Assembly: GCA_030651035.1 (NCBI GenBank)
Contig: JAUSCK010000099.1
Span: 1-43,344, forward strand
Direction: 5' to 3'
DNA length: 43,344 bases
DNA from: Elusimicrobiota bacterium
Lineage (GTDB): Bacteria; Elusimicrobiota; Elusimicrobia; Elusimicrobiales; UBA9959
The position numbers were made by a program, and so were the translations under genes. Shown here one piece after another: positions 1 to 43,344 of this stretch. The stretch's first letter is position 1. Each line of letters begins with the position of its first letter. The notes under the pieces are model-generated. The model did not search any database and was not told the origin of the DNA. It saw only the letters and a list, made by a program, of their open reading frames with translations.

Positions 1-250
1 CTTTCAGCTTTTCGTCTGTCTTCAGTTCCGCGCACACCGCGTAGCCGTTCATTTCAGGCATATTGAAGTCTAAAAGGATCAGGTCTGGCGGATCGTTACG
101 GGCGGCTTGCAGCGCCAGGTTCCCGCTGATGGCAGCGCGCACCTTATAGCCCCGCCCTTTCAGCATCCCGGAGAGCAGCTCCAGGTTAGCGGGGGTATCG
201 TCCACCATGAGGACGCTTGGCGTGGCTTGGGAATAAATTGGTTCATTCAT
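1..250 (-). CDS. Receiver-domain protein, N-terminal part (likely REC-histidine kinase)
   Basis: This is the first 83 codons of a leftward gene that runs off the left edge. The ATG at 250-248 gives a protein beginning MNEPIYSQ. The receiver signature is clear: the acidic pair in '[17 protein letters not shown]' and the phosphoacceptor Asp in 'LILLDFNMPEMNGY'. The sequence closely matches the receivers of the REC-HisKA-HATPase proteins at 12130-13269 and 25367-29025, so the missing part is probably a kinase. It could instead be a cyclase or HD-GYP domain, since the same receiver type carries those outputs elsewhere in the window. A conserved intergenic element lies about 90 bp upstream. Confidence 0.85.
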   Translation of the reverse strand, partial: MNEPIYSQATPSVLMVDDTPANLELLSGMLKGRGYKVRAAISGNLALQAARNDPPDLILLDFNMPEMNGYAVCAELKTDEKLK

Positions 251-340
251 AGCTGGCTTCTTCCCTTTAGAACTTCAGTTCCTGCCTGCAGGCGGACGTG
301 CTTCAGCCCTATGACGGACTAAGCGGGACTTCATCATGTA

Positions 341-439
341 TATAGGATACTCCTCTCGCGCCTTTAGTCGCTATTAGGAGTTATACGCGCGTTGATAGGT
401 AATATCCGCAGGCGTACCAGGAGGCCGGCTTATGCCGGA
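341..439 (-). promoter_or_regulatory. Conserved ~99-bp intergenic element, copy 1
   Basis: This stretch aligns without gaps to 25151-25249, about 77 of 99 bases identical by eye. The best-conserved core is 'ggagttatacgcgcg' followed by 'ataggtaatatccgc'. Both copies lie upstream of a leftward gene, here the receiver gene ending at 250 and there the PorV-like gene starting at 25018. This position suggests a shared promoter or regulator-binding region. The function is inferred; no regulator is identified. Confidence 0.5.
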
Positions 440-473
440 AACAATTTTCTGTTGCTTAATCCGTTTTCCACAG

Positions 474-498
474 GAACAGAATATGTGATATACTGTTC
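474..498 (+). promoter_or_regulatory. Dyad operator candidate upstream of the DUF4143-type ATPase gene
   Basis: Arms 'gaacagaatat' (474-484) and 'atatactgttc' (488-498) are inverted repeats matching at 10 of 11 positions around a 3-base centre. A -10-like 'tatact' (489-494) lies in the right arm, so a bound repressor would cover the promoter. The start codon at 535 is 36 bases downstream, with 'ggagg' at 517-521. Confidence 0.4.
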
Positions 499-534
499 TG
501 TAGAAAAACCATATCCGGAGGTCATTCCTGCGCT

Positions 535-1797
535 ATGAACGAAATATTTGACGAATGGGATGCGTATGCGCTGAAAAAAACCCTGCTCCCGCGGGCTTTG
601 GACCCGGAAAAGATCCTGCGCGAATCAGCCCTGAAAATAGTCGCGCTTACAGGAATACGCCGCTGCGGCAAATCAAGCGCGCTTATCCTGCTCAGACAGA
701 AGCTTGCTCAGGAAGGAAAAAAGGCCGCCTATCTGAACCTTGAGGACAGCCGGATCAAGGACTCCCCGTCCCTGCTGGATGAAATCCTGAAATGGTTCGG
801 GGATTCCGGCTATCTTCTGCTGGATGAAATAACCAACGCCGCGGATTGGGAAGGCTGGCTGTCAAGAAATCACGAGATGCTGAAAGGCCGGCTGAACCTG
901 GTAATAAGCTCTTCCCGGAGTTCGCTGGCAAGGCCCTCAAAACCGCTCAGGGGAAGGATCTCAGCGCACGAACTCGGGCCCCTTTCATTGGCTGAATTTC
1001 TGAAATTCAAAAAAATACAGTTGGAGCCGACCACCGCGGGAACAGGGAGATGGGAAAGAGCTTTTTCCGATTATCTCATTTACGGCGGCTTTCCGGAAGC
1101 GGCGCTCACGGCGGACAAAACCGACAGAGTCAGGCTGATTGCCTCCTACTTTCGCGATATAGTCGGCCTGGACGTGGCTGAGATTTCATCCTCTGAAATC
1201 TCCGTTGTTGAAACCTTCGGGAAATACATAATTGAAGCGCCGTATTTTTCGGCTTCAAAATGCCTGCGTTTTTTTCAGACGCTCGGCTATAAGATCGGCA
1301 AGTCAAAACTGCTCCAGCTTGAAAAATATGCGCAGGACTGCTACCTTTTTTTCTTCGTCCCGATCTTCTCTCATACTATCAAGGACCGGGCCCAATACCC
1401 CCGCAAGGCGTATCTGGGTGACACCGGTTTCCTTTATGCCATAAGCGGCCGCACCGACCTGGGCAGACTTTTTGAGAACGCGGTCTATCTGGAACTGCGC
1501 CGCCGGCTTTCCCCCGTAATGGACCTCCACTACTGGAAAGATCAGCACGGAGCGGAGACGGATTTTGTCGTTCGCGAAGGGTTGCGTGCCGTGAAAATTA
1601 TACAGGCGTGCTATTCAATAAAAGATAAAAAAACTGAGATGCGCGAAACCCGCGGACTTGCCGCCTGCGCCCGGGAATTAGGCTTATCCGGGGGAACCAT
1701 AGTCACAGTAAGCGACGAGGGGGAAAAAACGATCGAAGGTGTCAGGATCCGCTTCGTTCCTTTCAGAAAATGGCTGGCAACCCCCGGTTTGAGGTAA
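535..1797 (+). CDS. ATP-binding protein, AAA_14/DUF4143 family
   Basis: This 420-aa protein has a Walker A motif in 'TGIRRCGKSSAL' (residues ~39-50), a Walker B-like 'GYLLLDEI' (~92-99) and the family's C-terminal nuclease-like portion with 'YWKDQHGAETDFVV' (~337-350). The length is normal for AAA_14/DUF4143 proteins, which are common in genomic islands and whose role is largely unknown. The first ATG after 'ggagg' is used although the spacing (13 bases) is longer than ideal. A dyad operator candidate lies just upstream. It is the leftmost gene of the accessory island. Family assignment is firm; biological role is not. Confidence 0.88.
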   Translation: MNEIFDEWDAYALKKTLLPRALDPEKILRESALKIVALTGIRRCGKSSALILLRQKLAQEGKKAAYLNLEDSRIKDSPSLLDEILKWFGDSGYLLLDEITNAADWEGWLSRNHEMLKGRLNLVISSSRSSLARPSKPLRGRISAHELGPLSLAEFLKFKKIQLEPTTAGTGRWERAFSDYLIYGGFPEAALTADKTDRVRLIASYFRDIVGLDVAEISSSEISVVETFGKYIIEAPYFSASKCLRFFQTLGYKIGKSKLLQLEKYAQDCYLFFFVPIFSHTIKDRAQYPRKAYLGDTGFLYAISGRTDLGRLFENAVYLELRRRLSPVMDLHYWKDQHGAETDFVVREGLRAVKIIQACYSIKDKKTEMRETRGLAACARELGLSGGTIVTVSDEGEKTIEGVRIRFVPFRKWLATPGLR

Positions 1798-1830
1798 ACG
1801 GGAGCGCCAGCCCCCGCGTGTTACGAAGAG

Positions 1831-2124
1831 CTACTTGTGAGTGGAGTGATGAGTGTGATGCCCGGCCGCGCGCTGCATGAGTATTTCGTTAATAAGCGTC
1901 TGATAGCCGATGCCGCGCTGTTTTGCCTGTGTGTGCGCCCATTCCAGAGCTTTAGGGTTGAGCCGGATCTGAATGGATTTATATTTATCAAGCCCCTTCG
2001 GAGGCCTTCCGCGGGAAGGTCTCTTGACGCCAAGCTTGGCTTCAATAGCCTTCCGGGCCATCTCCACCTCTTTGCCTGTGACCCGGTGCGCCTGTTTAAA
2101 GGGGAATTCCTTTATTTTGTTCAT
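1831..2124 (-). CDS. brnA: BrnA-like antitoxin
   Basis: This 97-aa protein sits directly downstream of and overlapping the BrnT-like gene. Its middle part has the ribbon-helix-helix character of BrnA: 'YKSIQIRLNPKALEWAHTQA' (residues ~48-67) followed by 'GYQTLINEIL', where a beta strand precedes helices. The N-terminal half is basic and rich in Pro/Arg. In the family, BrnA binds and neutralises BrnT and represses the operon. The His-rich C-terminal end is unusual but short. It is transcribed leftward, opposite to its island neighbours, as a self-contained toxin-antitoxin unit. Confidence 0.82.
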   Translation of the reverse strand: MNKIKEFPFKQAHRVTGKEVEMARKAIEAKLGVKRPSRGRPPKGLDKYKSIQIRLNPKALEWAHTQAKQRGIGYQTLINEILMQRAAGHHTHHSTHK

Positions 2125-2389
2125 ATTGCCTCCTTTCGCGACGATTGGCTTTTCTTGCGCTAATAATCCGAAAAACGTTTCCCGGTTCTCGGATTGTAAA
2201 AATGATTACTAAAACGCCAACGTCGGCTTCTCCGATCAACCATTGCCGTTTCTCGCTCGGGCTTGAATGTTTTAGATCGGGGGCTCTCAACTGGAAGGGA
2301 TCATCGAATGCCGTGATAGCGACTGTAAATGAAATACCGTGTTTAGTGGCATTCGCTTCGCCCTTTTTCACATCCCAGGTAAAGTCCAT
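2096..2389 (-). CDS. brnT: BrnT-like ribonuclease toxin
   Basis: This 97-aa protein starts 'MDFTWDVKKGEANATKHGISF', which matches the typical opening of BrnT (F-W-D...K...N..KHG..F). The family's C-terminal 'VFRIISARKANRRERRQYE' is also present. BrnT is an RNase-like toxin of type II systems. I chose the ATG at 2389 because family homology begins there; an in-frame ATG at 2407 would add six residues and would place the 2390-2411 palindrome inside the coding sequence. No clear Shine-Dalgarno sequence precedes either start. The 3' end overlaps brnA by 29 bases, as expected for coupled translation. Confidence 0.85.
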   Translation of the reverse strand: MDFTWDVKKGEANATKHGISFTVAITAFDDPFQLRAPDLKHSSPSEKRQWLIGEADVGVLVIIFTIREPGNVFRIISARKANRRERRQYEQNKGIPL

Positions 2390-2411
2390 AATTACAGTAT
2401 ATACCATAATT
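2390..2411 (-). promoter_or_regulatory. Palindromic operator candidate for brnTA
   Basis: A 22-base imperfect palindrome with 18 of 22 positions symmetric lies directly against the brnT start codon. Its half-sites read 'aattacagtat' and 'ataccataatt'. BrnA-type antitoxins are known to autorepress through sites at their own promoter, so this is a plausible binding site. Its position at the start codon implies a very short leader or the upstream ATG being the true start. Confidence 0.45.
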
Positions 2412-2502
2412 CGCTGGATTTCAAGGGGGGCAGACTTTATTTTCCCAGCCTCGCTCTCCGTTAGTTAAAGGAGCCAGCCTCCTTTCGGGTTCGCATGGCT
2501 CG

Positions 2503-2871
2503 GTGCCATGGAATCCCCTGCTGGCTGAACCGCTTTACCTTACGAAATACATAGAACGTATGGGCACCGGCACGGGGGATATGATCACGCGCTGCCGGGA
2601 TGCGGGTCTTGCCGAACCGGAGTTTGGCCTGACCGACGGCTTTGTAGTCACCATCCGCCGCAAGCCGGAGCAGGCATTTGTGACGGTTGGGGGAGAGAAG
2701 AGACGATCCAGGGCCAAGTCACAGCCAGAGTCACGGCCAGAGTCACAGCCAGAGTCCTTGGAAATCCGGGTTTTGCGCCAGCTTACGGCAGCTCCTTTGG
2801 GAAAGGCTGAGTTGTCAGCACGCTTACAGAGCACTTATTTCACTTTATCTTTGTCAGAAAAACGTATATAA
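2503..2871 (+). pseudogene. C-terminal fragment of an HATPase_c_4 (RecG-like/AlbA) ATP-binding regulator
   Basis: The 122-aa reading frame begins in the middle of a family domain: 'NPLLAEPLYLTKYIERMGTGTGD' corresponds to 'NRLICEPLFLAHYIERAGTGT' in the intact protein at 7861-9387. The N-terminal ~300 residues are absent. After the conserved block comes a degenerate 12-base tandem repeat (about 2715-2759) encoding Ser-Gln/Arg-Pro-Glu units, then a winged-helix start that breaks off before the AbiEi promoter. Missing both ends, it is best read as a gene remnant. Confidence 0.75.
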
Positions 2872-2882
2872 TTATCTGACAA
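2851..2882 (+). promoter_or_regulatory. Promoter with flanking inverted repeat upstream of abiEi
   Basis: Perfect 8-base arms 'ttgtcaga' (2851-2858) and 'tctgacaa' (2875-2882) enclose a consensus -10 'tataat' (2867-2872). The start codon of the AbiEi-like gene is at 2890. AbiEi antitoxins are known to autoregulate by binding inverted repeats at their promoter, so this is a likely operator. No Shine-Dalgarno sequence is visible between the site and the ATG, suggesting a leader of only about ten bases. Confidence 0.6.
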
Positions 2883-2889
2883 TAATAAT

Positions 2890-3510
2890 ATGGGTAAACA
2901 CACAAATTCCATAGATGGCCGGATTCTCTCCAGGATAAAGGGAAAGGGAAGGGGTTCTGTTTTCACCCCGGCGGATTTTCTGGATCTTGGCAGCCGGGCC
3001 GCTGTGGACCAGGCGCTGTCCCGCGGTACCCGTGGCGGCGCTATCCGCAAGCTGGTCAGGGGTCTTTACGACTATCCGCGCCGTCACCCGAGCCTGGGGA
3101 CCCTTGCGCCCTCAACAGATGCCATAGCTAAGGCTATTCAGGGGCGGGATGCCTCCCGGCTGCAACCTTCGGGCGCTCAGGCCGCGAATATGCTGGGGCT
3201 TTCCGAACAGGTGCCGGCCAGGGCGGTATTCCTTACTGATGGCCGGTCGCGGAAAGTGCAGTTGGGTAAACGGCTGATAATTCTTAAGAGAACCACACCC
3301 CGCCAGATGGCGACAGCGGGCCGCATCAGCGGCACCGTCATCCAGGCCCTCCACTGGCTTGGCCGCCGCCAGGAGGATGATAGGGCGATAGCCATTCTCC
3401 GCCGGCAGCTTTCCGCCCGCGACAAGCGGCAGCTCTTAAATGACATTCCCTATGCCCCGGCATGGATCGGCGAGCTGATGCGCCGTATCGCTGAGCCTCC
3501 TGCACGTTGA
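2890..3510 (+). CDS. AbiEi-type antitoxin (DUF6088), type IV toxin-antitoxin
   Basis: The 206-aa protein has the family layout: an N-terminal winged helix with 'GKGRGSVFTPADFLDLGSR' (residues ~17-35) and 'GLYDYPR', then a C-terminal domain with 'LQPSGAQAANMLGLSEQVPA' (~96-115) and 'LKRTTPR'. In AbiE systems this protein represses its own promoter and counteracts the AbiEii nucleotidyltransferase without needing a stable complex. The length is normal. A promoter with an inverted repeat lies 8-39 bases upstream, and the toxin reading frame follows in the same frame after the single TGA. The antitoxin looks intact, whereas the toxin is damaged. Confidence 0.85.
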   Translation: MGKHTNSIDGRILSRIKGKGRGSVFTPADFLDLGSRAAVDQALSRGTRGGAIRKLVRGLYDYPRRHPSLGTLAPSTDAIAKAIQGRDASRLQPSGAQAANMLGLSEQVPARAVFLTDGRSRKVQLGKRLIILKRTTPRQMATAGRISGTVIQALHWLGRRQEDDRAIAILRRQLSARDKRQLLNDIPYAPAWIGELMRRIAEPPAR

Positions 3511-3512
3511 CT

Positions 3513-4539
3513 ATGCACACATTCCTCCGCCCATGCTCCCGCCGCGCGGCGCCGCCTATGCGAAGCGGCAGCGGACAAACTTGGGCTTCAGGCCGCAAGC
3601 GTCGAAAAAGACTTTTGGGTCTGCTGGACGCTTCATGAGCTGTTCACTCTGGCCGATTTCGGACCCCGGCTCACTTTCAAGGGAGGCACGTCTCTCTCAA
3701 AATGTTGGAAGCTGATAAAGCGATTCTCCGAAGACATAGACGTTGTTATCGACCGCGACTTTCTCGGATTTAGCGGCGACAAAGCTCCGGAAACGGCACC
3801 TAGTCAGAAACAACGGGGAAAAAGGCTTGAAGCCCTGAAATCCGCCTGCCAGACTTCCATTCGCCAAAGCCTTCACCCCGCCCTCCAAAATCGCTTTCAC
3901 GCAAAACTTCCCAAGGGCCTAGACTGGAAGCTCTTAGAAGATCCTGATGATGTTGACCGGCAAACGCTTATTTTTCAATACCCGGCGGCATTTCCTTTCG
4001 GAGGCTACCTCCGGCCTGTTGTCAGGATTGAGCTGGGAGCGCGCTCTGACACTGAGCCCTCTGCCAATCCGGAGATACAGCCTTTCCTTTCCGAGGTGCT
4101 GCCGACAGAATTCAAAAGCTCCGCTTTCCGGTTAAGAACAGTCGCGCCGGAGCGAACCTTTTGGGAAAAGGCTATGCTTTTGCATGAGGAAACATGGCGA
4201 ACCGGCGAGGCTGGCCCCAAGGCCCGGCTGGCAAGGCATTATTATGACCTCTGGTGCCTCATTCTCGCCGGCATCGGCGGTAAAGCGTTCTCGGATCAAA
4301 AGCTGTTTTCCCGTGTGGCCGCTCATCGGCCGGTTTTCTTTCGTAAAAAGAAGGAAGCGCAGGAATCATTAAAGCCCGGTTCGCTGCGCCTGCTGCCGCC
4401 GGAAGCTCAGATACGCTTATGGAAGCAGGACTATGATGCTATGCGGGAGGCGATGATATTCGGAGAAACGCCTGAATTCGCCGAGATATTACGTGTGGTT
4501 GGCGATTTTGAGCGCCAATTCAATAAGACGGCGCAGTGA
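3513..4539 (+). pseudogene. AbiEii-type nucleotidyltransferase toxin, frameshifted near the N-terminus
   Basis: An open frame of 342 codons runs from just after the AbiEi stop (3511) to 4539 but has no ATG, GTG or TTG for a normal start until far inside. It encodes clear AbiEii features: 'EKDFWVCWTLHELF' (3604 onward), the nucleotidyltransferase 'FKGGTSLSK' and 'FSEDIDVVI', and 'ERTFWEKAMLLHEE'. An ATG at 3513 in a different frame encodes MHTFLR, the expected family start, then reads out of frame. A one-base gain or two-base loss between about 3530 and 3555, in a GC-rich run, explains this. Either the toxin is inactive or there is a sequence error. Only the C-terminal third has an ATG-initiated ORF (4096), so a simple gene caller would miss it. 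Confidence 0.82.
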
Positions 4540-4799
4540 ACAATTATTACTGCCTTAATAATTATCCCGGCGGTCTTGACTCGCTGGCGGCGGAGATAAA
4601 AAAACACGCCTCCAATAAGCTGGTCCAGGAAGGATCTATAAAAATATCGGATAAATTCGCCTCTAAAAAACACATCGGCCCCAAAATGGCGGCTGACTTT
4701 AAGGAACTCCTCCCCGGCGAACAGAGCGATATGCTGCAGCGCGACGCCTATGAAAAAGCCGATTATCTCATGAAAGCGGTGGGCTTTAGTCGAACATAA
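4536..4799 (+). CDS. Small hypothetical protein following abiEii
   Basis: This 87-aa protein starts at a GTG that overlaps the AbiEii stop codon, so it may be translationally coupled to it. It is charged and has no motif I recognise. The segment 4594-4702 is duplicated in degenerate form at 6072-6180 with mostly synonymous differences and no gaps, which argues that this was once a real coding sequence under selection. The start is uncertain because no Shine-Dalgarno sequence is evident. Function unknown. Confidence 0.5.
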   Translation: MNNYYCLNNYPGGLDSLAAEIKKHASNKLVQEGSIKISDKFASKKHIGPKMAADFKELLPGEQSDMLQRDAYEKADYLMKAVGFSRT

Positions 4800-4960
4800 A
4801 CCCAGGTGATGAAGCCTCCTTAACCCGCCCGTTAGTCGCCGACCAAGTCTTATGTAAGTGCCCATTTGGTAGAATGTCTAAGTTGGGATAAGGAAAAGGG
4901 GCAAAAGCCAAAATTAGTCATTTAGTCATCAACGTCCCATATGCAAGATGGAGTCCGACC

Positions 4961-6046
4961 ATGAGCAAGAAGGCAACCACAATGGGGTTTAATTTTCATG
5001 CGCTGGTTGCGTTGTGCCGGCGAACCCATGATGAGCTTCGGGGCCGGGCAATCCGCTCGGTGGATATTGCCATGGTCGTACGGAACTGGCTGCTTGGCTG
5101 GTACATCGTTGAGTACGAGCAGACCGGCTCCGACCGGGCGCAGTATGGCAGCCGCTTAGTTGAGCGCCTTGCGGCAAAACTCCAAATTAAGGGGTCTTCC
5201 TCCACAAACCTGCGCAAATTCCGGCAGTTTTACCGCGAGTATCCAATTCAACAGACACTGCCTGTTGAATTCGACAAGGCTCTTTCCACTCCGTCAAATT
5301 GGCAGACAGTGTCTGTTGAATTGCTTCAGAGGTTCAGTTTGAGCTGGTCTCATTATGTCACACTCCTTTCAATTGGCAATCGCGAGGAACGGTGCTTTTA
5401 CGAAATTGAAGCAAAGGCAGGTAGTTGGGGAAGCCGCCACCTGGAACGTCAGATATCCAGTTCCCTTTATGAACGCCTGACCCTCAGCCGCGACAAGAAA
5501 TCAATCCGCCGCCTGGCGCAGAAGGGGCAGACCGTGGAGAAAGCCGCAGACATAATCAAGAATCCTCTTGTGCTTGAGTTCCTGGGTCTTGAAGAGAAAC
5601 CCGGCTACAGCGAAGAGGAGCTGGAAACGGCAATCATTAATAAAATCGAGCTCTTCCTTCTTGAATTAGGCAAGGGCTTCCTGTTTGAATCCCGCCAGAA
5701 GCGTTTTACCTTCGACAACGACCACTTCTATGTAGACCTGGTTTTTTACAACCGCCTTTTGCGCTGCTATGTCCTAATCGACCTTAAACGCGACAAGCTG
5801 ACCCACCAGGATCTTGGTCAAATGCAAATGTACGTCAATTACTTCGACCGTCATGTGAAGACCAAGGATGAGCTGCCCACTATCGGTATGGTGCTCTGTC
5901 ACCGCAAGAATGACGCTTTGGTAGAACTGACCCTGCCGAAGGAGGCAAATATTTTTGCCTCCAAATACCAGTTATACCTGCCCTCGAAGGAAGTTCTGAA
6001 GGCGCAACTGGAGAAGATCGAAGCGGAGTTGGGAGGCGAGCGATGA
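4961..6046 (+). CDS. PDDEXK nuclease domain protein (DUF1016/YhcG family)
   Basis: The 361-aa protein has the two family parts. The N-terminal DUF1016_N region includes 'WLLGWYIVEYEQTGSDRAQYG' (residues ~48-68) and 'NLRKFRQFYREYP'. The C-terminal PDDEXK-like domain has 'LGKGFLFESRQKRF' (~237-250), 'YVDLVFYNRLLRCYVLIDLK' (~257-276) and 'GQMQMYVNYFD'; the D...D-L-K pattern fits the nuclease core. Such proteins occur in islands and near restriction or Rhs loci; specific function is unknown. 'ggag' seven bases before the ATG supports the start. A 21-base inverted repeat lies inside the gene, and degenerate copies of a 109-bp segment flank it on both sides, suggesting it arrived as a unit. Confidence 0.88.
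   Translation: MSKKATTMGFNFHALVALCRRTHDELRGRAIRSVDIAMVVRNWLLGWYIVEYEQTGSDRAQYGSRLVERLAAKLQIKGSSSTNLRKFRQFYREYPIQQTLPVEFDKALSTPSNWQTVSVELLQRFSLSWSHYVTLLSIGNREERCFYEIEAKAGSWGSRHLERQISSSLYERLTLSRDKKSIRRLAQKGQTVEKAADIIKNPLVLEFLGLEEKPGYSEEELETAIINKIELFLLELGKGFLFESRQKRFTFDNDHFYVDLVFYNRLLRCYVLIDLKRDKLTHQDLGQMQMYVNYFDRHVKTKDELPTIGMVLCHRKNDALVELTLPKEANIFASKYQLYLPSKEVLKAQLEKIEAELGGER
5244..5323. repeat. Inverted repeat within the DUF1016 gene
   Basis: Arms 5244-5264 and 5303-5323 are reverse complements at 20 of 21 positions, including 17 perfect bases ('caattcaacagacactg'), with a 38-base spacer. The repeat lies in the linker between the two protein domains. The left arm's end 'ctgttgaatt' also recurs directly in the right arm. 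It could form a long hairpin in mRNA. Confidence 0.7.
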
Positions 6047-6071
6047 TTGGTGCGGCCGCCACTACCCCTAT

Positions 6072-6180
6072 AGATAAAAAAGCACACATCCAATAAGCCG
6101 GTCCGGGAAGGATTTTTAAAAATATCAGACAAATTCGCCTCAGAAAAGCACACCGGTCCCAAAATGGCGGCGGACTTCAA
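6072..6180 (+). pseudogene. Degenerate second copy of part of the 4536-4799 gene
   Basis: This 109-base stretch aligns without gaps to 4594-4702. In the matching frame it encodes a peptide ending 'GPKMAADFN', against 'GPKMAADFK' in the first copy. Many differences are at third codon positions, but the copy begins with an in-frame TAG and has no start or continuation. It is a gene fragment left by a duplication surrounding the DUF1016 gene. Confidence 0.7.
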
Positions 6181-6223
6181 TGGCAAAAGGCAGCAGGAGC
6201 CTTTGTTGGTAAAGGCAGTGAAA

Positions 6224-6242
6224 CGGTTACAAAATGTAACCG
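6224..6242 (+). promoter_or_regulatory. Operator-like inverted repeat upstream of the LexA-like gene
   Basis: Perfect 7-base arms 'cggttac' (6224-6230) and 'gtaaccg' (6236-6242) are separated by five bases. The site is 55 bases before the start of a small winged-helix regulator gene, so it may be that protein's own operator. Confidence 0.4.
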
Positions 6243-6297
6243 GTTGCGGGCGAAAAAGTGCCACCTATACGAATGTCGGGACCAGCAACAAAACTTC

Positions 6298-6564
6298 ATG
6301 AAGCTAACCCACACCGAACGACAAGGACAGTTCCTAGCCTACATACATCAATACAGCATCTTGAACGGTTGCGCTCCGGCTGAAGCGGACATGCAGCGGT
6401 TTTTCCAGATCACGCCTACGAGCGTGCATTCGATGGTACTCATGCTGGAACGGCGGGGCTTGATCCGGCGCGTGCCCGGACAAGCGCGCAGTATCACACT
6501 GGTCGTTCCGCCCGAATCATTGCCGCCCTTGAAACCCGCCCCGGTTCGCCCATTCAAGCTATGA
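6298..6564 (+). CDS. Small LexA-type winged-helix DNA-binding protein
   Basis: This 88-aa protein resembles only the DNA-binding domain of LexA: 'TERQGQFLAYIHQYSILNGCAPAE' is followed by 'MQRFFQITPTSVHSMVLMLERRGLI' (residues ~31-55), the helix-turn-helix and wing approach. It lacks the autoproteolytic C-terminal domain, so it is not an SOS repressor. An ATG at 6298 is preferred over an upstream TTG at 6244 because homology begins at the ATG. The stop codon overlaps the start of the next gene (ATGA at 6561), so the two are probably translated together. A 7-base inverted repeat lies upstream and could be its binding site. Confidence 0.7.
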   Translation: MKLTHTERQGQFLAYIHQYSILNGCAPAEADMQRFFQITPTSVHSMVLMLERRGLIRRVPGQARSITLVVPPESLPPLKPAPVRPFKL

Positions 6565-7166
6565 CAAACTCAACCAAGAAGCCTGGCGGCTGGAGCGCTG
6601 TCCGCCAACAACTTGCCGCCTGGGAGAAACCCGCGCTGATTGCATTGTTGAAAGACCTGTACGAAACTGCCGGCGTGAACCGCGACTTTATCCTTGCCCG
6701 CACCAAGGCCGACGAGGGCGGCGGCGAGGCCCTGGAAAAATACCGGGCCAGAATAGTGGAGCAGTTCTTTCCCGAACACGGGCATGGCAAGCTGAAGCTC
6801 GGAGAGGCGCGCAAAGCTATCCGCGATTACCGCAAGGCCACGGGCAACCTCTCCGGCACGGCGGAACTGCTGCTGACCTATGTGGAGAACGCCACGCATT
6901 TCACAAACTTGTATGGGGACATTAACGAGAGTTTCTACTACAGCGTTGAGTCGGCGCTACAGGAACTGGCCGCCCTGTTGCGCGGCGAGGCGCGTGTAAT
7001 GTATCCGCAGTTCAGCGACCGTCTGGCGAAAGTGAATCAAATGGCCGACCCCGTAGGCTGGGGATTTTGCGATTTCGTCGCGGATGTCGTCGGGCAACTG
7101 GAGGATGAACTCGGCGCCGGTGCTCAGAAAGCAGATCAAATAGTCCCAAAAACAGATTTAACTTAA
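6561..7166 (+). CDS. DUF6155-like hypothetical protein
   Basis: This 201-aa, largely helical protein shares the DUF6155 pattern as I recall it: an N-terminal 'ALIALLKDLYE' (residues ~26-36), 'ALEKYRARIVEQFF' (~56-69), 'LGEARKAIRDYRKATG' (~78-93) and 'LLLTYVENATHFTNLYGD' (~100-117). No catalytic motif is visible. It overlaps the LexA-like gene by four bases (ATGA), forming a two-gene operon. Function is unknown; the pairing with a small DNA-binding protein in a toxin-antitoxin-rich island is suggestive but not evidence of such a role. Confidence 0.65.
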   Translation: MTNSTKKPGGWSAVRQQLAAWEKPALIALLKDLYETAGVNRDFILARTKADEGGGEALEKYRARIVEQFFPEHGHGKLKLGEARKAIRDYRKATGNLSGTAELLLTYVENATHFTNLYGDINESFYYSVESALQELAALLRGEARVMYPQFSDRLAKVNQMADPVGWGFCDFVADVVGQLEDELGAGAQKADQIVPKTDLT

Positions 7167-7206
7167 GGGTATAAGTTTGCGATAATATTACCACTAAGAG
7201 AACTAA

Positions 7207-7638
7207 ATGCAGATCGAGTCAATTTCCATAAAAAATTTCAGGGTTTTTCAGGATGTCGTAATTAAGGATATTCCTTCTATGGCCACATTTGTAGGCGCTA
7301 ATGGAAGCGGGAAATCTACTCTATTTGATATTTTTGGCTTTTTGCGCGACTCTCTGGTGCATAATATTAAATCCGCCTTAATTAACAGGGGCGGCTTTAA
7401 TGAAGTGGTCAGCCGGGGAAGTAAGGGCCCAATATCTTTTGAAGTGAAATTCCGCGAAGGCGCCGACGGCCCCCTTGCTACTTACAGCCTGGCTATCGGG
7501 CTGCATGAAGGATTGCCGGCCGTGGTAAAGGAACAATTGAAATACAGGCGTGGGCAGCGGGGACAGCCTTGGAAATTTCTGGACTTTGAGTTGGGCGAAG
7601 GTAAATTAAAAAGGAAGATACGGGACGCTGCACGATAA
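7207..7638 (+). pseudogene. AAA-family ATPase (AAA_21/OLD-like), truncated after the N-terminal third
   Basis: The 143-aa frame starts with the typical 'MQIESISIKNFRVFQDV' and a Walker A 'FVGANGSGKSTLFDIFGFL' (residues ~28-46), then 'GGFNEVVSRG'. Family members are usually 350-450 aa and carry a signature motif, Walker B and often a TOPRIM domain, all missing here. Homology stops near 7613, exactly where a 110-bp repeated segment begins; the last codons of the frame come from that repeat. The gene was therefore cut by the rearrangement that placed the repeat. Confidence 0.78.
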
Positions 7639-7768
7639 CTCAATAACTTTAGGGAAGATCAGAGGCGCCATTTTAAGTCTTCATGATTGGCCGCTTGATA
7701 CGCATAGCGCCTGATGCGGCACTGCCATAGGCTTGAAAATCAGGAATTCGGGAAAGCTGGGCGGGAAA
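7613..7768 (+). repeat. Interspersed repeat, copy 1
   Basis: From 7613 the sequence matches 9500-9609: 'gaagatacgggacgctgcac' and the following ~50 bases are nearly identical, then the two rejoin at 'aatcaggaattcgggaaagc'. Copy 1 carries about 46 extra bases (~7689-7735) between these blocks. The repeat interrupts the AAA ATPase gene and lies 93 bp before the DUF4062 gene. Confidence 0.75.
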
Positions 7769-7860
7769 AATTATTGGCCAACTAGAATGCAGTCATAGTC
7801 GGTAAAAAAGCTATGGAAAATTGCCGCGCAGGACAACAGGTTATGGAGATTTGAACCCCG

Positions 7861-9387
7861 ATGGAACAGATATTCGTCAGCAGCGTTCAGAAAGAGCTTC
7901 AGAAGGAGCGGTATGCCATTCGGGATTGCGTACATGGCAACGACTTGCTGCGGCAGTTCTTTCGCGTTTTCCTGTTTGAGGATCTGCCGCCGGCCGGCCG
8001 ACGGGCCGATGATGTCTATCCGGACGAAGTGGCAAAGAGTCCGATTTACGTGGGAATCTTCGGGAATGAGTATGGGCGGGAGGATGAACAGGGGCTCTCC
8101 TCTACGGAAAAGGAGTTCAATCTTGCCTCCGGGCAGCGCAAGCGCCGGCTGATTCTGGTCAAGGGTCGCGACGACCAAGGCCGCAGGCAGAAGATGAAGG
8201 CGCTGATAGCGCGCGCCGGGGATGAAGTCGTTCGCCGTCGTTTCGATGACACGGATGAGATGCTGCGGTTGCTCTATGGCAGTCTCATCCGGTATCTGCA
8301 GGACCGGGGTTTTGTCGCGGCGAAAGACTTCGACGCGGCTCCCTGCCACAATGCGACGCTGGGTGATATTTCGGCGCGAAAGGTGAGGTGGTTCATCGGG
8401 AAAGCGCGTGACGAGCGGCACTATGCTCTCGCCGTAGACACGCCGCCGAAGGAAACGTTGGCACACCTGAACCTGTTGTCCAAGACCGTGCCAACAAGGG
8501 GAGCGATGCTTCTGTTTGGTGATTCCCCGGAGCGATTCTTCCATTCGGCTGATCTTACTTGTCTCCATTTTCACGGTACAGAAATTACAAAACCTATTCC
8601 AACACAGCAGATCTACCACGGCACATTGTTTGAACTCGTTGATCAGGCGGTGGACTTCGTCATGGCCAGAGTCGCGCGGTCTGTAAAGCCTAGCGACAGT
8701 TCGCCGGAGAGCAAGGTTCATTACGAAGTGCCCTATCGCGCTGTCCGCGAAGCTATCGTCAACGCCGTTGCCCACCGCAACTATGCGTCGAAGTCCGGCA
8801 TCCAGGTAATGTTGTTTGCGGATCGCATCGAGGTGTGGAATCCGGGAGGGCTTCCTGAAGACCTGACTGTGGACCAGCTACGCCATCCCCATCCGTCTGT
8901 CCCCCGAAACCGTCTGATTTGCGAGCCGCTTTTCCTGGCACATTACATAGAGCGTGCCGGGACAGGGACACTTGACATAATTAGACTCTGCACGGAAGCC
9001 GGGCTGCCTGAGCCGGAGTTCCGGGGTGAAGGGGAGCGCTTCATCACAATTATCTGGCGCGACTGGCTGACGTTGAATGTTATAGCTGCACTCAACTTAA
9101 ACGAGCGGCAACAAAAAGCTTTAAAACTTATAAAAACCCAGCGCCGAATCACAACCGGCGAATACATGGACTCCGTGAAATGTCCCAGAAGGACCGCGGG
9201 CCACGACCTTGATGAACTTGTTTCCAAGGGTGTTCTGCGGCGTATGGGGCATGGGCGCGGCGCCCACTACGCCCTCGCAGAGAAACGTGCCAACAATGTG
9301 CCAAATGCGCCAACCGGAGACCAGCCAGGAACCGCATCAATGGGGCCGGATGAGAGCAATGGATCCTCCGGGGATGCAAACTTGTGA
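7861..9387 (+). CDS. DUF4062 and HATPase_c_4 (RecG-like/AlbA-type) ATP-binding protein
   Basis: This 508-aa protein has three parts. Residues ~1-100 are a DUF4062-like domain ('IFVSSVQKELQKERYAIRD', 'IYVGIFGNEYG', 'STEKEFNLA'). The middle resembles the AlbA_2 region. Residues ~290-400 carry a GHKL ATPase-like fold with N-box 'EAIVNAVAHRNY' and 'IERAGTGTLDIIRLC'. A C-terminal winged-helix region (~415-475) follows, then a low-complexity tail. Family members are thought to be transcriptional or defence-related regulators, but activity is unproved. The start is supported by family homology although the Shine-Dalgarno ('ggag') is 13 bases away. Direct repeats flank the gene on both sides. It is the only complete member in the window; fragments of related genes lie at 2503-2871 and 10833-11420. 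Confidence 0.85.
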   Translation: MEQIFVSSVQKELQKERYAIRDCVHGNDLLRQFFRVFLFEDLPPAGRRADDVYPDEVAKSPIYVGIFGNEYGREDEQGLSSTEKEFNLASGQRKRRLILVKGRDDQGRRQKMKALIARAGDEVVRRRFDDTDEMLRLLYGSLIRYLQDRGFVAAKDFDAAPCHNATLGDISARKVRWFIGKARDERHYALAVDTPPKETLAHLNLLSKTVPTRGAMLLFGDSPERFFHSADLTCLHFHGTEITKPIPTQQIYHGTLFELVDQAVDFVMARVARSVKPSDSSPESKVHYEVPYRAVREAIVNAVAHRNYASKSGIQVMLFADRIEVWNPGGLPEDLTVDQLRHPHPSVPRNRLICEPLFLAHYIERAGTGTLDIIRLCTEAGLPEPEFRGEGERFITIIWRDWLTLNVIAALNLNERQQKALKLIKTQRRITTGEYMDSVKCPRRTAGHDLDELVSKGVLRRMGHGRGAHYALAEKRANNVPNAPTGDQPGTASMGPDESNGSSGDANL

Positions 9388-9499
9388 ATGTGCCAACAAT
9401 GTGCCAAATGTGCCACTCACACAATGAGAACCCGCGCTGGAGCCGGTCACGCCCCGGTCGCTACCAGCGCATTACTCGCCCGGCGCTATGTGTAGCCGG

Positions 9500-9609
9500 G
9501 GAAGATACGGGACGCTGCACGATAACTCAATAACTTCAGTGAAGATCGGGGGTGCTGCTTCAAGTCTTTATGATTAAAAATCAGGAATTCGGGAAAGCCG
9601 GGCGGGAAA
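9500..9609 (+). repeat. Interspersed repeat, copy 2
   Basis: This is the more compact copy of the repeat at 7613-7768. It lies about 110 bp after the DUF4062 gene, so the two copies form direct repeats bracketing a 1.9-kb segment. The rest of 9388-9682 holds short runs of 'gtgccaa'-type sequence just after the gene but no gene that I can support. Confidence 0.75.
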
Positions 9610-9682
9610 CAGTTTGCCGTCAAGTTGCAGAAACTGGCCGGGCGCAGATTCCACGCGTTGCCCGGGTGCTGCGGAGGCGCGG

Positions 9683-10246
9683 ATGAAGCCGCGCGATGCC
9701 ATAAAGCCGGCGGCCATAATACGAGCTCATATCCATGAGGTCCTTCGGATCGACTTTGTCGAATGGATTCAAGTGGACTCTTACATGGAGGATCTCAACC
9801 TGGTTCTGGACGAAATCCATTCCCTGGGGGAATCCGCGCCTGCCGCAGCGCTCGAGCTGACGTGGCGCTTCATCAAAAAGATCCCCGCCATATTCAACAA
9901 CGTCCATGATGAATACGAGCTCGCCATGTTTTGCTCGGATCTCGCGCAGGAGGCCTGGATTCTGGCAAAGAAAGCGGGCAATCCGATAGAGGATTCGGCT
10001 GCGCGGCTGCTGGACGCTTATGCGGCTGACGCTCATGATACCTGCCGATTTGATGACGTGCCGGATATCCTGGCCAAAGCGCGCCTGAGTGGGGAGAAGC
10101 GCCGCATACTGGCCGCTGCAGCCCTCCGCGCGGCGCAAACACATCCAAAGGCGGCGCCGGAACTGCGCGCGTTCGCCGACAAATGCTCGCAACCGACTCC
10201 TGTACCGGGCCAATTGCGCAAGCGGCTCAAAGACACAGCTTATTAA
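9683..10246 (+). CDS. Hypothetical protein
   Basis: A 187-aa protein with no family I recognise. I chose the ATG at 9683 because 'ggagg' lies six bases before it; an upstream in-frame start at 9614 would add 23 residues of sequence overlapping the end of the repeat. The protein is predicted by eye to be mainly helical and soluble, with acidic segments ('YMEDLNLVLDEIHSLGE', 'AARLLDAYAADAHD') and a basic C-terminus. The next gene begins nine bases after the stop with a strong ribosome site, so the two probably form an operon. Confidence 0.65.
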   Translation: MKPRDAIKPAAIIRAHIHEVLRIDFVEWIQVDSYMEDLNLVLDEIHSLGESAPAAALELTWRFIKKIPAIFNNVHDEYELAMFCSDLAQEAWILAKKAGNPIEDSAARLLDAYAADAHDTCRFDDVPDILAKARLSGEKRRILAAAALRAAQTHPKAAPELRAFADKCSQPTPVPGQLRKRLKDTAY

Positions 10247-10255
10247 GGAGGTTCT

Positions 10256-10747
10256 ATGACAAGACCAGTATTACGCGTAGTGAGAATTGACGAGGTGAAG
10301 ATCATCCGGAAGGGCGAGTACGTGCATTTCAATTACGCGGACCCGAAGCTGGGCGGCTTAAGCGTCAAGGTGGGGCCTGGAATCCGGAAAATGACCGACG
10401 CCGACCTTGTGCAATACCATAACGAGTTTGTCCGAAGCCGGCAGAGGCTCGCCAGGACCTATAAACACGTCGCCGTCGAGATCGTCGGCCGGCCTCAGCT
10501 CGAATATTCCGAGCTGTGCCGGCAATGGACCGCTCGCGGCGACGTGCTGCGCTGCTACATCGGAAGCGACGGCGGGAACGAGCCGGTCATTGAAATAGAC
10601 GACACGGAGCTCTCGCTCAGGGAGTTCGGCGAGCTATTGCTGACCCATGAAGGGTGGGGCATGAGGGTCGTCTTTGTGCCCGGTGACGAACTGCATAAGA
10701 CGCCGGCCATCAGGGTGGGCGCGGAGAAGGGCCGGTCCCATGGCTGA
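10256..10747 (+). CDS. Hypothetical protein
   Basis: A 163-aa protein of unknown family. 'aaggagg' at 10245-10251 is ideally placed before the ATG and overlaps the end of the preceding gene, supporting both as real genes. Short readable segments include 'VHFNYADPKLGGLSVKVGPG' (residues ~23-42), which looks like beta structure, then a helical middle and 'VIEIDDTELSLREFGELLL' (~116-134). No membrane segment, signal peptide or catalytic motif is visible. The partner gene upstream is also unassigned, so context gives no function. Confidence 0.7.
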   Translation: MTRPVLRVVRIDEVKIIRKGEYVHFNYADPKLGGLSVKVGPGIRKMTDADLVQYHNEFVRSRQRLARTYKHVAVEIVGRPQLEYSELCRQWTARGDVLRCYIGSDGGNEPVIEIDDTELSLREFGELLLTHEGWGMRVVFVPGDELHKTPAIRVGAEKGRSHG

Positions 10748-10802
10748 TATCGTCCGGGTGTGGGAGAGGGGACGTAGCTTTGTTTTTTGGTTATTTATCC
10801 AA

Positions 10803-10837
10803 GGAAGATAGTGGGGACTGTTTCAAGTCTTCATGAT
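10803..10837 (+). repeat. Interspersed repeat, partial copy 3
   Basis: The 35 bases resemble 7653-7687 and ~9539-9574: each begins with 'gaagat' and ends with 'aagtctt' then 'atgat'. Here the repeat runs directly into the middle of a truncated gene, so its right end marks a recombination junction. Confidence 0.55.
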
Positions 10838-11420
10838 CGTCCGTGTGCTGACCGCCCTGGGCTTTATGCGCGAACTTGGTGAGGGTGTACCGCGGATGTT
10901 TGACGAGATGGAGCGCGCCGGTTACTACCCGCCGCGGTTTGAGGCCATCGGCGGCGGGGTGGTACAGGTGACTTTGCGCAACGAGCCGGTTTACAACCGC
11001 GAGATGCTGGAATGTCAAGAAGTTGTCAAAACCGACATCTATGGAGCTTCTAACGTTATCAAGGACATGATTCGCAAAGGAGTTGTCCGGTCGCTCGGCA
11101 AGGGAAGCCGCATTTATGAAGTCAAAGAGCCGCTGCTTATGCGGCCGGACATGCCGCCAGAGCTTGCCCAATTGCTATCTGTTCTTCAACGCAAAGGGCG
11201 GCTCACCAATGCCGATATTCGCGGAACGCTTGGTCTATCCAAAATATCAGCCGTCCGGCTCCTGCGCGAACTTGTCGTAAGCCACTGGCTTACGGGAACC
11301 GGCAAGCGGGGGGTTGGGGCTATATATTCGCCTGGCCCCCGCCTATTGTATCAGTCTCAAACTATCACCAAAGAGGCTAAGGCTATTTTCACCATCATGT
11401 TGCATTGGATAATTCTGTGA
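10833..11420 (+). pseudogene. Truncated ATP-dependent helicase-like/AlbA-type regulator, C-terminal part
   Basis: The 195-aa frame opens in the middle of a conserved domain ('RVLTALGFMRELGEGVPRMF'), with the expected N-terminal AlbA_2 and most of the ATPase region missing. After 'NREMLE' it jumps to 'DIYGASNVIKDMIRKGVV', suggesting an internal loss of some tens of residues compared with relatives I recall. A C-terminal winged helix is visible ('KGRLTNADIRGTLGLSKISA'). The first codons overlap repeat copy 3, so the ATG is probably accidental. The reading frame stays open but the protein is unlikely to work as in its family. Confidence 0.7.
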
Positions 11421-11426
11421 GTACCC

Positions 11427-12110
11427 GTGAACAGTGAGATAAAAGCTTCCGATATAAAAGGCATTCCGGTGGCTGATGTTCTGAAAGAACTGAAAAAAGG
11501 TTCTTATTATGATTCCATCTGTCACCGTTATCCGGCGCTGAACGATGAAGATATTCGTAACGTCGTCCGTTTTCGGAATAAGAACCTGATTCCAGCCTTG
11601 TTAAAAAAAAGTTGTAATCACAAGGCTATAGCGAAAGAATTCGGTATAAGTGTTTCACTGGTGTGGTATATAAAGAAAAAACTCAAGGAAGAGAAGCAGA
11701 TGAGAAAAAAGTGGGGGAATCTTTCTACCGGAGAGGTAAACAGGATAAAAAAGGCCTTTCACTGCGAAAACCTCAAGGAATTGGTTAAAAAAGCTTTATC
11801 AAGGGATCAGGTATCGATGACAAGAGGCATTGGCGGAATTGCTGTCGCGGAGCTTGAGAAAGCCGGGGCTTTTCGGCATTCCCCGCCTCCGGCCATTTTA
11901 TTTGATGATGAAATCCCAAGCCCGAAATTTATCACAAAAGCCAGTCATTATTTAAACGCCCTGTTTATCCTGAATGCTTCTGTTAAGTTCAGGCAGGTAG
12001 CGCTGTTTGTTGATCTCATTGTGAATGCCGGCAGGAAATTACACCCTGCAAAAAATATTAGGCCATTCTACTCCCCTTTTGACCCAGCGCTATGCCCATC
12101 TGTCCAATAG
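11427..12110 (+). CDS. DUF433-like and helix-turn-helix protein; C-terminus possibly disrupted
   Basis: The 227-aa frame starts at a GTG six bases after the previous stop. Residues ~10-50 resemble a DUF433 domain ('GIPVADVLKELKKG', then 'YPALNDEDIRNVVRF'), which in other loci belongs to VapB-type antitoxins. Residues ~56-85 look like a helix-turn-helix ('NHKAIAKEFGISVSLVWYIK'). The remainder has no recognisable family. The last ~25 codons lie over a tyrosine-recombinase remnant read in another frame, so the original C-terminus has probably been replaced. A/T content is higher than in its neighbours, hinting at separate origin. Role unknown. Confidence 0.55.
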   Translation: MNSEIKASDIKGIPVADVLKELKKGSYYDSICHRYPALNDEDIRNVVRFRNKNLIPALLKKSCNHKAIAKEFGISVSLVWYIKKKLKEEKQMRKKWGNLSTGEVNRIKKAFHCENLKELVKKALSRDQVSMTRGIGGIAVAELEKAGAFRHSPPPAILFDDEIPSPKFITKASHYLNALFILNASVKFRQVALFVDLIVNAGRKLHPAKNIRPFYSPFDPALCPSVQ

Positions 12111-12138
12111 GCATTTGCGGTCAAATACTTCATCCTGA
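12037..12138 (+). pseudogene. C-terminal remnant of a tyrosine recombinase/integrase
   Basis: Read in the frame containing 12061-12063, the sequence gives 'LQKILGHSTPLLTQRYAHLS', the classic end of phage-type integrases: the LGH motif with its catalytic His, then the Tyr nucleophile in 'QRYAHLS'. The frame stops at 12138. Nothing upstream in this frame extends the enzyme, so only the tail survives. It overlaps the end of the DUF433-like frame and the 3' end of the leftward receiver-kinase gene. It marks the right edge of the accessory island. Confidence 0.75.
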
Positions 12139-13269
12139 AAACCCGGGGCTTTTCACCGGCAGCTCAAACCAGAAGGAGCTTCCCTTTCCCTCTTCGCTGT
12201 CTAACCCGACGGTGCCGCCGTGCGCTTCCACCGCCAGTTTGCAGAAGGTGAGGCCCAGGCCCGTGGAATATCTCTGGCGGCCGGCGCGGAGTTCCCCCTG
12301 GGCGGACTTGTCAAATATCATCTGCTTATACTCGGGCGCAATGCCCAGCCCGTTGTCCTTCACGCTCACGCGCACCCGCTCGCCTGCGGGTTCAATGCCC
12401 AGCAGTATAAGGTCGCCATCCCGCGTGAACTTCAGCGCGTTGGACAGCAGGTTCTGGATGACCCTGAGAATTATCTCGCGGTCCGCCATGATCGTTACCG
12501 GGCTTTCAGAGGGTGTAAGCCGGATCTCGCGGCCTCCGGAGAGCGGCTTCACGCCGGAGATCCCGTCTTCCAGGATGCGGCCTAAATCGCATTCGGACGT
12601 CTTCAGCTTCATCTGCCCCTCTTCCATCCTGCTCGTCTCCAGAATATCGCAGGCCATCTGGATCATCTGCATTACCGCCTTCATGGCCTCGGCAACGTAG
12701 CTGGAGTGAGCCGCTGAAAGCGTATGGTCCGTATCGTCCCTGATGAGCTTAAGATAGGCAAAAGTGCCCGTCAGCGGGGAGCGGAGGTCGTGTATGATCA
12801 TCTGCACGAGAGAGTCGCGCAGTTTTTCCAGCTCGCGCAGCTTGTCGTAGGCCTCCTGCAGCTGTCGTTTCTGACGGCGCAGCTCCAGGTGGGTCTCGAC
12901 GCGCGCCACCACTTCCTCGAACTGGAAGGGCTTGGTGATATAGTCCACGCCGCCGGTGCCGAAGGCTTTTACCTTATCGATAGTTTCGGAGAGGGCGCTC
13001 AGAAAAATAACCGGGATATCTTTAAGTTTTTCATCGGCCTTGAGTTTCTCGCAGACCTCGTAGCCGTTCATTTCAGGCATGTTGATGTCCAAAAGGATAA
13101 GGTCGGGCGGATCGTTGCGGGCGGCCTGCAGCGCCAGTTTGCCGCTGACGGCGGCGCGGACCTTGTAGCCCCGCCCCTTCAGCATTTCGGAGAGCATTTC
13201 CAGGTTCGCGGGTATATCGTCCACCATCAGGATGCTTGGCGGGTTTTGAGAGTTAATGGGTTCGGTCAT
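12130..13269 (-). CDS. REC-HisKA-HATPase hybrid protein (receiver-histidine kinase)
   Basis: A 379-aa cytoplasmic protein with an N-terminal receiver (Asp in 'LILLDINMPEMNGY'), a HisKA domain ('[10 protein letters not shown]', phosphoaccepting His) and an HATPase domain (N-box 'NLLSNALKF', G-boxes 'DNGLGIAPEY' and '[18 protein letters not shown]'). There is no sensor or membrane segment, so it is probably switched by phosphorylation of its own receiver. I chose the ATG at 13269 because 'ggagg' sits nine bases upstream; an ATG at 13290 is in frame but lacks this. The F-box region reads 'IFDKSAQGELR' where the paralogs have '[10 protein letters not shown]', a change that could alter activity. 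It is the last gene of the cyclase/FN3 operon; its stop overlaps the integrase remnant. Confidence 0.9.
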   Translation of the reverse strand: MTEPINSQNPPSILMVDDIPANLEMLSEMLKGRGYKVRAAVSGKLALQAARNDPPDLILLDINMPEMNGYEVCEKLKADEKLKDIPVIFLSALSETIDKVKAFGTGGVDYITKPFQFEEVVARVETHLELRRQKRQLQEAYDKLRELEKLRDSLVQMIIHDLRSPLTGTFAYLKLIRDDTDHTLSAAHSSYVAEAMKAVMQMIQMACDILETSRMEEGQMKLKTSECDLGRILEDGISGVKPLSGGREIRLTPSESPVTIMADREIILRVIQNLLSNALKFTRDGDLILLGIEPAGERVRVSVKDNGLGIAPEYKQMIFDKSAQGELRAGRQRYSTGLGLTFCKLAVEAHGGTVGLDSEEGKGSSFWFELPVKSPGFSG

Positions 13270-13339
13270 AGTTAGTTTCCTCCGGGGCATTTTAAATTTT
13301 TAATCAATTCTCCGCTAAAACGAACACGGCAAAACTTCC

Positions 13340-14728
13340 TCAGGCTTGGCGGTTGAGCTTATGACCTAAAACCTGGTAAATATGCACGGGTTCCGTGCGT
13401 CCCCTCACGGGCTTCTCCCCAATATCTTTAAATTTAAAGTAATTTTTAGTCGCCAGGTATACGGGCTGGCTCACGATCAAATCTGTCCCGTAATCTTTAT
13501 TGGCTGATTCCATGCGGGAGGCCACGTTCACGGCGTCGCCGATAACCGTGTACTGGACCTTCTCCTGGCTTCCGATATTGCCCGCCACGGCCTTGCCGGA
13601 ATTGATGGCGATCCCGATCGCGATAGGCTTGCGGCCTTCCTTTATCAGGGAGGTGTTTAGAACGGCCAGGCGCGCCTTCATGTCCAAAGCCGCGTCGACC
13701 GCCAGTTTCTCGTGGTCCTGTCGCGGCATGGGCCAGCCGAAAACGGCGAGGATGGCGTCCCCGATAAACTTATCCACTGTTCCGCCATTGGCCCCGATCG
13801 CCTGCACCATCTCGGTGAAATAGCGGTTCAATAAGTGGACAACCTCCTGAGGAGGAAGTTTTTCGGAAAACTCCGTAAACCCGCGGATGTCGGACATGAG
13901 GACCGTCATTTCCTTCAGTTCACCGCCCCCGAGCTCCAGGGAAACCTTCCCGTTCAGGAAACCGTCCACCACTTCCTTGGACATATAGCGCCCGAACGTA
14001 TTGCGGATCATTTCCTTTTCACGCAGGCTGACGACCATTTGATTGAAGGCTTCCGTCAGCTGGCCTATTTCGTCTTTCATCGTAAAACCGATCTGCATAT
14101 CCAAGCGGCCCTCGCCCACCGCGCGCGCCGCCCTGGCCAGCACGGGCAGGGGCCGCAGCATCCACCCGACGATGAGGATCGTGCCCAGCATGTCCAGTAT
14201 GATCGCAAAACCGGCTATTACCAGCACCTTCTGTTTGGCGTCCTTCAGGCTGCTCGCCACGGCAGCCTGCGTGGAGCCAATATGTACCGTTCCCGTCCTT
14301 CGGTTGCCGGAGAATACCGGCGCCGAAATGTCGAAATAGGAGACGCCATGGCTGGAATACTGCTGGACAAGCGGGGTCCGGGCCTCCGAGGCGAGGCGGG
14401 CGACCGGGCCCGCGTCAATTCCGCCTATCTTCTGGGAATCCGTGTGAGACAGGATCTTGCTGCCGGCGTCCAATATTACGGCGTACTCTACGCCTTTTTC
14501 CTTAAGCATTTCCTGCGTATTGAAATGCAGGGTAAAGATATCGAGCTGGGGGGAAATAGCTTCTCCCGCCGAGCGGGCGTATGCTATGGACCGGAGCTTC
14601 ATCTCCGAGATCATCAGCTGCTCGCCCTGCTGCAGCAGTATCCAGGTCATCGCCGCGATGATCCCAAGGACAAAGAGCGACGCGAATATCGATAGTTTTA
14701 ACGCGATTTTATTGACTTTGATTTTCAT
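13340..14728 (-). CDS. Membrane class III adenylate cyclase with HAMP domain
   Basis: The 462-aa protein has a membrane segment at residues ~9-31, a periplasmic sensor region (~32-170), a second membrane segment (~171-192), a HAMP domain (~193-245) and a cyclase domain (~265-455). Metal-binding Asp residues appear in 'MSDIRGFTEF' and 'DKFIGDAILAVFG'; the Lys of 'VDKF' and the Thr of 'QYTVIG' fit the adenine-selecting pair of class IIIb enzymes, and 'VNVASR' gives the transition-state Asn and Arg. All key residues are present, so active cAMP formation is likely. It begins four bases after the FN3 gene stop and precedes a receiver-kinase gene. The ribosome site is weak. The sensed signal is unknown. 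Confidence 0.9.
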   Translation of the reverse strand: MKIKVNKIALKLSIFASLFVLGIIAAMTWILLQQGEQLMISEMKLRSIAYARSAGEAISPQLDIFTLHFNTQEMLKEKGVEYAVILDAGSKILSHTDSQKIGGIDAGPVARLASEARTPLVQQYSSHGVSYFDISAPVFSGNRRTGTVHIGSTQAAVASSLKDAKQKVLVIAGFAIILDMLGTILIVGWMLRPLPVLARAARAVGEGRLDMQIGFTMKDEIGQLTEAFNQMVVSLREKEMIRNTFGRYMSKEVVDGFLNGKVSLELGGGELKEMTVLMSDIRGFTEFSEKLPPQEVVHLLNRYFTEMVQAIGANGGTVDKFIGDAILAVFGWPMPRQDHEKLAVDAALDMKARLAVLNTSLIKEGRKPIAIGIAINSGKAVAGNIGSQEKVQYTVIGDAVNVASRMESANKDYGTDLIVSQPVYLATKNYFKFKDIGEKPVRGRTEPVHIYQVLGHKLNRQA

Positions 14729-14732
14729 AAGT

Positions 14733-17700
14733 TTAATAGAGTACCGCTAGTTTAAATTGCTGCCGCTCTGTCTTGCCAGTATAGCGCTTTTCAATGATGC
14801 AGATGTAGCCGCCCGGCGCCGCTGTTTTCCCCGTGCCGTTGCGGCCGGCCCAGGGCCACACCTTGTTGCCCCCCGAACCTTCGGCGCGCGCTTCTTCATA
14901 CACCAGGTTGCCCTCTAAAGTGAACAGTTTTAAAATCACTTTAGCGGGAGCTTTCAGAAAAAACCCTATCTGGGTGGGGCCGCGCTCCGGATCGAACGGG
15001 TTTGGCCAATTATATGGTTTGACCATGGGGGGCGTCTGCTCCAGGGTCCAGACCGGGATGCCCGGGCCGAGTTCGGAATAATCGCTGAACCCCCCGGCGT
15101 TGTTTTCCGCCCGCACCCGGGCGAAAACAGATTTGCCGCCGGGAAGCCCGGTCGCCTGGTAGGAGAGTTCAAGGCCGACATCTTCCGCGTTTAAGATGTC
15201 ATTTCCGTAGCGGGCCGTACCCACGTCCAGGAAGTAGCTTTTGATCCCGCTCTCCGTATCGGCGGCCGGAGACCAGGAAAACAGTATATTCGAATCGTAA
15301 GAGAACTTGCGGTCGGCCTGCACAGTCGCGAGGCGCTCGGGCGCGGTACGGTCCACCAGTACCCCAAGGCTTGACACGGGAGAATATTGGCTTAAGATCC
15401 CGCCCTCATCAATGGCCCTTACCTTCAGGTAATAAGTCTTGCCATTGGCTGCCGGGTCCAGTGTGAAGCTCGCCAGCGGGCCGATTTCAGAGTCAACCAG
15501 CACGTTGAAATCGGCCGGCGTGGTGCCTACTGACACAACATAGGTGGAAATAAGGGTGTCGCCGAAGGCGATGGCGGGCGGCCAGCTCCAGGTGATCCCG
15601 GAGGTGGCGGTAAAAGCTCCGGGCACAGGGACGGGCTGGCCCGGGGGCAGGACTGTGCTTAGCGCCACATGAAAGGGCCCGATGTCGGCCGTCTTGTAGC
15701 CGAGCGCATTGAAGTTGTAGCTCCGCAAGTGGAGGTACCAATAGCCGTTTCCCGTGGCCGTGGTGGTCACTACTCCTAAAGCGGCCCAGCTCGACTCCTG
15801 GTCGTTCCAGACATGGGTGGCGTTCCTGTCCCAGGCGGAACGGTAGAACTGCAGCCCTCCCGTCCCGGTGGAGACGGTGTTGGTAAAGCTGAACGTGGTC
15901 ACGTTAACGGACCCGGTGGTCGTGCTGGCCGAGACGGCAGGCAGGGCCGCATAGGTGAGCGCGCCGCCGAGCTCAAGCTCCGCGGTCGGTACGCCGCCGT
16001 AATTGCGGGCGCGTACGCGGGCGTAATAAGTTGTGTTCGGGGCCAGCGCGAAACCTTCGCTCACCCCCGTCACGGCGGCGCCGGCCCACAGGAGCGAGAA
16101 GTCAGGCCGCGTGGAAACCTCCGCCTCGTACTGCGTCCCGGCGGGGTTGCCGCCCGCGGACCATTGCACGGTCAAACCGCTGTCAGTCAAAATAAAGGGG
16201 GGCACGGCGGGCTGCGGAGGCACTGCCAGGGTGAAGGTGGAGACGACGGTGTCGGCATATGGTCCCGCGCTCCCGGAAAAATTAACCGCCTTAACCCTTG
16301 CCGTGTAGATCGTGTTGGGGGTCAGGCCGGTGAAAGCGGCCTGGCTGCCCGGCGTAGCTGAGGAGCGAAAAATGCTCACGAAGTTATCCCTGGATATTTC
16401 CGCTACATAGGCGGTGTTCTGCGGATTGCCGTTGGCCGTCCAGCCCAGCGCGAGGGCTGAACTGGTAACACCGCTGAAAGGCGAGGCCGCCAGGGCGGGG
16501 GGCAGCGGCAAAGTGACTGCCGCAACGGCCGCCGTGTAACCGCTCGGCACATTGTCCCTGTTCACCGCTTTGACGCGGCCATAGTAGGTCGTGTTGGGGA
16601 GCAGCCCGCCGAAGGTCTGGCTGAGGGCCAGTGTAGCGGCCGAGGAAATGGCCGTGCCCGGTGAGAAGCCGGCGCTTGATACCTCTACGCTGTAGAAGGT
16701 GCCGCCGGGGTTGCCCCCGTCTCCCCAGGTGAAGGTGAAGGCGGCGGCCGAAACCGCGGTGAACGGCTGGTCCGCGTTGAACGGGACCGTAGCCAAAGTG
16801 GCCGTTGAGCGGATCGGGCCGGAGTAGGGGCCGTCCACGCCCAGGAAGTTGCGGGCTTTTACCCGGGCCTGGCAGATCGTGTTGGGCGTCAGCACGGCGA
16901 ACGCCGCGTTTGTTGACAGTGTCGAGGCAGAAGCGACGATCGTGACAAAGCTGTCTTTCGAGATCTCGGAAATATATAAAGTCCCGCCCGGGTTCCCGCC
17001 GCTCTCCCAGCTGAAGGTTAAGCCGGCGGTACTAAGGCCGGTAAAAGGCGAGGCCGGGACAACAGGGGCCAAAGTGTAGGTCACCGTTGAGACGGCGCCG
17101 GTATAAGAGGTTGGGTTGCCCCCCACACCGATGGCGCGGACATGGACATAATAGGTGGTATTGACCGACAGTCCCGTAAAAATATAATTCAGGTTAGTCG
17201 TAACTTCCGACGAGACAGGCGCGGAGAAGCTGCTGCTGGTGGAGATTTCCGGATTGTAGCTGGTCCCGGGGGCATTGCTGCTGTCACCCCAGGTGAAGGT
17301 CAGGCCGCCGGCCGAGAGGGCAGGGAAGGGCACAGCAGCATTGCCGGGCGCCGAAATAGAGGTAGCGGTGGAAACGATCGGAGAGGAATACTGCCCCGGG
17401 ATCCCGGCGAAGTTTACGGCCCGCACCCGGGCCTGGTATACCATGTTGGCCGAAAGCCCGGAGAAGGCCGCGCTCAGGGCGCTGGTCCGGATCGCGCTGG
17501 ATACGCTTACGAACCCGTCCCTGGAGATCTCGGCCGCATAGCGCGTATCGGGCGGGTTCCCTCCCTCGCTCCAGTTGAAGGTTAAGCCGGTTGTATTGAC
17601 GTTGGTAAAAGGCGAGGCCGGGACAACAGGGGCCAAAGTGTATGTCACGGTGGAGACGGCGCCCGCATAAGACGTAGGGTTGCCCCCTACGCCGAGGGCG

Positions 17701-20700
17701 CGGACATGGGCGTAATAGGTGGTGTTGACCGACAGTCCCGTAAAAACGTAATTGAGGTTAGTTGTAACATCCGAAGAGACGGGCGCGGAGAAGCTGCTGT
17801 TAGTGGAAATCGCGGGGTTGTAGTTGGTGCCCGGTGGATTGCCGCCGTCTCCCCAGGCGAAAGTCAGGCCGCCGGCCGAGAGGTCCGGGAAGGACACGGC
17901 AGCATTGCCGGGCGCCGAAATAGAGGTGGCGGTGGAAACGATAGGTGAGGAATACTGCCCGGTGATACCGGCGAAGTTGACGGCCCAGACGCGCGCCTGG
18001 TATACAGTGTTGGCCGCAAGCCCGGAGAAGGCCGTGCCCAGGGCGCTGGTCCGGATCGCGCTGGAGATGCTCACGAACCCGTCCCTGGAGATCTCGGCCG
18101 CATAGCGCGTGCCGGGCGGGTTGCCGCCCTCGGTCCAGCTGAAGGTAAAGCCGGTCGTGCTGATGCTGGTAAACGGCGAGGCCGGGATGGCGGGCTCCAA
18201 AGTATAGGTCACAGAAGAAACGACGGGGCTGGAATAGGGGCTGGCCAGGCCGCCGACTCCTAGGGCGCGGACACGGGCGTAATAAGTGGTATTGACCGCT
18301 AGTCCCGTGAAAATATAATTCAGGTTAGTCGTAACTCCCGACGAGACAGGCGCGGAGAAGCCGCTGCCGGTGGAGAGCTCGGGATTATAGTTGGTGCCGG
18401 AGGCATTGCCGCTGTCTCCCCAGGCGAACGTCAGGCCTCCGGCCGAGAGGTTCGCGAATGGTACGGCAGCGTTACCGGGCGCGGAACTGGCCGTAACGGT
18501 GGAAACGATGGCGGAGGAATACTGCCCCGGGATACCTGCGAAGTTGACCGCCCACACCCGGGCCTGATATACCGTGTTGGGCGCAAGCGCGGAGAAGGTT
18601 GCGCTGAGTGCGCTGGTCTGTATCGCGCTGGATACGCTTACGAACCCGTCCCGGGATATCTCCGCCGTATAGGCGGTGTTCTGCGGGTTGCCGTTGGCCG
18701 TCCAGTCCAGCGTAAAACCTGAGCTGGTCACGCCGCTGAAAGGCGCGGCTGCCAGGGCGGGCGACAGCGGCAAAGTGACCGCGGCAACTACCGCCGGGTA
18801 GCCGCTCGGCACATTGTCCATATTCACAGCTTTAACGCGGGCGTAGTAGGTTGTGTTGGGCAGCAGGCCGCTGAAGGTCTGGTTGAGGGCCAGCGTAGCG
18901 GCCGAGGAAATGGCCGTGGCCGGGGCGAAGTTGGAGCTTGAAATCTCAACAGTGTAGGCGGTTCCGCCGGGGTTGCCCCCGTCCGCCCAGTTGAAGGTGA
19001 AGGTTGCGGCTGAGACCGCGGTAAATGACTGGCCCGTGTTTAACGGGATAGTGGCGAGGGTAGTTGTTGAGCGGATCGGGCTGGAGTAGGGCCCGTCCAC
19101 GCCCAGGAAGTTGAGGGCTTTCACGCGGGCTTGGTAGATAGTGTTTTGCGCCAAACCGGAGAACGCCGCGCTTGTTGACAGGGTGGAGGCGGAAGCGATA
19201 AGCGTGGCAAAACTGTCCCTGGAGATCTCGGCCGTGTAGCGTGTGCCGGGAGGGTTGCCGCCCTCGACCCAACTAAAGGTAATGCCGGCTGTGCTAATGC
19301 CGGCAAAAGGCAAGGCCGGGACGGCAGGGGCCAAAGTGTAGGTCACGGTGGAAGCCACGGGGCTGGAATAGACGCTGGCCAGGCCGCCGACCCCGAGGGC
19401 GCGGACATGGGCGTAATAAGTTGTATTGACCGCCAGCCCGGTGAAAATATAATTGAGGTTAGTGGTGACTTCCGAAGAGACGGGCGCTGAGAAGTTGCTG
19501 CTGGTGGAAATTTCAGGATTATAGTTGGTCCCGGAGGCATTGCCTCCGCCCGCCCAGGAGAAGGTCAGGCCGGCAGCGGAAAGGTTCGGGAAGGACACAG
19601 CAGCGTTACCGGGCGCTGAACTGGCGGTAGCGGTGGAAACGATGGCGGAGGAATACTGCCCCGGGATACCTGCGAAGTTGACCGCCCATACCCGTGCCTG
19701 GTATATCGTGTTGGCCGCAAGCGCGGCGAAGGCCGCGCTCAGCGCGCTGGTCTGGACCGCGCTGGATATGCTTACGAACCCGTCCTGGGATATCTCCGCC
19801 GTATAGGCGGTGTTCTGCGGGTTGCCGTTGTCCGTCCAGTCCAGCGTGAAACCTGAGCTGGTCACGCCGCTGAAAGGCGCGGCTGCCAGGGCGGGCGACA
19901 GCGGCAAAGTGACAGCGGCAACTACCGCCGGATAACCGCTCGGGACATTATCCATGTTAATCGCTTTGACGCGGCCATAGTAAGTCGTGTTGGGCAGCAG
20001 GCCGCTGAAGGTCTGGCTAAGGGCCAGGGTAGCGGCCGAGGAAATGGCCGTGCCCGGGGCGAAGTTGGAACTTGAGGTCTCGACAGCGTAGGAGGTTCCG
20101 CCGGGGTTTCCACCGTCTCCCCAGGTGAAGGTGAAGGTGGAGGCCGAGACCGCGGTGAACGGCTGGTCCGCGTTGAACGGGACAGCGGCCAAAGTGGTCG
20201 TTGACCGGATAGGGTTGGAGTAGGGCCCGTCCACGCCAAGGAAGCTGCGCGCTTTTACCCGGGCCTGGTAGATAGTGTTAGGCGTCAGGCCGGAGAACGC
20301 CGTGCTTGGCGATAGCGCAGCGGCGGAAGCGATAAGCGTGGCAAAGCTGTTCCTGGAGAGCTCGGAAATATATAAAGTCCCGTCCGGGTTCCCGCCGTTC
20401 TCCCAGCCGAAGGTTAGGCCGGCGGTGCTAAGGCCGGCAAAAGGCGATGCCGGGACAGCGGGGGATAAAGTGTATGTTACGGTGGAGATGGACCCCGTGT
20501 AGGAAGTGGGGGCGCCGCCCACGCCGATGGCGCGGACGTGGGCGTAATAGGTGGTATTTACCGACAGTCCCGTGAAAACGTAATTGAGGTTAGCGGTGAC
20601 CTGCGACGAGACGGGCGCGGAGAAGTTGCTGCTTGTGGAGATCTCGGGGTTGTAGCTGGTGCCGGTGGTATTGCCGCCGGCCTCCCAGGAGAAGGTCAGG

Positions 20701-23144
20701 CCGCCGGCCGAAAGGTTAGTGAAGGGTATAGCGGCATTGCCGGGTGCGGAAATAGCGGTGGCGGTGGAAACGATGGGGGAGGAATACGGACCCGGGATGC
20801 CGGTGAAGTTTACGGCCCGCACCCGCGCCTGGTATACCGTGTTGCCCTCAAGCGCGGAGAAGGGCGCGCTCAGGGCGCTGGTCCGGACCGCGCTGGAGAC
20901 GCTCACGAACCCGTCCCTGGAGATCTCGGCGGTATAGAACGTCCCGCCCGGGTTACCACCGTTCTCCCAGGCGAAAGTGAAGCTGCTTGCAAAGACCAGA
21001 GTGAACGGCGGGACGGCGGTAACCGGGGACAGCGTCAATGTCACCGTGGAAACGACGGGGTTGGAATAGGGGCTGGCCAGGCCGCCGGCCCCGAGGGCGC
21101 GGACACGGGCGTAATAGGTGGCGTTGACCGACAGGCCCGTGAAAACATAGTTCAGGTTGATCGTGACAGCCGAAGAGACAGGGGCTGAAAAGTCGCTGTT
21201 GATGGAAATTTCAGGATTGTAGCTGGTCCCGGCGCTGTTGCCGTCAGATCCCCAATTGAAGGTCAAGGCGTTGTCCGAGAGGTTCGTAAACGGGGCCGGG
21301 GCATTGAGCGGAGACGACGTGTTCGTGATGGTGGTGACGGCGGCGGTGAAGGCCGTATCCAGCCCGTTGTGGTTTTGCGCCCTGGCACGGGCATAATACA
21401 AGGTATTAACCGCCAGGTCAGTGAAAGCGGCGCCGGTATTAAAAGTACTTGAGGACCTGGCTAGCGTGGCGAAGTTATCTGTAGATATCTCGGCGATGTA
21501 GCGGGTCAGCGGCGGGTTGTCCGCGCCGTTCCAGCTGAAAATAAAGCCGGTAGAATTAACCCCGGAGAACGAGGGGCTGGCCGGGGCTGCGGCCAGGGTC
21601 GCGGTGGAGACGACAGGCGTGAAACCCGTAGGTAAATTGTCCAGGTTGATAGCCCGGACCCGGAAGTGGTATGTGGTGTTCGGGATCAAGCCCGCCGGGG
21701 CGGAGGAGAGCGATGTGACATAGGAGGTGTACACGTTCCCCCCGAAATTAATATCGGTGGAGCGGTCCACCCCGTAGCTGGTGTAGGCCGGGTTGGCGGG
21801 CTCGCCAGCGCTCCAATTCAGGTTAAGAGAATAGGCGGCCACGGCTGTAAAGGCGCTGGCGGCGGCGCCGGGCAAGCCTGCCAGAGTGTGAGTTGAAACC
21901 GGATCAGAGGGCAGGCTGTCCGAATGGTCCGTGAAAGCCGTCGCGTACCGTGTATAGGCGGTGTTGGGTATCAGGCCGGTTTCCGTGGCCGAGACCGCGC
22001 CGCCGGTGACCACGAGCTGGGGCGATCGGTCCGGAGTGCGGTAGCTTACGGTGCCGCTATAGAGCCTGTACTGCCTGGAAGCCTCGGCTGCGTCCCCCCA
22101 GTCAGGGGCCGCTGTCCAGCTCCAGGTGATGGAAGTCGAAAACACGTTCGGGACTGTCAGGCTCGCGGGGGAGGAAGCCACTCTGGCGAAGGAGACCACC
22201 CCGACAGAACCCGGCTGGGAGGACGGGCCACCTTCGGGACCATTGGCTGACTTGGCGCCTTTCGAACCACCATTCGTGCTGATGGCTACGGAGAAAGCCG
22301 CCTGTCTGTAATAGATCTTAACCCGTCCGCCGCCCCCGCCCCCTCCTGGATATGGCGTATCCGAACCGCTGGCGGCCGCGTCTCCGCCCTTGCCGCCAGC
22401 GGCGTTTATTACGCCGCCCACGGTAGCGGAGTCCATACACCGCAGGAGCAAAGACCCTCCGGAACCGCCGCCGCCGGCGTCCGCTGGTTTAGTGGAGTTG
22501 CCACCCGGCACACCGCGGACGAAAATAGAGCCTGTTAACGTGAAGGAGGAGGCTTCCAGGTAGATGGAGGCCCCGCTCTGGCCTCCGCTTCCGCCCGTTT
22601 GTGAACCGGATCCCCCGCCCCCGCCGCCGCCGGAACCCTGTGAGAGCGAACCGGGGGAGACAGGGAAGGCGGTATCGTCGTAAGCGGCTCCCCCGTCGCC
22701 CGGCAGGCCCGGCGGGATAGATCCGCTGCCGTTTCCCCCGTCTCCGCCGTAGCCGCCTCCGCCCCCGCCCATATTAATGGCGGCGCCCATACCCGGGCCC
22801 CTTCCTTCGCCATCGCCTCCGGGCAGTCCCGGATCGCCGCCTATCCCGCCGACTTCTCCGCGGCCCGATCCGTTCAGTGTTCCGGGAATAGAGATGGTGG
22901 AGGCGAAGATGACTAGTGAAATGCCGGGGGTCACGAAGACCGTGGTTCCCGCATTTATCTGGAAGAGTCCGACGTTGGTGAAGACGCCGCTGAGGACGTC
23001 ATTTGGCGAGCAGGGAATAGAATTGTTCGCTGTGCTGCCCGGTCCGCAGATCAGGCTCCCTCCTACCAGGTCGCGCCCTTCAATGGTGGCGGCCCCGGCT
23101 ATAGCGGGCAGGAAAAGAAATGCTGAAAGAAGGCGGCTTATCAT
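14733..23144 (-). CDS. Giant secreted fibronectin type III repeat protein with FlgD-like C-terminus
   Basis: The 2803-aa protein starts with a signal peptide (cleavage likely after 'AIAGA', residue ~18). A glycine-rich domain (~95-320) resembles those of many secreted proteins and contains long Gly runs. About 22 FN3 modules of 91-98 residues follow (~327-2401), then three more divergent Ig/FN3-like modules (~2402-2706). The last 97 residues ('WPNPFDPERGPTQIGFFL', then 'GGYICIIEKRY') resemble FlgD-like/Por-type C-terminal domains used for surface sorting. Its role is probably adhesion or structural display outside the cell; this is inferred. It overlaps the PorV-like gene upstream by four bases and is followed four bases later by the cyclase. 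Confidence 0.88.
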   Translation of the reverse strand: MISRLLSAFLFLPAIAGAATIEGRDLVGGSLICGPGSTANNSIPCSPNDVLSGVFTNVGLFQINAGTTVFVTPGISLVIFASTISIPGTLNGSGRGEVGGIGGDPGLPGGDGEGRGPGMGAAINMGGGGGGYGGDGGNGSGSIPPGLPGDGGAAYDDTAFPVSPGSLSQGSGGGGGGGSGSQTGGSGGQSGASIYLEASSFTLTGSIFVRGVPGGNSTKPADAGGGGSGGSLLLRCMDSATVGGVINAAGGKGGDAAASGSDTPYPGGGGGGGRVKIYYRQAAFSVAISTNGGSKGAKSANGPEGGPSSQPGSVGVVSFARVASSPASLTVPNVFSTSITWSWTAAPDWGDAAEASRQYRLYSGTVSYRTPDRSPQLVVTGGAVSATETGLIPNTAYTRYATAFTDHSDSLPSDPVSTHTLAGLPGAAASAFTAVAAYSLNLNWSAGEPANPAYTSYGVDRSTDINFGGNVYTSYVTSLSSAPAGLIPNTTYHFRVRAINLDNLPTGFTPVVSTATLAAAPASPSFSGVNSTGFIFSWNGADNPPLTRYIAEISTDNFATLARSSSTFNTGAAFTDLAVNTLYYARARAQNHNGLDTAFTAAVTTITNTSSPLNAPAPFTNLSDNALTFNWGSDGNSAGTSYNPEISINSDFSAPVSSAVTINLNYVFTGLSVNATYYARVRALGAGGLASPYSNPVVSTVTLTLSPVTAVPPFTLVFASSFTFAWENGGNPGGTFYTAEISRDGFVSVSSAVRTSALSAPFSALEGNTVYQARVRAVNFTGIPGPYSSPIVSTATAISAPGNAAIPFTNLSAGGLTFSWEAGGNTTGTSYNPEISTSSNFSAPVSSQVTANLNYVFTGLSVNTTYYAHVRAIGVGGAPTSYTGSISTVTYTLSPAVPASPFAGLSTAGLTFGWENGGNPDGTLYISELSRNSFATLIASAAALSPSTAFSGLTPNTIYQARVKARSFLGVDGPYSNPIRSTTTLAAVPFNADQPFTAVSASTFTFTWGDGGNPGGTSYAVETSSSNFAPGTAISSAATLALSQTFSGLLPNTTYYGRVKAINMDNVPSGYPAVVAAVTLPLSPALAAAPFSGVTSSGFTLDWTDNGNPQNTAYTAEISQDGFVSISSAVQTSALSAAFAALAANTIYQARVWAVNFAGIPGQYSSAIVSTATASSAPGNAAVSFPNLSAAGLTFSWAGGGNASGTNYNPEISTSSNFSAPVSSEVTTNLNYIFTGLAVNTTYYAHVRALGVGGLASVYSSPVASTVTYTLAPAVPALPFAGISTAGITFSWVEGGNPPGTRYTAEISRDSFATLIASASTLSTSAAFSGLAQNTIYQARVKALNFLGVDGPYSSPIRSTTTLATIPLNTGQSFTAVSAATFTFNWADGGNPGGTAYTVEISSSNFAPATAISSAATLALNQTFSGLLPNTTYYARVKAVNMDNVPSGYPAVVAAVTLPLSPALAAAPFSGVTSSGFTLDWTANGNPQNTAYTAEISRDGFVSVSSAIQTSALSATFSALAPNTVYQARVWAVNFAGIPGQYSSAIVSTVTASSAPGNAAVPFANLSAGGLTFAWGDSGNASGTNYNPELSTGSGFSAPVSSGVTTNLNYIFTGLAVNTTYYARVRALGVGGLASPYSSPVVSSVTYTLEPAIPASPFTSISTTGFTFSWTEGGNPPGTRYAAEISRDGFVSISSAIRTSALGTAFSGLAANTVYQARVWAVNFAGITGQYSSPIVSTATSISAPGNAAVSFPDLSAGGLTFAWGDGGNPPGTNYNPAISTNSSFSAPVSSDVTTNLNYVFTGLSVNTTYYAHVRALGVGGNPTSYAGAVSTVTYTLAPVVPASPFTNVNTTGLTFNWSEGGNPPDTRYAAEISRDGFVSVSSAIRTSALSAAFSGLSANMVYQARVRAVNFAGIPGQYSSPIVSTATSISAPGNAAVPFPALSAGGLTFTWGDSSNAPGTSYNPEISTSSSFSAPVSSEVTTNLNYIFTGLSVNTTYYVHVRAIGVGGNPTSYTGAVSTVTYTLAPVVPASPFTGLSTAGLTFSWESGGNPGGTLYISEISKDSFVTIVASASTLSTNAAFAVLTPNTICQARVKARNFLGVDGPYSGPIRSTATLATVPFNADQPFTAVSAAAFTFTWGDGGNPGGTFYSVEVSSAGFSPGTAISSAATLALSQTFGGLLPNTTYYGRVKAVNRDNVPSGYTAAVAAVTLPLPPALAASPFSGVTSSALALGWTANGNPQNTAYVAEISRDNFVSIFRSSATPGSQAAFTGLTPNTIYTARVKAVNFSGSAGPYADTVVSTFTLAVPPQPAVPPFILTDSGLTVQWSAGGNPAGTQYEAEVSTRPDFSLLWAGAAVTGVSEGFALAPNTTYYARVRARNYGGVPTAELELGGALTYAALPAVSASTTTGSVNVTTFSFTNTVSTGTGGLQFYRSAWDRNATHVWNDQESSWAALGVVTTTATGNGYWYLHLRSYNFNALGYKTADIGPFHVALSTVLPPGQPVPVPGAFTATSGITWSWPPAIAFGDTLISTYVVSVGTTPADFNVLVDSEIGPLASFTLDPAANGKTYYLKVRAIDEGGILSQYSPVSSLGVLVDRTAPERLATVQADRKFSYDSNILFSWSPAADTESGIKSYFLDVGTARYGNDILNAEDVGLELSYQATGLPGGKSVFARVRAENNAGGFSDYSELGPGIPVWTLEQTPPMVKPYNWPNPFDPERGPTQIGFFLKAPAKVILKLFTLEGNLVYEEARAEGSGGNKVWPWAGRNGTGKTAAPGGYICIIEKRYTGKTERQQFKLAVLY
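15942..22166 (-). repeat. Tandem FN3-coding repeats with a four-module higher-order pattern
   Basis: The modules group into four types by sequence: A ('NYNPEIST'), B ('LSTAGLTFSW'), C ('FTAVSAATFTF') and D ('FSGVTSSGFTLDW'). The order A-B-C-D occurs at residues ~801-1177, ~1178-1555 and ~1933-2309 (about 20744-19614, 19613-18480 and 17348-16218). Between them lie A-X-A-X units in which X starts like B and ends like D. The pattern suggests recent duplication of ~1.13-kb blocks plus recombination between modules. Confidence 0.8.
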
Positions 23145-25018
23145 TTTAGCGCGGCCTCCAGTTTTGCCTTAAGCTTTGACGCGCCCTCGTTGCCGGGGTC
23201 CAGCTCGAAGATCCTGGACAGCGTTGCGGACGATTCGCGGTACTGTTTCTTTAAATATTGATCCACCGCCACATAGTAAAGGCGTTCCGCTTCCTTCTTG
23301 AGCGCGGGCTTGACCTTGACGGAAACGGCGGCCCGCGCGGTTTTTAATTTCTCGTTGATCCCGGGGGAAGCGGGAGCCATCTGAAGTATCGCCTGGTAGG
23401 CCGCAACAGAGGCTTTAAAATCTTTTTTCTCATCTTCCAGGGCCGCCTGCCTGGATAACTGGTCCACTTTTTCCTGTATGGTTTGGTTAAGCTCCGCAAG
23501 AAGGAGTTTTGACTGCTCATGCCCGCTGTCCACCTTGAGCGCCTTGCTGACTTCGGCTGCGGCTTCCACTATAAGCCCCTGCGCCCTCAAGTCTTGTGCC
23601 TTGGTTAAAAATTGGGAGAGCTGAACGTCTATGATGTCCCTTTGCGCCCGGGCGAGCATTTCCGTTTCCTGGGTCCCCAGGCGGGATTTTATAGTTTCTA
23701 TGGCCTGCTTGGCCTCCTCGTTGGCGGGGTCGACCTGGAGCACGGCTTTCCAGTATTCAAGGCTGACCAGGATGTTGCCCTGCTGGTATTGCTGCCGGGC
23801 CAGGATGACCGAGCTCTCTATAAGCTGCCGGCTGAGCTGCAGGGCGAACTCAGCCTTGAGGTCCTCAAGTTTCCCTTCTACCTGCTTATTTGAAGGGTCC
23901 AGAAGATCCGACTTTTCCAGGTTGCTGATGGCCGCGGTGAGGTTGCCTTCCTTCGCCGAATTCATACCCTCCAGATAATAACTATGGGCCAGGCGTTTAG
24001 CTTCATCCTGGTCAAGCCTTCTCATTCCGCGCCTGATCTCCTCGGCCCGCTCAGGCCCGGTCATCCCGAATTTAACCGAGAGCGAAATAATGTGGCTTGC
24101 CGCGAGTTCATGCAGGAGGATCGCGTAGTCAAACCGATAGTTGGGTCCTTGAGCTCCCACGCCCAGAGAAATACCTTTGGCCTCTATACCGGCGCGGACC
24201 GCGAACTTGTTGAGATACCAGATCTCCGAACCGCCGCCCGGGTGGAATCTGCCGGCATAATAATTGGTCCTGGCGGCCAGGATAGCTTTCAGCTCTTTAC
24301 CGATGAGCCGCGTATAGGCCGGCGCGATGTCAATGACTTTCGGGAAAGAGACGGGTTTAGCTACCAGGGTGACCGACGGCGGCAGGATATTCTGGACAGC
24401 GATCCCCAGCGAAAACCCTTTTTTGTGCCTGTAGAGCAACCCCGCGTCCGCCCCTGTGCCTGAGCCGTTCACAGTATCAATCTGCTGCACGATATTCTTA
24501 ATACTGAGCCCTATGTTGATCTTCCCCTGGAGAATATCAGGCGTATAGGCCGCGGGAAGCCTGCTCGCCAATCCGAACTGCAGCATGCTGTTGGTGATGG
24601 AGAAAGTGGCGGGGGTGTCAAAGGCGGTTGCCCGCTTCTGAAAATTTCCGCCGGTTTGACGAAGATACCCGCCGCCGATGGCGCTGAGCTTGTTAAACGG
24701 CAGCCCGAAGCCGATGAAGTCGTTGCTGGTGTCGGCGAAAAGAGTGATATGGTTAAGCGTCAGTTCCGGTTTTATGAGCAGCGAGAGGCCGGCGGGGTTC
24801 CAGTAAATTGCGCTGGCATCGTCGGCTATGCCGGCAAAGGAGCCGGCGAGCCCCAGGGCGCGCGCTCCCGCGCCCTGCCGGGTAAATGAGCCCGGCAGCC
24901 CGCCGTCAGGTTGTGCCCGGACGCAAACCGGGGCGATCGATAAGGCCATGCTGAGAATACAGACGGACAAAGGGCATGTCCATTTATTTAAAAGGCCTGT
25001 TAAAGCGGGAGAATTCAT
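23141..25018 (-). CDS. PorV/PorQ-like outer-membrane protein with C-terminal TPR region
   Basis: The 625-aa protein has a signal peptide ending near 'CVRA-QP' (residues ~14-36). A beta-barrel-like domain with the PorV/UPF0164 opening 'GARALGLAGSFAGIADDASAIYWNPAGL' split over ~50-77 follows; I read it as alternating beta strands to ~320. A helical TPR-like region (~330-620) with repeats such as 'AISNLEKSDLLDPSNKQVEG' completes it. PorV-type proteins help deliver type IX-secreted cargo to the surface in Bacteroidota. I prefer the ATG at 25018; an in-frame TTG at 25045 is possible. The stop overlaps the start of the FN3 gene (ATGA), so the two are co-translated. A PorV barrel joined to TPRs is uncommon in my knowledge. 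Confidence 0.82.
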   Translation of the reverse strand: MNSPALTGLLNKWTCPLSVCILSMALSIAPVCVRAQPDGGLPGSFTRQGAGARALGLAGSFAGIADDASAIYWNPAGLSLLIKPELTLNHITLFADTSNDFIGFGLPFNKLSAIGGGYLRQTGGNFQKRATAFDTPATFSITNSMLQFGLASRLPAAYTPDILQGKINIGLSIKNIVQQIDTVNGSGTGADAGLLYRHKKGFSLGIAVQNILPPSVTLVAKPVSFPKVIDIAPAYTRLIGKELKAILAARTNYYAGRFHPGGGSEIWYLNKFAVRAGIEAKGISLGVGAQGPNYRFDYAILLHELAASHIISLSVKFGMTGPERAEEIRRGMRRLDQDEAKRLAHSYYLEGMNSAKEGNLTAAISNLEKSDLLDPSNKQVEGKLEDLKAEFALQLSRQLIESSVILARQQYQQGNILVSLEYWKAVLQVDPANEEAKQAIETIKSRLGTQETEMLARAQRDIIDVQLSQFLTKAQDLRAQGLIVEAAAEVSKALKVDSGHEQSKLLLAELNQTIQEKVDQLSRQAALEDEKKDFKASVAAYQAILQMAPASPGINEKLKTARAAVSVKVKPALKKEAERLYYVAVDQYLKKQYRESSATLSRIFELDPGNEGASKLKAKLEAALK

Positions 25019-25150
25019 TGCAAACTCTTTTAAGTCCCCTTTCAATAATTATTTTTATCCTTTTCTGCTTTATATTATTACGGAAGAAGTCACAGAACCA
25101 ATGAAAATATCGCCTGTCTTTTCGCCAGTAATGAGGCCCGCGATCATAGT

Positions 25151-25249
25151 TATAGGATACCCTTCCGGCGCCCTCGGCAGCTATGCGGAGTTATACGCGC
25201 GATTATAGGTAATATCCGCGAGCGTACCGGAAAGCCGGCCGATTACGGA
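25151..25249 (-). promoter_or_regulatory. Conserved ~99-bp intergenic element, copy 2
   Basis: This is the counterpart of 341-439, located 133 bases before the PorV-like start. On the leftward strand it contains 'tattacctataat', including a perfect -10-like 'tataat', although copy 1 has 'tatcaa' there; 'gtataact' and 'tatccta' are kept in both. With the hairpin at 25287-25351 it accounts for most of the gap between 25019 and 25366, in which I see no gene. Confidence 0.5.
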
Positions 25250-25286
25250 CAATTGAACGGAAGGAAGACTTTTCCGGGAAATTCAC

Positions 25287-25351
25287 ATGGATGAGCAGGA
25301 TAGACAGGATAACAACCGGGAAATAATATCCTGCATATCCTGTTCATCCAT
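25287..25351. repeat. Intergenic inverted repeat (hairpin), 'ggatgaacaggat' type
   Basis: Arms 25287-25311 and 25327-25351 are reverse complements at about 22 of 25 positions around a 15-base loop. The same motif forms a second hairpin at 26560-26625. It lies just after the stop of the receiver-kinase gene ending at 25367, so it may act as a transcription stop or mRNA stabiliser. No clear T-run follows. Confidence 0.7.
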
Positions 25352-25366
25352 GTTTAATGTATTGAG

Positions 25367-26518
25367 TCAGTTCTTCGCCGGGAGGAGCGGCCCGGGACCG
25401 TTCTTCGGCAGTTCGAACCAGAAGCAGCTTCCCTGTCCCTCTTCGCTGTCTACCCCGATGCTGCCGCCGTGCGCCTCCACAGCCAGCTTGCAGAAGGTGA
25501 GGCCGAGGCCCGTAGAATTTTTCTGGCGGCCGGCGGGAAGGTCCACCTGGGCGAACTTCTCAAATATCTTCTGCCTGAACTCAGGCGCAATGCCCGGCCC
25601 GTTGTCGCGCACGCTTACGTGCACCCCTCCGGCGGAGGGCGCGATGTCCAGCCGGATCATCCCGCCGTCCTGCGTGAATTTCAGCGCGTTAGCCAGCAGG
25701 TTCTGGATGATCCTGAGGACTATCTCCCTGTCCGCCAGGACTATCGCCGGTCTTCCAGGGCTTTTAAACCGGATCTCCCTGTTTTCGTAAAGCGACTTCA
25801 GCCCTGAGAGGCTCTCTTCCACCGCGCTGCCCAGGTCGCATTCCTCCAGCTTGAGCTTCATCTGTCCGCCTTCCATCTTGCTTGTGTCCAGGACATCGCT
25901 GACTATCCGGGCCATCTGCTTTGCCGACGCCATGGCCTCGCTGATGTAGCGGAGGAGGTCCGTCGAAAGGGTGTTCTTCGCGCTTTCTTTGATGAGTTCA
26001 AGAAAGCCGTAGATGCCCGCCAGCGGTGAGCGGAGGTCGTGTATGATCATGTGCACAAGAGAGTCGCGCAGGCTCTCAAGCTCGCGCAGCCTTGTATAGT
26101 TCTCCTGCAGCTGGCGTTTCTGCCGGCGCAGTTCCAGGTGGGTCTCTACGCGCGCCTCCACTTCCTCGAACTGGAACGGCTTGGTGATGAAATCCACTCC
26201 GCCGGCGCCGAAGGCTTTTACCTTATCCATCGTTTCGTTGAGGGCGCTCAGGAAAATAACCGGGACATCTTTCAATCTTTCGTCAGCTTTCAGCTGCCGG
26301 CACACCTCGTAGCCGTTCATTTCAGGCATGTTGATGTCCAGAAGGATAAGGTCGGGCGGATCGTTGCGGGCGGCCTGCAGCGCCATCTCGCCGCTGACGG
26401 CGGCGCGCACCTTATAGCCCCGCACTTTCAGCATCACGGAGAGCAGCTCCAGGTTCGCGGGTATATCGTCCACCATCAGGACGCTTGATGTTTTTTTTAA
26501 AAGAATTTGCTCGGTCAT
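25367..26518 (-). CDS. REC-HisKA-HATPase hybrid protein (receiver-histidine kinase)
   Basis: A 383-aa protein: receiver with Asp in 'LILLDINMPEMNGY' (residues ~52-65), H-box '[20 protein letters not shown]' (~150-169), N-box 'NLLANALKF', G-boxes 'DNGPGIAPEF' and '[18 protein letters not shown]'. It has no sensor or membrane part. The ATG at 26518 is preferred because 'gagg' precedes it by nine bases and paralog homology starts there; the open frame extends farther upstream only through the end of the neighbouring gene read in another frame. It is the last gene of the long signalling cluster. Intergenic hairpins lie on both sides. All catalytic residues I can check are present, including the F-box phenylalanine absent in the 12130 paralog. 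Confidence 0.92.
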   Translation of the reverse strand: MTEQILLKKTSSVLMVDDIPANLELLSVMLKVRGYKVRAAVSGEMALQAARNDPPDLILLDINMPEMNGYEVCRQLKADERLKDVPVIFLSALNETMDKVKAFGAGGVDFITKPFQFEEVEARVETHLELRRQKRQLQENYTRLRELESLRDSLVHMIIHDLRSPLAGIYGFLELIKESAKNTLSTDLLRYISEAMASAKQMARIVSDVLDTSKMEGGQMKLKLEECDLGSAVEESLSGLKSLYENREIRFKSPGRPAIVLADREIVLRIIQNLLANALKFTQDGGMIRLDIAPSAGGVHVSVRDNGPGIAPEFRQKIFEKFAQVDLPAGRQKNSTGLGLTFCKLAVEAHGGSIGVDSEEGQGSCFWFELPKNGPGPLLPAKN

Positions 26519-26559
26519 AACTGGATCCTCAGGAGTTTCCTTTTTTGGGGCAAGATTAA

Positions 26560-26625
26560 ACATGGATAGACAGGATATGCAGGATTTTATTGACTTCTTA
26601 TTCTGTCTATCCTGTTCATCCATGT
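26560..26625. repeat. Intergenic inverted repeat (hairpin), second copy
   Basis: Arms 26560-26585 and 26600-26625 match as reverse complements at about 21 of 26 positions, loop 14 bases. The motif is the same as in the 25287-25351 hairpin. It sits between two receiver-kinase genes that are otherwise in one direction, and may reduce read-through between them. Confidence 0.7.
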
Positions 26626-26666
26626 AAATACTCTGTAAAAAGTCCGCCCGGAGGGCGTTAATATAT

Positions 26667-27824
26667 TTACTTCGCGGGGGGGCGCGCGCGCGGCGCGGGG
26701 CCGTCCACAGGCAGTTCAAACCAAAAGCAGCTTCCCTTTCCCTCTTCGCTGTCGACCCCGATGCGGCCGCCGTGCGCCTCCACCGCCAGCTTGCAGAAGG
26801 TAAGGCCCAGGCCGGTGGAATATCTCTGATGAACGGCGCTGAGTTCCACCTGGGCGAATTTTTCAAATATCTTTTTCCTGTACTTAAGCGCGATCCCGGG
26901 CCCGCTGTCCTTAACGCTTACGCGTACCAGGTCGGCGGCGGCCTCAATGCCCAGCCGGATAATACCGCCGCCGTTGGGGGTAAACTTTATCGCGTTACCC
27001 AGCAGGTTCTGTATCACCCTGGAAACGATCTCACGGTCCGCCAGGACGGTCGCCGGGCTTTCAGGGGGGGTAAACTGTATCTCGCGGCCTTTAAAAAGAG
27101 ATTTCATCCCAGAGATATCCTCTTCCAAAATGCGGCTTAGATCGCATTCGGTCAGCTTGAGCTTCATCTGTCCTTCCTCCATTTTGCTCGTATCCAGGAC
27201 ATCGCTGACCATCTGAACCAGCTGCTTTGTCGCGTTCATAGCCTCGGCAACGTGGTTGATGGAATCCGCAGAAAGTTTGTTTTTTGCGTCTTCTATGATG
27301 AGCTGATGGTAACCTGCTATGACCGTCAGCGGTGAGCGGAGGTCGTGTATGATCATGTGCACAAGAGAGTCGCGTGTTTTTTCAAGTTCACGCAGTTTGT
27401 CATGGTTCTCCTGCAGCAGGCGTTTTTGCCGGCGCAGTTCCAGGTGGGTCTCAACGCGCGCCTCCACTTCCTCGAACTGGAACGGCTTGGTGATGTAGTC
27501 CACGCCGCCGGCGCCGAAGGCCTTTACCTTGTCCATCGTTTCCGTCAGGGCGCTCAGGAAAATAACGGGTATTTCTTTTAATTTCTCGTCGGCTTTAAGT
27601 TTAGCGCACACCTCGTAGCCGTTCATGTCAGGCATGGTTATATCCAGGAGAATAAGGTCGGGCGGATCGTTGCGGATGGCCCGCAGCGCCAGCTCCCCGC
27701 TGACGGCTGCGCGCACCTTATAGCCCCGCCCTTTCAGCATCCCGGAGAGCAACTCCAGGTTCGCGGGCGTATCGTCCACCATCAGCACGCTCGGAGTGGT
27801 CTTGGAATAAATTTGTTCATCCAT
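26667..27824 (-). CDS. REC-HisKA-HATPase hybrid protein (receiver-histidine kinase)
   Basis: A 385-aa paralog of the neighbouring genes. The receiver has Asp in '[14 protein letters not shown]'; the kinase has '[20 protein letters not shown]', N-box 'NLLGNAIKF', and G-boxes '[10 protein letters not shown]' and 'STGLGLTF'. 'aggagg' nine bases before the ATG (27824) fixes the start. The start lies eight bases inside the end of the preceding gene (27817), so translation is probably coupled. A Pro/Arg-rich tail ends the protein. As in its relatives, no input domain other than the receiver is present, implying it acts as a relay from another kinase, possibly the CheA or hybrid kinases encoded upstream. 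Confidence 0.92.
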
Positions 27825-29025
27825 GGCTGGTTTCCTCCTCTGGAATGACTGAGGTCCGCAACCTTCCCGCCGCCGGGGCGGTCACGGTCCGCGCGGGGCC
27901 GTTGACCGGCAGCTCAAACCAAAACGAGCTGCCCTTTCCCCCCTCACTGTCTACCCCGACGCGGCCGCCGTGCGCTTCCACCGCCAGTTTGCAGAAGGTA
28001 AGGCCCAGGCCTGTGGAATATCTCTGGTGACCGGCGCGGATCTCCACCTGCCCGAACTTTTCAAATATCTTTTCCCTGTACTCCGGGGCGATTCCCGGCC
28101 CGTTGTCCTTCATGCTCACGCGTATCCGGTCGCCGGCGGGCTCAATGCCAAGCAGGATAAGGCCGCCGTTCTCAGGAGTGAACTTTATCGCATTGGCCAG
28201 CAGGTTCTGGATGACCCTGTAGACTATCTCGCGGTCCGCCAGGACCGTTGCCGGGCGGCCTGGTGAAGCGCTCCGCCGTACCTCGCGGCCTTTTATCAGC
28301 GACATCAATCCTGAAACAACCTCTTCCAGCATGCGGCCTAGATCACAGTCTGTCAGCTTAAGCTTCATCTGCCCCTCTTCCAGCTTGCTCGTGTCCAGGA
28401 CATCGCTGACTATCCCGGTCATCCTGTCTGACGCTTTCAGCGCTTCCGCTATATCGTTTACCGAGTCCGGCGAAAGGATGTTGTTCTTGTCTTCTTTCAC
28501 GAATCCAAGATAGCTGCCTATGACCATCAGCGGGGAGCGCAGGTCGTGTATGATCATGTGCACAAGTGAGTCGCGCAGTTTTTCAAGCTCGCGCAGCTTG
28601 TCAAAGTTCTCCTGCAACTGGCGTTTCTTCCGGCATAATTCAAGGTGGGTTTTAACGCGCGCCTCCACTTCCTCGAACTGGTAAGGCTTGGTGATATAGT
28701 CCACGCCTCCGACGCCGAAGGCTCTTACTTTATCCATGGCTTCGCTGAGGGCGCTCAGGAAAATAACCGGGATGTCTTTCAATTTTTCATCGGCCTTGAG
28801 TTCCGCGCACACCTCGTAGCCGTCCATTTCCGGCATATTGATATCCAAAAGGATAATGTCGGGCGGGTTGTTGCGGGCGGACTGCAGCGCCAGTTTCCCG
28901 CTGATGGCGGCGCGCACCTTGTAGCCCAGCCCTTTCATCATCGTGGAGAGCAGTTCCAGGTTCGCGTGGGTATCGTCCACCATCAGCACGCTCGGAGCGG
29001 TCTTGGAATAACTTTGTTCATCCAT
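27817..29025 (-). CDS. REC-HisKA-HATPase hybrid protein (receiver-histidine kinase)
   Basis: A 402-aa paralog with the receiver Asp in 'IILLDINMPEMDGY', H-box '[20 protein letters not shown]', N-box 'NLLANAIKF' and G-boxes 'DNGPGIAPEY' and 'STGLGLTF'. 'aggagg' nine bases upstream supports the ATG at 29025; an in-frame ATG at 29046 lies within the Shine-Dalgarno region of the chosen start. It overlaps the end of the REC-cyclase gene (29018) by eight bases and the start of the next paralog by eight. Its receiver differs slightly from the others ('DDTHANLELLSTMMKGLGY'), and the protein has a longer, basic C-terminal tail of ~25 residues. Confidence 0.92.
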   Translation of the reverse strand: MDEQSYSKTAPSVLMVDDTHANLELLSTMMKGLGYKVRAAISGKLALQSARNNPPDIILLDINMPEMDGYEVCAELKADEKLKDIPVIFLSALSEAMDKVRAFGVGGVDYITKPYQFEEVEARVKTHLELCRKKRQLQENFDKLRELEKLRDSLVHMIIHDLRSPLMVIGSYLGFVKEDKNNILSPDSVNDIAEALKASDRMTGIVSDVLDTSKLEEGQMKLKLTDCDLGRMLEEVVSGLMSLIKGREVRRSASPGRPATVLADREIVYRVIQNLLANAIKFTPENGGLILLGIEPAGDRIRVSMKDNGPGIAPEYREKIFEKFGQVEIRAGHQRYSTGLGLTFCKLAVEAHGGRVGVDSEGGKGSSFWFELPVNGPARTVTAPAAGRLRTSVIPEEETSHG

Positions 29026-30133
29026 GGCTGGGTTCCTCCTGAACAATTGAGATCACTTCCACAGTCTCCTGTATATTTTTAAAATGCATCTTCCCTTTGG
29101 GAAAGAAAGAGAATGCACAGCGGCCGGCGCCTGAGGGTGTGTCGCACTGCGCCGCTTCCCGGGTAAGCGGGGTGGTAAGTATTTCCCCGGCCTCGGCGGC
29201 GCCGCACAGGCGGCTGGCCAGGTTTACCACATGGCCGAGGGCTGTATACTCCATGCGGCTGTGCGTTCCGTAGGCGCCTACCACCGTTTCGCCCGCGACC
29301 AGGCCTATGCCCAGCGGCCGGCAGGGAAGGCCCCCGGCCGAGCGTTTTTCCATCCACCCGCGGTGTGCCAGCTGAATGGAAATAGCCGCGTTAAGGGCGC
29401 GCCGGGCGTGGTCCTTCTGCCGGAACGGCGCTCCGAACAGGGCCATAAAACCGTCGCCAAGGAACTTATCCATCAGCCCGCCGCCTTGCTGCACGCAGGT
29501 CACCATAACTTCAAGGAAAGAGTTAAGGGTCTCCTGGACCTCTTCCGGAGTCAGTTCATTAGCCAGGGTGGTAAAGCCGCGCAGGTCAGCGAACAATACC
29601 GTCAGTTCGCACCTTTCCATTTTAAGCAATTCGCTTATTGGCTTTTGTTTCATGGTTTCCACGACTTCAGGCGAAACAAAACGGGAAAAAGTATACTCTA
29701 GGAACCTGTTTTTGTCTTTCAGGTACTCTTTTGCGGCCTTAAGCGTTAAATGTATTTCCACCCGGGCCTGCACTTCCTCAAGCTGGTAGGGTTTGGTTAT
29801 GTAATCCACGCCGCCTACAGCAAAGGCTTTGACTTTATCTTTCATCTCGTCGAGGGAGCTCAGGAAAATAACCGGTATCTCTTTCAGCTTCTCGTCGGCT
29901 TTCAAACGCCGGCACACCTCGTAGCCGTCCATCCCTGGCATGTTGATGTCTAAAAGGACAAGGTCGGGCGGGTCGCTGCGGGCGGCCTGCAGCGCCAGCT
30001 CGCCGCTGATGGCGGCCCTGATCTTGCAGTTGCGCTCTTTCAGCATTCCGGAAAGCAGCTCCAGGTTCGCGGGGGTGTCGTCCACGACCAGGATATTCGG
30101 GGCGTCCTGCTGACCAACCGTGCTAGCTGTCAC
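29018..30133 (-). CDS. Response regulator with class III adenylate cyclase output
   Basis: A 371-aa protein: receiver (~residues 12-125; phosphoacceptor in 'LVLLDINMPGMDGY'), helical linker (~130-165) and cyclase domain (~170-365). Metal Asp residues lie in 'LFADLRGFTTL' and 'DKFLGDGFMALFG'; Lys in 'MDKF' and Thr in 'EYTALG' fit adenine selection (class IIIb), and 'VNLASR' supplies Asn and Arg. The 'GDAVN' seen in many cyclases is 'GHVVN' here, a non-catalytic position as far as I know. The start is GTG at 30133 with 'ggagg' about nine bases upstream. It probably makes cAMP when phosphorylated, linking the signalling cluster to cAMP. It sits 19 bases after the HD-GYP gene. Confidence 0.9.
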   Translation of the reverse strand: MTASTVGQQDAPNILVVDDTPANLELLSGMLKERNCKIRAAISGELALQAARSDPPDLVLLDINMPGMDGYEVCRRLKADEKLKEIPVIFLSSLDEMKDKVKAFAVGGVDYITKPYQLEEVQARVEIHLTLKAAKEYLKDKNRFLEYTFSRFVSPEVVETMKQKPISELLKMERCELTVLFADLRGFTTLANELTPEEVQETLNSFLEVMVTCVQQGGGLMDKFLGDGFMALFGAPFRQKDHARRALNAAISIQLAHRGWMEKRSAGGLPCRPLGIGLVAGETVVGAYGTHSRMEYTALGHVVNLASRLCGAAEAGEILTTPLTREAAQCDTPSGAGRCAFSFFPKGKMHFKNIQETVEVISIVQEEPSHG

Positions 30134-30152
30134 GATGTTAACCCTCCTGCCT

Positions 30153-31262
30153 TCAGCCCGCGCCGCCGGTCATACGTTCAAGGATCCCGGCGAACGCGGA
30201 TTCGATGCCCCTGAAGGCGGCTATCACCGCGGGGTCAAAGTGGCTGCCGGAAGCTTCCAGGATGATCTCGCAGCTTTTTTCGTGTGAAAAGGCGGGCTTG
30301 TACGGGCGGCTCGCCCGCAGGGCGTCATAGACATCCGCAACAGCCATGATCCGGGCCGCGAGGGGAATAGCTTCGCCCGCCAGCCCGTCCGGGTAGCCGC
30401 TGCCGTCCCACTTCTCGTGGTGCGAGCGCGCGATGGCTATCCCCATGTTTAAAAATACGCTCTTCGGATATTTGCCCTGCGCGGTTTGCAGGGTGTCCGC
30501 CCCGATAACGGCGTGGGTCTTCATGATCTCGAACTCTTCGGGGGTGAGCCTGCCGGGCTTCAGGAGTATGCTGTCCAGGATGCCGACCTTGCCGATGTCG
30601 TGCAGCGGGGCGGTGTGGTAGATGCTGTCTAGAAAGCTTTCGTCTATGCTGCCCGCATGGCCAGGGTTGTCGCGCAGTTTTACGGCCAGGGCCCTGGCGA
30701 AGGTCCGCGTTCGTTCAATATGGTCGCCCGTGCCGGCATCGCGTGATTCCGCCAGCTTTGTCAGCGCGACGATGGCCGCCAGCTGGGACTCGGAGATCTC
30801 CGCGCCCTTTTCCCTGACCAGGTCTTCCAGATGCAGGTTGTGTCTTTCCAATTCAAGCTGCAGCCTTCGCAGGCGCAGGTGAGTTTCCACGCGCGCGTAA
30901 ATCTCCTCGAACTCGAACGGCTTGGTTACGTAGTCCACGCCGCCCACGCCGAAGGCTTTTACTTTATCCATCGGTTCGCTCAGGGCGCTCAGAAAAATAA
31001 CCGGGATATCTTTCAGTTTCCCGTCCTCCTTCAAACTCCGGCAAACCTCGTAGCCGTCCATCACGGGCATATTTATGTCCAGAAGGATAAGGTCGGGCGG
31101 GTCGTTCTGGGCGGCCTGCAGCGCAAGTTTTCCGCTGATAGCGGCGCGCACCTTATAGCCCCGCCCTTTCAGCATCCCGGAGAGCAGTTCCAGGTTCGCG
31201 GGCGTATCGTCGACAATAAGGATATTCGGGGCGTCTTGAAGACCGGGCTTGTCAGTTGTCAT
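30153..31262 (-). CDS. Response regulator with HD-GYP phosphodiesterase output
   Basis: A 369-aa protein joining a receiver (Asp in 'LILLDINMPVMDGY') to an HD-GYP domain. The HD pair is in 'HTAPLHDIGKVG', the later His residues in 'KTHAVIG' and 'RSHHEKWDGSGYPDGLAGE', which includes the GYP motif itself, and 'VADVYDALRASRPYK' follows. All residues I associate with the metal centre are present, so c-di-GMP hydrolysis is expected. The ATG at 31262 is chosen because homology starts at MTTDKPG and an 'aaaggg' sequence precedes it. It begins four bases after the hybrid kinase gene and leads into the REC-cyclase gene. Receivers of this protein, the cyclase and the receiver-kinases are close relatives. 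Confidence 0.92.
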   Translation of the reverse strand: MTTDKPGLQDAPNILIVDDTPANLELLSGMLKGRGYKVRAAISGKLALQAAQNDPPDLILLDINMPVMDGYEVCRSLKEDGKLKDIPVIFLSALSEPMDKVKAFGVGGVDYVTKPFEFEEIYARVETHLRLRRLQLELERHNLHLEDLVREKGAEISESQLAAIVALTKLAESRDAGTGDHIERTRTFARALAVKLRDNPGHAGSIDESFLDSIYHTAPLHDIGKVGILDSILLKPGRLTPEEFEIMKTHAVIGADTLQTAQGKYPKSVFLNMGIAIARSHHEKWDGSGYPDGLAGEAIPLAARIMAVADVYDALRASRPYKPAFSHEKSCEIILEASGSHFDPAVIAAFRGIESAFAGILERMTGGAG

Positions 31263-31266
31263 GTGA

Positions 31267-33750
31267 TCAACCCTTTCCCAGCAGGTTAAGTATGCGCTGC
31301 GTGTCAAACTTGCCGGCGAGCGCGCGCAGCGCCTTGGCAAGGCGCATGTCCCGGGCTTCGACGCGGCCGGTCAGTTCACGCAGGAGGTGAAAGTCCCCGT
31401 TGATGGCGGCTTCGCGAAGCTCGGAGAGCAGCTCCGGAGGCAGGCCGGCTAAGGCCCCGGGCTCCAGCTCTCCCATCTCCTCATTCTCCGCGCCGGCGGC
31501 TGCGGCCAAGGTTTCTCCCTCGTAAACATATTCCGCGCCAAGAAGGGTCCGCATCTTCTCGAACAGTTCCGCTTCCCTGAACGGCTTAAGGATAATAGCG
31601 TCGGCCCCAAGTGTTTCCTGGCTTATCTTTCCAAAGATGCTGGCGGTCACCGCGATGATCTTTACTTCCTTGCCGCCCGCGCCGGCCCGGATGCGGCGAA
31701 TGGCCTCATAGCCGTCCATCACCGGCATTTTATGGTCCATCAGTATGAGCTGCGGCCGCCACGCTTCGAACTCCTTAACCGCGTCCGCCCCGTTAGCCGC
31801 CTGGCGGAGATCAAAGCCCGCAGGGCCCAGCAGCTGGGACAGAACTTCACGGCTGTCCACTTTATCGTCGACGATCAGCACCCGGTACCGCGGCTGGCCG
31901 GGCATAAGCCCTATTACCTGGCGCAGCTTAGGCTTTTCGGCCGCTGACGACGCCTCCTTCAGGGCGAGGCTGAAGCTGAAAACGCTGCCCTGGCCGGGCC
32001 GGCTTCTGACGGTGATATCACCGCCCATCAGGCGCGCGTAGCCGCGGCTTATGGCCAGCCCCAGGCCGGTGCCGGCGCCGCCCGTCCTGCCCGCCTGCGC
32101 CTGCTCGAACGGATGGAACAGCCGGGCTAATTCCCCGGGCGCTATGCCCGGGCCCGTGTCTTCCACTTCGGCCGTTAAATTAAATTCCCGCTCCGCGCCG
32201 GGCCGGGCGTCCACGCGCAAAATAACCTCGCCCTTCTCTGTGAACTTTATGGCGTTGCTGAGCAGGTTAAGCAGGATCTGCCGGATCTTCCCCTCGTCAG
32301 CCTCTACAAAGTCCGGCAGTGTCTTGCTTTGTTCCACCTTCAGCCGCAGGTCTTTGGCCTCGGCGCGGGGCCGCAGCATCCTTTCAACATCGTCTATCAA
32401 AGCGTGAAGGTCGAAGGCCGACGGGTTAAGCATTGTGCGGCCGGCTTCCGCCTTTGCCATCTCCAGAATATCGTTTATAAGCGACAGCAGGTGCTCCCCG
32501 CTGCGGTTTATGGTTTCGATCTGCTGTCTCTGTTTGGGAGTGGCCTCCGGGTCGCGCCGCATTAACTGGGAAAAGCCCAGTATGGCGTTCATCGGTGTCC
32601 GTATCTCATGCGACATGTTCGCGAGAAAGGCGCTTTTGGCCCGGTTTGCCGCCTCGGCCGCGTCCTTGGCCTGGCGCAGCTCTGCCTCGAACTGCTTGCG
32701 CTCGGTGATGTCCTCTATGGCCAGGAGGATGATCCGCTCTTTTCCAAACACCCTTTTGATCTGCCGGGCGTTCAAAAGCATGATGCGGCGGCCTATGTCG
32801 GCAAAATCGTGTTCAACCTCGTAGTTCTCAAAGGTCGCTTTTTGAGGCAGGATGGTTTCCAGCAGCTCCCGGAGTTTGGGGATATCCCACTGTTTATTGC
32901 CCAGGTCGTAAATAAGCTGGCCCACGGTCTCTTTTGGGTTAACTTTAAAGACTTCATAGAAGGAGCGGCTGGCCGAGACCACCCGCAGGTCCTGGTCCAG
33001 GGAGATCAGGGGTTCGCGGACGGTGTTGATGATGCTGTCCGAGTATTCGCGCGCCGCGTCTTCGTATATTTTAGCCGCCGCCAGTTCTTTGCGGGTTATT
33101 TCCAGCCGCTTGCTTTCGGCGATCTCGGCTGTAAGAGCCGCCGTTCTTGCCTCCACCAGGTCCTCCAGCCGCTCGTTCAGGGAACTCAGCTTGTCCTGCG
33201 CCTCGATCAGTTCCGTGTTCCGGTGCATCGCCGCTTCGTAGGTAGAGACGAGCATGGTCAGCATCTGCTGCTGGTCGGTGGTTATGAGGCGCCGCTTGCC
33301 CGCCAATATTATTTCCGTTTCTACGCGGGCGCGTCCGCTCTTCCGCGGCAGCGCCCTGCCGGCCAGGATACGGGCGACGTGCGACAGGAGATAGTCTTCG
33401 CTGTAGGGCTTGGTGATGAAACTGTCCGCACCGCAGGCCAGGCCTTCAAGAACATCCTCGGCGGAGATCAGGGAAGTAAGCAGGATCACCGAAATATCCC
33501 GGGTTCTCTCATCGGCTTTGATTCGTTGACAGAGCGCATAGCCGTTCATCTCCGGCATGACGATGTCGCTTATGACCAGCGCGGGCTTCAACTGGTCCAG
33601 GAAAGCCAGGGCTTGCTGGCCGTTGTTGGCCGCCGTGACCCTGTAGCCATGCTTCTCCAGCAAGTGGCGCAGCCGCTCGGACTGCGTAGGGCTGTCCTCG
33701 ACGATGATGATCTCTGCCGCGTCCTTGGCGGGATTCGTCTCGGTACTCAT
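31267..33750 (-). CDS. Hybrid sensor kinase REC-PAS-HisKA-HATPase-REC
   Basis: An 827-aa cytoplasmic protein: N-terminal receiver ('LVISDIVMPEMNGY'), coiled coil (~190-240), PAS domain (~245-350, 'SFYEVFKVNPKETVGQLIYD'), HisKA ('MSHEIRTPMNAILGFSQL'), HATPase ('NLLSNAIKF', 'DTGPGIAPGE', 'GTGLGLAISRGYARLMGG'), a second receiver ('LILMDHKMPVMDGY') and a C-terminal helical region. 'gggagg' precedes the ATG, which overlaps the CheB stop (ATGA). It closely resembles the kinase at 41359-43344, so one arose from the other. Its position between CheB and the output regulators suggests it feeds phosphate to the same outputs; partners are inferred. Confidence 0.92.
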   Translation of the reverse strand: MSTETNPAKDAAEIIIVEDSPTQSERLRHLLEKHGYRVTAANNGQQALAFLDQLKPALVISDIVMPEMNGYALCQRIKADERTRDISVILLTSLISAEDVLEGLACGADSFITKPYSEDYLLSHVARILAGRALPRKSGRARVETEIILAGKRRLITTDQQQMLTMLVSTYEAAMHRNTELIEAQDKLSSLNERLEDLVEARTAALTAEIAESKRLEITRKELAAAKIYEDAAREYSDSIINTVREPLISLDQDLRVVSASRSFYEVFKVNPKETVGQLIYDLGNKQWDIPKLRELLETILPQKATFENYEVEHDFADIGRRIMLLNARQIKRVFGKERIILLAIEDITERKQFEAELRQAKDAAEAANRAKSAFLANMSHEIRTPMNAILGFSQLMRRDPEATPKQRQQIETINRSGEHLLSLINDILEMAKAEAGRTMLNPSAFDLHALIDDVERMLRPRAEAKDLRLKVEQSKTLPDFVEADEGKIRQILLNLLSNAIKFTEKGEVILRVDARPGAEREFNLTAEVEDTGPGIAPGELARLFHPFEQAQAGRTGGAGTGLGLAISRGYARLMGGDITVRSRPGQGSVFSFSLALKEASSAAEKPKLRQVIGLMPGQPRYRVLIVDDKVDSREVLSQLLGPAGFDLRQAANGADAVKEFEAWRPQLILMDHKMPVMDGYEAIRRIRAGAGGKEVKIIAVTASIFGKISQETLGADAIILKPFREAELFEKMRTLLGAEYVYEGETLAAAAGAENEEMGELEPGALAGLPPELLSELREAAINGDFHLLRELTGRVEARDMRLAKALRALAGKFDTQRILNLLGKG

Positions 33751-34793
33751 TTGTTCCTCCCATCCGCTTTGCCGACCAAGCCGGCCAACATGGCGGCGAT
33801 ACCCTCCGGCGGCAGGATGTATTTGGCCGCGCCGAGTTTAATGGCCTCGCCCGGCATGCCGTGTACGACCGAACTGTCCGCGTCCTGGGCGATGGTGACA
33901 GCGCCTTTGTCCTTCATCGCTTTCAACTCTTCTGCGCCGTCCCTGCCCATGCCGGTCAGCAGCACGCCCACCGCGCGCGGTCCCAGGACCTGAGCAACGG
34001 AGTGAAAGAGATAATTAACCGACGGCCGCAGGCCGTTCTCCGGCGCCTGGTCGCTGAGCAGAATGCGCGGACCGCTCCCCACGCCCATATGAAGGCCATC
34101 CGGGGCAACGTAAGCGTGTCCCGGCAGGGGACGCTCGCCGTGCGCGGCGATGTGCACCGGGAAGCGGGACGCGCCGCCCAGCCACTCCACAAAGCCCGCG
34201 GTGAATCCCGCTGCTATGTGCTGCACTATGAGCACCGGGACGGCTAAATCCTGTGGTAAGGCGGAAAGTATCTTGAGCAGGGCGGGAGGCCCGCCCGTGG
34301 AAGCGCCGATGGCGATGATCTGTATCTCCGCTGCTCCCTGCGCTGCCGGCGCTGCCTTCCCCGCCCTGGCCGTGGGCCGAATGCGCCTGACTACCTTGAT
34401 CTCGGACATCAGTTTTACCGTCTGGAGCAGTTCCCAGGCGGCGGCTTCATATCCCGGGTGTCCGATCCCGGGCGGGCGCAGGATCAGCGCCAGCGCGCCG
34501 GCTTCCAGCACGCGGAAAGAGGAGGCGACCTCAGCGGCGCTGGCGCTGGCGCTGACCATAACGATCGGCGTCGGCAGGCATTCCATGATGGCGCGGGTCA
34601 CTTCAAAACCATCCATCCCGGGCATGTGGATGTCCATCGTAATTACGTCCGGGCGCTTTTCCCTGACCATTTCCAGGGCTTCCTCTCCGTTGTTGGCGAC
34701 GCCCGCGATCTGGACCGCCGGGTCGGAGGCGAGAATATGCGCCAGGAATTCCTGCGCCACCCGCGAGTCATCCACAATGAGAACCTTGATCAT
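33747..34793 (-). CDS. cheB: CheB-type protein-glutamate methylesterase
   Basis: A 348-aa protein with an N-terminal receiver ('ITMDIHMPGMDGFEV', residues ~54-68) and a C-terminal methylesterase. The catalytic triad is visible: Ser in 'IGASTGG', His in 'VQHIAAGF' and Asp in 'GMGRDGA'. It removes methyl groups from chemoreceptor glutamates when phosphorylated by CheA, resetting sensitivity. The ATG at 34793 is preferred over an upstream in-frame ATG (34832) because 'ggag' is seven bases before it and homology starts at MIKVLIVDD. It lies downstream of cheA, separated by a hairpin-containing gap, and overlaps the following kinase gene. It corresponds to WspF in Wsp-type clusters. Confidence 0.94.
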   Translation of the reverse strand: MIKVLIVDDSRVAQEFLAHILASDPAVQIAGVANNGEEALEMVREKRPDVITMDIHMPGMDGFEVTRAIMECLPTPIVMVSASASAAEVASSFRVLEAGALALILRPPGIGHPGYEAAAWELLQTVKLMSEIKVVRRIRPTARAGKAAPAAQGAAEIQIIAIGASTGGPPALLKILSALPQDLAVPVLIVQHIAAGFTAGFVEWLGGASRFPVHIAAHGERPLPGHAYVAPDGLHMGVGSGPRILLSDQAPENGLRPSVNYLFHSVAQVLGPRAVGVLLTGMGRDGAEELKAMKDKGAVTIAQDADSSVVHGMPGEAIKLGAAKYILPPEGIAAMLAGLVGKADGRNK

Positions 34794-34838
34794 AACTGTC
34801 TCCACTTTATATTTAATGCTCAGAAATTTCAATGTTTC

Positions 34839-34927
34839 TCACACAAAGGCACAAAGCCACAAAGTTATATTGGGACCATAACCCACCATCGCTTATCTCT
34901 TCTTCGTGTCTTCGTGCCTTTGTGTGA
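34839..34927. repeat. Intergenic inverted repeat between cheA and cheB
   Basis: Arms 34839-34864 and 34902-34927 are reverse complements at about 23 of 26 positions, separated by 37 bases; the arms contain 'cacaaaggcac' and 'gtgcctttgtg'. Similar 'aaggcacgaag'-type sequences are familiar to me as intergenic repeats in many environmental bacterial genomes. It separates cheA from cheB within an otherwise packed gene series and may weaken or end transcription. Confidence 0.7.
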
Positions 34928-34950
34928 TACTGCTGAGTAGTTGCATGTAT

Positions 34951-37212
34951 TTACAGCAGCCTGCGGACTATTTCCAGCAGGTTGCTCTGGTCGAAACTGC
35001 TTTTAACGATGTAGGCATTGGCGCCGGCGTCGATGCCGCGCTCGCGGTCTTCGCGCGATTCCAGCGCGGTCACCAGCACTACCGGCAGTCCGGCTATTTT
35101 TTTGTCCCCGCGGATCTTGGCCGTAAGTTCGAAGCCGCTCAGCCGCGGCATATCCACGTCCGACACCACCAGGTCGAATTCTTCGCTGCGGACCTGCGTG
35201 GCGGCGTCCATGCCGTCCACGGCGGTCTTTACCAGGTAGCCGGCTGTTTCCAGGATATTCTTAAGCAGCGTGCGCGACGTGATGGAATCATCCGCCACCA
35301 GGATGCGGCCTTTCCCGGCCTTCGCCTCTTCCTCTCCGGTCGCTGACAGCGCCGCGGCGGCCGCCCGCACCGCCGATTTCAGCAGGTCCGAAACATTCAG
35401 CACGGGCGCCACCTTCCCTGTGCCTAGCACCGTGGCCCCGGCCAGGTTGCGTACGCGGCCCAGCTGCCTGCCCAGGCTTTTAACCAGGACCTGCTGTTCG
35501 TCGAGAACCTCGTCCACTAAAAAAGCTATGCGCTGACCGGCTAAAGCCACCACCACCACCGGGATATGGCTGTCAACAACCGCAGAATTGCCGCGGAGAA
35601 CCGGCAACCCCAGCGCGCGGCCCAGCCCGACTGCCGCCAGCACCTGCCCGTCCAGCAGGATGGTTTCCCTGTTTTCCACGGTTTTGATCTCTTCGCGGCT
35701 GACCCGCAGGACGCGCGCCACATTACCGGAGGGCAGCACGAACACCTGGCCTTCCGCCTGTACCAGAACGCCCCGGAAGGTGGCCAGGGTCATAGGCACC
35801 AGCAGGCGGAACGTGGCGCCTGCGTGCGCCTGCGTTTCCATGGAGACGGCGCCGCCTAATTTTTCCACCTTTTCCCGCACGATCGCCAGCCCCAGGCCGC
35901 GCCCGGAGATATTGGTGATGAAGGGGCTGGTGGAGATCCCGGACTGAAAAATTAAAGCGCCGAGCTCATGCCGGCTCATTTTTTCGGCCGCATTTTGCGA
36001 AACCAGGCCGGCCTTGACCGCCGCTTCCCGCACCAGGTCCGCGTCCACACCCGCGCCGTCGTCGGAGACGGAGATCTCCAGCTGGCGGTTTTCATTGGCG
36101 GCAAAGGTGAGCGTGATAATTGCGCGCGGCGGTTTGTTGCGGAGCGCGCGTTCCGCGGGCGGCTTTATGCCGTGGTCTACGCTGTTGCGCAGCAGGTGGA
36201 TGAGCGGGTCTTTCAGCTCCTCCAGGACGCGCTTGTCTATTTCCACCCCGTCGCCGCGAATGACCAGCTCCGCCTCTTTGCCCTGCTCGCGAGCCAGGTC
36301 GCGGACCAGCCGGGGGAAGCTCTCCACCAGGGAGGAAACCGGGAACATTAAGATCCCTTTCATCCCGTCCAGGTGGTCGTCCACCATGCGCCTCAGCGCG
36401 CGCTGGTCCTGTTCAACCGCCTTGGTGACGGCGGCCGCCTCATGGATGAGCGTGTTAAGGCGCGTCTCGTTCCACTCCAGCAGTTCGTCCCATTCCGGCC
36501 CTCCGGAGAGGCGCTCTTTCCACCTGGCTGATTCTGTTTTCCATAAAGCCAGCGAGCCGCAGAGCTCCTGCAATTCGGCCGCGCGCCGGCTGACGGACAT
36601 TTTGGCCGAGATCATTTCTTCCGCCTGGAGGAGGAGCGGGTCCAACTTTGCCGCGGGAATTCTCACTGTCCCGGCCGACATTGAAGATTTTTCAGGCTGG
36701 GGGCGCGGTTCGGCCTGCATTCCCGCGGCAGGCGGGGTTGAGCTGTTTCCGCCCGCTGCCGTTGCGGGCTTTTCCTGATTATCCTGCGGCGCGGTTTTCC
36801 TGGACATAGCCAGCAGCTTCCTGTTCAGCTCACGGATGCGCGATTGGTCGGGGGGGGAGGATTCTTCCCCCGTTCCCGCGACAAGCTGCGCGATGGTGTC
36901 TATTGCCTGGTGAAGCGCCTCATAGAACGCGGGATCCGGGGTAAGCTCCTGCCGTTTCAGCGCGGCAAAAATGCTCTCTACGGGCTGGCAGATGGACTCA
37001 ACTGCCGGCAGGCTTACGGAACGGGCCGCGCCCTTAAGGCTGTGCGCCTCGCGGAAGATGGTCTCTATTACCTGCGCGCGCAGGTCGGGGGGCAAAGTCT
37101 TTTCCAATTCCATCAGGCCGGAGGAGATCGCGCGCACATGCTCCGCCGCCTCTATGCGGAAGGTCGCCCTCAGCCGTTTAAGAAACTCTTCGTTTTCCGT
37201 ATCCATAGCCAT
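34951..37212 (-). CDS. cheA: CheA-REC hybrid chemotaxis-type kinase
   Basis: A 753-aa protein with an N-terminal HPt domain (His in 'FREAHSLKGAARS', residues ~49-61), a Pro/Ala-rich linker (~120-185), a dimer and catalytic region ('HLLRNSVDHGI', 'SDDGAGVD', 'ISGRGLGLAIV'), a CheW-like domain (~475-605) and a C-terminal receiver ('LVVSDVDMPRLSGF'). No separate P2 domain is evident. CheA-REC fusions are typical of alternative-function systems such as WspE and FrzE. An ATG six bases farther in (37206) has better spacing to 'agg', so either could be the start. It begins 12 bases after the MCP gene. Confidence 0.93.
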   Translation of the reverse strand: MAMDTENEEFLKRLRATFRIEAAEHVRAISSGLMELEKTLPPDLRAQVIETIFREAHSLKGAARSVSLPAVESICQPVESIFAALKRQELTPDPAFYEALHQAIDTIAQLVAGTGEESSPPDQSRIRELNRKLLAMSRKTAPQDNQEKPATAAGGNSSTPPAAGMQAEPRPQPEKSSMSAGTVRIPAAKLDPLLLQAEEMISAKMSVSRRAAELQELCGSLALWKTESARWKERLSGGPEWDELLEWNETRLNTLIHEAAAVTKAVEQDQRALRRMVDDHLDGMKGILMFPVSSLVESFPRLVRDLAREQGKEAELVIRGDGVEIDKRVLEELKDPLIHLLRNSVDHGIKPPAERALRNKPPRAIITLTFAANENRQLEISVSDDGAGVDADLVREAAVKAGLVSQNAAEKMSRHELGALIFQSGISTSPFITNISGRGLGLAIVREKVEKLGGAVSMETQAHAGATFRLLVPMTLATFRGVLVQAEGQVFVLPSGNVARVLRVSREEIKTVENRETILLDGQVLAAVGLGRALGLPVLRGNSAVVDSHIPVVVVALAGQRIAFLVDEVLDEQQVLVKSLGRQLGRVRNLAGATVLGTGKVAPVLNVSDLLKSAVRAAAAALSATGEEEAKAGKGRILVADDSITSRTLLKNILETAGYLVKTAVDGMDAATQVRSEEFDLVVSDVDMPRLSGFELTAKIRGDKKIAGLPVVLVTALESREDRERGIDAGANAYIVKSSFDQSNLLEIVRRLL

Positions 37213-37223
37213 TGCCTGTCACC

Positions 37224-38855
37224 TTACACTTTGAATTGTTCCACCAGGCCTTTGAGTTTCAGTCCGAGTTCGTGCAGGTTCCTGGCCGCGGTCGTCGCCT
37301 GCTGCATGCTCGCCGCAGTCTCGACCCCCGCCTGGTTGATCATCCCCATGGACGTCTTGATCTGGTCCATCCCCAGCTGCTGCTGCTGGCTGGATGCCAC
37401 TATCTGGATGGCCGTTTGCGCCGCCTCGCTGCTGCTCTCTGCCAGCACGCGGATGGATTCCCCGGCCTGGGCCGACTGTTTCACTCCGGCCTCCACCGCT
37501 TTGCTCCCCTGCTCCGTGGCCATAACCGCCGCGCTGGTGGCTTTCTGTACATCAGTTAAAATATTGCGCACCTGCGTGGTGGCCTGCTTGGACTGTTCGG
37601 CCAGGCTCTTGATCTCCTGCGCCACCACGGCGAACCCCTTGCCCTGTTCGCCCGCCCTGGCGGCCTCGATGGCGGCGTTGACCGCCAGCAGGTTGGACTG
37701 GTCGGCGATATCGGTGACCGAAGCGATGATGCCGCCGATGGACTGGCTATGCTCGCTTAAGCGGACGATAGTGCGGGCAATGGCCTCCATCTGGTCGCGG
37801 ATGAGCCGCATCCCGGCGGCGGTCTCGTCCGTGGCTTTCTGCCCGGCGGCGGAGACCTGCGCCAGACGCTGCGCGCTATCCGCTACGGCTTTCGCCTTTT
37901 GTGAAGAGAGCTGGGCGGCTTGCTGCACCTGCGCCACCGTCGCCGTGGTTTCGCTGATGGCGGAGGCGTTTTCGGCGGTGCCGGAGGCCACCTGGGTGGT
38001 GGCGGCCAGGATCTCGCTGGCGGACGAGCCGAGCATGACGACCCCTTCAGTGATGAGCTTTATGGAGGGACGAAGTTTCTCTATCACCTGGCGGACAGCA
38101 CGCGCTACCGCACCGATCTCGTCTGCTCGTTCCTCGACGGGAACGCTGACCAGCAGGTCCCCCGTTGAGACTTGTAAGGCCGCTGCGGATACAACGCTGA
38201 GCGGCTTGGCTATGGTCTGGTTCAAGAGCGCGATCATTACAAAGCCAAAAAGAGAAGCGACCACCCCGACTATCCAGAAGAACTGAATTGACCATTTTGC
38301 TTTCTGCATGTCCAGGGCGATGGCCTTCTTTAAATTATCTTTCTCACTCTCCACAAGGAGAATCGTCTCTGCCCGGATCTTATCGTAGCGCTCATCCTGA
38401 ACTTCGAGCGACAATTGCCTCGCCGCTTCCATCTTTCCCTGGTAGATAAGGTTTATTTGCTGACCGCGCGTCAGGCGATATTCGGCCAGGGTATTCTTTA
38501 ATACCGTGAACCGGACTTGGAACCGGGGATCCTGGTCCAGTTCGTCCAGCGCCGCGACGATCTCGTCTATTTTTAGGCCGCGTTCACGAATGCTTTTCTC
38601 TATCGTCTTCTGCTCCTCCCTGTTAACGGTCAGGGTCATCTCCAGTAGCTGTCCGCGGTTGTAGTTAATGTGGCTATTGAATTCCTGCAGGTTCAGAATC
38701 TTGTTGAAACTGAATTCGCTAAGCGCTTTCTCGGACTCTGCCATCGCCGTGAGGCTTTTGTCGGCGGTAACGATCACGACCGCCAGCGAGAGCCAGACCA
38801 CGCCGAGACTTATGATAAGTTTGGCCAGGGTGGTAATATTGTTGAACCATTTCAT
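37224..38855 (-). CDS. Methyl-accepting chemotaxis protein
   Basis: A 543-aa receptor with a membrane segment at ~10-30, a periplasmic region (~31-188) of four-helix-bundle type, a second membrane segment (~190-212), a HAMP domain (~213-265) and a long cytoplasmic helical hairpin. The conserved tip ('[19 protein letters not shown]', then '[16 protein letters not shown]') binds CheA/CheW. The start has 'aaggag' at good spacing. It is the only chemoreceptor in the window and sits between a cheW gene and cheA, so it is probably the dedicated input of this cluster. The periplasmic sequence gives no ligand. Confidence 0.94.
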
Positions 38856-38888
38856 AGAAAACGCTCCTTAACTGACAGGTTGTAAGCT

Positions 38889-39431
38889 TTACTCCGCTTT
38901 CTGACTGATGACTATTTTTTCGTCGCTTAAGATCTTTTCCGCGTCGAGCACGATTACGCCTTCCCGGGTCACGCCTTTCAGATACTCCGCGCCTATCCCG
39001 GTGACGGTGGGGGGCGCTGCCTGGATGGCGTCCAGCGGGATCGGGCGCGTACCGAGGACCGCGTCAGCCAGGATCCCGAACTCCATCCGGTCATTGCGGA
39101 TGACGATCACCTTGTCGAGCTCGCTCAAACTCTTCCCCGGAAGGCTGAAGAACTTTTTAAGATCGACTACTGACAGGATCTGCCCGTGCACGCTGATGAG
39201 GCCCAGCACAAAGGGCGGTACGCCCGGCAGCGGCGTGTAGTCTTTCAGCGGCTGCACTTCGCGCACGAACGCGGAAGCCAGGCCGTACGTTTCAGCCGCC
39301 AGCCGGAACTCCGTTATTTCCAGGAATCCCCGCGCCGCGCACTCCGCGGCCGGCTCCTGCGCCAGCGCGCGGGCCCGCGCTTTAAGTATTAAGCGTTTAT
39401 CCGCAGCACCGGCTGAAAGATCCGTTGTCAT
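38889..39431 (-). CDS. cheW: CheW-like coupling protein with N-terminal extension
   Basis: A 180-aa protein with a CheW domain from residue ~38: 'FLEITEFRLAAETYGLASAFVREV', split as two strands, then 'PGVPPFVLGLISVHGQILSVVDL', also split, and 'VIRNDRMEFGILADAVLG'. It links the MCP to CheA. About 37 extra N-terminal residues precede the domain, resembling the WspD-type CheW. The ATG overlaps the CheR stop (ATGA) and 'aggag' lies nine bases upstream. The protein differs clearly from the other CheW at 40876, so the two are probably not interchangeable. Confidence 0.92.
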   Translation of the reverse strand: MTTDLSAGAADKRLILKARARALAQEPAAECAARGFLEITEFRLAAETYGLASAFVREVQPLKDYTPLPGVPPFVLGLISVHGQILSVVDLKKFFSLPGKSLSELDKVIVIRNDRMEFGILADAVLGTRPIPLDAIQAAPPTVTGIGAEYLKGVTREGVIVLDAEKILSDEKIVISQKAE

Positions 39432-40879
39432 ACGCCTGCTCCTGTCTGGATGGTGGCCTGGATTATTTCCCTGAAGCGGCCGGCTGTCAGCCCTTCCGAT
39501 TCGGGCAGGATGTCGTCGTGTCCGAACGCGTTTAAAAGCGTCAGCGCGTTGTTAAAAGCTTTTCTGGCCGCCCGCGCGTTTCCCTGGCGCAGCAGCAGGT
39601 TGCCCATGGAATAGTGCGCCGGCACGAAATCCGGGTCCAGGTAGAGCGTGTGTTTGAGCGAAGCGGCCTCTTCCTCCAGCCGGTCCAGTTCCCGCAGGAT
39701 CACCGCGCAGAGAAAATGCAGGCCGGGGTTCATTTTATCGGAAGCTATGGCTGTTTCGCACAGGGCCAGGGCTTCTGCGAGTTTGCCCTGGTTGGCCAGG
39801 GACCGCACCGCAAGTTCCATGTCAGGCCGGGCCGCGGAAACAGCAGGGGCATCTTTTTGCGCAGCGGGCTGTGCGGCAGGAACTTCAGCCGGCTGCTTTA
39901 TTTCGCTTTCGCCGGGCCAGGGCTGCGGCGCGGCCTGTTCAGCCAGGGCAGAGGATTCCGGCAGCGGAGAAAAAAAATCCGCGCCGGGAAACAGGCCGGC
40001 TGCGGGTAATACCGCGAAGGGTTCGGTTTCCCGGCCTTCCTTGCGATAGACGATCGCGCCGGGAAAGAGCACCGGGGTAAAGGAATCGAAGCTCTGCTGC
40101 GAGAGCTCGCTGGCTCCCACCATCAGCCAGCCGCCGTCAACCAGGGAGCGGGATAAATTCAGGCCGACCTGCCGGGTGCGCTCCTGCGCAAAATACATCG
40201 TCACATTCCGGCAGAAAATGATGTCCATGGCGTTGGTGTTATTCATGGGCGAGGGGTAAATATCCTCCGCCAGGTTCAAATAAGCGAACGTGACCATCTT
40301 ACGGATCTCCGGTATAAGCTCGTAATTGCCTTTTCCTTTACTTTGTAAATATTTTTCTTTCAGCCAGGGCGGCGCGTTGCGGAAAGACCATTCGCCGTAT
40401 ACTCCCTCCGCCGCCCTGCGCAGGACGCGGGGATTTATGTCCGTGGCTAAAATGGTAATGTGCCAGTTCTCCGGGTCGGGGAGCACCCGGCGCAGCGCGA
40501 TAGCAAGAGAATATGGCTCCTCGCCCGTGGCGCAGCCCGCGCTCCAGAGCCGCAGCCGTTTTTCGCCGCCTGCCCGCGCCCGGACCAGCTCCGGCAGTAC
40601 CTGGCCGCAGAGCGCTTCGAAAACCAGCGGCTCCCGCCAAAAATATGTTTCGTGTATGGTCAGGTGGCTCGCCAGTATGTCCAGCTGCCCGGCGGTCAGG
40701 GTTGAACCCACCACCCAGCGGATAAAAGATTCCGGGTCGGCAAAATTAAATTCTTTTGCCGCGGAAATTGCTTTGCGTTCCAGGTCTTCCCATTGTTCCC
40801 GGGGAAAGTGGAGCGCCGTCTTTACGGAAATAAATTCGCTCAACTGGGACAACAGGGTTTCCGGAAGAGATAGTTTCAT
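39428..40879 (-). CDS. cheR: CheR-type methyltransferase with C-terminal TPR
   Basis: A 483-aa protein. Residues ~1-70 form the helical CheR N-domain; ~75-275 are the methyltransferase, with the SAM-binding motif 'LWSAGCATGEEPYSLA' and 'FCRNVTMYF'. A Pro/Ala-rich linker (~290-345) follows, then TPR repeats (~355-455; 'HFLCAVILRELDRLEEEAASL'). CheR methylates receptor glutamates using SAM. The TPR fusion is typical of WspC and FrzF rather than flagellar CheR. It overlaps both neighbouring cheW genes by four bases, so the three are translationally coupled. Confidence 0.93.
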   Translation of the reverse strand: MKLSLPETLLSQLSEFISVKTALHFPREQWEDLERKAISAAKEFNFADPESFIRWVVGSTLTAGQLDILASHLTIHETYFWREPLVFEALCGQVLPELVRARAGGEKRLRLWSAGCATGEEPYSLAIALRRVLPDPENWHITILATDINPRVLRRAAEGVYGEWSFRNAPPWLKEKYLQSKGKGNYELIPEIRKMVTFAYLNLAEDIYPSPMNNTNAMDIIFCRNVTMYFAQERTRQVGLNLSRSLVDGGWLMVGASELSQQSFDSFTPVLFPGAIVYRKEGRETEPFAVLPAAGLFPGADFFSPLPESSALAEQAAPQPWPGESEIKQPAEVPAAQPAAQKDAPAVSAARPDMELAVRSLANQGKLAEALALCETAIASDKMNPGLHFLCAVILRELDRLEEEAASLKHTLYLDPDFVPAHYSMGNLLLRQGNARAARKAFNNALTLLNAFGHDDILPESEGLTAGRFREIIQATIQTGAGV

Positions 40880-41355
40880 GCTTTTGCACCTGAAAGCGCC
40901 GCGTCCAGCTTTTGCTCCTCATCTAGTGAAAGAAACCGGTCAAGATCGTAGATCAGGACCAGGCCGCCGTCTATTTTGGCGACACCCTTAACATACTCCG
41001 CGAAGGGGATTTCCTGCGCGGCGCTTACTCTCTCCTGGTCCGTCAGTTCATATATACCGGTCACGGAATCGGCCGTCAAAGCCACCTGCCGTCGGCCGGA
41101 CCGCGCTATTATGAACCGGTCATCAGGGTCCATTTCGCGTGCCGGTAAACGGAAACGGCTGCGGATATCCACTACCGGGATGATCTTGCCCTGCCAGTTT
41201 ATCACGCCCGATACGATTTCCGGGGCTTTTGGCAGCGGCGTTAATTCCACCGCGCGCACAACCCGCTCAACGTCTGTAAGATACAGGGCATACCGGGACT
41301 CATCCAGCGTGAAGATGACAATTTGATTCTGGCCGGCCTGCTTAAGGTCATTCAT
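40876..41355 (-). CDS. cheW: CheW-like coupling protein
   Basis: A 159-aa single-domain CheW: 'IVIFTLDESRYALYLTDVERV' in two strands, 'VSGVINWQGKIIPVVDIRSR' and 'IIARSGRRQVALTADSVTGIYEL'. It would couple receptor to CheA. 'ggag' nine bases before the ATG supports the start. It begins three bases after the hybrid kinase stop and ends overlapping cheR, so it links the kinase to the chemosensory genes in one transcript. In gene order it corresponds to WspB. Confidence 0.92.
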   Translation of the reverse strand: MNDLKQAGQNQIVIFTLDESRYALYLTDVERVVRAVELTPLPKAPEIVSGVINWQGKIIPVVDIRSRFRLPAREMDPDDRFIIARSGRRQVALTADSVTGIYELTDQERVSAAQEIPFAEYVKGVAKIDGGLVLIYDLDRFLSLDEEQKLDAALSGAKA

Positions 41356-41358
41356 AAA

Positions 41359-43344
41359 TTATTTCTCCGGTTTAAGCAGCTCGAGTATGCGCTTCGTGTC
41401 GAACTTGCCGGCCAGCGCGCGCAGCGCCGAGGCAACGTGTATATTCTGGGCTCCCACGCGGACGGTCAGTTCAAGCAGGAGGTGAAAGTCGCCGTTGATC
41501 GCGGCTTCACGAAGCTGGGAAACCAGCTCCAGCGGCAGGTCGGCGACGGCCTCCCGCATCCGCGGTCCCGTGTTCTCCGTTCCGGGATCTGCGGCCGAAG
41601 ATTCTCCCTCGTAAACATATTCCGCGCCAAGGAGGGTCCGCATCTTCTCGAACAGTTCCGCTTCCCTGAAAGGCTTGAGGATCAGGGCGTCGGCCCCGGC
41701 GCCAAGCGCCTCCCGGTTTATCTCCCCGAAAATACTGGCGGTCACCGCGATGATCTTTACTTTCCTGCCGCCGGCGCCGGCTCGGATGCGGCGAATGGCC
41801 TCATAGCCGTCCATCACCGGCATTCGCAGGTCCATCAGTATGATCTGCGGAGGCCGGGCCTCAAACTCTTTGACCGCCTCCGTCCCGTTAACCGCCTGGC
41901 AGACATCAAAGCCCGCGGGAGTGAGCAGCTGGTACAGGAAGTCGCGGTTGTCTTGTTTGTCGTCGACGACCAGCACTCTGTACCGCGGCTGGCCGGGTTT
42001 AAGACCTGTAACCGACCGCGGCTGAACCTTTCCTACCGAGGCCGCGGGCGACGCCTTCTTCAGCGCGGCGTAAAAGCTGAAAATGCTCCCTTGCCCCGGC
42101 TGGCTTTTGACCGTTATATCCCCGCCCATCAGGCGCACGTAGCCGCGGCTTATGGCCAGCCCAGCCCGGTGCCTGTGCCGCCCGCCCTGCCCGCCTGCGC
42201 CTGCTCGAACGGATTAAACAGCCGGGCTAATTCCCCGGGCGCTATGCCCGGGCCCGTGTCCTCGATTTCCGCGGTCAGTTTAAATCCCAGCCCCTCGCCG
42301 GGCTGTGAGTTCACGCGTAAAATTACCCCTCCCTTCTCTGTGAACTTTAAAGCATTGCTGAGCAGGTTAAGCAGGATCTGCCGGAGCTTGCCCTCATCGG
42401 CCAGTACAAAGCGCGGCAATTCCCTGCCCCGTTTCACTTCCAGCCGCAGGCTTTTGGCCTCGGCGCGCTGCTCCATCATCTTCTCAACGTCTTCTATCAA
42501 GGCGTGGAGGTCGAAAGGTGACGGGTTAAGCGTTGTGCGGCCGGCTTCCGCCTTTGCCATCTCCAAGATGTCGTTTATCAGCGAGAGCAGGTGCTCCCCG
42601 CTGCGGTTTATGGTCTCGATCTGCTGTCTCTGTTTGGGCGTGGCCTCCGGGTCGCGCCGCAGCAGCTGGGAAAAGCCCAGTATGGCGTTCATCGGAGTCC
42701 GTATCTCATGGGACATGTTCGCAAGAAAGGCGCTTTTGGAACGGTTCGCCACCTCGGCCGCTTCCTTAGCCTGGCGCAGTTCGGTCTCGAACCGCCTGCG
42801 CGCCGTGATATCCTCGATGGCCAACAGGATGACCCGTTCTTTGCCCGACGCCCGCTGGATCTGCCGGGCGTTCAGCAGCATGATGCGGCGGCCTATGGCG
42901 GCGAAATCGTGTTCAACCTCATAGTTGTCAAAGGTCGCCTTTTGGGGAAGGATGGTTTCCAGCAGCTCCCGCAGTTTGGGAATATCCCACTGCTTATTGC
43001 CCAGGTCATAGATAAGCTGCCCGACGGTGTCCTTGGGATTCACTTTGAACACTTCATAGAAGGAGCGGCTGGCTGAGACCACCCTGAGGTCCTGGTCCAG
43101 CGAGATCAGGGGTTCGCGCACGGTGTTGATGATACTGTCCGAGTATTCGCGGGCGGCGTCTTCGGCTATTTTAGTGGCCGCCAGTTCTTTGCGGGCTTTC
43201 TCAAGCCCGTTCTCTATCTCCCGGCGCTCGGTAATATCCTCGATGGACAGGAGGATGATGCGCTCTTTTCCCGAGGCCCGCTGAATTTGGCGGGCGTTCA
43301 ATAGCATGATGCGGCGGCCGATATCCGCAAAATCGTGTTCTACT
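41359..43344 (-). pseudogene. Hybrid sensor kinase (PAS-PAS-HisKA-HATPase-REC), frameshifted and cut by the window edge
   Basis: The gene enters from the right edge in mid-protein. It encodes a PAS domain end, a full PAS domain nearly the same as the first, HisKA ('MSHEIRTPMNAILGFSQL'), HATPase, receiver ('IILMDLRMPVMDGY') and a helical tail. The HATPase frame breaks at ~42152-42162: 'GTGLGWP' then stop, where the paralog at 31267-33750 reads 'GTGLGLAISRGY'. One G is missing from the run there; the rest of the protein continues in another frame to 41359. Downstream sequence is otherwise well preserved, so this is a recent mutation or a base-calling error. Confidence 0.88.

Follow-up and report, generated by a model that had tools for sequence, protein, structure and literature searches.

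A 46-nt dispersed structured element, likely mobile, in one Elusimicrobiota family and its copies within protein-coding genes

Introduction

Small dispersed palindromic sequences that lie in frame within unrelated protein genes and encode a conserved peptide are known from Rickettsia, and the parts of the published account that concern us here describe ten families of such Rickettsia palindromic elements (RPEs), each about 150 bp long (PMC10969869). A second kind of short dispersed hairpin DNA, the REP sequence, occupies many sites; its movement is ascribed to an HUH enzyme that acts in trans, TnpAREP/RAYT, whose cleavage site, according to the relevant passages of one source, is chosen by complementarity with bases beside the hairpin (PMC8266576).

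Here we report on a sequence from an Elusimicrobiota bacterium that shares features with both. It came to light in a contig of 43,344 nt, analysed whole and called the window below, which belongs to a 4.47-Mb draft genome of 320 contigs (the window genome). Genomes, contigs and loci are denoted by G, C and L numbers, the window genome being G000.

Results

Two direct repeats in rearranged sequence

The features of the window that bear on the analysis are as follows.

7207..7638, plus strand: AAA/OLD-like ATPase gene, cut off at the start of copy 1, at about 7602-7612 (profile matches, G004:C392)
7613..7768, plus strand: copy 1 of the dispersed repeat, with the 46-nt element inside it (alignment)
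7613..7651, plus strand: module 1 of copy 1 (copy 2: 9500-9538), arm of a Y1-transposon-type inverted repeat (matches to Y1 element ends)
7690..7735, plus strand: 46-nt structured, likely mobile element, GCCG...CTTG, directly 3' of TTG in copy 1 (model R1 match 7687-7736)
7861..9387, plus strand: DUF4062 + HATPase_c_4 gene between the two copies, apparently complete at 508 aa (profile search)
9498..9626, plus strand: copy 2 of the dispersed repeat, 129 nt, without the element (comparison with G004:C206)
10803..10837, plus strand: module 2 fragment abutting a truncated gene (alignment with module 2; score 22 against a random maximum of 12 in 2837 pieces)
10833..11420, plus strand: N-terminally truncated HATPase_c_4/winged-helix ORF beside this third fragment (HATPase_c_4 positions 44-89/89)

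The initial annotation had described a direct repeat of ~110 bp at 9500-9609 and a longer copy of it at 7613-7768. Alignment and BLAST bear out both as copies of a dispersed repeat: positions 7613-7688 match 9500-9575 with 87% identity over 76 nt (E = 5.7e-20). On the right, the 33 nt at 7736-7768 match 9577-9609 with 97% identity. The repeat itself thus stands, but not its extent, since copy 2 at 9498-9626 is 94% identical over 129 nt to G004:C206:91-219, from another genome of the genus. Copy 1 aligns as copy 2 plus one clean insert of 46 nt, and is longer because of this separate structured element at 7690-7735, which is missing from copy 2 and from G004:C206. The distinct element behind the difference in copy length, which had been overlooked, is the more unusual of the two things found.

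Searches for the repeat elsewhere, as the initial annotation had proposed, returned matches both in the window genome and in relatives. With copy 1 (156 nt) as query, the window genome gave 20 matches in all, copy 2 among them, and most of the dispersed matches spanned only query positions 65-126; copy 1 therefore holds something that copy 2 lacks. When copy 2 was the query, the above-chance matches beyond both copies were short pieces at C282, C51 and C313. Among relatives, the 129-nt query was matched in 10 of 59 family genomes at an E value of 1e-6 or better, in several of them to the first module only. The 35-bp piece noted at 10803-10837 is likewise a genuine fragment of the repeat by its score against copy 2, and is not one of the 31 matches that BLAST returned from the whole genome at E 10.

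As judged from its matches, the repeat is a composite of an inverted-repeat arm of the Y1-transposon type (module 1) and a dispersed sequence of ~90 nt (module 2). The first ~35 nt match both inverted ends of a Y1 element in the window genome (G000:C51:11258-12380), in which an open frame of 334 aa surrounds the Y1 match. Module 1 also occurs as solo copies in relatives, and a complete miniature form with 29-bp arms (29 paired bases; fold z -10.8) is present in G013 (L281). Module 2 recurs in G004, G249, G235 and G110 beside differing sequences. Neither the window nor the module 2 loci examined hold a Y1 gene that resembles the C51 protein; for the window this is in line with the earlier remark that no transposase was seen.

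The genes next to the repeats are broken. Similarity of the AAA gene to its nearest relative, G004:C392 (protein 93% identical; DNA 84.5% identical over window positions 7158-7602), stops at 7602, which agrees with the original observation that the homology ends at copy 1. Past this point copy 1 follows in the window after 10 bases, and the relative goes on with unrelated coding sequence until its contig ends 86 bases later. The AAA gene was matched by its best PADLOC model, HEC-01B, only over positions 1-136/395 and by Pfam AAA_15 over positions 1-83/374, and is truncated at the repeat; a tblastn search with the 424-aa relative gave, apart from the known part, only weak, chance-like hits, with no remainder in the window or beyond either copy. 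The match of the ORF at 10833 to HATPase_c_4 starts only at position 44 of 89, and this ORF is therefore N-terminally truncated.

The repeats sit in rearranged, gene-truncating debris. Homologues of the DUF4062 protein (52% identical) at G004:C116, G022:C6 and window-genome C98 have no repeats beside them in the stretches searched; we therefore take the repeats to be scattered debris that marks points of rearrangement, and the DUF4062 gene between the copies is most likely a bystander. As had been stated, no inverted repeats were seen at the ends of the segment (seed 12, length 25 or more).

Several other features of the window were recorded. The island at 4961-12110 has defence-like content and broken genes: a DUF1016/YhcG-type nuclease (PADLOC candidate PDC-S02), a LexA-type DNA-binding protein, the truncated HEC-01B-like ATPase and the DUF4062/HATPase gene. 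An ORF of 2803 aa at 14733-23144 lies over repeats of about 282-285 nt on the minus strand. A block of ~1.1-1.3 kb recurs several times at 12130-13290 and 25367-31340 with 70-86% identity (families D1 and D3-D7), apparently as tandem paralogous genes with a further copy near 12.1 kb.

Structure and distribution of the 46-nt element

From 15 aligned copies a consensus was derived, and a covariance model was built for genome searches. A structure of 12 pairs in three helices has 96.7% of its cells paired and 20 cells with double changes, a level reached in 0 of 500 shuffles; sliding the helix partners abolishes the pairing signal, and RNAalifold, unprompted, returned the same structure. The structural case rests on this covariation; the fold of the window element as single-sequence DNA is no better than its shuffles (z -0.70).

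At E values of 0.01 or better, the covariance model found 68 copies in the window genome, and it detected the element in 32/32 genomes of the genus. Across a sample of the phylum the element was present in 40 of 294 genomes, namely in 40 of the 46 listed family members versus 0 of the 248 others. A degenerate pattern matched 17 stretches in genome_contigs, 13 of them titled Elusimicrobia or Elusimicrobiales and four only 'bacterium', and had 0 matches in viral_contigs. No Rfam family matched the element in the six loci searched, and our search of the literature found no such element described in Elusimicrobia. Adjoining one element locus, at L112:2584-2684, there is a sub-threshold match to the Magnesium-II riboswitch (33 bits against a gathering score of 40). 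We are confident that the direct repeats are real, that the AAA gene is truncated, and that a dispersed structured element with exact insertion points exists.

Empty and filled sites

Four kinds of empty/filled comparison, with units of 45-47 nt, place the insertion just 3' of a TTG-like triplet. The module 2 sequence of copy 2 and G004, ...ATGATT(G/A)AAAATC, differs from that of copy 1 by a net 46 nt. IS91-like genes of the window genome offer two sites. The C-terminal one (+46) is filled in L244, L250 and L251 and empty in L245 and L249; the other (+47, with TTTG) is filled in L249 and empty in L244, L245 and L252. Among 30 aligned ArsC sequences of the family, two carry an additional 45 nt, or 15 residues, between ...VVT(L/V)CD and (N/K)A.... 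Lastly, a nested copy in G249 (L325) consists of a complete 46-nt unit after an internal TTG of an outer element, which, once the inner unit is removed, equals the window element at 46 of 46 positions.

Tandem arrays with an exact spacing of 46 nt occur in several genomes (four copies each in L181 and L183, three in L182, and two each in L119, L122, L184 and L216). On these grounds we are fairly confident that the 46-nt element is mobile, now or in the past. The composite of module 2 and the element is also present in G235 and G249, and the element of copy 1 was therefore probably not inserted in place but descends from an old composite.

Two further observations concern places where copies accumulate. 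Several degenerate IS91-like (Y2 HUH) transposase genes of the window genome, L244, L245 and L247-L252, bear one or two element copies at shared positions. In the short contigs, also of the window genome, that hold L068 (C71), L069 (C95), L070 (C240), L071 (C314) and L180 (C308), scrambled epimerase fragments join at element copies in several combinations of left and right flank, which might reflect element-element recombination inside the gene or misassembly; the genomes compared are draft MAGs, and several of the epimerase contigs are short and perhaps misassembled.

Target and guide-like pairing

The left triplet is TTG in 25 of 44 copies in the window genome and in 50 of 75 in relatives. 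For the duplication counts we dropped rows without a recognisable last hairpin or sharing a flank with an earlier row, which kept 44 of 61 window-genome rows and 75 relative ones; two weak matches of 63 had been left out of the later rows. The left and right dinucleotides match in 23 of 44 window-genome copies (shuffled mean 15), and in relatives in 39 of 75 (shuffled mean 35), with 0/23 among copies whose left pair differs from TT. These counts suggest duplication of the target in the window genome and not in relatives, and we did not retain it as a general rule.

The right triplet is specific to the subfamily: TTG, or CAG, TAG, TCG, ATG, CTA or CAC. Of the four bases just 5' of the last hairpin, the third (the guide base) is Watson-Crick complementary to the base that ends the 3' triplet. 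This holds in 102 of 105 copies, as CG in 89 (CAC with NNG), TA in eight (CAT with NNA) and GC in five (CAG with NNC); the two guide bases before it read CA in every row but one. The count drew on 124 rows, hand-thinned from those of the duplication counts, of which the 105 with an ATA-loop last hairpin were used. In shuffles, which ignore the kinship of the copies, the mean was 79 and the maximum 86, and 0 of 2000 reached 102; where the guide base is not C, 13 of 15 copies still pair. Because the right triplet covaries with the guide base, the 3' triplet belongs to the element. The cleavage-site complementarity of IS200/IS605 and TnpAREP (PMC8266576) would give such pairing, and one more pair of the stem would look alike.

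Copies in frame within proteins

A 45-nt form of the element has one base fewer and, on the strand opposite to the model, reads KAMPVPHK(R/G)YAHQAA, so that it adds 15 residues in frame. Against arsenate reductases of the PDB 1jl3 type, both ArsC proteins that carry it show a 15-residue gap at or next to the peptide. When the insert was left out of the tree, its two carriers did not group, which takes two changes; holding them together costs 71.1 units of log-likelihood (AU p 0.00028). The same codon was therefore hit twice, independently, unless gene conversion moved the insert.

Further copies in frame lie in the linker between the Gas_vesicle and GvpK domains in G235, in a NuoI-like protein of G249, in the C-terminal tail of ribosomal protein L4 in the window genome (the Pfam domain ends at 202/223), in the N-terminal segment of an unnamed 507-aa ORF, and in several epimerase-gene fragments. 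The NuoI-like protein makes a weaker case than ArsC, as its comparison with a solved structure gives gaps around the peptide and not one clean 15-residue gap. All in-frame cases share the peptide frame KAMPVP or a variant of it.

An open frame of at least 30 residues on both sides was found for 10 of 15 copies of the 49-column class, several of the ten being fragments of one gene, and for 46 of 128 of the 50-column class, after the rows had been reduced by flank to 154 non-redundant copies. Such ORF counts were rejected as evidence by themselves: long open frames are common by chance in this GC-rich DNA, and we therefore relied solely on cases in which both flanks show homology or the insert adjoins a recognised domain.

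Candidate movers

None of the nine Y1 loci of the genome has an element within about 1.5 kb, and Y1/RAYT genes were rejected as carriers because no element match lies near these nine genes. The IS91-like transposase was also rejected. Its Y2 genes are targets and not carriers, since the copies lie inside or behind the ORF, and sister genes lack them at the same positions.

We are only moderately confident in an HUH-type mechanism. In single-stranded form the element would fold into a two-part stem with a hairpin of the GCGC-ATA-GCGC type and a second short ATA-loop hairpin. It inserts directly 3' of an NNG triplet, usually TTG, and ends in its own triplet. The mover would be an HUH-type single-strand transposase acting in trans, which would find the cleavage site by pairing with the guide beside the last hairpin. 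The frame-keeping form would persist in genes through the lack of a stop in the frame used and the tolerance of the loops that receive it.

Discussion

We think it rather likely that the locus has two layers, the repeats being debris and copy 1 carrying a 46-nt non-autonomous mobile element with a putative HUH mover. This bears on the original suggestion of a recombination site or small mobile sequence, of which the mobile part stands, as both the repeat and its insert are dispersed, and a mobile 1.9-kb unit finds no support. It would be tempting to see in the direct repeats a pair of recombination or integration sites by which the DUF4062 segment is mobilised, given their direct orientation and the truncated genes on both sides. 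However, homologues of the DUF4062 gene elsewhere lack the repeats, other repeat copies flank unrelated sequence, and the neighbours checked include no integrase or transposase, so that such a site pair seems scarcely credible. It is also quite improbable, if a little less so, that the 46-nt element is a conserved regulatory or structural RNA or a terminator and does not move. Its helices covary, and some copies lie directly upstream of genes that we take to be rplA and an ackA-like gene, as an RNA of this kind might; but the six loci had no Rfam match, and some copies run antisense to the gene whose ORF holds them. The tandem arrays, the nested copy and the recurrent hit at the same codon likewise speak against an RNA.

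A more serious rival concerns the mover. A classical transposase of the DDE type might move a core of 43 nt plus TTG and duplicate 3-4 bp of the target, as at verified sites the left triplet recurs at the right end even where it is not TTG (TCG/TCG, TTTG/TTTG), and in the window genome the dinucleotide match exceeds its shuffled mean (23/44 vs 15). In relatives, however, 0 of the 23 copies with a non-TT left pair match, the right triplet is subfamily-specific and covaries with internal bases, and terminal inverted repeats are lacking. We hence regard a DDE-type mover as unlikely, though worth keeping in mind, and retain the putative HUH-type transposase.

Tentatively, we propose as a plausible fuller account that this is a family-specific single-strand element of 46 nt with guide bases of its own to select its end and target, whose 45-nt subfamily, adapted to protein-coding DNA, would repeatedly write the same 15-residue peptide into tolerated loops of unrelated enzymes and be a counterpart of the RPEs. 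If true, it would be a second, independently evolved and far smaller one: Rickettsia is the main lineage from which selfish DNA in frame within bacterial proteins has been described, and the present family would join it with a unit one third the size. The clean empty/filled pairs, the nested copy and the recurrent codon would make both the movement of the element and the tolerance of proteins directly testable. The element also accounts for the difference in length between the two direct repeats.

Several known kinds of element invite comparison. PATEs are miniature derivatives of IS200/IS605 elements, and the element has hairpins as IS200/IS605 does and may resemble it in insertion 3' of a short fixed target and in guide-like pairing with the 3' cleavage site; the covariation in 102 of 105 copies would fit such a guide or one more stem pair. 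When insertion 3' of a fixed target without duplication was examined, the target was TTG-like and the duplication results were mixed across genomes. It differs, however, in being only 46 nt long, with no autonomous parent found and no Y1 gene between hairpin ends at the nine Y1 loci. The BOX elements of pneumococcus are modular (boxA-B-C) and contain a tandemly amplified unit of ~45 bp, a tandem unit size that our element shares, while it lacks the boxA-B-C modules. From MITEs of DDE transposons it differs in that its consensus has no terminal inverted repeat and duplication is not general, and from IS91-like (Y2 HUH) elements in that it does not lie at oriIS/terIS ends but interrupts or follows the ORF.

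A REP/RAYT-like character belongs to module 1 of the window repeat and not to the 46-nt element, which has no consistent GTAG (or CGTC) tag, with CGTC only in part of the variants that have T at column 8, flanks no RAYT-type gene, and also lies within genes in frame. Like RPEs, it occurs in frame with a conserved peptide (ArsC, the GvpK ORF, the NuoI-like protein, L4 and the epimerase). Unlike them, it measures 45-47 nt and not about 100-150 bp, has two ATA-loop hairpins and exact tandem arrays, and occurs in one Elusimicrobiota family, its named matches being only Elusimicrobia(les) or 'bacterium' MAGs. Since each of RPE, REP, IS200/IS605 and MITE departs from it in a tested feature, we file the element under none of them; in the way it works it comes closest to an RPE of very small size that has single-strand features like those of REP sequences.
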